In this document: positions 1-64,000 of the stretch, piece after piece
Position numbering within the stretch: the first letter of the stretch is position 1
How the letters are laid out: every line of letters begins with the position of its first letter
From: Phytophthora sp. 'mugwort'
Lineage: Eukaryota > Oomycota > Peronosporomycetes > Peronosporales > Peronosporaceae
NCBI GenBank assembly: GCA_033558025.1
Contig: JAUCEF010000004.1
Location: 1,860,001-1,924,000 of the forward strand
Direction: 5' to 3'
DNA length: 64,000 bases
Program-made: the position numbers and the translations under genes
Notes under the pieces: model-generated
Told to the model about the DNA's origin: nothing
Seen by the model: only the letters and a program-made list of their open reading frames with translations
Databases searched by the model: none

Positions 1-718
1 AATGACTAGCTAAAACAAGAAACTTATCGGGAATGATGCTACTAGCTCATGAGGCCAACGAAATTTTGTTGATCCTCTTTCCGTGGAACTTAATTGACAA
101 TTACAGCCGACGTTTGTGATGTATCATGTTCCTTGCTTTATTCAAAACAAACAACTGTTTTTGTTTCTCGTTCTGATGATAGTATGTAGACCGCATGATC
201 AAGACACTATTGAGCATATTAAACTCCCGAACTATCGGCGGCAAGTACTACGTCCTTGACCCGTAGACTATTTGCGTCCTATACTGTACCTTAGACGTTT
301 TGGGCGAAAAATTGTCTCAAATCAGTTTTCATTTGGGTTATTAAAGTCACACCACGCGACTTTCACGAGCGCTGTGCTTGCGAGCTCGTGTGTAGAGGTC
401 TACTAAACTGCATAAGAGCTTTACTCTATAATGCCTCATCAGAACAACAAAAGCGTTTCGTCAGCAGAGTAAACCTGCCGAAATGCTGTTCCATCCATAA
501 ACGTTACTTTTAATTGCGGCACCAGGTAGCGGTATTTTCTAGATGGTTGTTTTGCCTGTTCACCTCGGGAAGAACGAGTTCTAGTTCCTCATCTTGATCT
601 ACTACTACTGCTACTAGGTCTGTCTGGCGCTGGTCGGTACGGCGGCGGGTGATAATAAAAAAAATCGTTTTTGCTAGCTACCGCTAAACACGAACCCTAA
701 CCGTCCCTTCGTGAACAA

Positions 719-1537
719 TGGCATCGATGGCACATTCTTGGCCGCAAGTTCACTATCAAGCGCCAACTATCCTTCATCGACAAGTTCTACCTGGACATTT
801 CGGGCATTCGTACGTCTGAAGTGGCTAACCAGCTCTTCATGGGACTGTCAGCGATTGGAGCACGACCATTGTTTTGGACACCACGTGATGTCAGTATGGA
901 GGCTCAGGTGGCCATGCCAACGTGGCGCTTCTACTTCGGCCAAGAAATGCCCCCCCCCCTCGTGTTTGAAAGTGCGTGGATTCGTGACAAACCAATTAGC
1001 GTATGGTGGACACTTTTGTTCGACGCGAGGAAAACGCTCTGTTGCGCCACTCGAGCGAGCTACTGGCTTTAGGCAGTCGCCGTATGCAATAGTGCTTCCC
1101 TCCGAAAGTGACCGTCTTCACCATAAGCAACGCGACACTGCGCAAGCTGTAGACAACCCCATCAACTCAACCCATGATGATCATATCATTGTGGCCACGC
1201 CAGATCGACACCCAGTCGCGCCAAGCGATTTTCCTACGTCTGCGACGCAAGAGCTGCCCCCCCATGGCATATCTCGCCAAGCGTCCGTTCGTTCGAGAAT
1301 GCAGACACCTTATGCGGCTGGTTGGCATCCTCTTCAGGACCCGTTTTACACGACCACGGTTCTCAATTGACAATTGAAGAACAATCGGACATGGAAATGG
1401 AATCTGCTCCAAGCGATGAAGACGTGGATATGCTGCATCATCCTGAATCAGGATTTAAGCGAAGCGAGTCGTCTCTCGCAGATGCAAACCCTTTTGCACC
1501 CCTCGATACGATGGAATGCAACTTTGAAACCTTTTAA
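719..1537 (+). pseudogene. LINE ORF1-like remnant, copy 1
   Basis: Protein-like sequence runs in one frame from about 719 (basic start, then a run with VANQLFMGL and TPRDVSMEAQ) to a C10 tract at 950-959. It continues in another frame (SCLKVRGFVTNQLAYGG) to a stop at 1370. A third frame with an acidic stretch (SDMEMESAPSDEDVDM) ends at 1537. The shift at the poly-C tract separates two parts that are joined in frame in copies 4, 5 and 6, where the tract is C9. The position before the RT and the basic then acidic composition fit a LINE ORF1 nucleic-acid-binding protein. No zinc knuckle is visible, so the assignment rests mainly on position. Confidence 0.5.
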
Positions 1538-1887
1538 CCGGAAGTTCAGGAGGGTATGCGTCTGGTGTCCTCATCACTCCTCAGTTGGTTCGCACTAGCA
1601 CGGCCCCTGAACCTCAAGAGCCGCTGCCGACTAAAAGACGCGCAACGGACCTCAACAAGCGTTCGAGCGCAAACCTCAAACCGGACGAAGAAATCCTGGT
1701 CTCGGCACAGTAGACTTGTCTAGAATCTCATGAGGACCGCCTCATTCAAAACGTACAACACATAGGCCCCGCTAAGAAGCTCTTGCATGAGTCCAAGAAC
1801 ATGGATCAGGTGGTCCAATCCATTCCCGCGATGCCAATTGCGTGGTCAACTGCGTTTTAGTGTGATCTGGCTTCAGAAGGCAACGAC

Positions 1888-4800
1888 ATGAAGGACATTG
1901 CTGATCGAATCCTGGGATTGTCTGGAAATCTTGGAAGCAAAAACTCAAAGGCTCTGAAGAAATATCAGAAAATTATGAAAAATGGAGCTGCATCTGAATT
2001 AGCACTCGCTCGTCAACAACTTGAAGAGTGTACAGTGGTCGTCGCCCGTGATGATGCTGATGAACAAGCTGAAATCGATTTATACTTTGCCAGACAACGG
2101 TACACTGAGTGTAAAAACTAATGGTAAAAAAATGACGAACTCCGTTCTGTTGTCGTCACTGTCTGCTCAAACCCAGCTGCATTCCGAAACTTTTTTTCAA
2201 GCTTTTTTTTCGGAATGGAGTTGGGTTTGAGCAGGCAGTGACGACAGCAGAACGGAGCTCGTCATTTTCTTTCGCGCAGCACGCTACAAACTTCGTCATA
2301 CTCTGTTTGATTCGATTAATAGGCTGATGGTACCGTGTCTAGCGATCCAACTGACATTTAATCAGGGTTTCCAGGATCACTGGGGCAAGAGTTTTGGTGA
2401 CACGCGGTATACCGAAGGAAATCCGAACTTGATGAAGCTGCGCAGCATCGCTTGCTAGACTCGATTGACCGCAAGCTCAATTTGGAGCCAAGAACAGTTT
2501 AGATAATGAGCAAACGGTTGATGAATTGGCTGCGTCAATGCGGACGATGCGGTCGTACTCAGCACCAGGTCCTGATGGTTTTATAGCGGCATTTTACCAA
2601 GTGGATCCGAAAGTATCTGGTGAAATTTTGCTCATAGTTTTTCGTTACCAAATGAATTGTTGCCGCATCAGCGCCATTCTTCTGTGGCACTTTTGTCCAA
2701 GAAAGGAAATCGTGCGGACCCGGGTAATTTCCGACCAATTACGTTGATCCCCGTGGAAATCAAAGTGCTGTCTCGGTTGTTAGCATATCGACTGAAACTT
2801 TCATTGCTACATTAGTGCATCCTGACCAGAAAGGTTTTATACCAGGACGGTCAATCCATCATCAAGTAATATTGGTGCGCGATCTTCAGCATTTAATTAG
2901 TAGTCGTGGTGGTAAAGCGGTTGCGGCTGTTCTTGATTTTGCGAAAGCATACGATCGTGTCAACCGTGGTTACTTGTTCAAGGTGATGGAGCGACAAGGT
3001 TTCGGATCAAATTTCCTTGCTTGGATTCGACTACTCTGCAATGGTTCAATGTGCTCTCTGATGATCAATGGATGGGCGCTTGATCCACTAGCGCCATCTC
3101 GGGGCGTTAAGCATGGGGACCCTTTGTCACCATACCTATTTGCACTATCACTCGAACCGCTAGGAAATTTACTACGAGCCAGAAGAGAGCTGGGCGTTGT
3201 GATTGATGCGTCTTTATCGATTCCCGTAGCTTTCTTTGCTGATGATACTCCGTTGTTTTCTCGAGATGTTTTCCACCTCGGAGAACAACTACAACTTGTT
3301 GATTGTTATTTGCTGGATTAGGGAGCAATGCTCAATCATTCGAAAAGTGTCGTCATGAGCCTTAACAATCATCGGGCAACTCCAACATTGGAGCCGCTCC
3401 ATTCGCTGCAAGCAGGAGATATTGTCAAGTATCTTGGTATTCCGTTTGGAAATTTTGAGACATCAACACAATATGCAACTCCGCTGGACAAGAAGCTCAT
3501 GACTAGCCTTCGTTTGTTGGAAAGGTAGAGCGCGTACACTGATGGGGCGTCGGCTAATTTTCCAAGCGGTCATTCTGTCCATGGTTTGGTACTTCACGAC
3601 AAGGATGAATATACCGGTCCGGTTCATTAGTGGTGGCAAAGTGTCGTGACTAGGTACATATTGTATAACCGCGTTGGCCCTGGAGGAGTTAGTATTTGTT
3701 CGGAAAGATCTGGCTACCCAGCCGCGAGAGGCTGACCGAATTGGGGTACAATAATTATGACCAGCATCCGTAGGCAGCGTTTTCTTCTTCTCCAACAACT
3801 CGCGCATGTGATGTATGGACACAACATGGATAACGCATTGGTAGAGCACCGATCTATTGCGGAACTATTACGACTTCGTTATGGAGTATTTGGACGTCCG
3901 TGGTCTAGTGATTTTTTGTTTCAAAACCCTCCCCGTCCGGCTGGATGGAGAGCAACTATGCTACCAACGTGGTGGCGTCAAATATTGAAGGATTGGAAAC
4001 GACTCAAATGGCCAAGTAGGCCCTCCATTTGCTGCAGTAGGGTAAAAACGCTTCAGTATGCTTTGTTCAGCCCTATTTGGTGGAATACATCCCGTGAATT
4101 TCAAGTATGGCATACCCGAGGTTCGCCCTGGAAACCATTCGGGACAGGATCAAACAAGTTTAGACGCCTGTGCAGTGAACTCGCTGCCATGCAAAAGTGG
4201 TGTCTTGCTGACTTCTTAGACGAAAATCATCATTGGCTGACAGCCTTTGTTTTCTTGTGGAATGTGTGCAACGAGCTACAATCATTGCTTGGTCCATACA
4301 TACAAACGTGATATTCTTCAACTGTATCGACAATTGAGTCAGATCTTTCACCGAGGGTTCCCACATCCTGAAGCTGGTGGAATGAGTGTTGCAACCCGTG
4401 ATGTATCAGTACCTGTCTGTGGTGTGCTAGTTGGAAAAAGTGCACGCTTTTTCCCGAATCTTCGGATACAGGAATGGAATACCCTTCTGGCACCTGCACA
4501 AACAATGGATACACATCCTATGTGTGAGCTTGGATGCCCCCAGCACGTACTTCACTCGACACTCACAAGCTTCATATCACTCCGGCGTTGCATAATTCCA
4601 ATCGTCCATGATGTGATGCTGCGGCTGTTCTTCGGTGACCCCATTATGGGATCCCAATTTTATTTCTCGAAGTCAACTGAACAATGCGTTCGTAATTCAT
4701 GTTTATCGTTTGAAACGGTGGAACACTGCTTATTTCCTGCCCGGCTTTGCCCGAGTATGTGGAAATCTCTTTGGGACACCGTGGAGCAAAGCTTTTGCGA

Positions 4801-5228
4801 AGCATTTATAATGGAAGTTACTGTTGTTCCCCACCTTGCGCGATGTTCACGCTAGTTGGAGGCACGAGCATGGGGTGTTAATTCTCCTTTGGAGAGTGCA
4901 CACTGCTATTGTCTTTGACGCTACGTGGCGCCTATGTAATGACATCTACTTTCATGAAACAGAAGCACAGCAACCAAGCGTACCAAGCTTGGTCAGCTCG
5001 TTTGGGCGACATTGTCAATTTATCTACCAATACTCAACAGAGTTGGGCATTGGGGAGATACAGTTGTCTCTATCCTCCAACGTCTGGGATTTGACGCTCC
5101 CATGACGTTGAACGTACCTCCCCCTGAGCATCGAATATGGATCCCGCGTCCAGAGTCCAGTAATTATCCTATCTACGTAGCTAGCAGACCGAGAAGTCCT
5201 ATAACCAGTAAATCAATTCTTTTCTATC
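1888..5228 (+). pseudogene. LINE reverse transcriptase (ORF2) pseudogene, copy 1
   Basis: Remnant of the polymerase ORF of a LINE, which would copy element RNA into DNA at the insertion site. Seen in order: a helical linker (1888-2121); RT N-terminal block with SAPGPDGF (2526-2680); after a frame change, KKGNRADPGNFRPITLIPVE (about 2699-2758); the RT core at 2815-3321 with QKGFIPGRS, motif A DFAKAYDRVN (catalytic Asp at residue 41), HGDPLSP, and motif C FADD (Asp 143/144). A stop at 3319-3321 cuts off the thumb (3328-3528, KYLGIPFG). Beyond several frame changes, 4247-4855 carries a Cys/His-like region (CLSFETVEHCLF, then W) resembling the zf-RVT region of LINE proteins. The last frame (about 4824-5228) is broken near 5052. 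With this many breaks it cannot give a full enzyme. Confidence 0.88.
2129..2268. repeat. 140-bp inverted repeat (hairpin) inside LINE copy 1
   Basis: Arms of 61 nt (2129-2189 and 2208-2268) are reverse complements apart from five positions, with an 18-nt T-rich loop. Three of the five exceptions would be G-U pairs if transcribed. It lies between the linker remnant, which ends in a stop at 2121, and the first RT block. It interrupts the polymerase ORF, because protein-like sequence resumes directly after it (FFRAARYKLRHTLF). No terminal direct repeats were evident around it. Confidence 0.9.
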
Positions 5229-5286
5229 TCTGTACGGCGGTGGGTGTGGTCTGGGCATTCCTTTCGGTGGTCTATACTATTGCTAG
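5229..5286 (+). pseudogene. 3' remnant of plus-strand Gly/Trp-rich gene after LINE copy 1
   Basis: The last 19 codons of the 148-aa gene (YGGGCGLGIPFGGLYYC, then TAG) survive downstream of the LINE. The upstream codons, the promoter and the partner gene are absent from this unit. The bases tctgtac at the junction match the intact gene. The LINE's last frame reads through this remnant in another frame to a stop near 5360, giving a chimeric ORF of doubtful meaning. Confidence 0.85.
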
Positions 5287-5423
5287 ATGGATTCAAGTAA
5301 CCTCGGATTACCTCAAATGGCTAGCAGCTTACATTGTCGCCGAGGGTAGATCGACGTCGTAGGGTTAGCTTGCTATACATGCTTCCTTTCGTTATGAAGT
5401 TCTGAATTTGGTTTTCGGTGGTC

Positions 5424-6325
5424 AATGACTAGCTAAAACAAGAAACTTATCGGGAATGATGCTACTAGCTCATGAGGCCAACGAAGTTTTGTTGATCCTC
5501 TTTCCGTGGAACTTAATTGACAATTACAGCCGACGTTTGTGATGTATCATGTTCCTTGCTTTATTCAAAACAAACAACTGTTTTTGTTTCTCGTTCTGAT
5601 GATAGTGTGTAGACCGCATGATCAAGACACTATTGAGCATATTAAACTCCCGAATTATCGGCGGCAAGTACTACGTCCTTGACCCGTAGACTATTTGCGT
5701 CCTATACTGTACCTTAGACGTTTTGGGCGAAAAATTGTCTTAAATCAGTTTTCATTTGGGTTATTAAAGTCACACCACGCGACTTTCACGAGCGCTGTGC
5801 TTGCGAGCTCGTGTGTAGAGGTCTACTAAACTGCATAAGAGCTTTGCTCTAATGCCTCATCAGAACAACAAAAGAGTTTCGTCAGCAGAGTAAACCTGCC
5901 GAAATGCTGTTCCATCCATAAACGTTACTTTTAATTGCGGCACCAGGTAGCGGTATTTTCTAGATGGTTGTTTTGCCTGTTCACCTCGGGAAGAACGAGT
6001 TCTAGTTCCTCATCTTGCTCTACTACTACTACTAGGTCGACCTCACCCCCATTACAGCGACTCCCGCACCTCAACTAACACGTGTACAAACATTGTGGTG
6101 ATGCTTCAAAAAGGTCAAACATCCTAAAAATGGCCCGAAATCCCTATTAGACCAGAATTACAAAAATGTGCGCATAAGCAGACACAACTTAACCTGCATT
6201 CGAAATACTGGTGCATGTTCAGCCCTAACTAGTGATATCACACGATAACGGAAGTCGAGGAAGTTGGAATTGATTCAAGTTTGGAAAGCAATGGTCGATC
6301 GACCCGTGCGCTCCGTCACCAGCGA
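5424..6325. other. Spacer of the type A unit (no gene seen)
   Basis: Representative of the roughly 900-bp gene-poor stretch in every type A unit. Positions 5424-6037 are shared with LINE units and end in a short TAC repeat (four or five repeats depending on the unit). Positions 6038-6325 are specific to type A and form the region downstream of the minus-strand gene. With the 137 bp after the preceding plus-strand gene, it forms a convergent 3' region of about 1.04 kb between neighbouring pairs. I found no RNA gene, canonical polyadenylation signal or conserved ORF, except the minus-strand frame discussed for unit 9. Confidence 0.7.
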
Positions 6326-6580
6326 TTACCAGCCGTAGCCAATGCCGCCGAAGCCACCCCAGCGTCCCCATGGTCCCCATCCGTAGCCCCCCCATCCCGG
6401 GAAACCCTTGTGCCACCACTCCTTCTTGCCGTTCTCGGCGTCCGCGCTCTCCTTGTCGACAGGAACAGCAAAGCTGGGCGTGTCAGCCGCTGCGAGAGCT
6501 CTCAGTGCAGACGGACCGGCAGCGGTAGCGACGCCGGCACCAGCGACGAGGGCGGTGACGACGAAAGTAGTGAGCTTCAT
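6326..6580 (-). CDS. Small secreted Gly/Trp-rich protein (84 aa), minus-strand gene of the pair, unit 2
   Basis: I do not recognise a named family. Residues 1-21 form a clear signal peptide (MKLTTFVVTALVAGAGVATAA). A short charged segment follows (about 42-54, with Asp, Lys and Glu). The C-terminal third (55-84) is a Gly/Trp/Tyr-rich tail with six Trp in spaced GW motifs, ending GIGYGW. There is no cysteine. The start chosen is the ATG at 6580: the frame is open upstream to an ATG at 6736, but those 52 extra residues are basic and would bury the signal peptide, so they are probably 5' UTR. It is transcribed away from the plus-strand gene across a shared 303-bp promoter region. Extracellular or wall-associated location is inferred from the signal peptide. 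Here Gly-69-type codons use the GGG variant (silent). Confidence 0.8.
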   Translation of the reverse strand: MKLTTFVVTALVAGAGVATAAGPSALRALAAADTPSFAVPVDKESADAENGKKEWWHKGFPGWGGYGWGPWGRWGGFGGIGYGW

Positions 6581-6883
6581 GTTCGTTGCGGAAACTGTGC
6601 GAAGTGAGGCAAGTTGGTTTGTGTGAACTGGTGACACAATGGTTCGTTCAGAGCTGGTTTTGATGGAACCTCTTCTTCGTCTTCTCCAAGACGGCGTCAA
6701 TCTTGAGGATTGATTGAGTGCCGCCAACTCGAACATTTATGTAGTGCAAGAAAAGTCCTCGATTTCGCGGGTATTTGTTCGCTTGGATGAAAGATTTAAC
6801 TTCCCTTGGAGGTGGAATCTTAGAACAGCCACAACTCCATTTGTTGCCAACATAACAAGTCGAGAACCCCCACCATCACAGCC
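6581..6883. promoter_or_regulatory. Divergent promoter region between the paired genes
   Basis: The 303 bp between the two start codons must hold both promoters. Read on the minus strand, CTCACTTCGCACAGTTT (6592-6608), about 12-28 nt upstream of the minus gene ATG, resembles the oomycete initiator consensus. For the plus gene, ctccatttgttgcca (about 6835-6849) lies some 35-50 nt before the ATG and is a weaker match. No TATA box is evident. Both starts have a purine at -3. The same region occurs at 8627-8929, 10673-10978, 12723-13025, 14767-15072, 16814-17119, 24287-24589, 26331-26636, 33801-34106, 35850-36155, 37900-38204, 39940-40245, 47402-47707, 49449-49754 and 56923-57228. Length is 303 or 306 bp, depending on whether the plus-gene leader reads gagaaccccc or gagaatcaacacc; unit 14 has 305. 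Confidence 0.55.
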
Positions 6884-7330
6884 ATGAAGTTCAGCGTCTT
6901 CCTCGTCGCCATGATGGCCATTCTCGGTACTGTCGCCGCTGCTGACCAACCTGTCGTCAAGACTCCGACCGAAGCTCTCGAAAAGGTTCAAGCGTCTGCG
7001 TTACCCGACGGTGTCACGCTGATTGGAACTGCAGAGAAGATCGACCCTCCTGCTGGAGCTGCTACGACCATCGCGAAGGAAGCCCACAAGGACGACGACA
7101 AGGAGCAGCTCGGTTTGGGCCTTGGCGGATGGGGACTCGGCGGTTGGGGACTCGGAGGCTGGGGTGGCTGGGGCGGTTGGGGTGGCTTTGGCCCCTACCG
7201 CTTCGGCTTCTTGCACGGCGGCTACCCTGGCTGGGCGTATCCGTTGGGTTACTGGAACCTGTTCGGCGCTGGTCTGTACGGCGGTGGGTGTGGTCTGGGC
7301 ATTCCTTTCGGTGGTCTATACTATTGCTAG
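6884..7330 (+). CDS. Secreted Gly/Trp-rich protein (148 aa), plus-strand gene of the pair, unit 2
   Basis: No named family recognised. A signal peptide spans residues 1-20 (hydrophobic core VFLVAMMAILGTV, likely cleavage before Asp21). Residues 21-75 are a hydrophilic, mildly acidic domain ending in HKDDDKEQ. Residues 76-103 are a Gly/Trp repeat (GLGGW and GGW modules with five Trp). Residues 104-148 are Gly/Tyr/Trp/Phe-rich with two cysteines (136 and the C-terminal 148), which could form a disulphide or cross-link chains. The start is the only ATG that opens the signal peptide. Composition resembles structural wall or matrix glycine-rich proteins, but that is analogy only. The last 19 codons are the site where the LINE sits in type B units. 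Confidence 0.85.
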   Translation: MKFSVFLVAMMAILGTVAAADQPVVKTPTEALEKVQASALPDGVTLIGTAEKIDPPAGAATTIAKEAHKDDDKEQLGLGLGGWGLGGWGLGGWGGWGGWGGFGPYRFGFLHGGYPGWAYPLGYWNLFGAGLYGGGCGLGIPFGGLYYC

Positions 7331-8371
7331 ATGGATTCAAGTAACCTCGGATTACCTCAAATGGCTAGCAGCTTACATTGTCGCCGAGGGTAGATCGACG
7401 TCGTAGGGTTAGCTTGCTATACATGCTTCCTTTCGTTATGAAGTTCTGAATTTGGCTTTCGGTGGTCAATGACTAGCTAAAACAAGAAACTTATCGGGAA
7501 TGATGCTACTAGCTCATGAGGCCAACGAAGTTTTGTTGATCCTCTTTCCGTGGAACTTAATTGACAATTACAGCCGACGTTTGTGATGTATCATGTTCCT
7601 TGCTTTATTCAAAACAAACAACTGTTTTTGTTTCTCGTTCTGATGATAGTGTGTAGACCGCATGATCAAGACACTATTGAGCATATTAAACTCCCGAATT
7701 ATCGGCGGCAAGTACTACGTCCTTGACCCGTAGACTATTTGCGTCCTATACTGTACCTTAGACGTTTTGGGCGAAAAATTGTCTTAAATCAGTTTTCATT
7801 TGGGTTATTAAAGTCACACCACGCGACTTTCACGAGCGCTGTGCTTGCGAGCTCGTGTGTAGAGGTCTACTAAACTGCATAAGAGCTTTACTCTATAATG
7901 CCTCATCAGAACAACAAAAGAGTTTCGTCAGCAGAGTAAACCTGCCGAAATGCTGTTCCATCCATAAACGTTACTTTTAATTGCGGCACCAGGTAGCGGT
8001 ATTTTCTAGATGGTTGTTTTGCCTGTTCACCTCGGGAAGAACGAGTTCTAGTTCCTCATCTTGCTCTACTACTACTACTAGGTCGACCTCACCCCCATTA
8101 CAGCGACTCCCGCACCTCAACTAACACGTGTACAAACATTGTGGTGATGCTTCAAAAAGGTCAAACATCCTAAAAATGGCCCGAAATCCCTATTGGACCA
8201 GAATTACAAAAATGTGCGCATAAGCAGACACAACTTAACCTGCATTCGAAATACTGGTGCATGTTCAGCCCTAACTAGTGATATCACACGATAACGGAAG
8301 TCGAGGAAGTTGGAATTGATTCAAGTTTGGAAAGCAATGGTCGATCGACCCGTGCGCTCCGTCACCAGCGA

Positions 8372-8626
8372 TTACCATCCGTAGCCAGTGCCGCCGAAGC
8401 CACCCCAGCGTCCCCATGGTCCCCATCCGTAGCCTCCCCATCCCGGGAAACCCTTGTGCCACCACTCCTTCTTGCCGTTCTCGGCGTCCGCGCTCTCCTT
8501 GTCGACAGGAACAGCAAAGCTGGGCGTGTCAGCCGCTGCGAGAGCTCTCAGTGCAGACGGACCGGCAGCGGTAGCGACGCCGGCACCAGCGACGAGGGCG
8601 GTGACGACGAAAGTAGTGAGCTTCAT
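8372..8626 (-). CDS. Small secreted Gly/Trp-rich protein (84 aa), unit 3
   Basis: Same layout as the unit 2 gene (signal peptide 1-21, charged middle, GW tail). It is the only copy with Thr at residue 80 (GTGYGW instead of GIGYGW), from a single base change near the stop codon. Start chosen at the signal-peptide Met, 52 codons inside the longer open frame. Confidence 0.8.
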   Translation of the reverse strand: MKLTTFVVTALVAGAGVATAAGPSALRALAAADTPSFAVPVDKESADAENGKKEWWHKGFPGWGGYGWGPWGRWGGFGGTGYGW

Positions 8627-8929
8627 GTTCGTTGCGGAAACTGTGCGAAGTGAGGCAAGTTGGTTTGTGTGAACTGGTGACACAATGGTTCGTTCAGAGC
8701 TGGTTTTGATGGAACCTCTTCTTCGTCTTCTCCAAGACGGCGTCAATCTTGAGGATTGATTGAGTGCCGCCAACTCGAACATTTATGTAGTGCAAGAAAA
8801 GTCCTCGATTTCGCGGGTATTTGTTCGCTTGGATGAAGGATTTAACTTCCCTTGGAGGTGGAATCTTAGAACAGCCACAACTCCATTTGTTGCCAACATA
8901 ACAAGTCGAGAACCCCCACCATCACAGCC

Positions 8930-9376
8930 ATGAAGTTCAGCGTCTTCCTCGTCGCCATGATGGCCATTCTCGGTACTGTCGCCGCTGCTGACCAACCTGT
9001 CGTCAAGACTCCGACCGAAGCTCTCGAAAAGGTTCAAGCGTCTGCGTTACCCGACGGTGTCACGCTGATTGGAACTGCAGAGAAGATCGACCCTCCTGCT
9101 GGAGCTGCTACGACCATCGCGAAGGAAGCCCACAAGGACGACGACAAGGAGCAGCTCGGTTTGGGCCTTGGCGGATGGGGACTCGGCGGTTGGGGACTCG
9201 GAGGCTGGGGTGGCTGGGGCGGTTGGGGTGGCTTTGGCCCCTACCGCTTCGGCTTCTTGCACGGCGGCTACCCTGGCTGGGCGTATCCGTTGGGTTACTG
9301 GAACCTGTTCGGCGCTGGTCTGTACGGCGGTGGGTGTGGTCTGGGCATTCCTTTCGGTGGTCTATACTATTGCTAG
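8930..9376 (+). CDS. Secreted Gly/Trp-rich protein (148 aa), unit 3
   Basis: Protein identical to the unit 2 copy, with two C-terminal-region cysteines and the full GGW repeat. It has the short leader (gagaaccccc) and the Ala39 GCG and Asp42 GAC codons, as in units 2, 5 and 9. Confidence 0.85.
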   Translation: MKFSVFLVAMMAILGTVAAADQPVVKTPTEALEKVQASALPDGVTLIGTAEKIDPPAGAATTIAKEAHKDDDKEQLGLGLGGWGLGGWGLGGWGGWGGWGGFGPYRFGFLHGGYPGWAYPLGYWNLFGAGLYGGGCGLGIPFGGLYYC

Positions 9377-10417
9377 ATGGATTCAAGTAACCTCGGATTA
9401 CCTCAAATGGCTAGCAGCTTACATTGTCGCCGAGGGTAGATCGACGTCGTAGGGTTAGCTTGCTATACATGCTTCCTTTCGTTATGAAGTTCTGAATTTG
9501 GTTTTCGGTGGTCAATGACTAGCTAAAACAAGAAACTTATCGGGAATGATGCTACTAGCTCATGAGGCCAACGAAGTTTTGTTGATCCTCTTTCCGTGGA
9601 ATTTAATTGACAATTACAGCCGACGTTTGTGATGTATCATGTTCCTTGCTTTATTCAAAACAAACAACTGTTTTTGTTTCTCGTTCTGATGATAGTATGT
9701 AGACCGCATGATCAAGACACTATTGAGCATATTAAACTCCCGAATTATCGGCGGCAAGTACTACGTCCTTGACCCGTAGACTATTTGCGTCCTATACTGT
9801 ACCTTAGACGTTTTGGGCGAAAAATTGTCTCAAATCAGTTTTCATTTGGGTTACTAAAGTCACACCACGCGACTTTCACGAGCGCTGTGCTTGCGAGCTC
9901 GTGTGTAGAGGTCTACTAAACTGCATAAGAGCTTTACTCTATAATGCCTCATCAGAACAACAAAAGCGTTTCGTCAGCAGAGTAAACCTGCCGAAATGCT
10001 GTTCCATCCATAAACGTTACTTTTAATTGCGGCACCAGGTAGCGGTATTTTCTAGATGGTTGTTTTGCCTGTTCACCTCGGGAAGAACGAGTTCTAGTTC
10101 CTCATCTTGCTCTACTACTACTACTAGGTCGACCTCACCCCCATTACAGCGACTCCCGCACCTCAACTAACACGTGTACAAACATTGTGGTGATGCTTCA
10201 AAAAGGTCAAACATCCTAAAAATGGCCCGAAATCCCTATTGGACCAGAATTACAAAAATGTGCGCATAAGCAGACACAACTTAACCTGCATTCGAAATAC
10301 TGGTGCATGTTCAGCCCTAACTAGTGATATCACACGATAACGGAAGTCGAGGAAGTTGGAATTGATTCAAGTTTGGAAAGCAATGGTCGATCGACCCGTG
10401 CGCTCCGTCACCAGCGA

Positions 10418-10672
10418 TTACCATCCGTAGCCAATGCCGCCGAAGCCACCCCAGCGTCCCCATGGTCCCCATCCGTAGCCTCCCCATCCCGGGAAACCCT
10501 TGTGCCACCACTCCTTCTTGCCGTTCTCGGCGTCCGCGCTCTCCTTGTCGACAGGAACAGCAAAGCTGGGCGTGTCAGCCGCTGCGAGAGCTCTCAGTGC
10601 AGACGGACCGGCAGCGGTAGCGACGCCGGCACCAGCGACGAGGGCGGTGACGACGAAAGTAGTGAGCTTCAT
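10418..10672 (-). CDS. Small secreted Gly/Trp-rich protein (84 aa), unit 4
   Basis: Encodes the majority protein form (Ala28, Gly14, Ile80). The penultimate Gly codon is GGA rather than GGC as in unit 2, a silent change. The promoter gap to its partner is 306 bp. Confidence 0.8.
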   Translation of the reverse strand: MKLTTFVVTALVAGAGVATAAGPSALRALAAADTPSFAVPVDKESADAENGKKEWWHKGFPGWGGYGWGPWGRWGGFGGIGYGW

Positions 10673-10978
10673 GTTCGTTGCGGAAACTGTGCGAAGTGAG
10701 GCAAGTTGGTTTGTGTGAACTGGTGACACAATGGTTCGTTCAGAGCTGGTTTTGATGGAACCTCTTCTTCGTCTTCTCCAAGACGGCGTCAATCTTGAGG
10801 ATTGATTGAGTGCCGCCAACTCGAACATTTATGTAGTGCAAGAAAAGTCCTCGATTTCGCGGGTATTTGTTCGCTTGGATGAAAGATTTAACTTCCCTTG
10901 GAGGTGGAATCTTAGAACAGCCACAACTCCATTTGTTGCCAACATAACAAGTCGAGAATCAACACCACCATCACAGCC

Positions 10979-11425
10979 ATGAAGTTCAGCGTCTTCCTCG
11001 TCGCCATGATGGCCATTCTCGGTACTGTCGCCGCTGCTGACCAACCTGTCGTCAAGACTCCGACCGAAGCTCTCGAAAAGGTTCAAGCGTCTGCATTACC
11101 CGACGGTGTCACGCTGATTGGAACTGCAGAGAAGATCGACCCTCCTGCTGGAGCTGCTACGACCATCGCGAAGGAAGCCCACAAGGACGACGACAAGGAG
11201 CAGCTCGGTTTGGGCCTTGGCGGATGGGGACTCGGCGGTTGGGGACTCGGAGGCTGGGGTGGCTGGGGCGGTTGGGGTGGCTTTGGCCCCTACCGCTTCG
11301 GCTTCTTGCACGGCGGCTACCCTGGCTGGGCGTATCCGTTGGGTTACTGGAACCTGTTCGGCGCTGGTCTGTACGGCGGTGGGTGTGGTCTGGGCATTCC
11401 TTTCGGTGGTCTATACTATTGCTAG
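10979..11425 (+). CDS. Secreted Gly/Trp-rich protein (148 aa), unit 4
   Basis: Protein identical to unit 2. It carries the longer leader (gagaatcaacacc) and a silent GCA codon at Ala39, a combination shared with units 6, 7 and 10. Confidence 0.85.
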   Translation: MKFSVFLVAMMAILGTVAAADQPVVKTPTEALEKVQASALPDGVTLIGTAEKIDPPAGAATTIAKEAHKDDDKEQLGLGLGGWGLGGWGLGGWGGWGGWGGFGPYRFGFLHGGYPGWAYPLGYWNLFGAGLYGGGCGLGIPFGGLYYC

Positions 11426-12467
11426 ATGGATTCAAGTAACCTCGGATTACCTCAAATGGCTAGCAGCTTACATTGTCGCCGAGGGTAGATCGACGTCGTA
11501 GGGTTAGCTTGCTATACATGCTTCCTTTCGTTATGAAGTTCTGAATTTGGTTTTCGGTGGTCAATGACTAGCTAAAACAAGAAACTTATCGGGAATGATG
11601 CTACTAGCTCATGAGGCCAACGAAGTTTTGTTGATCCTCTTTCCGTGGAATTTAATTGACAATTACAGCCGACGTTTGTGATGTATCATGTTCCTTGCTT
11701 TATTCAAAACAAACAACTGTTTTTGTTTCTCGTTCTGATAATAGTGTGTAGACCGCATGATCAAGACACTATTGAGCATATTAAACTCCCGAATTATCGG
11801 CGGCAAGTACTACGTCCTTGACCCGTAGACTATTTGCGTCCTATACTGTACCTTAGACGTTTTGGGCGAAAAATTGTCTTAAATCAGTTTTCATTTGGGT
11901 TATTAAAGTCACACCACGCGACTTTCACGAGCGCTGTGCTTGCGAGCTCGTGTGTAGAGGTCTACTAAACTGCATAAGAGCTTTGCTCTAATGCCTCATC
12001 AGAACAACAAAAGAGTTTCGTCAGCAGAGTAAACCTGCCGAAATGCTGTTCCATCCATAAACGTTACTTTTAATTGCGGCACCAGGTAGCGGTATTTTCT
12101 AGATGGTTGTTTTGCCTGTTCACCTCGGGAAGAACGAGTTCTAGTTCCTCATCTTGCTCTACTACTACTACTACTAGGTCGACCTCACCCCCATTACAGC
12201 GACTCCCGCACCTCAACTAACACGTGTACAAACATTGTGGTGATGCTTCAAAAAGGTCAAACATCCTAAAAATGGCCCGAAATCCCTATTGGACCAGAAT
12301 TACAAAAATGTGCGCATAAGCAGACACAACTTAACCTGCATTCGAAATACTGGTGCATGTTCAGCCCTAACTAGTGATATCACACGATAACGGAAGTCGA
12401 GGAAGTTGGAATTGATTCAAGTTTGGAAAGCAATGGTCGATCGACCCGTGCGCTCCGTCACCAGCGA

Positions 12468-12722
12468 TTACCATCCGTAGCCAATGCCGCCGAAGCCACC
12501 CCAGCGTCCCCATGGTCCCCATCCGTAGCCTCCCCATCCCGGGAAACCCTTGTGCCACCACTCCTTCTTGCCGTTCTCGGCGTCCGCGCTCTCCTTGTCG
12601 ACAGGAACAGCAAAGCTGGGCGTGTCAGCCGCTGCGAGAGCTCTCAGTGCAGACGGACCGGCAGCGGTAGCGACGCCGGCACCAGCGACGAGGGCGGTGA
12701 CGACGAAAGTAGTGAGCTTCAT
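12468..12722 (-). CDS. Small secreted Gly/Trp-rich protein (84 aa), unit 5
   Basis: Majority protein form, signal peptide 1-21 and GW tail 55-84. No amino-acid change from unit 4. Confidence 0.8.
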   Translation of the reverse strand: MKLTTFVVTALVAGAGVATAAGPSALRALAAADTPSFAVPVDKESADAENGKKEWWHKGFPGWGGYGWGPWGRWGGFGGIGYGW

Positions 12723-13025
12723 GTTCGTTGCGGAAACTGTGCGAAGTGAGGCAAGTTGGTTTGTGTGAACTGGTGACACAATGGTTCGTTCAGAGCTGGT
12801 TTTGATGGAACCTCTTCTTCGTCTTCTCCAAGACGGCGTCAATCTTGAGGATTGATTGAGTGCCGCCAACTCGAACATTTATGTAGTGCAAGAAAAGTCC
12901 TCGATTTCGCGGGTATTTGTTCGCTTGGATGAAAGATTTAACTTCCCTTGGAGGTGGAATCTTAGAACAGCCACAACTCCATTTGTTGCCAACATAACAA
13001 GTCGAGAACCCCCACCATCACAGCC

Positions 13026-13472
13026 ATGAAGTTCAGCGTCTTCCTCGTCGCCATGATGGCCATTCTCGGTACTGTCGCCGCTGCTGACCAACCTGTCGTC
13101 AAGACTCCGACCGAAGCTCTCGAAAAGGTTCAAGCGTCTGCGTTACCCGACGGTGTCACGCTGATTGGAACTGCAGAGAAGATCGACCCTCCTGCTGGAG
13201 CTGCTACGACCATCGCGAAGGAAGCCCACAAGGACGACGACAAGGAGCAGCTCGGTTTGGGCCTTGGCGGATGGGGACTCGGCGGTTGGGGACTCGGAGG
13301 CTGGGGTGGCTGGGGCGGTTGGGGTGGCTTTGGCCCCTACCGCTTCGGCTTCTTGCACGGCGGCTACCCTGGCTGGGCGTATCCGTTGGGTTACTGGAAC
13401 CTGTTCGGCGCTGGTCTGTACGGCGGTGGGTGTGGTCTGGGCATTCCTTTCGGTGGTCTATACTATTGCTAG
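13026..13472 (+). CDS. Secreted Gly/Trp-rich protein (148 aa), unit 5
   Basis: Protein identical to unit 2, with the short leader (gagaaccccc) and GCG at Ala39. The promoter gap is 303 bp. Confidence 0.85.
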   Translation: MKFSVFLVAMMAILGTVAAADQPVVKTPTEALEKVQASALPDGVTLIGTAEKIDPPAGAATTIAKEAHKDDDKEQLGLGLGGWGLGGWGLGGWGGWGGWGGFGPYRFGFLHGGYPGWAYPLGYWNLFGAGLYGGGCGLGIPFGGLYYC

Positions 13473-14511
13473 ATGGATTCAAGTAACCTCGGATTACCTC
13501 AAATGGCTAGCAGCTTACATTGTCGCCGAGGGTAGATCGACGTCGTAGGGTTAGCTTGCTATACATGCTTCCTTTCGTTATGAAGTTCTGAATTTGGTTT
13601 TCGGTGGTCAATGACTAGCTAAAACAAGAAACTTATCGGGAATGATGCTACTAGCTCATGAGGCCAACGAAGTTTTGTTGATCCTCTTTCCGTGGAACTT
13701 AATTGACAATTACAGCCGACGTTTGTGATGTATCATGTTCCTTGCTTTATTCAAAACAAACAACTGTTTTTGTTTCTCGTTCTGATGATAGTGTGTAGAC
13801 CGCATGATCAAGACACTATTGAGCATATTAAACTCCCGAATTATCGGCGGCAAGTACTACGTCCTTGACCCGTAGACTATTTGCGTCCTATACTGTACCT
13901 TAGACGTTTTGGGCGAAAAATTGTCTTAAATCAGTTTTCATTTGGGTTATTAAAGTCACACCACGCGACTTTCACGAGCGCTGTGCTTGCGAGCTCGTGT
14001 GTGGAGGTCTACTAAACTGCATAAGAGCTTTGCTCTAATGCCTCATCAGAACAACAAAAGCGTTTCGTCAGCAGAGTAAACCTGCCGAAATGCTGTTCCA
14101 TCCATAAACGTTACTTTTAATTGCGGCACCAGGTAGCGGTATTTTTTAGGTGGTTGTTTTACCTGTTCACCTCGGGAAGAACGAGTTCTAGTTCCTCATC
14201 TTGCTCTACTACTACTACTAGGTCGACCTCAACCCCATTACAGCGACTCCCGCACCTCAACTAACACGTGTACAAACATTGTGGTGATGCTTCAAAAAGG
14301 TCAAACATCCTAAAAATGGCCCGAAATCCCTATTGGACCAGAATTACAAAAATGTGCGCATAAGCAGACACAACTTAACCTGCATTCGAAATACTGGTGC
14401 ATGTTCAGCCCTAACTAGTGATATCACACGATAACGGAAGTCGAGGAAGTTGGAATTGATTCAAGTTTGGAAAGCAATGGTCGATCGACCCGTGCGCTCC
14501 GTCACCAGCGA

Positions 14512-14766
14512 TTACCATCCGTAGCCAATGCCGCCGAAGCCACCCCAGCGTCCCCATGGTCCCCATCCGTAGCCTCCCCATCCCGGGAAACCCTTGTGCC
14601 ACCACTCCTTCTTGCCGTTCTCGGCGTCCGCGCTCTCCTTGTCGACAGGAACAGCAAAGCTGGGCGTGTCAGCCGCTGCGAGAGCTCTCAGTGCAGACGG
14701 ACCGGCAGCGGTAGCGACGCCGGCACCAGCGACGAGGGCGGTGACGACGAAAGTAGTGAGCTTCAT
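14512..14766 (-). CDS. Small secreted Gly/Trp-rich protein (84 aa), unit 6
   Basis: Majority protein form with the GGA penultimate Gly codon. No cysteine; the GW tail is intact. Confidence 0.8.
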   Translation of the reverse strand: MKLTTFVVTALVAGAGVATAAGPSALRALAAADTPSFAVPVDKESADAENGKKEWWHKGFPGWGGYGWGPWGRWGGFGGIGYGW

Positions 14767-15072
14767 GTTCGTTGCGGAAACTGTGCGAAGTGAGGCAAGT
14801 TGGTTTGTGTGAACTGGTGACACAATGGTTCGTTCAGAGCTGGTTTTGATGGAACCTCTTCTTCGTCTTCTCCAAGACGGCGTCAATCTTGAGGATTGAT
14901 TGAGTGCCGCCAACTCGAACATTTATGTAGTGCAAGAAAAGTCCTCGATTTCGCGGGTATTTGTTCGCTTGGATGAAAGATTTAACTTCCCTTGGAGGTG
15001 GAATCTTAGAACAGCCACAACTCCATTTGTTGCCAACATAACAAGTCGAGAATCAACACCACCATCACAGCC

Positions 15073-15519
15073 ATGAAGTTCAGCGTCTTCCTCGTCGCCA
15101 TGATGGCCATTCTCGGTACTGTCGCCGCTGCTGACCAACCTGTCGTCAAGACTCCGACCGAAGCTCTCGAAAAGGTTCAAGCGTCTGCATTACCCGACGG
15201 TGTCACGCTGATTGGAACTGCAGAGAAGATCGACCCTCCTGCTGGAGCTGCTACGACCATCGCGAAGGAAGCCCACAAGGACGACGACAAGGAGCAGCTC
15301 GGTTTGGGCCTTGGCGGATGGGGACTCGGCGGTTGGGGACTCGGAGGCTGGGGTGGCTGGGGCGGTTGGGGTGGCTTTGGCCCCTACCGCTTCGGCTTCT
15401 TGCACGGCGGCTACCCTGGCTGGGCGTATCCGTTGGGTTACTGGAACCTGTTCGGCGCTGGTCTGTACGGCGGTGGGTGTGGTCTGGGCATTCCTTTCGG
15501 TGGTCTATACTATTGCTAG
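15073..15519 (+). CDS. Secreted Gly/Trp-rich protein (148 aa), unit 6
   Basis: Protein identical to unit 2. Long leader and GCA at Ala39. The flank just after the stop has the gccgagagtag variant. Confidence 0.85.
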   Translation: MKFSVFLVAMMAILGTVAAADQPVVKTPTEALEKVQASALPDGVTLIGTAEKIDPPAGAATTIAKEAHKDDDKEQLGLGLGGWGLGGWGLGGWGGWGGWGGFGPYRFGFLHGGYPGWAYPLGYWNLFGAGLYGGGCGLGIPFGGLYYC

Positions 15520-16558
15520 ATGGATTCAAGTAACCTCGGATTACCTCAAATGGCTAGCAGCTTACATTGTCGCCGAGAGTAGATCGACGTCGTAGGGTTA
15601 GCTTGCTATACATGCTTCCTTTCGTTATGAAGTTCTGAATTTGGTTTTCGGTGGTCAATGACTAGCTAAAACAAGAAACTTATCGGGAATGATGCTACTA
15701 GCTCATGAGGCCAACGAAGTTTTGTTGATCCTCTTTCCGTGGAACTTAATTGACAATTACAGCCGACGTTTGTGATGTATCATGTTCCTTGCTTTATTCA
15801 AAACAAACAACTGTTTTTGTTTCTCGTTCTGATGATAGTGTGTAGACCGCATGATCAAGACACTATTGAGCATATTAAACTCCCGAATTATCGGCGGCAA
15901 GTACTACGTCCTTGACCCGTAGACTATTTGCGTCCTATACTGTACCTTAGACGTTTTGGGCGAAAAATTGTCTTAAATCAGTTTTCATTTGGGTTATTAA
16001 AGTCACACCACGCGACTTTCACGAGCGCTGTGCTTGCGAGCTCGTATGTGAAGGTCTACTAAACTGCATAAGAGCTTTGCTCTAATGCCTCATCAGAACA
16101 ACAAAAAAGTTTCGTCAGCAGAGTAAACCTGCCGAAATGCTGTTCCATCCATAAACGTTACTTTTAATTGCGGCACCAGGTAGCGGTATTTTCTAGATGG
16201 TTGTTTTACCTGTTCACCTCGGGAAGAACGAGTTCTAGTTCCTCATCTTGCTCTACTACTACTACTAGGTCGACCTCAACCCCATTACAGCGACTCCCGC
16301 ACCTCAACTAACACGTGTACAAACATTGTGGTGATGCTTCAAAAAGGTCAAACATCCTAAAAATGGCCCGAAATCCCTATTGGACCAGAATTACAAAAAT
16401 GTGCGCATAAGCAGACACAACTTAACCTGCATTCGAAATACTGGTGCATGTTCAGCCCTAACTAGTGATATCACACGATAACGGAAGTCGAGGAAGTTGG
16501 AATTGATTCAAGTTTGGAAAGCAATGGTCGATCGACCCGTGCGCTCCGTCACCAGCGA

Positions 16559-16813
16559 TTACCATCCGTAGCCAATGCCGCCGAAGCCACCCCAGCGTCC
16601 CCATGGTCCCCATCCGTAGCCTCCCCATCCCGGGAAACCCTTGTGCCACCACTCCTTCTTGCCGTTCTCGGCGTCCGCGCTCTCCTTGTCGACAGGAACA
16701 GCAAAGCTGGGCGTGTCAGCCGCTGCGAGAGCTCTCAGTGCAGACGGACCGGCAGCGGTAGCGACGCCGGCACCAGCGACGAGGGCGGTGACGACGAAAG
16801 TAGTGAGCTTCAT
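16559..16813 (-). CDS. Small secreted Gly/Trp-rich protein (84 aa), unit 7
   Basis: Majority protein form. It lies 306 bp from its partner start, and no change from unit 6 was seen in the protein. Confidence 0.8.
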   Translation of the reverse strand: MKLTTFVVTALVAGAGVATAAGPSALRALAAADTPSFAVPVDKESADAENGKKEWWHKGFPGWGGYGWGPWGRWGGFGGIGYGW

Positions 16814-17119
16814 GTTCGTTGCGGAAACTGTGCGAAGTGAGGCAAGTTGGTTTGTGTGAACTGGTGACACAATGGTTCGTTCAGAGCTGGTTTTGATGGA
16901 ACCTCTTCTTCGTCTTCTCCAAGACGGCGTCAATCTTGAGGATTGATTGAGTGCCGCCAACTCGAACATTTATGTAGTGCAAGAAAAGTCCTCGATTTCG
17001 CGGGTATTTGTTCGCTTGGATGAAAGATTTAACTTCCCTTGGAGGTGGAATCTTAGAACAGCCACAACTCCATTTGTTGCCAACATAACAAGTCGAGAAT
17101 CAACACCACCATCACAGCC

Positions 17120-17566
17120 ATGAAGTTCAGCGTCTTCCTCGTCGCCATGATGGCCATTCTCGGTACTGTCGCCGCTGCTGACCAACCTGTCGTCAAGACT
17201 CCGACCGAAGCTCTCGAAAAGGTTCAAGCGTCTGCATTACCCGACGGTGTCACGCTGATTGGAACTGCAGAGAAGATCGACCCTCCTGCTGGAGCTGCTA
17301 CGACCATCGCGAAGGAAGCCCACAAGGACGACGACAAGGAGCAGCTCGGTTTGGGCCTTGGCGGATGGGGACTCGGCGGTTGGGGACTCGGAGGCTGGGG
17401 TGGCTGGGGCGGTTGGGGTGGCTTTGGCCCCTACCGCTTCGGCTTCTTGCACGGCGGCTACCCTGGCTGGGCGTATCCGTTGGGTTACTGGAACCTGTTC
17501 GGCGCTGGTCTGTACGGCGGTGGGTGTGGTCTGGGCATTCCTTTCGGTGGTCTATACTATTGCTAG
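17120..17566 (+). CDS. Secreted Gly/Trp-rich protein (148 aa), unit 7
   Basis: Protein identical to unit 2. Long leader, GCA at Ala39. It is followed by the spacer of LINE unit 8. Confidence 0.85.
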   Translation: MKFSVFLVAMMAILGTVAAADQPVVKTPTEALEKVQASALPDGVTLIGTAEKIDPPAGAATTIAKEAHKDDDKEQLGLGLGGWGLGGWGLGGWGGWGGWGGFGPYRFGFLHGGYPGWAYPLGYWNLFGAGLYGGGCGLGIPFGGLYYC

Positions 17567-18419
17567 ATGGATTCAAGTAACCTCGGATTACCTCAAATGG
17601 CTAGCAGCTTACATTGTCGCCGAGAGTAGATCGACGTCGTAGGGTTAGCTTGCTATACATGCTTCCTTTCGTTATGAAGTTCTGAATTTGGTTTTCGGTG
17701 GTCAATGACTAGCTAAAACAAGAAACTTATCGGGAATGATGCTACTAGCTCATGAGGCCAACGAAGTTTTGTTGATCCTCTTTCCGTGGAACTTAATTGA
17801 CAATTACAGCCGACGTTTGTGATGTATCATGTTCCTTGCTTTATTCAAAACAAACAACTGTTTTTGTTTCTCGTTCTGATGATAGTGTGTAGACCGCATG
17901 ATCAAGACACTATTGAGCATATTAAACTCCCGAATTATCGGCGGCAAGTACTACGTCCTTGACCCGTAGACTATTTGCGTCCTATACTGTACCTTAGACG
18001 TTTTGGGCGAAAAATTGTCTTAAATCAGTTTTCATTTGGGTTATTAAAGTCACACCACGCGACTTTCACGAGCGCTGTGCTTGCGAGCTCGTATGTGAAG
18101 GTCTACTAAACTGCATAAGAGCTTTGCTCTAATGCCTCATCAGAACAACAAAAAAGTTTCGTCAGCAGAGTAAACCTGCCGAAATGCTGTTCCATCCATA
18201 AACGTTACTTTTAATTGCGGCACCAGGTAGCGGTATTTTCTAGATGGTTGTTTTGCCTGTTCACCTCGGGAAGAACGAGTTCTAGTTCCTCATCTTGATC
18301 TACTACTACTGCTACTAGGTCTGTCTGGCGCTGGTCGGTACGGCGGCGGGTGATAATAAAAAAAATCGTTTTTGCTAGCTACCGCTAAACACGAACCCTA
18401 ACCGTCCCTTCGTGAACAA

Positions 18420-19240
18420 TGGCATCGATGGCACATTCTTGGCCGCAAGTTCACTATCAAGCGCCAACTACCCTTCATCGACAAGTTCTACCTGGACATT
18501 TCAGGCATTCGTACGTCTGAAGTGGCTAACCAGCTCTTCATGGGACTGTCAGCGATTGGAGCACGACCATTGTTTTGGACACCACGTGATGTCAGTATGG
18601 AGGCTCAGGTGGCCATGCCAACGTGGCGCTTCTACTTCGGCCAAGAAATGCCCCCCCTCGTGTTTGAAAGTGCGTGGATTCGTGACAAACCAATTAGCGT
18701 ATGGTGGACACTTTTGTTCGACGCGAGGAAAACGCTCTGTTGCGCCACTCGAGCGAGCTACTGGCTTTAGGCAGTCGCCGTATGCAATAGTGCTTCCCTC
18801 TGAAAGTGACCGTCTTCACCATAAGCAACGCGACACTGCGCAAGCTGTAGACAACCCCATCAACTCAACCCATGATGATCATATCAATGTGGCCACGCCA
18901 GATCGACACCCAGTCGCGCCAAGCGATTTTCCTACGTCTGCGACGCAAGAGCTGCCCCCCCCCCCCATGGCATATCTCGCCAAGCATCCGTTCGTTCGAG
19001 AATGCAGACACCTTAGGCGGCTGGTTGACATCCTCTTCAGGACCCGTTTTACACGACCACGGTTCTCAATTGACAATTGAAGAACAATCGGACATGGAAA
19101 TGGAATCTGCTCCAAGCGATGAAGACGTGGATATGCTGCATCATCCTGAATCAGGATTTAAGCGAAGCGAGTCGTCTCTCGCAGATGCAAACCCTTTTGC
19201 ACCCCTCGATACGATGGAATGCAACTTTGAAACCTTTTAA
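18420..19240 (+). pseudogene. LINE ORF1-like remnant, copy 2
   Basis: The first part reads to the C7 tract and then must change frame. The second part continues through the longer C12 tract, which puts it in the frame that ends at 19080. The acidic part runs to 19240 in another frame. The change ccttatg to ccttagg near 19014 would also stop the downstream frame used by copy 1. Confidence 0.5.
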
Positions 19241-19590
19241 CCGGAAGTTCAGGAGGGTATGCGTCTGGTGTCCTCATCACTCCTCAGTTGGTTCGCACTA
19301 GCACGGCCCCTGAACCTCAAGAGCCGCTGCCGACTAAAAGACGCGCAACGGACCTCAACAAGCGTTCGAGCGCAAACCTCAAACCGGACGAAGAAATCCT
19401 GGCCTCGGCACAGTAGACTTGTCTAGAATCTCATGAGGACCGCCTCATTCAAAACGTACAACACATAGGCCCCGCTAAGAAGCTCTTGCATGAGTCCAAG
19501 AACATGGATCAGGTGGTCCAATCCATTCCCGCGATGCCAATTGCGTGGTCAACTGCGTTTTAGTGTGATCTGGCTTCAGAAGGCAACGAC

Positions 19591-22500
19591 ATGAAGGACA
19601 TTGCTGATCGAATCCTGGGATTGTCTGGAAATCTTGGAAGCAAAAACTCAAAGGCTCTGAAGAAATATCAGAAAATTATGAAAAATGGAGCTGCATCTGA
19701 ATTAGCACTCGCTCGTCAACAACTTGAAGAGTGTACAGTGGTCGTCGCCCGTGATGATGCTGATGAACAAGCTGAAATCGATTTATACTTTGCCAGACAA
19801 CGGTACACTGAGTGTAAAAACTAATGGTAAAAAAAATGACGAACTCCGTTCTGTTGTCGTCACTGTCTGCTCAAACCCAGCTGCATTCCGAAACTTTTTT
19901 TCAAGCTTTTTTTTCGGAATGGAGTTGGGTTTGAGCAGGCAGTGACGACAGCAAAACGGAGCTCGTCATTTTCTTTCGCGCAGCACGCTACAAACTTCGT
20001 CATACTCTGTTTGATTCGATTAATAGGCTGATGGTACCGTGTCTAGCGATCCAACTGACATTTAATCAGGGTTTCCAGGATCACTGGGGCAAGAGTTTTG
20101 GTGACACGCGGTATACCGAAGGAAATCCGAACTTGATGAAGCTGCGCAGCATCGCTTGCTAGACTCGATTGACCGCAAGCTCAATTTGGAGCCAAGAACA
20201 GTTTAGATAATGAGCAAACGGTTGATGAATTGGCTGCGTCAATGCGGACGATGCGGTCGTACTCAGCACCAGGTCCTGATGGTTTTATAGCGGCATTTTA
20301 CCAAGTGGATCCGAAAGTATCTGGTGAAATTTTGCTCATAGTTTTTCGTTACCAAATGAATTGTTGCCGCATCAGCGCCATTCTTCTGTGGCACTTTTGT
20401 CCAAGAAAGGAAATTGTGCGGACCCGGGTAATTTCCGACCTATTACGTTGATCCCCGTGGAAGTCAAAGTGCTGTCTCGGTTGTTAGCATATCGACTGAA
20501 ACTTTCATTGCTACATTAGTGCATCCTGACCAGAAAGGTTTTATACCAGGACGGTCAATCCATCATCAAGTAATATTGGTGCGCGATCTTCAGCATTTAA
20601 TTAGTAGTCGTGGTGGTAAAGCGGTTGCGGCTGTTCTTGATTTTGCGAAAGCATACGATCGTGTCAACCGTGGTTACTTGTTCAAGGTGATGGAGCGACA
20701 AGGTTTCGGATCAAATTTCCTTGCTTGGATTCGACTACTCTGCAATGGTTCAATGTGCTCTCTGATGATCAATGGATGGGCGCTTGATCCACTAGCGCCA
20801 TCTCGGGGCGTTAAGCATGGGGACCCTTTGTCACCATACCTATTTGCACTATCACTCGAACCGCTAGGAAATTTACTACGAGCCAGAAGAGAGCTGGGCG
20901 TTGTGATTGATGCGTCTTTATCGATTCCCGTAGCTTTCTTTGCTGATGATACTCCGTTGTTTTCTCGAGATGTTTTCCACCTCGGAGAACAACTACAACT
21001 TGTTGATTGTTATTTGCTGGATTAGGGAGCAATTCTCAATCATTCGAAAAGTGTCGTCATGAGCCTTAACAATCATCGGGCGACTCCAACATTGGAGCCG
21101 CTCCATTCGCTGCAAGCAGGAGATATTGTCAAGTATCTTGGTATTCCGTTTGGAAATTTTGAGACATCAACACAATATGCAACTCCGCTGGACAAGAAGC
21201 TCATGACTAGCCTTCGTTTGTTGGAAAGGTAGAGCGCGTACACTGATGGGGCGTCGGCTAATTTTCCAAGCGGTCATTCTGTCCATGGTTTGGTACTTCA
21301 CGACAAGGATGAATATACCGGTCCGGTTCATTAGTGGTGGCAAAGTGTCGTGACTAGGTACATATTGTATAACCGCGTTGGCCCTGGAGGAGTTAGTATT
21401 TGTTCGGAAAGATCTGGCTACCCAGCCGCGAGAGGCTGACCGAATTGGGGTACAATAATTATGACCAGCATCCGTAGGCAGCGTTTTCTTCTTCTCCAAC
21501 AACTCGCGCATGTGATGTATGGACACAACATGGATAACGCATTGGTAGAGTACCGATCTATTGCGGAACTATTACGACTTCGTTATGGAGTATTTGGACG
21601 TCCGTGGTCTAGTGATTTTTTGTTTCAAAACCCTCCCCGTCCAGCTGGATGGAGAGCAACTATGCTACCAACGTGGTGGCGTCAAATATTGAAGGATTGG
21701 AAACGACTCAAATGGCCAAGTAGGCCCTCCATTTGCTGCAGTAGGGTAAAAACGCTTCAATATGCTTTGTTTAGCCCTATTTGGTGGAATACATCCCGTG
21801 AATTTCAAGTATGGCATACCCGAGGTTCGCCCTGGAAACCATTCGGGACAGGATCAAACAAGTTTAGACGCCTGTGCAGTGAACTCGCTGCCATGCAAAA
21901 GTGGTGTCTTGCTGACTTCTTAGACGAAAATCATCATTGGCTGACAGCCTTTGTTTTCTTGTGGAATGTGTGCAACGAGCTACAATCATTGCTTGGTCCA
22001 TACATACAAACGTGATATTCTTCAACTGTATCGACAATTGAGTCAGATCTTTCACCGAGGGTTCCCACATCCTGAAGCTGGTGGAATGAGTGTTGCAACC
22101 CGTGATGTATCAGTACCTGTCTGTGGTGTGCTAGTTGGAAAAAGTGCACGCTTTTTCCCGAATCTTCGGATACAGGAATGGAATACCCTTCTGGCACCTG
22201 CACAAACAATGGATACACATCCTATGTGTGAGCTTGGATGCCCCCAGCACGTACTTCACTCGACACTCACAAGCTTCATATCACTCCGGCGTTGCATAAT
22301 TCCAATTGTCCATGATGTGATGCTGCGGCTGTTCTTCGGTGACCCCATTATGGGATCCCAATTTTATTTCTCGAAGTCAACTGAACAATGCGTTCGTAAT
22401 TCATGTTTATCGTTTGAAACGGTGGAACACTGCTTATTTCCTGCCCGGCTTTGCCCGAGTATGTGGAAATCGCTTTGGGACACCGTGGAGCAAAGCTTTT

Positions 22501-22933
22501 GCGAAGCATTTATAATGGAAGTTACTGTTGTTCCCCACCTTGCGCGATGTTCACGCTAGTTGGAGGCACGAGCATGGGGTGTTAATTCTCCTTTGGAGAG
22601 TGCACACTGCTATTGTCTTTGACGCTACGTGGCGCCTATGTAATGACATCTACTTTCATGAAACAGAAGCACAGCAATCAAGCGTACCAAGCTTGGTCAG
22701 CTCGTTTGGGCGACATTGTCAATTTATCTACCAGTACTCAACAGAGTTGGGCATTGAGGGAGATACAGTTGTCTCTATCCTCCAACGTCTGGGATTTGAC
22801 GCTCCCATGACGTTGAACGTACCTCCCCCTGAGCATCGAATATGGATCCCGCGTCCAGAGTCCAGTAATTATCCTATCTACGTAGCTAGCAGACCGAGAA
22901 GTCCTATAACCAGTAAATCAATTCTTTTCTATC
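19591..22933 (+). pseudogene. LINE reverse transcriptase pseudogene, copy 2
   Basis: Linker 19591-19824, RT N-terminal block 20230-20451, RT core 20519-21025 (protein identical to copy 1, FADD intact), C-terminal Cys/His-like region 21951-22559, last frame 22528-23067. The final frame is not broken here (gcattgaggg), so it runs 179 codons through the insertion junction into the downstream gene remnant in a non-gene frame. Confidence 0.87.
19833..19972. repeat. 140-bp hairpin inside LINE copy 2
   Basis: Same inverted repeat as in copy 1, with one further mismatch in the right arm (gcaaaacgg). Confidence 0.9.
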
Positions 22934-22991
22934 TCGGTACGGCGGTGGGTGTGGTCTGGGCATTCCTTTCGGTGGTCTATACTATTGCTAG
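22934..22991 (+). pseudogene. 3' remnant of plus-strand Gly/Trp-rich gene after LINE copy 2
   Basis: The last 19 codons to the TAG stop. The junction reads tcggtac, matching the left duplication rather than the intact gene (tctgtac); copies 3 and 4 do the same. Confidence 0.85.
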
Positions 22992-24031
22992 ATGGATTCA
23001 AGTAACCTCGGATTGCCTCAAATGGCTAGCAGCTTACATTGTCGCCGAGGGTAGATCGACGTCGTAGGGTTAGCTTGCTATACATGCTTCCTTTCGTTAT
23101 GAAGTTCTGAATTTGGTTTTCGGTGGTCAATGACTAGCTAAAACAAGAAACTTATCGGGAATGATGCTACTAGCTCATGAGGCCAACGAAGTTTTGTTGA
23201 TCCTCTTTCCGTGGAACTTAATTGACAATTACAGCCGACGTTTGTGATGTATCATGTTCCTTGCTTTATTCAAAACAAACAACTGTTTTTGTTTCTCGTT
23301 CTGATGATAGTGTGTAGACCGCATGATCAAGACACTATTGAGCATATTAAACTCCCGAATTATCGGCGGCAAGTACTACGTCCTTGACCCGTAGACTATT
23401 TGCGTCCTATACTGTACCTTAGACGTTTTGGGCGAAAAATTGTCTTAAATCAGTTTTCATTTGGGTTATTAAAGTCACACCACGCGACTTTCAAGAGCGC
23501 TGTGCTTGCGAGCTCGTGTGTAGAGGTCTACTAAACTGCATAAGAGTTTTGCTCTAATGCCTCATCAGAACAACAAAAGAGTTTCGTCAGCAGAGTAAAC
23601 CTGCCGAAATGCTGTTCCATCCATAAACGTTACTTTTAATTGCGGCACCAGGTAGCGGTATTCTAGATGGTTGTTTTGCCTGTTCACCTCGGGAAGAACG
23701 AGTTCTAGTTCCTCATCTTGCTCTACTACTACTACTACTAGGTCGACCTCACCCCCATTACAGCGACTCCCGCACCTCAACTAACACGTGTACAAACATT
23801 GTGGTGATGCTTCAAAAAGGTCAAACATCCTAAAAATGGCCCGAAATCCCTATTGGACCAGAATTACAAAAATGTGCGCATAAGCAGACACAACTTAACC
23901 TGCATTCGAAATACTGGTGCATGTTCAGCCCTAACTAGTGATATCACACGATAACGGAAGTCGAGGAAGTTGGAATTGATTCAAGTTTGGAAAGCAATGG
24001 TCGATCGACCCGTGCGCTCCGTCACCAGCGA

Positions 24032-24286
24032 TTACCAGCCGTAGCCAATGCCGCCGAAGCCACCCCAGCGTCCCCATGGTCCCCATCCGTAGCCTCCCCA
24101 TCCCGGGAAACCCTTGTGCCACCACTCCTTCTTGCCGTTCTCGGCGTCCGCGCTCTCCTTGTCGACAGGAACAGCAAAGCTGGGCGTGTCAGCCGCTGCG
24201 AGAGCTCTCAGTGCAGACGGACCGGCAGCGGTAGCGACGCCGGCACCAGCGACGAGGGCGGTGACGACGAAAGTAGTGAGCTTCAT
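24032..24286 (-). CDS. Small secreted Gly/Trp-rich protein (84 aa), unit 9
   Basis: Majority protein form. The penultimate Gly codon is GGC as in unit 2, which also follows a LINE unit. Confidence 0.8.
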   Translation of the reverse strand: MKLTTFVVTALVAGAGVATAAGPSALRALAAADTPSFAVPVDKESADAENGKKEWWHKGFPGWGGYGWGPWGRWGGFGGIGYGW

Positions 24287-24589
24287 GTTCGTTGCGGAAA
24301 CTGTGCGAAGTGAGGCAAGTTGGTTTGTGTGAACTGGTGACACAATGGTTCGTTCAGAGCTGGTTTTGATGGAACCTCTTCTTCGTCTTCTCCAAGACGG
24401 CGTCAATCTTGAGGATTGATTGAGTGCCGCCAACTCGAACATTTATGTAGTGCAAGAAAAGTCCTCGATTTCGCGGGTATTTGTTCGCTTGGATGAAAGA
24501 TTTAACTTCCCTTGGAGGTGGAATCTTAGAACAGCCACAACTCCATTTGTTGCCAACATAACAAGTCGAGAACCCCCACCATCACAGCC

Positions 24590-25036
24590 ATGAAGTTCAG
24601 CGTCTTCCTCGTCGCCATGATGGCCATTCTCGGTACTGTCGCCGCTGCTGACCAACCTGTCGTCAAGACTCCGACCGAAGCTCTCGAAAAGGTTCAAGCG
24701 TCTGCGTTACCCGACGGTGTCACGCTGATTGGAACTGCAGAGAAGATCGACCCTCCTGCTGGAGCTGCTACGACCATCGCGAAGGAAGCCCACAAGGACG
24801 ACGACAAGGAGCAGCTCGGTTTGGGCCTTGGCGGATGGGGACTCGGCGGTTGGGGACTCGGAGGCTGGGGTGGCTGGGGCGGTTGGGGTGGCTTTGGCCC
24901 CTACCGCTTCGGCTTCTTGCACGGCGGCTACCCTGGCTGGGCGTATCCGTTGGGTTACTGGAACCTGTTCGGCGCTGGTCTGTACGGCGGTGGGTGTGGT
25001 CTGGGCATTCCTTTCGGTGGTCTATACTATTGCTAG
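24590..25036 (+). CDS. Secreted Gly/Trp-rich protein (148 aa), unit 9
   Basis: Protein identical to unit 2. Short leader and GCG at Ala39. Confidence 0.85.
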   Translation: MKFSVFLVAMMAILGTVAAADQPVVKTPTEALEKVQASALPDGVTLIGTAEKIDPPAGAATTIAKEAHKDDDKEQLGLGLGGWGLGGWGLGGWGGWGGWGGFGPYRFGFLHGGYPGWAYPLGYWNLFGAGLYGGGCGLGIPFGGLYYC

Positions 25037-26075
25037 ATGGATTCAAGTAACCTCGGATTACCTCAAATGGCTAGCAGCTTACATTGTCGCCGAGGGTAGA
25101 TCGACGTCGTAGGGTTAGCTTGCTATACATGCTTCCTTTCGTTATGAAGTTCTGAATTTGGTTTTCGGTGGTCAATGACTAGCTAAAACAAGAAACTTAT
25201 CGGGAATGATGCTACTAGCTCATGAGGCCAACGAAGTTTTGTTGATCCTCTTTCCGTGGAACTTAATTGACAATTACAGCCGACGTTTGTGATGTATCAT
25301 GTTCCTTGCTTTATTCAAAACAAACAACTGTTTTTGTTTCTCGTTCTGATGATAGTGTGTAGACCGCATGATCAAGACACTATTGAGCATATTAAACTCC
25401 CGAATTATCGGCGGCAAGTACTACGTCCTTGACCCGTAGACTATTTGCGTCCTATACTGTACCTTAGACGTTTTGGGCGAAAAATTGTCTTAAATCAGTT
25501 TTCATTTGGGTTATTAAAGTCACACCACGCGACTTTCACGAGCGCTGTGCTTGCGAGCTCGTGTGTGGAGGTCTACTAAACTGCATAAGAGCTTTGCTCT
25601 AATGCCTCATCAGAACAACAAAAGCGTTTCGTCAGCAGAGTAAACCTGCCGAAATGCTGTTCCATCCATAAACGTTACTTTTAATTGCGGCACCAGGTAG
25701 CGGTATTTTCTAGGTGGTTGTTTTACCTGTTCACCTCGGGAAGAACGAGTTCTAGTTCCTCATCTTGCTCTACTACTACTACTAGGTCGACCTCAACCCC
25801 ATTACAGCGACTCCCGCACCTCAACTAACACGTGTACAAACATTGTGGTGATGCTTCAAAAAGGTCAAACATCCTAAAAATGGCCCGAAATCCCTATTGG
25901 ACCAGAATTACAAAAATGTGCGCATAAGCAGACACAACTTAACCTGCATTCGAAATACTGGTGCATGTTCAGCCCTAACTAGTGATATCACACGATAACG
26001 GAAGTCGAGGAAGTTGGAATTGATTCAAGTTTGGAAAGCAATGGTCGATCGACCCGTGCGCTCCGTCACCAGCGA

Positions 26076-26330
26076 TTACCATCCGTAGCCAATGCCGCCG
26101 AAGCCACCCCAGCGTCCCCATGGTCCCCATCCGTAGCCTCCCCATCCCGGGAAACCCTTGTGCCACCACTCCTTCTTGCCGTTCTCGGCGTCCGCGCTCT
26201 CCTTGTCGACAGGAACAGCAAAGCTGGGCGTGTCAGCCGCTGCGAGAGCTCTCAGTGCAGACGGACCGGCAGCGGTAGCGACGCCGGCACCAGCGACGAG
26301 GGCGGTGACGACGAAAGTAGTGAGCTTCAT
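26076..26330 (-). CDS. Small secreted Gly/Trp-rich protein (84 aa), unit 10
   Basis: Majority protein form with the GGA penultimate Gly codon, matching units 4-7. Confidence 0.8.
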   Translation of the reverse strand: MKLTTFVVTALVAGAGVATAAGPSALRALAAADTPSFAVPVDKESADAENGKKEWWHKGFPGWGGYGWGPWGRWGGFGGIGYGW

Positions 26331-26636
26331 GTTCGTTGCGGAAACTGTGCGAAGTGAGGCAAGTTGGTTTGTGTGAACTGGTGACACAATGGTTCGTTCA
26401 GAGCTGGTTTTGATGGAACCTCTTCTTCGTCTTCTCCAAGACGGCGTCAATCTTGAGGATTGATTGAGTGCCGCCAACTCGAACATTTATGTAGTGCAAG
26501 AAAAGTCCTCGATTTCGCGGGTATTTGTTCGCTTGGATGAAAGATTTAACTTCCCTTGGAGGTGGAATCTTAGAACAGCCACAACTCCATTTGTTGCCAA
26601 CATAACAAGTCGAGAATCAACACCACCATCACAGCC

Positions 26637-27083
26637 ATGAAGTTCAGCGTCTTCCTCGTCGCCATGATGGCCATTCTCGGTACTGTCGCCGCTGCTGACC
26701 AACCTGTCGTCAAGACTCCGACCGAAGCTCTCGAAAAGGTTCAAGCGTCTGCATTACCCGACGGTGTCACGCTGATTGGAACTGCAGAGAAGATCGACCC
26801 TCCTGCTGGAGCTGCTACGACCATCGCGAAGGAAGCCCACAAGGACGACGACAAGGAGCAGCTCGGTTTGGGCCTTGGCGGATGGGGACTCGGCGGTTGG
26901 GGACTCGGAGGCTGGGGTGGCTGGGGCGGTTGGGGTGGCTTTGGCCCCTACCGCTTCGGCTTCTTGCACGGCGGCTACCCTGGCTGGGCGTATCCGTTGG
27001 GTTACTGGAACCTGTTCGGCGCTGGTCTGTACGGCGGTGGGTGTGGTCTGGGCATTCCTTTCGGTGGTCTATACTATTGCTAG
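26637..27083 (+). CDS. Secreted Gly/Trp-rich protein (148 aa), unit 10
   Basis: Protein identical to unit 2. Long leader and GCA at Ala39. Confidence 0.85.
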   Translation: MKFSVFLVAMMAILGTVAAADQPVVKTPTEALEKVQASALPDGVTLIGTAEKIDPPAGAATTIAKEAHKDDDKEQLGLGLGGWGLGGWGLGGWGGWGGWGGFGPYRFGFLHGGYPGWAYPLGYWNLFGAGLYGGGCGLGIPFGGLYYC

Positions 27084-27936
27084 ATGGATTCAAGTAACCT
27101 CGGATTACCTCAAATGGCTAGCAGCTTACATTGTCGCCGAGAGTAGATCGACGTCGTAGGGTTAGCTTGCTATACATGCTTCCTTTCGTTATGAAGTTCT
27201 GAATTTGGTTTTCGGTGGTCAATGACTAGCTAAAACAAGAAACTTATCGGGAATGATGCTACTAGCTCATGAGGCCAACGAAGTTTTGTTGATCCTCTTT
27301 CCGTGGAACTTAATTGACAATTACAGCCGACGTTTGTGATGTATCATGTTCCTTGCTTTATTCAAAACAAACAACTGTTTTTGTTTTTCGTTCTGATGAT
27401 AGTGTGTAGACCGCATGATCAAGACACTATTGAGCATATTAAACTCCCGAATTATCGGCGGCAAGTACTACGTCCTTGACCCGTAGACTATTTGCGTCCT
27501 ATACTGTACCTTAGACGTTTTGGGCGAAAAATTGTCTTAAATCAGTTTTCATTTGGGTTATTAAAGTCACACCACGCGACTTTCACGAGCGCTGTGCTTG
27601 CGAGCTCGTATGTGAAGGTCTACTAAACTGCATAAGAGCTTTGCTCTAATGCCTCATCAGAACAACAAAAAAGTTTCGTCAGCAGAGTAAACCTGCCGAA
27701 ATGCTGTTCCATCCATAAACGTTACTTTTAATTGCGGCACCAGGTAGCGGTATTTTCTAGATGGTTGTTTTGCCTGTTCACCTCGGGAAGAACGAGTTCT
27801 AGTTCCTCATCTTGATCTACTACTACTGCTACTAGGTCTGTCTGGCGCTGGTCGGTACGGCGGCGGGTGATAATAAAAAAAATCGTTTTTGCTAGCTACC
27901 GCTAAACACGAACCCTAACCGTCCCTTCGTGAACAA

Positions 27937-28757
27937 TGGCATCGATGGCACATTCTTGGCCGCAAGTTCACTATCAAGCGCCAACTACCCTTCATCGACA
28001 AGTTCTACCTGGACATTTCAGGCATTCGTACGTCTGAAGTGGCTAACCAGCTCTTCATGGGACTGTCAGCGATTGGAGCACGACCATTGTTTTGGACACC
28101 ACGTGATGTCAGTATGGAGGCTCAGGTGGCCATGCCAACGTGGCGCTTCTACTTCGGCCAAGAAATGCCCCCCCTCGTGTTTGAAAGTGCGTGGATTCGT
28201 GACAAACCAATTAGCGTATGGTGGACACTTTTGTTCGACGCGAGGAAAACGCTCTGTTGCGCCACTCGAGCGAGCTACTGGCTTTAGGCAGTCGCCGTAT
28301 GCAATAGTGCTTCCCTCTGAAAGTGACCGTCTTCACCATAAGCAACGCGACACTGCGCAAGCTGTAGACAACCCCATCAACTCAACCCATGATGATCATA
28401 TCAATGTGGCCACGCCAGATCGACACCCAGTCGCGCCAAGCGATTTTCCTACGTCTGCGACGCAAGAGCTGCCCCCCCCCCCCATGGCATATCTCGCCAA
28501 GCATCCGTTCGTTCGAGAATGCAGACACCTTAGGCGGCTGGTTGACATCCTCTTCAGGACCCGTTTTACACGACCACGGTTCTCAATTGACAATTGAAGA
28601 ACAATCGGACATGGAAATGGAATCTGCTCCAAGCGATGAAGACGTGGATATGCTGCATCATCCTGAATCAGGATTTAAGCGAAGCGAGTCGTCTCTCGCA
28701 GATGCAAACCCTTTTGCACCCCTCGATACGATGGAATGCAGCTTTGAAACCTTTTAA
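27937..28757 (+). pseudogene. LINE ORF1-like remnant, copy 3
   Basis: C7 and C12 tracts as in copy 2. A private Asn-to-Ser change near the end of the acidic part (MECSFETF) and gttccgg after it mark this copy. Confidence 0.5.
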
Positions 28758-29107
28758 CCGGAAGTTCCGGAGGGTATGCGTCTGGTGTCCTCATCACTCC
28801 TCAGTTGGTTCGCACTAGCACGGCCCCTGAACCTCAAGAGCCGCTGCCGACTAAAAGACGCGCAACGGACCTCAACAAGCGTTCGAGCGCAAACCTCAAA
28901 CCGGACGAAGAAATCCTGGCCTCGGCACAGTAGACTTGTCTAGAATCTCATGAGGACCGCCTCATTCAAAACGTACAACACATAGGCCCCGCTAAGAAGC
29001 TCTTGCATGAGTCCAAGAACATGGATCAGGTGGTCCAATCCATTCCCGCGATGCCAATTGCGTGGTCAACTGCGTTTTAGTGTGATCTGGCTTCAGAAGG
29101 CAACGAC

Positions 29108-32100
29108 ATGAAGGACATTGCTGATCGAATCCTGGGATTGTCTGGAAATCTTGGAAGCAAAAACTCAAAGGCTCTGAAGAAATATCAGAAAATTATGAAA
29201 AATGGAGCTGCATCTGAATTAGCACTCGCTCGTCAACAACTTGAAGAGTGTACAGTGGTCGTCGCCCGTGATGATGCTGATGAACAAGCTGAAATCGATT
29301 TATACTTTGCCAGACAACGGTACACTGAGTGTAAAAACTAATGGTAAAAAAAATGACGAACTCCGTTCTGTTGTCGTCACTGTCTGCTCAAACCCAGCTG
29401 CATTCCGAAACTTTTTTTCAAGCTTTTTTTTCGGAATGGAGTTGGGTTTGAGCAGGCAGTGACGACAGCAAAACGGAGCTCGTCATTTTCTTTCGCGCAG
29501 CACGCTACAAACTTCGTCATACTCTGTTTGATTCGATTAATAGGCTGATGGTACCGTGTCTAGCGATCCAACTGACATTTAATCAGGGTTTCCAGGATCA
29601 CTGGGGCAAGAGTTTTGGTGACACGCGGTATACCGAAGGAAATCCGAACTTGATGAAGCTGCGCAGCATCGCTTGCTAGACTCGATTGACCGCAAGCTCA
29701 ATTTGGAGCCAAGAACAGTTTAGATAATGAGCAAACGGTTGATGAATTGGCTGCGTCAATGCGGACGATGCGGTCGTACTCAGCACCAGGTCCTGATGGT
29801 TTTATAGCGGCATTTTACCAAGTGGATCCGAAAGTATCTGGTGAAATTTTGCTCATAGTTTTTCGTTACCAAATGAATTGTTGCCGCATCAGCGCCATTC
29901 TTCTGTGGCACTTTTGTCCAAGAAAGGAAATCGTGCGGACCCGGGTAATTTCCGACCAATTACGTTGATCCCCGTGGAAATCAAAGTGCTGTCTCGGTTG
30001 TTAGCATATCGACTGAAACTTTCATTGCTACATTAGTGCATCCTGACCAGAAAGGTTTTATACCAGGACGGTCAATCCATCATCAAGTAATATTGGTGCG
30101 CGATCTTCAGCATTTAATTAGTAGTCGTGGTGGTAAAGCGGTTGCGGCTGTTCTTGATTTTGCGAAAGCATACGATCGTGTCAACCGTGGTTACTTGTTC
30201 AAGGTGATGGAGCGACAAGGTTTCGGATCAAATTTCCTTGCTTGGATTCGACTACTCTGCAATGGTTCAATGTGCTCTCTGATGATCAATGGATGGGCGC
30301 TTGATCCACTAGCGCCATCTCGGGGCGTTAAGCATGGGGACCCTTTGTCACCATACCTATTTGCACTATCACTCGAACCGCTAGGAAATTTACTACGAGC
30401 CAGAAGAGAGCTGGGCGTTGTGATTGATGCGTCTTTATCGATTCCCGTAGCTTTCTTTGCTGATGATACTCCGTTGTTTTCTCGAGATGTTTTCCACCTC
30501 GGAGAACAACTACAACTTGTTGATTGTTATTTGCTGGATTAGGGAGCAATTCTCAATCATTCGAAAAGTGTCGTCATGAGCCTTAACAATCATCGGGCGA
30601 CTCCAACATTGGAGCCGCTCCATTCGCTGCAAGCAGGAGATATTGTCAAGTATCTTGGTATTCCGTTTGGAAATTTTGAGACATCAACACAATATGCAAC
30701 TCCGCTGGACAAGAAGCTCATGACTAGCCTTCGTTTGTTGGAAAGGTAGAGCGCGTACACTGATGGGGCGTCGGCTAATTTTCCAAGCGGTCATTCTGTC
30801 CATGGTTTGGTACTTCACGACAAGGATGAATATACCGGTCCGGTTCATTAGTGGTGGCAAAGTGTCGTGACTAGGTACATATTGTATAACCGCGTTGGCC
30901 CTGGAGGAGTTAGTATTTGTTCGGAAAGATCTGGCTACCCAGCCGCGAGAGGCTGACCGAATTGGGGTACAATAATTATGACCAGCATCCGTAGGCAGCG
31001 TTTTCTTCTTCTCCAACAACTCGCGCATGTGATGTATGGACACAACATGGATAACGCATTGGTAGAGTACCGATCTATTGCGGAACTATTACGACTTCGT
31101 TATGGAGTATTTGAACGTCCGTGGTCTAGTGATTTTTTGTTTCAAAACCCTCCCCGTCCGGCTGGATGGAGAGCAACTATGCTACCAACGTGGTGGCGTC
31201 AAATATTGAAGGATTGGAAACGACTCAAATGGCCAAGTAGGCCCTCCATTTGCTGCAGTAGGGTAAAAACGCTTCAGTATGCTTTGTTCAGCCCTATTTG
31301 GTGGAATACATCCCGTGAATTTCAAGTATGGCATACCCGAGGTTCGCCCTGGAAACCATTCGGGACAGGATCAAACAAGTTTAGACGCCTGTGCAGTGAA
31401 CTCGCTGCCATGCAAAAGTGGTGTCTTGCTGACTTCTTAGACGAAAATCATCATTGGCTGACAGCCTTTGTTTTCTTGTGGAATGTGTGCAACGAGCTAC
31501 AATCATTGCTTGGTCCATACATACAAACGTGATATTCTTCAACTGTATCGACAATTGAGTCAGATCTTTCACCGAGGGTTCCCACATCCTGAAGCTGGTG
31601 GAATGAGTGTTGCAACCCGTGATGTATCAGTACCTGTCTGTGGTGTGCTAGTTGGAAAAAGTGCACGCTTTTTCCCGAATCTTCGGATACAGGAATGGAA
31701 TACCCTTCTGGCACCTGCACAAACAATGGATACACATCCTATGTGTGAGCTTGGATGCCCCCAGCACGTACTTCACTCGACACTCACAAGCTTCATATCA
31801 CTCCGGCGTTGCATAATTCCAATCGTCCATGATGTGATGCTGCGGCTGTTCTTCGGTGACCCCATTATGGGATCCCAATTTTATTTCTCGAAGTCAACTG
31901 AACAATGCGTTCGTAATTCATGTTTATCGTTTGAAACGGTGGAACACTGCTTATTTCCTGCCCGGCTTTGCCCGAGTATGTGGAAATCGCTTTGGGACAC
32001 CGTGGAGCAAAGCTTTTGCGAAGCATTTATAATGGAAGTTACTGTTGTTCCCCACCTTGCGCGATGTTCACGCTAGTTGGAGGCACGAGCATGGGGTGTT

Positions 32101-32450
32101 AATTCTCCTTTGGAGAGTGCACACTGCTATTGTCTTTGACGCTACGTGGCGCCTATGTAATGACATCTACTTTCATGAAACAGAAGCACAGCAACCAAGC
32201 GTACCAAGCTTGGTCAGCTCGTTTGGGCGACATTGTCAATTTATCTACCAATACTCAACAGAGTTGGGCATTGAGGGAGATACAGTTGTCTCTATCCTCC
32301 AACGTCTGGGATTTGACGCTCCCATGACGTTGAACGTACCTCCCCCTGAGCATCGAATATGGATCCCGCGTCCAGAGTCCAGTAATTATCCTATCTACGT
32401 AGCTAGCAGACCGAGAAGTCCTATAACCAGTAAATCAATTCTTTTCTATC
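29108..32450 (+). pseudogene. LINE reverse transcriptase pseudogene, copy 3
   Basis: Linker 29108-29341, RT N-terminal block 29747-29968, RT core 30036-30542 (identical protein), C-terminal Cys/His-like region 31468-32076, last frame 32045-32584 unbroken through the junction. Confidence 0.87.
29350..29489. repeat. 140-bp hairpin inside LINE copy 3
   Basis: Same structure as in copy 2, with arms of 61 nt and an 18-nt loop. Confidence 0.9.
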
Positions 32451-32508
32451 TCGGTACGGCGGTGGGTGTGGTCTGGGCATTCCTTTCGGTGGTCTATACT
32501 ATTGCTAG
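32451..32508 (+). pseudogene. 3' remnant of plus-strand Gly/Trp-rich gene after LINE copy 3
   Basis: The last 19 codons to TAG; junction tcggtac as in copies 2 and 4. Confidence 0.85.
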
Positions 32509-33545
32509 ATGGATTCAAGTAACCTCGGATTACCTCAAATGGCTAGCAGCTTACATTGTCGCCGAGGGTAGATCGACGTCGTAGGGTTAGCTTGCTATAC
32601 ATGCTTCCTTTCGTTATGAAGTTCTGAATTTGGTTTTTGGTGGTCAATGACTAGCTAAAACAAGAAACTTATCGGGAATGATGCTACTAGCTCATGAGGC
32701 CAACGAAGTTTTGTTGATCCTCTTTCCGTGGAACTTAATTGACAATTACAGCCGACGTTTGTGATGTATCATGTTCCTTGCTTTATTCAAAACAAACAAC
32801 TGTTTTTGTTTCTCGTTCTGATGATAGTGTGTAGACCGCATGATCAAGACACTATTGAGCATATTAAACTCCCGAATATCGGCGGCAAGTACTACGTCCT
32901 TGACCCGTAGACTATTTGCGTCCTATACTGTACCTTAGACGTTTTGGGCGAAAAATTGTCTTAAATCAGTTTTCATTTGGGTTATTAAAGTCACACCACG
33001 CGACTTTCACGAGCGCTGTGCTTGCGAGCTCGTGTGTGAAGGTCTACTAAACTGCATAAGAGCTTTACTCTAATGCCTCATCAGAACAACAAAAGAGTTT
33101 CGTCAGCAGAGTAAACCTGCCGAAATGCTGTTCCATCCATAAACGTTACTTTTAATTGCGGCACCAGGTAGCGGTATTTTCTAGATGGTTGTTTTGCCTG
33201 TTCACCTCGGGAAGAACGAGTTCTAGTTCCTCATCTTGCTCTACTACTACTACTAGGTCGACCTCACCCCCATTACAGCGACTCCCGCACCTCAACTAAC
33301 ACGTGTACAAACATTGTGGTGATGCTTCAAAAAGGTCAAACATCCTAAAAATGGCCCGAAATCCCTATTGGACCAGAATTACAAAAATGTGCGCATAAGC
33401 AGACACAACTTAACCTGCATTCGAAATACTGGTGCATGTTCAGCCCTAACTAGTGATATCACACGATAACGGAATCGAGGAAGTTGGAATTGATTCAAGT
33501 TTGGAAAGCAATGGTCGATCGACCCGTGCACTCCGTCACCAGCGA

Positions 33546-33800
33546 TTACCAGCCGTAGCCAATGCCGCCGAAGCCACCCCAGCGTCCCCATGGTCCCCAT
33601 CCGTAGCCTCCCCATCCCGGGAAACCCTTGTGCCACCACTCCTTCTTGCCGTTCTCGGCGTCCGCGCTCTCCTTGTCGACAGGAACAGCAAAGCTGGGCG
33701 TGTCAGCCGCTGCGAGAGATCTCAGTGCAGACGGACCGGCAGCGGTAGCGACGCCGGCACCAGCGACGAGGGCGGTGACGACGAAAGTAGTGAGCTTCAT
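33546..33800 (-). CDS. Small secreted Gly/Trp-rich protein (84 aa), Ser28 form, unit 12
   Basis: Ala28 is replaced by Ser (LRSLAAAD), just after the signal peptide; shared with units 13 and 15 only. Otherwise the majority protein. Confidence 0.8.
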   Translation of the reverse strand: MKLTTFVVTALVAGAGVATAAGPSALRSLAAADTPSFAVPVDKESADAENGKKEWWHKGFPGWGGYGWGPWGRWGGFGGIGYGW

Positions 33801-34106
33801 GTTCGTTGCGGAAACTGTGCGAAGTGAGGCAAGTTGGTTTGTGTGAACTGGTGACACAATGGTTCGTTCAGAGCTGGTTTTGATGGAACCTCTTCTTCGT
33901 CTTCTCCAAGACGGCGTCAATCTTGAGGATTGATTGAGTGCCGCCAACTCGAACATTTATGTAGTGCAAGAAAAGTCCTCGATTTCGCGGGTATTTGTTC
34001 GCTTGGATGAAAGATTTAACTTCCCTTGGAGGTGGAATCTTAGAACAGCCACAACTCCATTTGTTGCCAACATAACAAGTCGAGAATCAACACCACCATC
34101 ACAGCC

Positions 34107-34553
34107 ATGAAATTCAGCGTCTTCCTCGTCGCCATGATGGCCATTCTCGGTACTGTCGCCGCTGCTGACCAACCTGTCGTCAAGACTCCGACCGAAGCTC
34201 TCGAAAAGGTTCAAGCGTCTGCGTTACCCGATGGTGTCACGCTGATTGGAACTGCAGAGAAGATCGACCCTCCTGCTGGAGCTGCTACGACCATCGCGAA
34301 GGAAGCCCACAAGGACGACGACAAGGAGCAGCTCGGTTTGGGCCTTGGCGGATGGGGACTCGGCGGTTGGGGACTCGGAGGCTGGGGTGGCTGGGGCGGT
34401 TGGGGTGGCTTTGGCCCCTACCGCTTCGGCTTCTTGCACGGCGGCTACCCTGGCTGGGCGTATCCGTTGGGTTACTGGAACCTGTTCGGCGCTGGTCTGT
34501 ACGGCGGTGGGTGTGGTCTGGGCATTCCTTTCGGTGGTCTATACTATTGCTAG
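34107..34553 (+). CDS. Secreted Gly/Trp-rich protein (148 aa), unit 12
   Basis: Protein identical to unit 2 despite silent changes: AAA for Lys2 and GAT for Asp42. Long leader. Confidence 0.85.
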   Translation: MKFSVFLVAMMAILGTVAAADQPVVKTPTEALEKVQASALPDGVTLIGTAEKIDPPAGAATTIAKEAHKDDDKEQLGLGLGGWGLGGWGLGGWGGWGGWGGFGPYRFGFLHGGYPGWAYPLGYWNLFGAGLYGGGCGLGIPFGGLYYC

Positions 34554-35594
34554 ATGGATTCAAGTAACCTCGGATTACCTCAAATGGCTAGCAGCTTACA
34601 TTGTCGCCGAGGGTAGATCGACGTCGTAGGGTTAGCTTGCTATACATGCTTTCTTTCGTTATAAAGTTCTGAATTTGGTTTTCGGTGGTCAATGACTAGC
34701 TAAGACAAGAAACTTATCGGGAATGATGCTACTAGCTCATGAGGCCAACGAAGTTTTGTTGATCCTCTTTCCGTGGAAATTAATTGACAATTACAGCCGA
34801 CGTTTGTGATGTATCATGTTCCTTGCTTTATTCAAAACAAACAACTGTTTTTGTTTCTCGTTCTGATGATAGTGTGTAGACCGCATGATCAAGACACTAT
34901 TGAGCATATTAAACTCCCGAATTATCGGCGGCAAGTACTACGTCCTTGACCCGTAGACTATTTGCGTCCTATACTGTACCTTAGACGTTTTGGGCGAAAA
35001 ATTGTCTTAAATCAGTTTTCATTTGGGTTATTAAAGTCACACCACGCGACTTTCACGAGCGCTGTGCTTGCGAGCTCGTGTGTGAAGGTCTACTAAACTG
35101 CATAAGAGCTTTACTCTAATGCCTCATCAGAACAACAAAAGAGTTTCGTCAGCAGAGTAAACCTGCCGAAATGCTGTTCCATCCATAAACGTTACTTTTA
35201 ATTGCGGCACCAGGTAGCGGTATTTTCTAGATGGTTGTTTTGCCTGTTCACCTCGGGAAGAACGAGTTCTAGTTCCTCATCTTGCTCTACTACTACTACT
35301 ACTAGGTCGACCTCACCCCCATTACAGCGACTCCCGCACCTCAACTAACACGTGTACAAACATTGTGGTGATGCTTCAAAAAGGTCAAACATCCTAAAAA
35401 TGGCCCGAAATCCCTATTGGACCAGAATTACAAAAATGTGCGCATAAGCAGACACAACTTAACCTGCATTCGAAATACTGGTGCATGTTCAGCCCTAACT
35501 AGTGATATCACACGATAACGGAATCGAGGAAGTTGGAATTGATTCAAGTTTGGAAAGCAATGGTCGATCGACCCGTGCACTCCGTCACCAGCGA

Positions 35595-35849
35595 TTACCA
35601 GCCGTAGCCAATGCCGCCGAAGCCACCCCAGCGTCCCCATGGTCCCCATCCGTAGCCTCCCCATCCCGGGAAACCCTTGTGCCACCACTCCTTCTTGCCG
35701 TTCTCGGCGTCCGCGCTCTCCTTGTCGACAGGAACAGCAAAGCTGGGCGTGTCAGCCGCTGCGAGAGATCTCAGTGCAGACGGACCGGCAGCGGTAGCGA
35801 CGCCGGCACCAGCGACGAGGGCGGTGACGACGAAAGTAGTGAGCTTCAT
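35595..35849 (-). CDS. Small secreted Gly/Trp-rich protein (84 aa), Ser28 form, unit 13
   Basis: Same Ser28 form as unit 12, including the one-base loss downstream of the stop. Confidence 0.8.
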   Translation of the reverse strand: MKLTTFVVTALVAGAGVATAAGPSALRSLAAADTPSFAVPVDKESADAENGKKEWWHKGFPGWGGYGWGPWGRWGGFGGIGYGW

Positions 35850-36155
35850 GTTCGTTGCGGAAACTGTGCGAAGTGAGGCAAGTTGGTTTGTGTGAACTGG
35901 TGACACAATGGTTCGTTCAGAGCTGGTTTTGATGGAACCTCTTCTTCGTCTTCTCCAAGACGGCGTCAATCTTGAGGATTGATTGAGTGCCGCCAACTCG
36001 AACATTTATGTAGTGCAAGAAAAGTCCTCGATTTCGCGGGTATTTGTTCGCTTGGATGAAAGATTTAACTTCCCTTGGAGGTGGAATCTTAGAACAGCCA
36101 CAACTCCATTTGTTGCCAACATAACAAGTCGAGAATCAACACCACCATCACAGCC

Positions 36156-36602
36156 ATGAAATTCAGCGTCTTCCTCGTCGCCATGATGGCCATTCTCGGT
36201 ACTGTCGCCGCTGCTGACCAACCTGTCGTCAAGACTCCGACCGAAGCTCTCGAAAAGGTTCAAGCGTCTGCGTTACCCGATGGTGTCACGCTGATTGGAA
36301 CTGCAGAGAAGATCGACCCTCCTGCTGGAGCTGCTACGACCATCGCGAAGGAAGCCCACAAGGACGACGACAAGGAGCAGCTCGGTTTGGGCCTTGGCGG
36401 ATGGGGACTCGGCGGTTGGGGACTCGGAGGCTGGGGTGGCTGGGGCGGTTGGGGTGGCTTTGGCCCCTACCGCTTCGGCTTCTTGCACGGCGGCTACCCT
36501 GGCTGGGCGTATCCGTTGGGTTACTGGAACCTGTTCGGCGCTGGTCTGTACGGCGGTGGGTGTGGTCTGGGCATTCCTTTCGGTGGTCTATACTATTGCT
36601 AG
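36156..36602 (+). CDS. Secreted Gly/Trp-rich protein (148 aa), unit 13
   Basis: Protein identical to unit 2; silent AAA at Lys2 and GAT at Asp42 as in unit 12. Confidence 0.85.
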   Translation: MKFSVFLVAMMAILGTVAAADQPVVKTPTEALEKVQASALPDGVTLIGTAEKIDPPAGAATTIAKEAHKDDDKEQLGLGLGGWGLGGWGLGGWGGWGGWGGFGPYRFGFLHGGYPGWAYPLGYWNLFGAGLYGGGCGLGIPFGGLYYC

Positions 36603-37644
36603 ATGGATTCAAGTAACCTCGGATTACCTCAAATGGCTAGCAGCTTACATTGTCGCCGAGGGTAGATCGACGTCGTAGGGTTAGCTTGCTATACATGCTT
36701 TCTTTCGTTATAAAGTTCTGAATTTGGTTTTCGGTGGTCAATGACTAGCTAAGACAAGAAACTTATCGGGAATGATGCTACTAGCTCATGAGGCCAACGA
36801 AGTTTTGTTGATCCTCTTTCCGTGGAAATTAATTGACAATTACAGCCGACGTTTGTGATGTATCATGTTCCTTGCTTTATTCAAAACAAACAACTGTTTT
36901 TGTTTCTCGTTCTGATGATAGTGTGTAGACCGCATGATCAAGACACTATTGAGCATATTAAACTCCCGAATTATCGGCGGCAAGTACTACGTCCTTGACC
37001 CGTAGACTATTTGCGTCCTATACTGTACCTTAGACGTTTTGGGCGAAAAATTGTCTTAAATCAGTTTTCATTTGGGTTATTAAAGTCACACCACGCGACT
37101 TTCACGAGCGCTGTGCTTGCGAGCTCGTGTGTGAAGGTCTACTAAACTGCATAAGAGCTTTACTCTAATGCCTCATCAGAACAACAAAAGAGTTTCGTCA
37201 GCAGAGTAAACCTGCCGAAATGCTGTTCCATCCATAAACGTTACTTTTAATTGCGGCACCAGGTAGCGGTATTTTCTAGATGGTTGTTTTGCCTGTTCAC
37301 CTCGGGAAGAACGAGTTCTAGTTCCTCATCTTGCTCTACTACTACTACTACTAGGTCGACCTCACCCCCATTACAGCGACTCCCGCACCTCAACTAACAC
37401 GTGTACAAACATTGTGGTGATGCTTCAAAAAGGTCAAACATCCTAAAAATGGCCCGAAATCCCTATTGGACCAGAATTACAAAAATGTGCGCATAAGCAG
37501 ACACAACTTAACCTGCATTCGAAATACTGGTGCATGTTCAGCCCTAACTAGTGATATCACACGATAACGGAAGTCGAGGAAGTTGGAATTGATTCAAGTT
37601 TGGAAAGCAATGGTCGATCGACCCGTGCGCTCCGTCACCAGCGA

Positions 37645-37899
37645 TTACCAGCCGTAGCCAATGCCGCCGAAGCCACCCCAGCGTCCCCATGGTCCCCATC
37701 CGTAGCCCCCCCATCCCGGGAAACCCTTGTGCCACCACTCCTTCTTGCCGTTCTCGGCGTCCGCGCTCTCCTTGTCGACAGGAACAGCAAAGCTGGGCGT
37801 GTCAGCCGCTGCGAGAGCTCTCAGTGCAGACGGACCGGCAGCGGTAGCGACGCCGGCACTAGCGACGAGGGCGGTGACGACGAAAGTAGTGAGCTTCAT
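37645..37899 (-). CDS. Small secreted Gly/Trp-rich protein (84 aa), Ser14 form, unit 14
   Basis: Gly14 in the hydrophobic core of the signal peptide is Ser (VASAG); only this copy has it. Residue 28 is Ala, unlike its neighbours. A signal peptide should still form. Confidence 0.8.
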   Translation of the reverse strand: MKLTTFVVTALVASAGVATAAGPSALRALAAADTPSFAVPVDKESADAENGKKEWWHKGFPGWGGYGWGPWGRWGGFGGIGYGW

Positions 37900-38204
37900 G
37901 TTCGTTGCGGAAACTGTGCGAAGTGAGGCAAGTTGGTTTGTGTGAACTGGTGACACAATGGTTCGTTCCGAGCTGGTTTTGATGGAACCTCTTCTTCGTC
38001 TTCTCCAAGACGGCGTCAATCTTGAGGATTGATTGAGTGCCGCCAACTCGAACATTTATGTAGTGCAAGAAAAGTCCTCGATTTCGCGGGTATTTGTTCG
38101 CTTGGATGAAAGATTTAACTTCCTTTGGAGGTGGAATCTTAGAACAGCCACAACTCCATTTGTTGCCAACATAACAAGTCGAGAATCAACACCACCATCA
38201 AGCC

Positions 38205-38642
38205 ATGAAGTTCAGCGTCTTCCTCGTCGCCATGATGGCCATTCTCGGTACTGTCGCCGCTGCTGACCAACCTGTCGTCAAGACTCCGACCGAAGCTCTC
38301 GAAAAGGTTCAAGCGTCTGCGTTACCCGATGGTGTCACGCTGATTGGAACTGCAGAGAAGATCGACCCTCCTGCTGGAGCTGCTACGACCATCGCGAAGG
38401 AAGCCCACCAGGACGACGACAAGGAGCAGCTCGGTTTGGGCCTTGGCGGATGGGGACTCGGCGGTTGGGGACTCGGAGGCTGGGGTGGCTGGGGTGGCTT
38501 TGGCCCCTACCGCTTCGGCTTCTTGCACGGCGGCTACCCTGGCTGGGCGTATCCGTTGGGTTACTGGAACCTGTTCGGCGCTGGTCTGTACGGCGGTGGG
38601 TGTGGTCTGGGCATTCCTTTCGGTGGTCTATACTATTGCTAG
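38205..38642 (+). CDS. Secreted Gly/Trp-rich protein (145 aa), Gln69 form, unit 14
   Basis: One GGW module of the repeat (about residues 95-100) is missing by a 9-bp in-frame loss, and Lys69 is Gln (HQDDDKE), as in unit 17. The signal peptide and both cysteines are kept. Confidence 0.85.
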   Translation: MKFSVFLVAMMAILGTVAAADQPVVKTPTEALEKVQASALPDGVTLIGTAEKIDPPAGAATTIAKEAHQDDDKEQLGLGLGGWGLGGWGLGGWGGWGGFGPYRFGFLHGGYPGWAYPLGYWNLFGAGLYGGGCGLGIPFGGLYYC

Positions 38643-39684
38643 ATGGATTCAAGTAACCTCGGATTACCTCAAATGGCTAGCAGCTTACATTGTCGCCGAG
38701 GGTAGATCGACGTCGTAGGGTTAGCTTGCTATACATGCTTTCTTTCGTTATAAAGTTCTGAATTTGGTTTTCGGTGGTCAATGACTAGCTAAGACAAGAA
38801 ACTTATCGGGAATGATGCTACTAGCTCATGAGGCCAACGAAGTTTTGTTGATCCTCTTTCCGTGGAAATTAATTGACAATTACAGCCGACGTTTGTGATG
38901 TATCATGTTCCTTGCTTTATTCAAAACAAACAACTGTTTTTGTTTCTCGTTCTGATGATAGTGTGTAGACCGCATGATCAAGACACTATTGAGCATATTA
39001 AACTCCCGAATTATCGGCGGCAAGTACTACGTCCTTGACCCGTAGACTATTTGCGTCCTATACTGTACCTTAGACGTTTTGGGCGAAAAATTGTCTTAAA
39101 TCAGTTTTCATTTGGGTTATTAAAGTCACACCACGCGACTTTCACGAGCGCTGTGCTTGCGAGCTCGTGTGTGAAGGTCTACTAAACTGCATAAGAGCTT
39201 TACTCTAATGCCTCATCAGAACAACAAAAGAGTTTCGTCAGCAGAGTAAACCTGCCGAAATGCTGTTCCATCCATAAACGTTACTTTTAATTGCGGCACC
39301 AGGTAGCGGTATTTTCTAGATGGTTGTTTTGCCTGTTCACCTCGGGAAGAACGAGTTCTAGTTCCTCATCTTGCTCTACTACTACTACTACTAGGTCGAC
39401 CTCACCCCCATTACAGCGACTCCCGCACCTCAACTAACACGTGTACAAACATTGTGGTGATGCTTCAAAAAGGTCAAACATCCTAAAAATGGCCCGAAAT
39501 CCCTATTGGACCAGAATTACAAAAATGTGCGCATAAGCAGACACAACTTAACCTGCATTCGAAATACTGGTGCATGTTCAGCCCTAACTAGTGATATCAC
39601 ACGATAACGGAAGTCGAGGAAGTTGGAATTGATTCAAGTTTGGAAAGCAATGGTCGATCGACCCGTGCGCTCCGTCACCAGCGA

Positions 39685-39939
39685 TTACCAGCCGTAGCCA
39701 ATGCCGCCGAAGCCACCCCAGCGTCCCCATGGTCCCCATCCGTAGCCCCCCCATCCCGGGAAACCCTTGTGCCACCACTCCTTCTTGCCGTTCTCGGCGT
39801 CCGCGCTCTCCTTGTCGACAGGAACAGCAAAGCTGGGCGTGTCAGCCGCTGCGAGAGATCTCAGTGCAGACGGACCGGCAGCGGTAGCGACGCCGGCACC
39901 AGCGACGAGGGCGGTGACGACGAAAGTAGTGAGCTTCAT
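39685..39939 (-). CDS. Small secreted Gly/Trp-rich protein (84 aa), Ser28 form, unit 15
   Basis: Ser28 as in units 12 and 13, but with the GGG Gly codon (gtagccccccc) seen in units 2, 14 and 18: a mixture of two haplotypes within one short gene. Confidence 0.8.
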   Translation of the reverse strand: MKLTTFVVTALVAGAGVATAAGPSALRSLAAADTPSFAVPVDKESADAENGKKEWWHKGFPGWGGYGWGPWGRWGGFGGIGYGW

Positions 39940-40245
39940 GTTCGTTGCGGAAACTGTGCGAAGTGAGGCAAGTTGGTTTGTGTGAACTGGTGACACAATG
40001 GTTCGTTCAGAGCTGGTTTTGATGGAACCTCTTCTTCGTCTTCTCCAAGACGGCGTCAATCTTGAGGATTGATTGAGTGCCGCCAACTCGAACATTTATG
40101 TAGTGCAAGAAAAGTCCTCAATTTCGCGGGTATTTGTTCGCTTGGATGAAAGATTTAACTCCCCTTGGAGGTGGAATCTTAGAACAGCCACAACTCCATT
40201 TGTTGCCAACATAACAAGTCGAGAATCAACACCACCATCACAGCC

Positions 40246-40683
40246 ATGAAATTCAGCGTCTTCCTCGTCGCCATGATGGCCATTCTCGGTACTGTCGCCG
40301 CTGCTGACCAACCTGTCGTCAAGACTCCGACCGAAGCTCTCGAAAAGGTTCAAGCGTCTGCGTTACCCGATGGTGTCACGCTGATTGGAACTGCAGAGAA
40401 GATCGACCCTCCTGCTGGAGCTGCTACGACCATCGCGAAGGAAGCCCACAAGGACGACGACAAGGAGCAGCTCGGTTTGGGCCTTGGCGGATGGGGACTC
40501 GGCGGTTGGGGACTCGGAGGCTGGGGTGGCTGGGGTGGCTTTGGCCCCTACCGCTTCGGCTTCTTGCACGGCGGCTACCCTGGCTGGGCGTATCCGTTGG
40601 GTTACTGGAACCTGTTCGGCGCTGGTCTGTACGGCGGTGGGTGTGGTCTGGGCATTCCTTTCGGTGGTCTATACTATTGCTAG
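40246..40683 (+). CDS. Secreted Gly/Trp-rich protein (145 aa), unit 15
   Basis: Same GGW-module loss as unit 14, but with Lys69 and the AAA codon at Lys2 typical of units 12 and 13. Confidence 0.85.
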   Translation: MKFSVFLVAMMAILGTVAAADQPVVKTPTEALEKVQASALPDGVTLIGTAEKIDPPAGAATTIAKEAHKDDDKEQLGLGLGGWGLGGWGLGGWGGWGGFGPYRFGFLHGGYPGWAYPLGYWNLFGAGLYGGGCGLGIPFGGLYYC

Positions 40684-41538
40684 ATGGATTCAAGTAACCT
40701 CGGATTACCTCAAATGGCTAGCAGCTTACATTGTCGCCGAGGGTAGATCGACGTCGTAGGGTTAGCTTGCTATATATGCTTCCTTTCGTTATGAAGTTCT
40801 GAATTTGGTTTTCGGTGGTCAATGACTAGCTAAAACAAGAAACTTATCGGGAATGATGCTACTAGCTCATGAGGCCAACGAAGTTTTGTTGATCCTCTTT
40901 CCGTGGAACTTAATTGACAATTACAGCCGACGTTTGTGATGTATCATGTTCCTTGCTTTATTCAAAACAAACAACTGTTTTTGTTTCTCGTTCTGATGAT
41001 AGTGTGTAGACCGCATGATCAAGACACTATTGAGCATATTAAACTCCCGAATTATCGGCGGCAAGTACTACGTCCTTGACCCGTAGACTATTTGCGTCCT
41101 ATACTGTACCTTAGACGTTTTGGGCGAAAAATTGTCTTAAATCAGTTTTCATTTGGGTTATTAAAGTCACACCACGCGACTTTCACGAGCGCTGTGCTTG
41201 CGAGCTCGTGTGTAGAGGTCTACTAAACTGCATAAGAGCTTTACTCTATAATGCCTCATCAGAACAACAAAAGCGTTTCGTCAGCAGAGTAAACCTGCCG
41301 AAATGCTGTTCCATCCATAAACGTTACTTTTAATTGCGGCACCAGGTAGCGGTATTTTCTAGATGGTTGTTTTGCCTGTTCACCTCGGGAAGAACGAGTT
41401 CTAGTTCCTCATCTTGATCTACTACTACTGCTACTAGGTCTGTCTGGCGCTGGTCGGTACGGCGGCGGGTGATAATAAAAAAAATCGTTTTTGCTAGCTA
41501 CCGCTAAACACGAACCCTAACCGTCCCTTCGTGAACAA

Positions 41539-42356
41539 TGGCATCGATGGCACATTCTTGGCCGCAAGTTCACTATCAAGCGCCAACTACCCTTCATCGA
41601 CAAGTTCTACCTGGACATTTCAGGCATTCGTACGTCTGAAGTGGCTAACCAGCTCTTCATGGGACTGTCAGCGATTGGAGCACGACCATTGTTTTGGACA
41701 CCACGTGATGTCAGTATGGAGGCTCAGGTGGCCATGCCAACGTGGCGCTTCTACTTCGGCCAAGAAATGCCCCCCCCCTCGTGTTTGAAAGTGCGTGGAT
41801 TCGTGACAAACCAATTAGCGTATGGTGGACACTTTTGTTCGACGCGAGGAAAACGCTCTGTTGCGCCACTCGAGCGAGCTACTGGCTTTAGGCAGTCGCC
41901 GTATGCAATAGTGCTTCCCTCCGAAAGTGACCGTCTTCACCATAAGCAACGCGACACTGCGCAAGCTGTAGACAACCCCATCAACTCAACCCATGATGAT
42001 CATATCAATGTGGCCACGCCAGATCGACACCCAGTCGCGCCAAGCGATTTTCCTACGTCTGCGACGCAAGAGCTGCCCCCCCATGGCATATCTCGCCAAG
42101 CGTCCGTTCGTTCGAGAATGCAGACACCTTATGCGGCTGGTTGGCATCCTCTTCAGGACCCGTTTTACACGACCACGGTTCTCAATTGACAATTGAAGAA
42201 CAATCGGACATGGAAATGGAATCTGCTCCAAGCGATGAAGACGTGGATATGCTGCATCATCCTGAATCAGGATTTAAGCGAAGCGAGTCGTCTCTCGCAG
42301 ATGCAAACCCTTTTGCACCCCTCGATACGATGGAATGCAACTTTGAAACCTTTTAA
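41539..42356 (+). pseudogene. LINE ORF1-like remnant with longest open frame, copy 4
   Basis: With C9 and C7 tracts and ccttatg intact, the first two ORF1 parts are in one frame, open from about 41530 to 42189 (some 215 codons). This is the least damaged ORF1 version in the window. The acidic part (to 42356) remains in another frame. No ATG in this frame precedes the conserved part, so it is probably not translated as such. Confidence 0.55.
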
Positions 42357-42706
42357 CCGGAAGTTCAGGAGGGTATGCGTCTGGTGTCCTCATCACTCCT
42401 CAGTTGGTTCGCACTAGCACGGCCCCTGAACCTCAAGAGCCGTTGCCGACTAAAAGACGCGCAACGGACCTCAACAAGCGTTCGAGCGCAAACCTCAAAC
42501 CGGACGAAGAAATCCTGGTCTCGGCACAGTAGACTTGTCTAGAATCTCATGAGGACCGCCTCATTCAAAACGTACAACACATAGGCCCCGCTAAGAAGCT
42601 CTTGCATGAGTCCAAGAACATGGATCAGGTGGTCCAATCCATTCCCGCGATGCCAATTGCGTGGTCAACTGCGTTTTAGTGTGATCTGGCTTCAGAAGGC
42701 AACGAC

Positions 42707-45700
42707 ATGAAGGACATTGCTGATCGAATCCTGGGATTGTCTGGAAATCTTGGAAGCAAAAACTCAAAGGCTCTGAAGAAATATCAGAAAATTATGAAAA
42801 ATGGAGCTGCATCTGAATTAGCACTCGCTCGTCAACAACTTGAAGAGTGTACAGTGGTCGTCGCCCGTGATGATGCTGATGAACAAGCTGAAATCGATTT
42901 ATACTTTGCCAGACAACGGTACACTGAGTGTAAAAACTAATGGTAAAAAAATGACGAACTCCGTTCTGTTGTCGTCACTGTCTGCTCAAACCCAGCTGCA
43001 TTCCGAAACTTTTTTCAAGCTTTTTTTTCGGAATGGAGTTGGGTTTGAGCAGGCAGTGACGACAGCAAAACGGAGCTCGTCATTTTCTTTCGCGCAGCAC
43101 GCTACAAACTTCGTCATACTCTGTTTGATTCGATTAATAGGCTGATGGTACCGTGCCTAGCGATCCAACTGACATTTAATCAGGGTTTCCAGGATCACTG
43201 GGGCGAGAGTTTTGGTGACACGCGGTATACCGAAGGAAATCCGAACTTGATGAAGCTGCGCAGCATCGCTTGCTAGACTCGATTGACCGCAAGCTCAATT
43301 TGGAGCCAAGAACAGTTTAGATAATGAGCAAACGGTTGATGAATTGGCTGCGTCAATGCGGACGATGCGGTCGTACTCAGCACCAGGTCCTGATGGTTTT
43401 ATAGCGGCATTTTACCAAGTGGATCCGAAAGTATCTGGTGAAATTTTGCTCATAGTTTTTCGTTACCAAATGAATTGTTGCCGCATCAGCGCCATTCTTC
43501 TGTGGCACTTTTGTCCAAGAAAGGAAATTGTGCGGACCCGGGTAATTTCCGACCTATTACGTTGATCCCCGTGGAAGTCAAAGTGCTGTCTCGGTTGTTA
43601 GCATATCGACTGAAACTTTCATTGCTACATTAGTGCATCCTGACCAGAAAGGTTTTATACCAGGACGGTCAATCCATCATCAAGTAATATTGGTGCGCGA
43701 TCTTCAGCATTTAATTAGTAGTCGTGGTGGTAAAGCGGTTGCGGCTGTTCTTGATTTTGCGAAAGCATACGATCGTGTCAACCGTGGTTACTTGTTCAAG
43801 GTGATGGAGCGACAAGGTTTCGGATCAAATTTCCTTGCTTGGATTCGACTACTCTGCAATGGTTCAATGTGCTCTCTGATGATCAATGGATGGGCGCTTG
43901 ATCCACTAGCGCCATCTCGGGGCGTTAAGCATGGGGACCCTTTGTCACCATACCTATTTGCACTATCACTGGAACCGCTAGGAAATTTACTACGAGCCAG
44001 AAGAGAGCTGGGCGTTGTGATTGATGCGTCTTTATCGATTCCCGTAGCTTTCTTTGCTGATGATACTCCGTTGTTTTCTCGAGATGTTTTCCACCTCGGA
44101 GAACAACTACAACTTGTTGATTGTTATTTGCTGGATTAGGGAGCAATGCTCAATCATTCGAAAAGTGTCGTCATGAGCCTTAACAATCATCGGGCGACTC
44201 CAACATTGGAGCCGCTCCATTCGCTGCAAGCAGGAGATATTGTCAAGTATCTTGGTATTCCGTTTGGAAATTTTGAGACATCAACACAATATGCAACTCC
44301 GCTGGACAAGAAGCTCATGACTAGCCTTCGTTTGTTGGAAAGGTAGAGCGCGTACACTGATGGGGCGTCGGCTAATTTTCCAAGCGGTCATTCTGTCCAT
44401 GGTTTGGTACTTCACGACAAGGATGAATATACCGGTCCGGTTCATTAGTGGTGGCAAAGTGTCGTGACTAGGTACATATTGTATAACCGCGTTGGCCCTG
44501 GAGGAGTTAGTATTTGTTCGGAAAGATCTGGCTACCCAGCCGCGAGAGGCTGACCGAATTGGGGTACAATAATTATGACCAGCATCCGTAGGCAGCGTTT
44601 TCTTCTTCTCCAACAACTCGCGCATGTGATGTATGGACACAACATGGATAACGCATTGGTAGAGTACCGATCTATTGCGGAACTATTACGACTTCGTTAT
44701 GGAGTATTTGGACGTCCGTGGTCTAGTGATTTTTTGTTTCAAAACCCTCCCCGTCCAGCTGGATGGAGAGCAACTATGCTACCAACGTGGTGGCGTCAAA
44801 TATTGAAGGATTGGAAACGACTCAAATGGCCAAGTAGGCCCTCCATTTGCTGCAGTAGGGTAAAAACGCTTCAATATGCTTTGTTTAGCCCTATTTGGTG
44901 GAATACATCCCGTGAATTTCAAGTATGGCATACCCGAGGTTCGCCCTGGAAACCATTCGGGACAGGATCAAACAAGTTTAGACGCCTGTGCAGTGAACTC
45001 GCTGCCATGCAAAAGTGGTGTCTTGCTGACTTCTTAGACGAAAATCATCATTGGCTGACAGCCTTTGTTTTCTTGTGGAATGTGTGCAACGAGCTACAAT
45101 CATTGCTTGGTCCATACATACAAACGTGATATTCTTCAACTGTATCGACAATTGAGTCAGATCTTTCACCGAGGGTTCCCACATCCTGAAGCTGGTGGAA
45201 TGAGTGTTGCAACCCGTGATGTATCAGTACCTGTCTGTGGTGTGCTAGTTGGAAAAAGTGCACGCTTTTTCCCGAATCTTCGGATACAGGAATGGAATAC
45301 CCTTCTGGCACCTGCACAAACAATGGATACACATCCTATGTGTGAGCTTGGATGCCCCCAGCACGTACTTCACTCGACACTCACAAGCTTCATATCACTC
45401 CGGCGTTGCATAATTCCAATTGTCCATGATGTGATGCTGCGGCTGTTCTTCGGTGACCCCATTATGGGATCCCAATTTTATTTCTCGAAGTCAACTGAAC
45501 AATGCGTTCGTAATTCATGTTTATCGTTTGAAACGGTGGAACACTGCTTATTTCCTGCCCGGCTTTGCCCGAGTATGTGGAAATCGCTTTGGGACACCGT
45601 GGAGCAAAGCTTTTGCGAAGCATTTATAATGGAAGTTACTGTTGTTCCCCACCTTGCGCGATGTTCACGCTAGTTGGAGGCACGAGCATGGGGTGTTAAT

Positions 45701-46047
45701 TCTCCTTTGGAGAGTGCACACTGCTATTGTCTTTGACGCTACGTGGCGCCTATGTAATGACATCTACTTTCATGAAACAGAAGCACAGCAATCAAGCGTA
45801 CCAAGCTTGGTCAGCTCGTTTGGGCGACATTGTCAATTTATCTACCAGTACTCAACAGAGTTGGGCATTGAGGGAGATACAGTTGTCTCTATCCTCCAAC
45901 GTCTGGGATTTGACGCTCCCATGACGTTGAACGTACCTCCCCCTGAGCATCGAATATGGATCCCGCGTCCAGAGTCCAGTAATTATCCTATCTACGTAGC
46001 TAGCAGACCGAGAAGTCCTATAACCAGTAAATCAATTCTTTTCTATC
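42707..46047 (+). pseudogene. LINE reverse transcriptase pseudogene, copy 4
   Basis: Linker 42707-42940, RT N-terminal block 43344-43565, RT core 43633-44139 (one silent change, ctggaaccg), thumb 44146-44346, C-terminal Cys/His-like region 45065-45673, last frame 45642-46181 open through the junction. Confidence 0.87.
42948..43086. repeat. 139-bp hairpin inside LINE copy 4
   Basis: Same arms as in copy 2, with a 17-nt loop owing to one T fewer. Confidence 0.9.
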
Positions 46048-46105
46048 TCGGTACGGCGGTGGGTGTGGTCTGGGCATTCCTTTCGGTGGTCTATACTATT
46101 GCTAG
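46048..46105 (+). pseudogene. 3' remnant of plus-strand Gly/Trp-rich gene after LINE copy 4
   Basis: The last 19 codons to TAG; junction tcggtac. The following flank shares gattgcctc with copy 2. Confidence 0.85.
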
Positions 46106-47146
46106 ATGGATTCAAGTAACCTCGGATTGCCTCAAATGGCTAGCAGCTTACATTGTCGCCGAGGGTAGATCGACGTCGTAGGGTTAGCTTGCTATACATG
46201 CTTCCTTTCGTTATGAAGTTCTGAATTTGGTTTTCGGTGGTCAATGACTAGCTAAAACAAGAAACTTATCGGGAATGATGCTACTAGCTCATGAGGCCAA
46301 CGAAGTTTTGTTGATCCTCTTTCCGTGGAACTTAATTGACAATTACAGCCGACGTTTGTGATGTATCATGTTCCTTGCTTTATTCAAAACAAACAACTGT
46401 TTTTGTTTCTCGTTCTGATGATAGTGTGTAGACCGCATGATCAAGACACTATTGAGCATATTAAACTCCCGAATTATCGGCGGCAAGTACTACGTCCTTG
46501 ACCCGTAGACTATTTGCGTCCTATACTGTACCTTAGACGTTTTGGGCGAAAAATTGTCTTAAATCAGTTTTCATTTGGGTTATTAAAGTCACACCACGCG
46601 ACTTTCACGAGCGCTGTGCTTGCGAGCTCGTGTGTAGAGGTCTACTAAACTGCATAAGAGCTTTACTCTAATGCCTCATCAGAACAACAAAAGAGTTTCG
46701 TCAGCAGAGTAAACCTGCCGAAATGCTGTTCCATCCATAAACGTTACTTTTTTAATTGCGGCACCAGGTAGCGGTATTTTCTAGATGGTTGTTTTGCCTG
46801 TTCACCTCGGGAAGAACGAGTTCTAGTTCCTCATCTTGCTCTACTACTACTACTAGGTCGACCTCACCCCCATTACAGCGACTCCCGCACCTCAACTAAC
46901 ACGTGTACAAACATTGTGGTGATGCTTCAAAAAGGTCAAACATCCTAAAAATGGCCCGAAATCCCTATTGGACCAGAATTACAAAAATGTGCGCATAAGC
47001 AGACACAACTTAACCTGCATTCGAAATACTGGTGCATGTTCAGCCCTAACTAGTGATATCACACGATAACGGAAGTCGAGGAAGTTGGAATTGATTCAAG
47101 TTTGGAAAGCAATGGTCGATCGACCCGTGCGCTCCGTCACCAGCGA

Positions 47147-47401
47147 TTACCAGCCGTAGCCAATGCCGCCGAAGCCACCCCAGCGTCCCCATGGTCCCCA
47201 TCCGTAGCCTCCCCATCCCGGGAAACCCTTGTGCCACCACTCCTTCTTGCCGTTCTCGGCGTCCGCGCTCTCCTTGTCGACAGGAACAGCAAAGCTGGGC
47301 GTGTCAGCCGCTGCGAGAGCTCTCAGTGCAGACGGACCGGCAGCGGTAGCGACGCCGGCACCAGCGACGAGGGCGGTGACGACGAAAGTAGTGAGCTTCA
47401 T
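47147..47401 (-). CDS. Small secreted Gly/Trp-rich protein (84 aa), unit 17
   Basis: Majority protein form. The probable 5' UTR has gttccgagc in place of gttcagagc, as in units 14 and 18. Confidence 0.8.
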   Translation of the reverse strand: MKLTTFVVTALVAGAGVATAAGPSALRALAAADTPSFAVPVDKESADAENGKKEWWHKGFPGWGGYGWGPWGRWGGFGGIGYGW

Positions 47402-47707
47402 GTTCGTTGCGGAAACTGTGCGAAGTGAGGCAAGTTGGTTTGTGTGAACTGGTGACACAATGGTTCGTTCCGAGCTGGTTTTGATGGAACCTCTTCTTCG
47501 TCTTCTCCAAGACGGCGTCAATCTTGAGGATTGATTGAGTGCCGCCAACTCGAACATTTATGTAGTGCAAGAAAAGTCCTCGATTTCGCGGGTATTTGTT
47601 CGCTTGGATGAAAGATTTAACTTCCCTTGGAGGTGGAATCTTAGAACAGCCACAACTCCATTTGTTGCCAACATAACAAGTCGAGAATCAACACCACCAT
47701 CACAGCC

Positions 47708-48154
47708 ATGAAGTTCAGCGTCTTCCTCGTCGCCATGATGGCCATTCTCGGTACTGTCGCCGCTGCTGACCAACCTGTCGTCAAGACTCCGACCGAAGCT
47801 CTCGAAAAGGTTCAAGCGTCTGCGTTACCCGATGGTGTCACGCTGATTGGAACTGCAGAGAAGATCGACCCTCCTGCTGGAGCTGCTACGACCATCGCGA
47901 AGGAAGCCCACCAGGACGACGACAAGGAGCAGCTCGGTTTGGGCCTTGGCGGATGGGGACTCGGCGGTTGGGGACTCGGAGGCTGGGGTGGCTGGGGCGG
48001 TTGGGGTGGCTTTGGCCCCTACCGCTTCGGCTTCTTGCACGGCGGCTACCCTGGCTGGGCGTATCCGTTGGGTTACTGGAACCTGTTCGGCGCTGGTCTG
48101 TACGGCGGTGGGTGTGGTCTGGGCATTCCTTTCGGTGGTCTATACTATTGCTAG
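47708..48154 (+). CDS. Secreted Gly/Trp-rich protein (148 aa), Gln69 form, unit 17
   Basis: Full-length repeat but Gln69, the only 148-aa copy with this change; GAT at Asp42. It shares Gln69 with the 145-aa copy of unit 14, so the two changes have recombined. Confidence 0.85.
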   Translation: MKFSVFLVAMMAILGTVAAADQPVVKTPTEALEKVQASALPDGVTLIGTAEKIDPPAGAATTIAKEAHQDDDKEQLGLGLGGWGLGGWGLGGWGGWGGWGGFGPYRFGFLHGGYPGWAYPLGYWNLFGAGLYGGGCGLGIPFGGLYYC

Positions 48155-49193
48155 ATGGATTCAAGTAACCTCGGATTACCTCAAATGGCTAGCAGCTTAC
48201 ATTGTCGCCGAGGGTAGATCGACGTCGTAGGGTTAGCTTGCTATACATGCTTCCTTTCGTTATGAAGTTCTGAATTTGGCTTTCGGTGGTCAATGACTAG
48301 CTAAAACAAGAAACTTATCGGGAATGATGCTACTAGCTCATGAGGCCAACGAAGTTTTGTTGATCCTCTTTCCGTGGAACTTAATTGACAATTACAGCCG
48401 ACGTTTGTGATGTATCATGTTCCTTGCTTTATTCAAAACAAACAACTGTTTTTGTTTCTCGTTCTGATGATAGTGTGTAGACCGCATGATCAAGACACTA
48501 TTGAGCATATTAAACTCCCGAATTATCGGCGGCAAGTACTACGTCCTTGACCCGTAGACTATTTGCGTCCTATACTGTACCTTAGACGTTTTGGGCGAAA
48601 AATTGTCTTAAATCAGTTTTCATTTGGGTTATTAAAGTCACCACGCGACTTTCACGAGCGCTGTGCTTGCGAGCTCGTGTGTAGAGGTCTACTAAACTGC
48701 ATAAGAGCTTTGCTCTAATGCCTCATCAGAACAACAAAAGAGTTTCGTCAGCAGAGTAAACCTGCCGAAATGCTGTTCCATCCATAAACGTTACTTTTTT
48801 AATTGCGGCACCAGGTAGCGGTATTTTCTAGATGGTTGTTTTGCCTGTTCACCTCGGGAAGAACGAGTTCTAGTTCCTCATCTTGCTCTACTACTACTAC
48901 TAGGTCGACCTCACCCCCATTACAGCGACTCCCGCACCTCAACTAACACGTGTACAAACATTGTGGTGATGCTTCAAAAAGGTCAAACATCCTAAAAATG
49001 GCCCGAAATCCCTATTGGACCAGAATTACAAAAATGTGCGCATAAGCAGACACAACTTAACCTGCATTCGAAATACTGGTGCATGTTCAGCCCTAACTAG
49101 TGATATCACACGATAACGGAAGTCGAGGAAGTTGGAATTGATTCAAGTTTGGAAAGCAATGGTCGATCGACCCGTGCGCTCCGTCACCAGCGA

Positions 49194-49448
49194 TTACCAT
49201 CCGTAGCCAATGCCGCCGAAGCCACCCCAGCGTCCCCATGGTCCCCATCCGTAGCCCCCCCATCCCGGGAAACCCTTGTGCCACCACTCCTTCTTGCCGT
49301 TCTCGGCGTCCGCGCTCTCCTTGTCGACAGGAACAGCAAAGCTGGGCGTGTCAGCCGCTGCGAGAGCTCTCAGTGCAGACGGACCGGCAGCGGTAGCGAC
49401 GCCGGCACCAGCGACGAGGGCGGTGACGACGAAAGTAGTGAGCTTCAT
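49194..49448 (-). CDS. Small secreted Gly/Trp-rich protein (84 aa), unit 18
   Basis: Majority protein form. It combines the GGA penultimate codon with the GGG variant in the tail, both silent. Confidence 0.8.
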   Translation of the reverse strand: MKLTTFVVTALVAGAGVATAAGPSALRALAAADTPSFAVPVDKESADAENGKKEWWHKGFPGWGGYGWGPWGRWGGFGGIGYGW

Positions 49449-49754
49449 GTTCGTTGCGGAAACTGTGCGAAGTGAGGCAAGTTGGTTTGTGTGAACTGGT
49501 GACACAATGGTTCGTTCCGAGCTGGTTTTGATGGAACCTCTTCTTCGTCTTCTCCAAGACGGCGTCAATCTTGAGGATTGATTGAGTGCCGCCAACTCGA
49601 ACATTTATGTAGTGCAAGAAAAGTCCTCGATTTCGCGGGTATTTGTTCGCTTGGATGAAAGATTTAACTTCCCTTGGAGGTGGAATCTTAGAACAGCCAC
49701 AACTCCATTTGTTGCCAACATAACAAGTCGAGAATCAACACCACCATCACAGCC

Positions 49755-50201
49755 ATGAAGTTCAGCGTCTTCCTCGTCGCCATGATGGCCATTCTCGGTA
49801 CTGTCGCCGCTGCTGACCAACCTGTCGTCAAGACTCCGACCGAAGCTCTCGAAAAGGTTCAAGCGTCTGCGTTACCCGATGGTGTCACGCTGATTGGAAC
49901 TGCAGAGAAGATCGACCCTCCTGCTGGAGCTGCTACGACCATCGCGAAGGAAGCCCACAAGGACGACGACAAGGAGCAGCTCGGTTTGGGCCTTGGCGGA
50001 TGGGGACTCGGCGGTTGGGGACTCGGAGGCTGGGGTGGCTGGGGCGGTTGGGGTGGCTTTGGCCCCTACCGCTTCGGCTTCTTGCACGGCGGCTACCCTG
50101 GCTGGGCGTATCCGTTGGGTTACTGGAACCTGTTCGGCGCTGGTCTGTACGGCGGTGGGTGTGGTCTGGGCATTCCTTTCGGTGGTCTATACTATTGCTA
50201 G
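49755..50201 (+). CDS. Secreted Gly/Trp-rich protein (148 aa), unit 18
   Basis: Protein identical to unit 2, with the silent GAT at Asp42. Confidence 0.85.
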   Translation: MKFSVFLVAMMAILGTVAAADQPVVKTPTEALEKVQASALPDGVTLIGTAEKIDPPAGAATTIAKEAHKDDDKEQLGLGLGGWGLGGWGLGGWGGWGGWGGFGPYRFGFLHGGYPGWAYPLGYWNLFGAGLYGGGCGLGIPFGGLYYC

Positions 50202-51056
50202 ATGGATTCAAGTAACCTCGGATTACCTCAAATGGCTAGCAGCTTACATTGTCGCCGAGAGTAGATCGACGTCGTAGGGTTAGCTTGCTATACATGCTTC
50301 CTTTCGTTATGAAGTTCTGAATTTGGTTTTCGGTGGTCAATGACTAGCTAAAACAAGAAACTTATCGGGAATGATGCTACTAGCTCATGAGGCCAACGAA
50401 GTTTTGTTGATCCTCTTTCCGTGGAACTTAATTGACAATTACAGCCGACGTTTGTGATGTATCATGTTCCTTGCTTTATTCAAAACAAACAACTGTTTTT
50501 GTTTCTCGTTCTGATGATAGTGTGTAGACCGCATGATCAAGACACTATTGAGCATATTAAACTCCCGAATTATCGGCGGCAAGTACTACGTCCTTGACCC
50601 GTAGACTATTTGCGTCCTATACTGTACCTTAGACGTTTTGGGCGAAAAATTGTCTTAAATCAGTTTTCATTTGGGTTATTAAAGTCACACCACGCGACTT
50701 TCACGAGCGCTGTGCTTGCGAGCTCGTATGTGAAGGTCTACTAAACTGCATAAGAGCTTTGCTCTAATGCCTCATCAGAACAACAAAAGAGTTTCGTCAG
50801 CAGAGTAAACCTGCCGAAATGCTGTTCCATCCATAAACGTTACTTTTTTAATTGCGGCACCAGGTAGCGGTATTTTCTAGATGGTTGTTTTGCCTGTTCA
50901 CCTCGGGAAGAACGAGTTCTAGTTCCTCATCTTGATCTACTACTACTGCTACTAGGTCTGTCTGGCGCTGGTCGGTACGGCGGCGGGTGATAATAAAAAA
51001 AATCGTTTTTGCTAGCTACCGCTAAACACGAACCCTAACCGTCCCTTCGTGAACAA

Positions 51057-51874
51057 TGGCATCGATGGCACATTCTTGGCCGCAAGTTCACTATCAAGCG
51101 CCAACTACCCTTCATCGACAAGTTCTACCTGGACATTTCAGGCATTCGTACGTCTGAAGTGGCTAACCAGCTCTTCATGGGACTGTCAGCGATTGGAGCA
51201 CGACCATTGTTTTGGACACCACGTGATGTCAGTATGGAGGCTCAGGTGGCCATGCCAACGTGGCGCTTCTACTTCGGCCAAGAAATGCCCCCCCCCTCGT
51301 GTTTGAAAGTGCGTGGATTCGTGACAAACCAATTAGCGTATGGTGGACACTTTTGTTCGACGCGAGGAAAACGCTCTGTTGCGCCACTCGAGCGAGCTAC
51401 TGGCTTTAGGCAGTCGCCGTATGCAATAGTGCTTCCCTCCGAAAGTGACCGTCTTCACCATAAGCAACGCGACACTGCGCAAGCTGTAGACAACCCCATC
51501 AACTCAACCCATGATGATCATATCATTGTGGCCACGCCAGATCGACACCCAGTCGCGCCAAGCGATTTTCCTACGTCTGCGACGCAAGAGCTGCCCCCCC
51601 ATGGCATATCTCGCCAAGCATCCGTTCGTTCGAGAATGCAGACACCTTAGGCGGCTGGTTGACATCCTCTTCAGGACCCGTTTTACACGACCACGGTTCT
51701 CAATTGACAATTGAAGAACAATCGGACATGGAAATGGAATCTGCTCCAAGCGATGAAGACGTGGATATGCTGCATCATCCTGAATCAGGATTTAAGCGAA
51801 GCGAGTCGTCTCTCGCAGATGCAAACCCTTTTGCACCCCTCGATACGATGGAATGCAACTTTGAAACCTTTTAA
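51057..51874 (+). pseudogene. LINE ORF1-like remnant, copy 5
   Basis: The C9 tract keeps the first two parts in frame, but ccttagg makes a stop at 51648-51650, shortening it relative to copy 4. The acidic part ends at 51874. Confidence 0.5.
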
Positions 51875-52224
51875 CCGGAAGTTCAGGAGGGTATGCGTCT
51901 GGTGTCCTCATCACTCCTCAGTTGGTTCGCACTAGCACGGCCCCTGAACCTCAAGAGCCGCTGCCGACTAAAAGACGCGCAACGGACCTCAACAAGCGTT
52001 CGAGCGCAAACCTCAAACCGGACGAAGAAATCCTGGTCTCGGCACAGTAGACTTGTCTAGAATCTCATGAGGACCGCCTCATTCAAAACGTACAACACAT
52101 AGGCCCCGCTAAGAAGCTCTTGCATGAGTCCAAGAACATGGATCAGGTGGTCCAATCCATTCCCGCGATGCCAATTGCGTGGTCAACTGCGTTTTAGTGT
52201 GATCTGGCTTCAGAAGGCAACGAC

Positions 52225-55200
52225 ATGAAGGACATTGCTGATCGAATCCTGGGATTGTCTGGAAATCTTGGAAGCAAAAACTCAAAGGCTCTGAAGAAAT
52301 ATCAGAAAATTATGAAAAATGGAGCTGCATCTGAATTAGCACTCGCTCGTCAACAACTTGAAGAGTGTACAGTGGTCGTCGCCCGTGATGATGCTGATGA
52401 ACAAGCTGAAATCGATTTATACTTTGCCAGACAACGGTACACTGAGTGTAAAAACTAATGGTAAAAAGAATGACGAACTCCGTTCTGTTGTCGTCACTGT
52501 CTGCTCAAACCCAGCTGCATTCCGAAACTTTTTTTCAAGCTTTTTTTTCGGAATGGAGTTGGGTTTGAGCAGGCAGTGACGACAGCAAAACGGAGCTCGT
52601 CATTTTCTTTCGCGCAGCACGCTACAAACTTCGTCATACTCTGTTTGATTCGATTAATAGGCTGATGGTACCGTGCCTAGCGATCCAACTGACATTTAAT
52701 CAGGGTTTCCAGGATCACTGGGGCGAGAGTTTTGGTGACACGCGGTATACCGAAGGAAATCCGAACTTGATGAAGCTGCGCAGCATCGCTTGCTAGACTC
52801 GATTGACCGCAAGCTCAATTTGGAGCCAAGAACAGTTTAGATAATGAGCAAACGGTTGATGAATTGGCTGCGTCAATGCGGACGATGCGGTCGTACTCAG
52901 CACCAGGTCCTGATGGTTTTATAGCGGCATTTTACCAAGTGGATCCGAAAGTATCTGGTGAAATTTTGCTCATAGTTTTTCGTTACCAAATGAATTGTTG
53001 CCGCATCAGCGCCATTCTTCTGTGGCACTTTTGTCCAAGAAAGGAAATTGTGCGGACCCGGGTAATTTCCGACCTATTACGTTGATCCCCGTGGAAGTCA
53101 AAGTGCTGTCTCGGTTGTTAGCATATCGACTGAAACTTTCATTGCTACATTAGTGCATCCTGACCAGAAAGGTTTTATACCAGGACGGTCAATCCATCAT
53201 CAAGTAATATTGGTGCGCGATCTTCAGCATTTAATTAGTAGTCGTGGTGGTAAAGCGGTTGCGGCTGTTCTTGATTTTGCGAAAGCATACGATCGTGTCA
53301 ACCGTGGTTACTTGTTCAAGGTGATGGAGCGACAAGGTTTCGGATCAAATTTCCTTGCTTGGATTCGACTACTCTGCAATGGTTCAATGTGCTCTCTGAT
53401 GATCAATGGATGGGCGCTTGATCCACTAGCGCCATCTCGGGGCGTTAAGCATGGGGACCCTTTGTCACCATACCTATTTGCACTATCACTGGAACCGCTA
53501 GGAAATTTACTACGAGCCAGAAGAGAGCTGGGCGTTGTGATTGATGCGTCTTTATCGATTCCCGTAGCTTTCTTTGCTGATGATACTCCGTTGTTTTCTC
53601 GAGATGTTTTCCACCTCGGAGAACAACTACAACTTGTTGATTGTTATTTGCTGGATTAGGGAGCAATGCTCAATCATTCGAAAAGTGTCGTCATGAGCCT
53701 TAACAATCATCGGGCGACTCCAACATTGGAGCCGCTCCATTCGCTGCAAGCAGGAGATATTGTCAAGTATCTTGGTATTCCGTTTGGAAATTTTGAGACA
53801 TCAACACAATATGCAACTCCGCTGGACAAGAAGCTCATGACTAGCCTTCGTTTGTTGGAAAGGTAGAGCGCGTACACTGATGGGGCGTCGGCTAATTTTC
53901 CAAGCGGTCATTCTGTCCATGGTTTGGTACTTCACGACAAGGATGAATATACCGGTCCGGTTCATTAGTGGTGGCAAAGTGTCGTGACTAGGTACATATT
54001 GTATAACCGCGTTGGCCCTGGAGGAGTTAGTATTTGTTCGGAAAGATCTGGCTACCCAGCCGCGAGAGGCTGACCGAATTGGGGTACAATAATTATGACC
54101 AGCATCCGTAGGCAGCGTTTTCTTCTTCTCCAACAACTCGCGCATGTGATGTATGGACACAACATGGATAACGCATTGGTAGAGCACCGATCTATTGCGG
54201 AACTATTACGACTTCGTTATGGAGTATTTGGACGTCCGTGGTCTAGTGATTTTTTGTTTCAAAACCCTCCCCGTCCGGCTGGATGGAGAGCAACTATGCT
54301 ACCAACGTGGTGGCGTCAAGTATTGAAGGATTGGAAACGACTCAAATGGCCAAGTAGGCCCTCCATTTGCTGCAGTAGGGTAAAAACGCTTCAGTATGCT
54401 TTGTTCAGCCCTATTTGGTGGAATACATCCCGTGAATTTCAAGTATGGCATACCCGAGGTTCGCCCTGGAAACCATTCGGGACAGGATCAAACAAGTTTA
54501 GACGCCTGTGCAGTGAACTCGCTGCCATGCAAAAGTGGTGTCTTGCTGACTTCTTAGACGAATATCATCATTGGCCGACAGCCTTTGTTTTCTTGTGGAA
54601 TGTGTGCAACGAGCTACAATCATTGCTTGGTCCATATATACAAACGTGATATTCTTCAACTGTATCGACAATTGAGTCAGATCTTTCACCGAGGGTTCCC
54701 ACATCCTGAAGCTGGTGGAATGAGTGTTGCAACCCGTGATGTATCAGTACCTGTCTGTGGTGTGCTAGTTGGAAAAAGTGCACGCTTTTTCCCGAATCTT
54801 CGGATACAGGAATGGAATACCCTTCTGGCACCTGCACAAACAATGGATACACATCCTATGTGTGAGCTTGGATGCCCCCAGCACGTACTTCACTCGACAC
54901 TCACAAGCTTCATATCACTCCGGCGTTGCATAATTCCAATCGTCCATGATGTGATGCTGCGGCTGTTCTTCGGTGACCCCATTATGGGATCCCAATTTTA
55001 TTTCTCGAAGTCAACTGAACAATGCGTTCGTAATTCATGTTTATCGTTTGAAACGGTGGAACACTGCTTATTTCCTGCCCGGCTTTGCCCGAGTATGTGG
55101 AAATCTCTTTGGGACACCGTGGAGCAAAGCTTTTGCGAAGCATTTATAATGGAAGTTACTGTTGTTCCCCACCTTGCGCGATGTTCACGCTAGTTGGAGG

Positions 55201-55567
55201 CACGAGCATGGGGTGTTAATTCTCCTTTGGAGAGTGCACACTGCTATTGTCTTTGACGCTACGTGGCGCCTATGTAATGACATCTACTTTCATGAAACAG
55301 AAGCACAGCAACCAAGCGTACCAAGCTTGGTCAGCTCGTTTGGGCGACATTGTCAATTTATCTACCAATACTCAACAGAGTTGGGCATTGAGGGAGATAC
55401 AGTTGTCTCTATCCTCCAACGTCTGGGATTTGACGCTCCCATGACGTTGAACGTACCTCCCCCTGAGCATCGAATATGGATCCCGCGTCCAGAGTCCAGT
55501 AATTATCCTATCTACGTAGCTAGCAGACCGAGAAGTCCTATAACCAGTAAATCAATTCTTTTCTATC
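52225..55567 (+). pseudogene. LINE reverse transcriptase pseudogene, copy 5
   Basis: Linker 52225-52458, RT N-terminal block 52864-53085, RT core 53153-53659, thumb 53666-53866, C-terminal Cys/His-like region 54585-55193, last frame 55162-55701 open through the junction. Confidence 0.87.
52467..52606. repeat. 140-bp hairpin inside LINE copy 5
   Basis: Same structure; one change at the arm base (aagaatgac) reduces pairing by a base. Confidence 0.9.
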
Positions 55568-55625
55568 TCTGTACGGCGGTGGGTGTGGTCTGGGCATTCC
55601 TTTCGGTGGTCTATACTATTGCTAG
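55568..55625 (+). pseudogene. 3' remnant of plus-strand Gly/Trp-rich gene after LINE copy 5
   Basis: The last 19 codons to TAG; junction tctgtac as in the intact gene and copies 1 and 6. Confidence 0.85.
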
Positions 55626-56667
55626 ATGGATTCAAGTAACCTCGGATTACCTCAAATGGCTAGCAGCTTACATTGTCGCCGAGGGTAGATCGACGTCGTA
55701 GGGTTAGCTTGCTATACATGCTTCCTTTCGTTATGAAGTTCTGAATTTGGTTTTCGGTGGTCAATGACTAGCTAAAACAAGAAACTTATCGGGAATGATG
55801 CTACTAGCTCATGAGGCCAACGAAGTTTTGTTGATCCTCTTTCCGTGGAACTTAATTGACAATTACAGCCGACGTTTGTGATGTATCATGTTCCTTGCTT
55901 TATTCAAAACAAACAACTGTTTTTGTTTCTCGTTCTGATGATAGTGTGTAGACCGCATGATCAAGACACTATTGAGCATATTAAACTCCCGAATTATCGG
56001 CGGCAAGTACTACGTCCTTGACCCGTAGACTATTTGCGTCCTATACTGTACCTTAGACGTTTTGGGCGAAAAATTGTCTTAAATCAGTTTTCATTTGGGT
56101 TATTAAAGTCACACCACGCGACTTTCACGAGCGCTGTGCTTGCGAGCTCGTGTGTAGAGGTCTACTAAACTGCATAAGAGCTTTGCTCTAATGCCTCATC
56201 AGAACAACAAAAGAGTTTCGTCAGCAGAGTAAACCTGCCGAAATGCTGTTCCATCCATAAACGTTACTTTTAATTGCGGCACCAGGTAGCGGTATTTTCT
56301 AGATGGTTGTTTTGCCTGTTCACCTCGGGAAGAACGAGTTCTAGTTCCTCATCTTGCTCTACTACTACTACTACTAGGTCGACCTCACCCCCATTACAGC
56401 GACTCCCGCACCTCAACTAACACGTGTACAAACATTGTGGTGATGCTTCAAAAAGGTCAAACATCCTAAAAATGGCCCGAAATCCCTATTGGACCAGAAT
56501 TACAAAAATGTGCGCATAAGCAGACACAACTTAACCTGCATTCGAAATACTGGTGCATGTTCAGCCCTAACTAGTGATATCACACGATAACGGAAGTCGA
56601 GGAAGTTGGAATTGATTCAAGTTTGGAAAGCAATGGTCGATCGACCCGTGCACTCCGTCACCAGCGA

Positions 56668-56922
56668 TTACCATCCGTAGCCAATGCCGCCGAAGCCACC
56701 CCAGCGTCCCCATGGTCCCCATCCGTAGCCTCCCCATCCCGGGAAACCCTTGTGCCACCACTCCTTCTTGCCGTTCTCGGCGTCCGCGCTCTCCTTGTCG
56801 ACAGGAACAGCAAAGCTGGGCGTGTCAGCCGCTGCGAGAGCTCTCAGTGCAGACGGACCGGCAGCGGTAGCGACGCCGGCACCAGCGACGAGGGCGGTGA
56901 CGACGAAAGTAGTGAGCTTCAT
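56668..56922 (-). CDS. Small secreted Gly/Trp-rich protein (84 aa), unit 20
   Basis: Majority protein form. Just beyond its stop the flank has cccgtgcactcc, otherwise seen in units 12 and 13. Confidence 0.8.
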   Translation of the reverse strand: MKLTTFVVTALVAGAGVATAAGPSALRALAAADTPSFAVPVDKESADAENGKKEWWHKGFPGWGGYGWGPWGRWGGFGGIGYGW

Positions 56923-57228
56923 GTTCGTTGCGGAAACTGTGCGAAGTGAGGCAAGTTGGTTTGTGTGAACTGGTGACACAATGGTTCGTTCAGAGCTGGT
57001 TTTGATGGAACCTCTTCTTCGTCTTCTCCAAGACGGCGTCAATCTTGAGGATTGATTGAGTGCCGCCAACTCGAACATTTATGTAGTGCAAGAAAAGTCC
57101 TCGATTTCGCGGGTATTTGTTCGCTTGGATGAAAGATTTAACTTCCCTTGGAGGTGGAATCTTAGAACAGCCACAACTCCATTTGTTGCCAACATAACAA
57201 GTCGAGAATCAACACCACCATCACAGCC

Positions 57229-57675
57229 ATGAAGTTCAGCGTCTTCCTCGTCGCCATGATGGCCATTCTCGGTACTGTCGCCGCTGCTGACCAACCTGTC
57301 GTCAAGACTCCGACCGAAGCTCTCGAAAAGGTTCAAGCGTCTGCGTTACCCGACGGTGTCACGCTGATTGGAACTGCAGAGAAGATCGACCCTCCTGCTG
57401 GAGCTGCTACGACCATCGCGAAGGAAGCCCACAAGGACGACGACAAGGAGCAGCTCGGTTTGGGCCTTGGCGGATGGGGACTCGGCGGTTGGGGACTCGG
57501 AGGCTGGGGTGGCTGGGGCGGTTGGGGTGGCTTTGGCCCCTACCGCTTCGGCTTCTTGCACGGCGGCTACCCTGGCTGGGCGTATCCGTTGGGTTACTGG
57601 AACCTGTTCGGCGCTGGTCTGTACGGCGGTGGGTGTGGTCTGGGCATTCCTTTCGGTGGTCTATACTATTGCTAG
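57229..57675 (+). CDS. Secreted Gly/Trp-rich protein (148 aa), unit 20
   Basis: Protein identical to unit 2. It has the long leader together with GCG at Ala39 and GAC at Asp42, a combination not seen in the other copies. Confidence 0.85.
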   Translation: MKFSVFLVAMMAILGTVAAADQPVVKTPTEALEKVQASALPDGVTLIGTAEKIDPPAGAATTIAKEAHKDDDKEQLGLGLGGWGLGGWGLGGWGGWGGWGGFGPYRFGFLHGGYPGWAYPLGYWNLFGAGLYGGGCGLGIPFGGLYYC

Positions 57676-58527
57676 ATGGATTCAAGTAACCTCGGATTAC
57701 CTCAAATGGCTAGCAGCTTACATTGTCGCCGAGAGTAGATCGACGTCGTAGGGTTAGCTTGCTATACATGCTTCCTTTCGTTATGAAGTTCTGAATTTGG
57801 TTTTCGGTGGTCAATGACTAGCTAAAACAAGAAACTTATCGGGAATGATGCTACTAGCTCATGAGGCCAACGAAGTTTTGTTGATCCTCTTTCCGTGGAA
57901 CTTAATTGACAATTACAGCCGACGTTTGTGATGTATCATGTTCCTTGCTTTATTCAAAACAAACAACTGTTTTTGTTTCTCGTTCTGATGATAGTGTGTA
58001 GACCGCATGATCAAGACACTATTGAGCATATTAAACTCCCGAATATCGGCGGCAAGTACTACGTCCTTGACCCGTAGACTATTTGCGTCCTATACTGTAC
58101 CTTAGACGTTTTGGGCGAAAAATTGTCTTAAATCAGTTTTCATTTGGGTTATTAAAGTCACACCACGCGACTTTCACGAGCGCTGTGCTTGCGAGCTCGT
58201 GTGTGAAGGTCTACTAAACTGCATAAGAGCTTTGCTCTAATGCCTCATCAGAACAACAAAAAAGTTTCGTCAGCAGAGTAAACCTGCCGAAATGCTGTTC
58301 CATCCATAAACGTTACTTTTAATTGCGGCACCAGGTAGCGGTATTTTCTAGATGGTTGTTTTGCCTCTTCACCTCGGGAAGAACGAGTTCTAGTTCCTCA
58401 TCTTGATCTACTACTACTGCTACTAGGTCTGTCTGGCGCTGGTCGGTACGGCGGCGGGTGATAATAAAAAAAATCGTTTTTGCTAGCTACCGCTAAACAC
58501 GAACCCTAACCGTCCCTTCGTGAACAA

Positions 58528-59345
58528 TGGCATCGATGGCACATTCTTGGCCGCAAGTTCACTATCAAGCGCCAACTATCCTTCATCGACAAGTTCTACC
58601 TGGACATTTCAGGCATTCGTACGTCTGAAGTGGCTAACCAGCTCTTCATGGGACTGTCAGCGATTGGAGCACGACCATTGTTTTGGACACCACGTGATGT
58701 CAGTATGGAGGCTCAGGTGGCCATGCCAACGTGGCGCTTCTACTTCGGCCAAGAAATGCCCCCCCCCTCGTGTTTGAAAGTGCGTGGATTCGTGACAAAC
58801 CAATTAGCGTATGGTGGACACTTTTGTTCGACGCGAGGAAAACGCTCTGTTGCGCCACTCGAGCGAGCTACTGGCTTTAGGCAGTCGCCGTATGCAATAG
58901 TGCTTCCCTCTGAAAGTGACCGTCTTCACCATAAGCAACGCGACACTGCGCAAGCTGTAGACAACCCCATCAACTCAACCCATGATGATCATATCATTGT
59001 GGCCACGCCAGATCGACACCCAGTCGCGCCAAGCGATTTTCCTACGTCTGCGACGCAAGAGCTGCCCCCCCATGGCATATCTCGCCAAGCATCCGTTCGT
59101 TCGAGAATGCAGACACCTTAGGCGGCTGGTTGACATCCTCTTCAGGACCCGTTTTACACGACCACGGTTCTCAATTGACAATTGAAGAACAATCGGACAT
59201 GGAAATGGAATCTGCTCCAAGCGATGAAGACGTGGATATGCTGCATCATCCTGAATCAGGATTTAAGCGAAGCGAGTCGTCTCTCGCAGATGCAAACCCT
59301 TTTGCACCCCTCGATACGATGGAATGCAACTTTGAAACCTTTTAA
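58528..59345 (+). pseudogene. LINE ORF1-like remnant, copy 6
   Basis: C9 keeps the first two parts in frame to a stop at 59119-59121 (ccttagg, as in copy 5). The acidic part ends at 59345. Confidence 0.5.
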
Positions 59346-59695
59346 CCGGAAGTTCAGGAGGGTATGCGTCTGGTGTCCTCATCACTCCTCAGTTGGTTCG
59401 CACTAGCACGGCCCCTGAACCTCAAGAGCCGCTGCCGACTAAAAGACGCGCAACGGACCTCAACAAGCGTTCGAGCGCAAACCTCAAACCGGACGAAGAA
59501 ATCCTGGTCTCGGCACAGTAGACTTGTCTAGAATCTCATGAGGACCGCCTCATTCAAAACGTACAACACATAGGCCCCGCTAAGAAGCTCTTGCATGAGT
59601 CCAAGAACATGGATCAGGTGGTCCAATCCATTCCCGCGATGCCAATTGCGTGGTCAACTGCGTTTTAGTGTGATCTGGCTTCAGAAGGCAACGAC

Positions 59696-62600
59696 ATGAA
59701 GGACATTGCTGATCGAATCCTGGGATTGTCTGGAAATCTTGGAAGCAAAAACTCAAAGGCTCTGAAGAAATATCAGAAAATTATGAAAAATGGAGCTGCA
59801 TCTGAATTAGCACTCGCTCGTCAACAACTTGAAGAGTGTACAGTGGTCGTCGCCCGTGATGATGCTGATGAACAAGCTGAAATCGATTTATACTTTGCCA
59901 GACAACGGTACACTGAGTGTAAAAACTAATGGTAAAAAAAATGACGAACTCCGTTCTGTTGTCGTCACTGTCTGCTCAAACCCAGCTGCATTCCGAAACT
60001 TTTTTTCAAGCTTTTTTTTCGGAATGGAGTTGGGTTTGAGCAGGCAGTGACGACAGCAAAACGGAGCTCGTCATTTTCTTTCGCGCAGCACGCTACAAAC
60101 TTCGTCATACTCTGTTTGATTCGATTAATAGGCTGATGGTACCGTGTCTAGCGATCCAACTGACATTTAATCAGGGTTTCCAGGATCACTGGGGCAAGAG
60201 TTTTGGTGACACGCGGTATACCGAAGGAAATCCGAACTTGATGAAGCTGCGCAGCATCGCTTGCTAGACTCGATTGACCGCAAGCTCAATTTGGAGCCAA
60301 GAACAGTTTAGATAATGAGCAAACGGTTGATGAATTGGCTGCGTCAATGCGGACGATGCGGTCGTACTCAGCACCAGGTCCTGATGGTTTTATAGCGGCA
60401 TTTTACCAAGTGGATCCGAAAGTATCTGGTGAAATTTTGCTCATAGTTTTTCGTTACCAAATGAATTGTTGCCGCATCAGCGCCATTCTTCTGTGGCACT
60501 TTTGTCCAAGAAAGGAAATCGTGCGGACCCGGGTAATTTCCGACCAATTACGTTGATCCCCGTGGAAATCAAAGTGCTGTCTCGGTTGTTAGCATATCGA
60601 CTGAAACTTTCATTGCTACATTAGTGCATCCTGACCAGAAAGGTTTTATACCAGGACGGTCAATCCATCATCAAGTAATATTGGTGCGCGATCTTCAGCA
60701 TTTAATTAGTAGTCGTGGTGGTAAAGCGGTTGCGGCTGTTCTTGATTTTGCGAAAGCATACGATCGTGTCAACCGTGGTTACTTGTTCAAGGTGATGGAG
60801 CGACAAGGTTTCGGATCAAATTTCCTTGCTTGGATTCGACTACTCTGCAATGGTTCAATGTGCTCTCTGATGATCAATGGATGGGCGCTTGATCCACTAG
60901 CGCCATCTCGGGGCGTTAAGCATGGGGACCCTTTGTCACCATACCTATTTGCACTATCACTCGAACCGCTAGGAAATTTACTACGAGCCAGAAGAGAGCT
61001 GGGCGTTGTGATTGATGCGTCTTTATCGATTCCCGTAGCTTTCTTTGCTGATGATACTCCGTTGTTTTCTCGAGATGTTTTCCACCTCGGAGAACAACTA
61101 CAACTTGTTGATTGTTATTTGCTGGATTAGGGAGCAATGCTCAATCATTCGAAAAGTGTCGTCATGAGCCTTAACAATCATCGGGCGACTCCAACATTGG
61201 AGCCGCTCCATTCGCTGCAAGCAGGAGATATTGTCAAGTATCTTGGTATTCCGTTTGGAAATTTTGAGACATCAACACAATATGCAACTCCGCTGGACAA
61301 GAAGCTCATGACTAGCCTTCGTTTGTTGGAAAGGTAGAGCGCGTACACTGATGGGGCGTCGGCTAATTTTCCAAGCGGTCATTCTGTCCATGGTTTGGTA
61401 CTTCACGACAAGGATGAATATACCGGTCCGGTTCATTAGTGGTGGCAAAGTGTCGTGACTAGGTACATATTGTATAACCGCGTTGGCCCTGGAGGAGTTA
61501 GTATTTGTTCGGAAAGATCTGGCTACCCAGCCGCGAGAGGCTGACCGAATTGGGGTACAATAATTATGACCAGCATCCGTAGGCAGCGTTTTCTTCTTCT
61601 CCAACAACTCGCGCATGTGATGTATGGACACAACATGGATAACGCATTGGTAGAGTACCGATCTATTGCGGAACTATTACGACTTCGTTATGGAGTATTT
61701 GAACGTCCGTGGTCTAGTGATTTTTTGTTTCAAAACCCTCCCCGTCCGGCTGGATGGAGAGCAACTATGCTACCAACGTGGTGGCGTCAAATATTGAAGG
61801 ATTGGAAACGACTCAAATGGCCAAGTAGGCCCTCCATTTGCTGCAGTAGGGTAAAAACGCTTCAGTATGCTTTGTTCAGCCCTATTTGGTGGAATACATC
61901 CCGTGAATTTCAAGTATGGCATACCCGAGGTTCGCCCTGGAAACCATTCGGGACAGGATCAAACAAGTTTAGACGCCTGTGCAGTGAACTCGCTGCCATG
62001 CAAAAGTGGTGTCTTGCTGACTTCTTAGACGAATATCATCATTGGCCGACAGCCTTTGTTTTCTTGTGGAATGTGTGCAACGAGCTACAATCATTGCTTG
62101 GTCCATATATACAAACGTGATATTCTTCAACTGTATCGACAATTGAGTCAGATCTTTCACCGAGGGTTCCCACATCCTGAAGCTGGTGGAATGAGTGTTG
62201 CAACCCGTGATGTATCAGTACCTGTCTGTGGTGTGCTAGTTGGAAAAAGTGCACGCTTTTTCCCGAATCTTCGGATACAGGAATGGAATACCCTTCTGGC
62301 ACCTGCACAAACAATGGATACACATCCTATGTGTGAGCTTGGATGCCCCCAGCACGTACTTCACTCGACACTCACAAGCTTCATATCACTCCGGCGTTGC
62401 ATAATTCCAATCGTCCATGATGTGATGCTGCGGCTGTTCTTCGGTGACCCCATTATGGGATCCCAATTTTATTTCTCGAAGTCAACTGAACAATGCGTTC
62501 GTAATTCATGTTTATCGTTTGAAACGGTGGAACACTGCTTATTTCCTGCCCGGCTTTGCCCGAGTATGTGGAAATCTCTTTGGGACACCGTGGAGCAAAG

Positions 62601-63037
62601 CTTTTGCGAAGCATTTATAATGGAAGTTACTGTTGTTCCCCACCTTGCGCGATGTTCACGCTAGTTGGAGGCACGAGCATGGGGTGTTAATTCTCCTTTG
62701 GAGAGTGCACACTGCTATTGTCTTTGACGCTACGTGGCGCCTATGTAATGACATCTACTTTCATGAAACAGAAGCACAGCAACCAAGCGTACCAAGCTTG
62801 GTCAGCTCGTTTGGGCGACATTGTCAATTTATCTACCAATACTCAACAGAGTTGGGCATTGGGGAGATACAGTTGTCTCTATCCTCCAACGTCTGGGATT
62901 TGACGCTCCCATGACGTTGAACGTACCTCCCCCTGAGCATCGAATATGGATCCCGCGTCCAGAGTCCAGTAATTATCCTATCTACGTAGCTAGCAGACCG
63001 AGAAGTCCTATAACCAGTAAATCAATTCTTTTCTATC
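59696..63037 (+). pseudogene. LINE reverse transcriptase pseudogene, copy 6
   Basis: Linker 59696-59929, RT N-terminal block 60335-60556, RT core 60624-61130 (protein identical to the other copies), thumb 61137-61337, C-terminal Cys/His-like region 62056-62664. The last part is split between frames ending at 62914 and 63171. Confidence 0.87.
59938..60077. repeat. 140-bp hairpin inside LINE copy 6
   Basis: Same structure as in copy 2. Confidence 0.9.
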
Positions 63038-63095
63038 TCTGTACGGCGGTGGGTGTGGTCTGGGCATTCCTTTCGGTGGTCTATACTATTGCTAG
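63038..63095 (+). pseudogene. 3' remnant of plus-strand Gly/Trp-rich gene after LINE copy 6
   Basis: The last 19 codons to TAG; junction tctgtac. Confidence 0.85.
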
Positions 63096-63232
63096 ATGGA
63101 TTCAAGTAACCTCGGATTACCTCAAATGGCTAGCAGCTTACATTGTCGCCGAGGGTAGATCGACGTCGTAGGGTTAGCTTGCTATACATGCTTCCTTTCG
63201 TTATGAAGTTCTGAATTTGGTTTTCGGTGGTC

Positions 63233-64000
63233 AATGACTAGCTAAAACAAGAAACTTATCGGGAATGATGCTACTAGCTCATGAGGCCAACGAAGTTTTG
63301 TTGATCCTCTTTCCGTGGAATTTAATTGACAATTACAGCCGACGTTTGTGATGTATCATGTTCCTTGCTTTATTCAAAACAAACAACTGTTTTTGTTTCT
63401 CGTTCTGATAATAGTGTGTAGACCGCATGATCAAGACACTATTGAGCATATTAAACTCCCGAATTATCGGCGGCAAGTACTACGTCCTTGACCCGTAGAC
63501 TATTTGCGTCCTATACTGTACCTTAGACGTTTTGGGCGAAAAATTGTCTTAAATCAGTTTTCATTTGGGTTATTAAAGTCACACCACGCGACTTTCACGA
63601 GCGCTGTGCTTGCGAGCTCGTGTGTAGAGGTCTACTAAACTGCATAAGAGCTTTGCTCTAATGCCTCATCAGAACAACAAAAGAGTTTCGTCAGCAGAGT
63701 AAACCTGCCGAAATGCTGTTCCATCCATAAACGTTACTTTTAATTGCGGCACCAGGTAGCGGTATTTTCTAGATGGTTGTTTTGCCTGTTCACCTCGGGA
63801 AGAACGAGTTCTAGTTCCTCATCTTGCTCTACTACTACTACTACTAGGTCGACCTCACCCCCATTACAGCGACTCCCGCACCTCAACTAACACGTGTACA
63901 AACATTGTGGTGATGCTTCAAAAAGGTCAAACATCCTAAAAATGGCCCGAAATCCCTATTGGACCAGAATTACAAAAATGTGCGCATAAGCAGACACAAC
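63233..64000. repeat. Tandem unit 22, type A, cut by the window end
   Basis: The first 768 bp of a unit. The TAC repeat is followed by gtcgacctcaccc, so it is type A and a gene pair should lie just beyond the window. It shares ctgataatag and ggaatttaattg with unit 5. No gene within the part seen. Confidence 0.93.

What the first reader, a model, noticed from the sequence alone, without database searches (positions are those of the whole stretch)
6326..7330. Undescribed divergent pair of secreted Gly/Trp-rich proteins, repeated 15 times
Each type A unit encodes an 84-aa and a 148-aa protein, both with signal peptides and GW-rich C-terminal parts, sharing a promoter region of about 303 bp. Similar composition and fixed pairing suggest co-expression and possibly joint assembly into an extracellular or wall structure. 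The 148-aa protein has two cysteines and the 84-aa one has none. I recognise no named family for either. This is the best candidate for a new system in the window.
Basis: partly seen in the sequence, partly recalled or inferred. Interest (0 to 1): 0.8.

Follow-up and report, generated by a model that had tools for sequence, protein, structure and literature searches.

The report
Tandem array of paired secreted-protein genes
A Phytophthora-like water mould carries dozens of near-identical copies of two back-to-back genes for small, probably secreted, glycine- and tryptophan-rich proteins; the larger belongs to a widespread but unnamed water-mould family, perhaps structural, and the smaller looks like a shortened offshoot so far seen only here.

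Summary
The window holds 15 head-to-head pairs (84-aa and 148-aa frames, both with signal-peptide-like starts), part of a longer array: 36 pairs at C4:1832228-1937410 plus one inverted copy near C4:1.99 Mb. The genome looks like Phytophthora or close kin. The 148-aa protein is not an orphan: 141 relatives at E<=0.001, the named ones in Phytophthora, downy mildews and Pythium, 15 invariant columns in 54 aligned sequences, dN/dS 0.10-0.26 against three paralogs. It matches no Pfam family or solved fold. For the 84-aa protein no database relative was found, and in this genome it was found only in the pairs. A profile comparison with shuffles suggests a divergent offshoot lacking the C-terminal core. 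A decayed trace beside one of three paralogs (modest statistics) suggests the pair predates the array. Most likely these are extracellular or wall structural proteins amplified by unequal crossing-over, comparable to the tandem M96 genes of Phytophthora but not M96. Expression, secretion and joint assembly are inferred, not shown. A degraded LINE-like element was amplified with the pairs.

The parts
6326..6580 (-). 84-aa secreted-type GW-rich protein (copy 1)
6581..6883 (.). Shared 303-bp spacer between the two start codons; INR-type match TCACTTC 27 nt before the 84-aa ATG
   Evidence: motif definition from PMC3599244 passages
6884..7330 (+). 148-aa protein of an unnamed oomycete family (copy 1)
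6326..8371 (+). One complete 2,046-bp tandem unit (pair plus about 1-kb 3' spacer)
   Evidence: unit periods
8372..9376 (.). Pair 2 (84-aa 8372-8626 -, 148-aa 8930-9376 +)
10418..11425 (.). Pair 3 (84-aa 10418-10672 -, 148-aa 10979-11425 +)
12468..13472 (.). Pair 4 (84-aa 12468-12722 -, 148-aa 13026-13472 +)
14512..15519 (.). Pair 5 (84-aa 14512-14766 -, 148-aa 15073-15519 +)
16559..17566 (.). Pair 6 (84-aa 16559-16813 -, 148-aa 17120-17566 +)
24032..25036 (.). Pair 7 (84-aa 24032-24286 -, 148-aa 24590-25036 +)
26076..27083 (.). Pair 8 (84-aa 26076-26330 -, 148-aa 26637-27083 +)
33546..34553 (.). Pair 9 (84-aa 33546-33800 -, 148-aa 34107-34553 +)
35595..36602 (.). Pair 10 (84-aa 35595-35849 -, 148-aa 36156-36602 +)
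37645..38642 (.). Pair 11 (84-aa 37645-37899 -, 145-aa form 38205-38642 +)
39685..40683 (.). Pair 12 (84-aa 39685-39939 -, 145-aa form 40246-40683 +)
47147..48154 (.). Pair 13 (84-aa 47147-47401 -, 148-aa 47708-48154 +)
49194..50201 (.). Pair 14 (84-aa 49194-49448 -, 148-aa 49755-50201 +)
56668..57675 (.). Pair 15 (84-aa 56668-56922 -, 148-aa 57229-57675 +)
621..5228 (+). 4.6-kb insert with a degraded reverse-transcriptase-like frame, co-amplified; further copies in the window at 18322-22933, 27839-32450, 41441-46047, 50959-55567 and 58430-63037

Best explanation
The feature is a recently amplified tandem array of a head-to-head gene pair in a Phytophthora-like oomycete. Each unit codes for (a) a 148-aa member of a widespread oomycete family of small secreted-type proteins: signal-peptide-like start, short conserved N-terminal element (LPDGV...E.I), charged linker, Gly/Trp-rich tract, and a C-terminal core (GPYRFG...GWAYPLGYWN...C...YYC); and (b) an 84-aa protein that looks like a diverged offshoot without the C-terminal core. 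Proposed mechanism: the roughly 305-bp spacer drives both genes together. Both products are secreted and deposited as flexible structural or adhesive protein in the wall or extracellular matrix. The Tyr/Cys-containing C-terminus of the larger protein anchors or cross-links it, and the smaller acts as core-less filler or partner. Unequal crossing-over raised copy number and so dose, and keeps the copies alike. Shown by sequence: the array, the open frames, constraint on the 148-aa protein, its family membership, near-identity of copies. Inferred: secretion, co-expression, wall location, cross-linking, dosage advantage.
For: 36 pairs plus 1 inverted, both frames open in 37 of 37 copies; no frameshifting indel in the two frames against 12 in about 1,320 bp of non-coding unit, 6.4 expected, P about 0.002 (counts, P). 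148-aa: dN/dS 0.095, 0.261 and 0.257 to three paralogs; within the array 8 silent and 4 replacement changes, P 0.006 (classified on the 33 of 37 copies of full length). 54-sequence alignment with P41, G43, G98, G103, P104, R106, G108, G116, W117, A118, Y119, P120, W124, C136, C148 invariant; 115 of 120 listed relatives end in Cys. 84-aa versus family profile: hhalign score 87.1 against a maximum of 67.2 in 120 shuffles with the signal peptide kept; mature part alone 58.9 against a maximum of 39.7 in 60; tail alone 52.6 against a maximum of 41.6 in 60. Two array blocks (14 and 22 units), 0.46% and 0.64% divergent within and 1.07% between, fit local amplification. Precedent: M96, tandem secreted putative wall proteins of Phytophthora, with concerted evolution or recent expansion as the explanations offered (PMC5999078 passages).
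Against: No transcript or peptide was available. No database relative of the 84-aa frame was found; its replacement share (4 of 8, P 0.15) and absence of frameshifts (2.3 expected, P 0.10) are not significant alone. GW-rich composition can converge, and shuffles destroy GW periodicity; direct BLASTP of the two proteins gives only E 0.026, over the signal peptide. The AF2 model is weak (mean pLDDT 65.8) and Foldseek found no PDB match. No exact INR or FPR match lies on the 148-aa side of the spacer. Array length could partly reflect assembly. No direct evidence for wall location or cross-linking.
Confidence: 0.5

Rival explanations
1. Only the 148-aa gene is functional; the 84-aa frame is a non-functional or de novo open frame carried along by recent amplification.
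For: No homolog in two searches; found only in the pairs in its own genome; no intact partner at the three paralogs examined; within-array constraint not significant alone; young array.
Against: Signal-peptide-like start, GC3 0.69 close to the 148-aa gene's 0.65 and above spacer GC 0.47, INR match 27 nt before the ATG, with a matching stretch kept at the C4:1969451 paralog (by eye); no indel in 37 copies; profile similarity beyond shuffles.
Confidence: 0.3
2. The pair encodes secreted effectors acting on the plant host, with copies amplified for virulence.
For: Small secreted-type proteins in a Phytophthora-like genome; some relatives are labelled 'RxLR effector protein' by UniRef.
Against: No RxLR motif in either protein (the mature parts, cut after residue 21, hold 1 and 2 arginines); relatives in Pythium oligandrum and Globisporangium, which are not known as RxLR users (recalled); core conserved rather than diversifying; low-complexity GW composition.
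Confidence: 0.12
3. The array is largely an amplification without selection (repeat expansion near LINE-like insertions), with no dosage benefit.
For: The degraded LINE-like insert was amplified with the pairs; an inversion-like rearrangement lies at the right edge.
Against: In the left block of 14 units an insert follows only the last unit, and that block still expanded; coding frames show fewer frameshifts than spacers.
Confidence: 0.3

Closest known systems
Unnamed oomycete family of the 148-aa protein (e.g. PHYPSEUDO_003647, PITG_16400, PHYSODRAFT_335335)
   Same: Same domain order and invariant core; these three are 79%, 64% and 63% identical to the window protein
   Different: Array copies have His where 93 of 108 listed relatives with the motif have a Cys; whether the others have an 84-aa partner could not be tested
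M96 family of Phytophthora (mating-induced putative wall proteins; PMC5999078 passages)
   Same: Signal peptides, Gly-rich, many copies in tandem clusters, mostly species-specific clades
   Different: M96 has a His-rich N-terminal third and is rich in Gly, Ser and Tyr, median mature size 271 aa; the window protein is Gly/Trp-rich, about 127 aa mature with 1 Ser and 2 His, has Pythium relatives and comes as a divergent pair. Expression unknown here.
IPIB Gly-rich proteins of P. infestans (PF10290 according to PMC3091767 passages)
   Same: Secreted Gly-rich repeat proteins of Phytophthora
   Different: No Pfam match for the two window proteins at E<=1; PF10290 is not among the 11 families matched by any of the 54 family members at E<=0.1
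PiLLP loricrin-like protein (PITG_15862; PMC5298957 passages)
   Same: Gly-rich oomycete protein, reported as required for oospore formation
   Different: 308 aa, no signal peptide, GGX/GXGX repeats

Membership tests
Unnamed oomycete family of the 148-aa protein | Signal-peptide-like start, LPxGV element, GW tract, GPYRFG and GWAYP core, two invariant Cys, C-terminal Cys: 148-aa protein | tested here: met
Unnamed oomycete family of the 148-aa protein | The same C-terminal core and Cys, and the LPxGV element: 84-aa protein | tested here: not met
   Sequence lacks the core, both Cys and LPxGV; only overall profile similarity
M96 | Tandem clusters of secreted Gly-rich proteins | tested here: met
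   secretion judged from hydropathy only
M96 | His-rich N-terminal third; Gly/Ser/Tyr-rich remainder | tested here: not met
   2 His and 1 Ser in the mature 148-aa protein; criteria
M96 | Mating-induced expression | not testable with these tools
   no expression data at hand
IPIB / PF10290 | Match to the Pfam domain | tested here: not met
RXLR effectors | RxLR motif after the signal peptide | tested here: not met
   sequences read; arginine counts
Loricrin-like LLP | About 308 aa, no signal peptide, GGX/GXGX repeats | tested here: not met
   passages

The most novel reading that the evidence does not exclude
A two-component extracellular material: a cross-linkable 148-aa protein and a core-less 84-aa paralog made in fixed ratio from one bidirectional promoter, and raised to about 37 doses by tandem amplification. 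The partner would be an inverted, truncated duplicate recruited as a second subunit.
Probability: 0.2. Interest if true: 0.6.

Novelty: new variant of a known kind. Interest (0 to 1): 0.4.

Why it matters
It points to a conserved but unnamed and unmodelled secreted-type protein family of oomycetes, with an invariant C-terminal core, and gives a clear case of recent large amplification of a member. If the products are wall or matrix proteins, the family is a candidate structural component shared by Phytophthora, downy mildews and Pythium. The head-to-head pair with a reduced partner would be an unusual form of such an array.

Tried and rejected
Independent homologs of the 84-aa protein: two database searches (7 candidates, E<=0.001, 82 candidates in a wider length range, E<=10) gave none. 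A six-frame search of its own genome at E<=10 gave 39 matches: the 37 pair copies and two weak ones (E 0.018) on the strand of the 148-aa gene. Both searches need shared 5-residue words, so remote relatives can be missed.

Solved structures: phmmer and profile searches gave nothing better than E 0.28. Foldseek on the AF2 model gave no match, so VIA-align had nothing to compare. NCBIfam gave no match for either protein.

Known-name search: four locus tags of relatives (two of P. infestans, two of P. sojae) occur in no paper of the held library. Listings of searches for Gly-rich or Trp-rich oomycete secreted or wall proteins showed no title or abstract start that describes this family; one search looked for bidirectional promoters in oomycetes without a relevant title. 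Supplementary tables could not be searched, so 'undescribed' is limited to these searches. For PMC5298957, PMC5999078, PMC3599244 and PMC3091767 I saw found passages and abstract starts only; the other papers were seen only as search listings.

Relic test at other paralogs: the upstream DNA of the 775-kb and 1829-kb paralogs scored at or below the shuffle mean, so the decayed partner is supported at one of three paralogs only. There the unanchored test gave 18 of 1,000 shuffles at or above the observed score, the anchored one 1 of 300. The gap penalties were mild, the anchored test was made after the unanchored one, and no correction for several tests was made.

148-aa side core promoter: no exact INR or FPR match in the spacer on that side; two DPEP-pattern matches.

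Full report
WHAT IS THERE. The window is G000:C4:1860001-1924000 of an 86.3-Mb genome in 154 contigs. The best named relatives of the 148-aa protein are from Phytophthora pseudosyringae, P. citrophthora and P. lilii, so the organism is taken to be a Phytophthora or close kin; its species was not determined. Fifteen head-to-head pairs lie in the window. BLAST of one unit along C4:1815001-2004000 shows the array starting at C4:1832228: 36 complete pairs. Of the 35 unit-to-unit distances, 29 are 2,032-2,052 bp and 6 are 7,462-7,474 bp, where an insert intervenes. One further pair lies inverted at C4:1989679-1990692.

INSERTS. Seven units of the array are followed by an insert, 4,607-4,612 bp in the six that lie in the window and 6,038 bp at the right edge. 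It carries fragmentary frames; of the four that I gave to Pfam, one matches RVT_1 at E about 1e-6, just below Pfam's cut-off (29.1 against 29.6 bits). The six inserts in the window are 99.5-99.8% identical to each other and 98.6-98.8% to the seventh; more diverged pieces lie on other contigs. After the insert the unit resumes at position 948, not 1760, as if one pair had been lost when this junction first formed. The insert's first bases resemble the 3' end of the 148-aa gene (by eye). So the element probably sat in an older unit and was amplified with the array.

CODING EVIDENCE. Over 37 copies the 84-aa frame (255 bp) has 8 variable columns (4 silent, 4 replacement) and no indel. The 148-aa frame (447 bp) has 11 variable columns and two in-frame indels (9 and 15 nt); in the 33 full-length copies there are 8 silent and 4 replacement changes. 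The spacer (303 bp) has 11 SNP columns and 5 indels, the first 754 bp of 3' spacer 35 and 9, the last 287 bp 3 and 1. With 12 frameshift-size indels in about 1,320 non-coding bp (two 3-nt events at the cut ends of units left out by hand), 6.4 would be expected in the two frames and none is seen (P 0.002; 148-aa alone 0.017; 84-aa alone 0.10). These tests treat events as independent, which copies under gene conversion are not. Against paralogs at C4:775652, 1829042 and 1969451 the 148-aa gene has dN/dS 0.095, 0.261 and 0.257 (the last over 139 codons). Further paralogous pieces at C4:1814024, 778030 and 1966535 were not used.

FAMILY. One search found 141 proteins at E<=0.001 among 1,516 candidates (120 listed). 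I aligned 53 of the 120 listed with the window protein. Fifteen columns are invariant, among them GP.R.G, GWAYP and two cysteines. Of 108 listed relatives with the GPYRFG-type motif, 93 have a further Cys three residues on, where the array copies have His. No Pfam family fits. The AF2 model is confident only for parts of the N-terminal element and the C-terminal hairpin, and Foldseek found no PDB match. A sister branch on C13 (123-aa and 177-aa frames ending in the same YPLSYWN...C...FYYC pattern) also lies head to head, there as near copies of each other, and has no Pfam match either (the 123-aa frame).

ORIGIN OF THE PARTNER. The 84-aa protein aligns to the family profile over 81 columns, with score 87.1 against 46 and 53 on average and 67.2 at most in two sets of 60 shuffles that kept the signal peptide. 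The shared order is signal peptide, polar linker, KKE plus aromatic, GW tract. It lacks the LPDGV element and the C-terminal core, so by the family's invariants it is not a full member; 'truncated diverged paralog' is inference, and direct BLASTP is weak. The paralog at C4:1969451 lies beside a type II methionyl aminopeptidase gene (TIGR00501, E 2.5e-73, above cut-off). It keeps a stretch of the 84-aa side with an INR-type sequence (by eye), and beyond it a decayed collinear trace of the 84-aa gene. The two other paralogs tested show none. In the C4:1969451 paralog the usual signal-peptide start is out of register with the rest of its frame. This suggests, without proving it, that the pair is older than the array.

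PROMOTER. On the 84-aa side TCACTTC matches the INR definition YCAYTYY 27 nt before the ATG. The 148-aa side has no exact INR (definitions from PMC3599244 passages). A match to this pattern within about 100 nt arises by chance about one time in ten (own estimate), so this is weak evidence.

READING. Amplified, near-identical, secreted-type, GW-rich, with a conserved Tyr/Cys-containing end: this works most like the M96 tandem wall-protein genes (PMC5999078 passages) without being M96. The effector reading is weaker, since there is no RxLR motif, the core is conserved, and relatives occur in Pythium. Whether the 84-aa frame is made at all is the main open point.

Noticed in passing
C4:1944399 and C4:1991597 (outside the window): The right edge of the array stops at unit position 1141 and the inverted copy 47 kb away begins at 1142, as if one inversion cut a unit in two.
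   Followed up: partly
621-5228 and five further copies: A degraded LINE-like element amplified with the array, its left end resembling a diverged 3' end of the 148-aa gene.
   Followed up: partly
C4:1829042-1829578 (L010:4042-4581): Paralog just left of the array with an expanded KDDDND-type repeat in the charged linker.
   Followed up: no
C4:778030-778350: Partial 148-aa copy with one stop, about 2 kb from the intact paralog at 775652.
   Followed up: no
L054:906-1277 (-) and 2198-2731 (+) (C13): Sister-family secreted-type genes, near copies of each other, also head to head; more relatives at C13:2869328, C13:2930317 and C6:1790522.
   Followed up: partly
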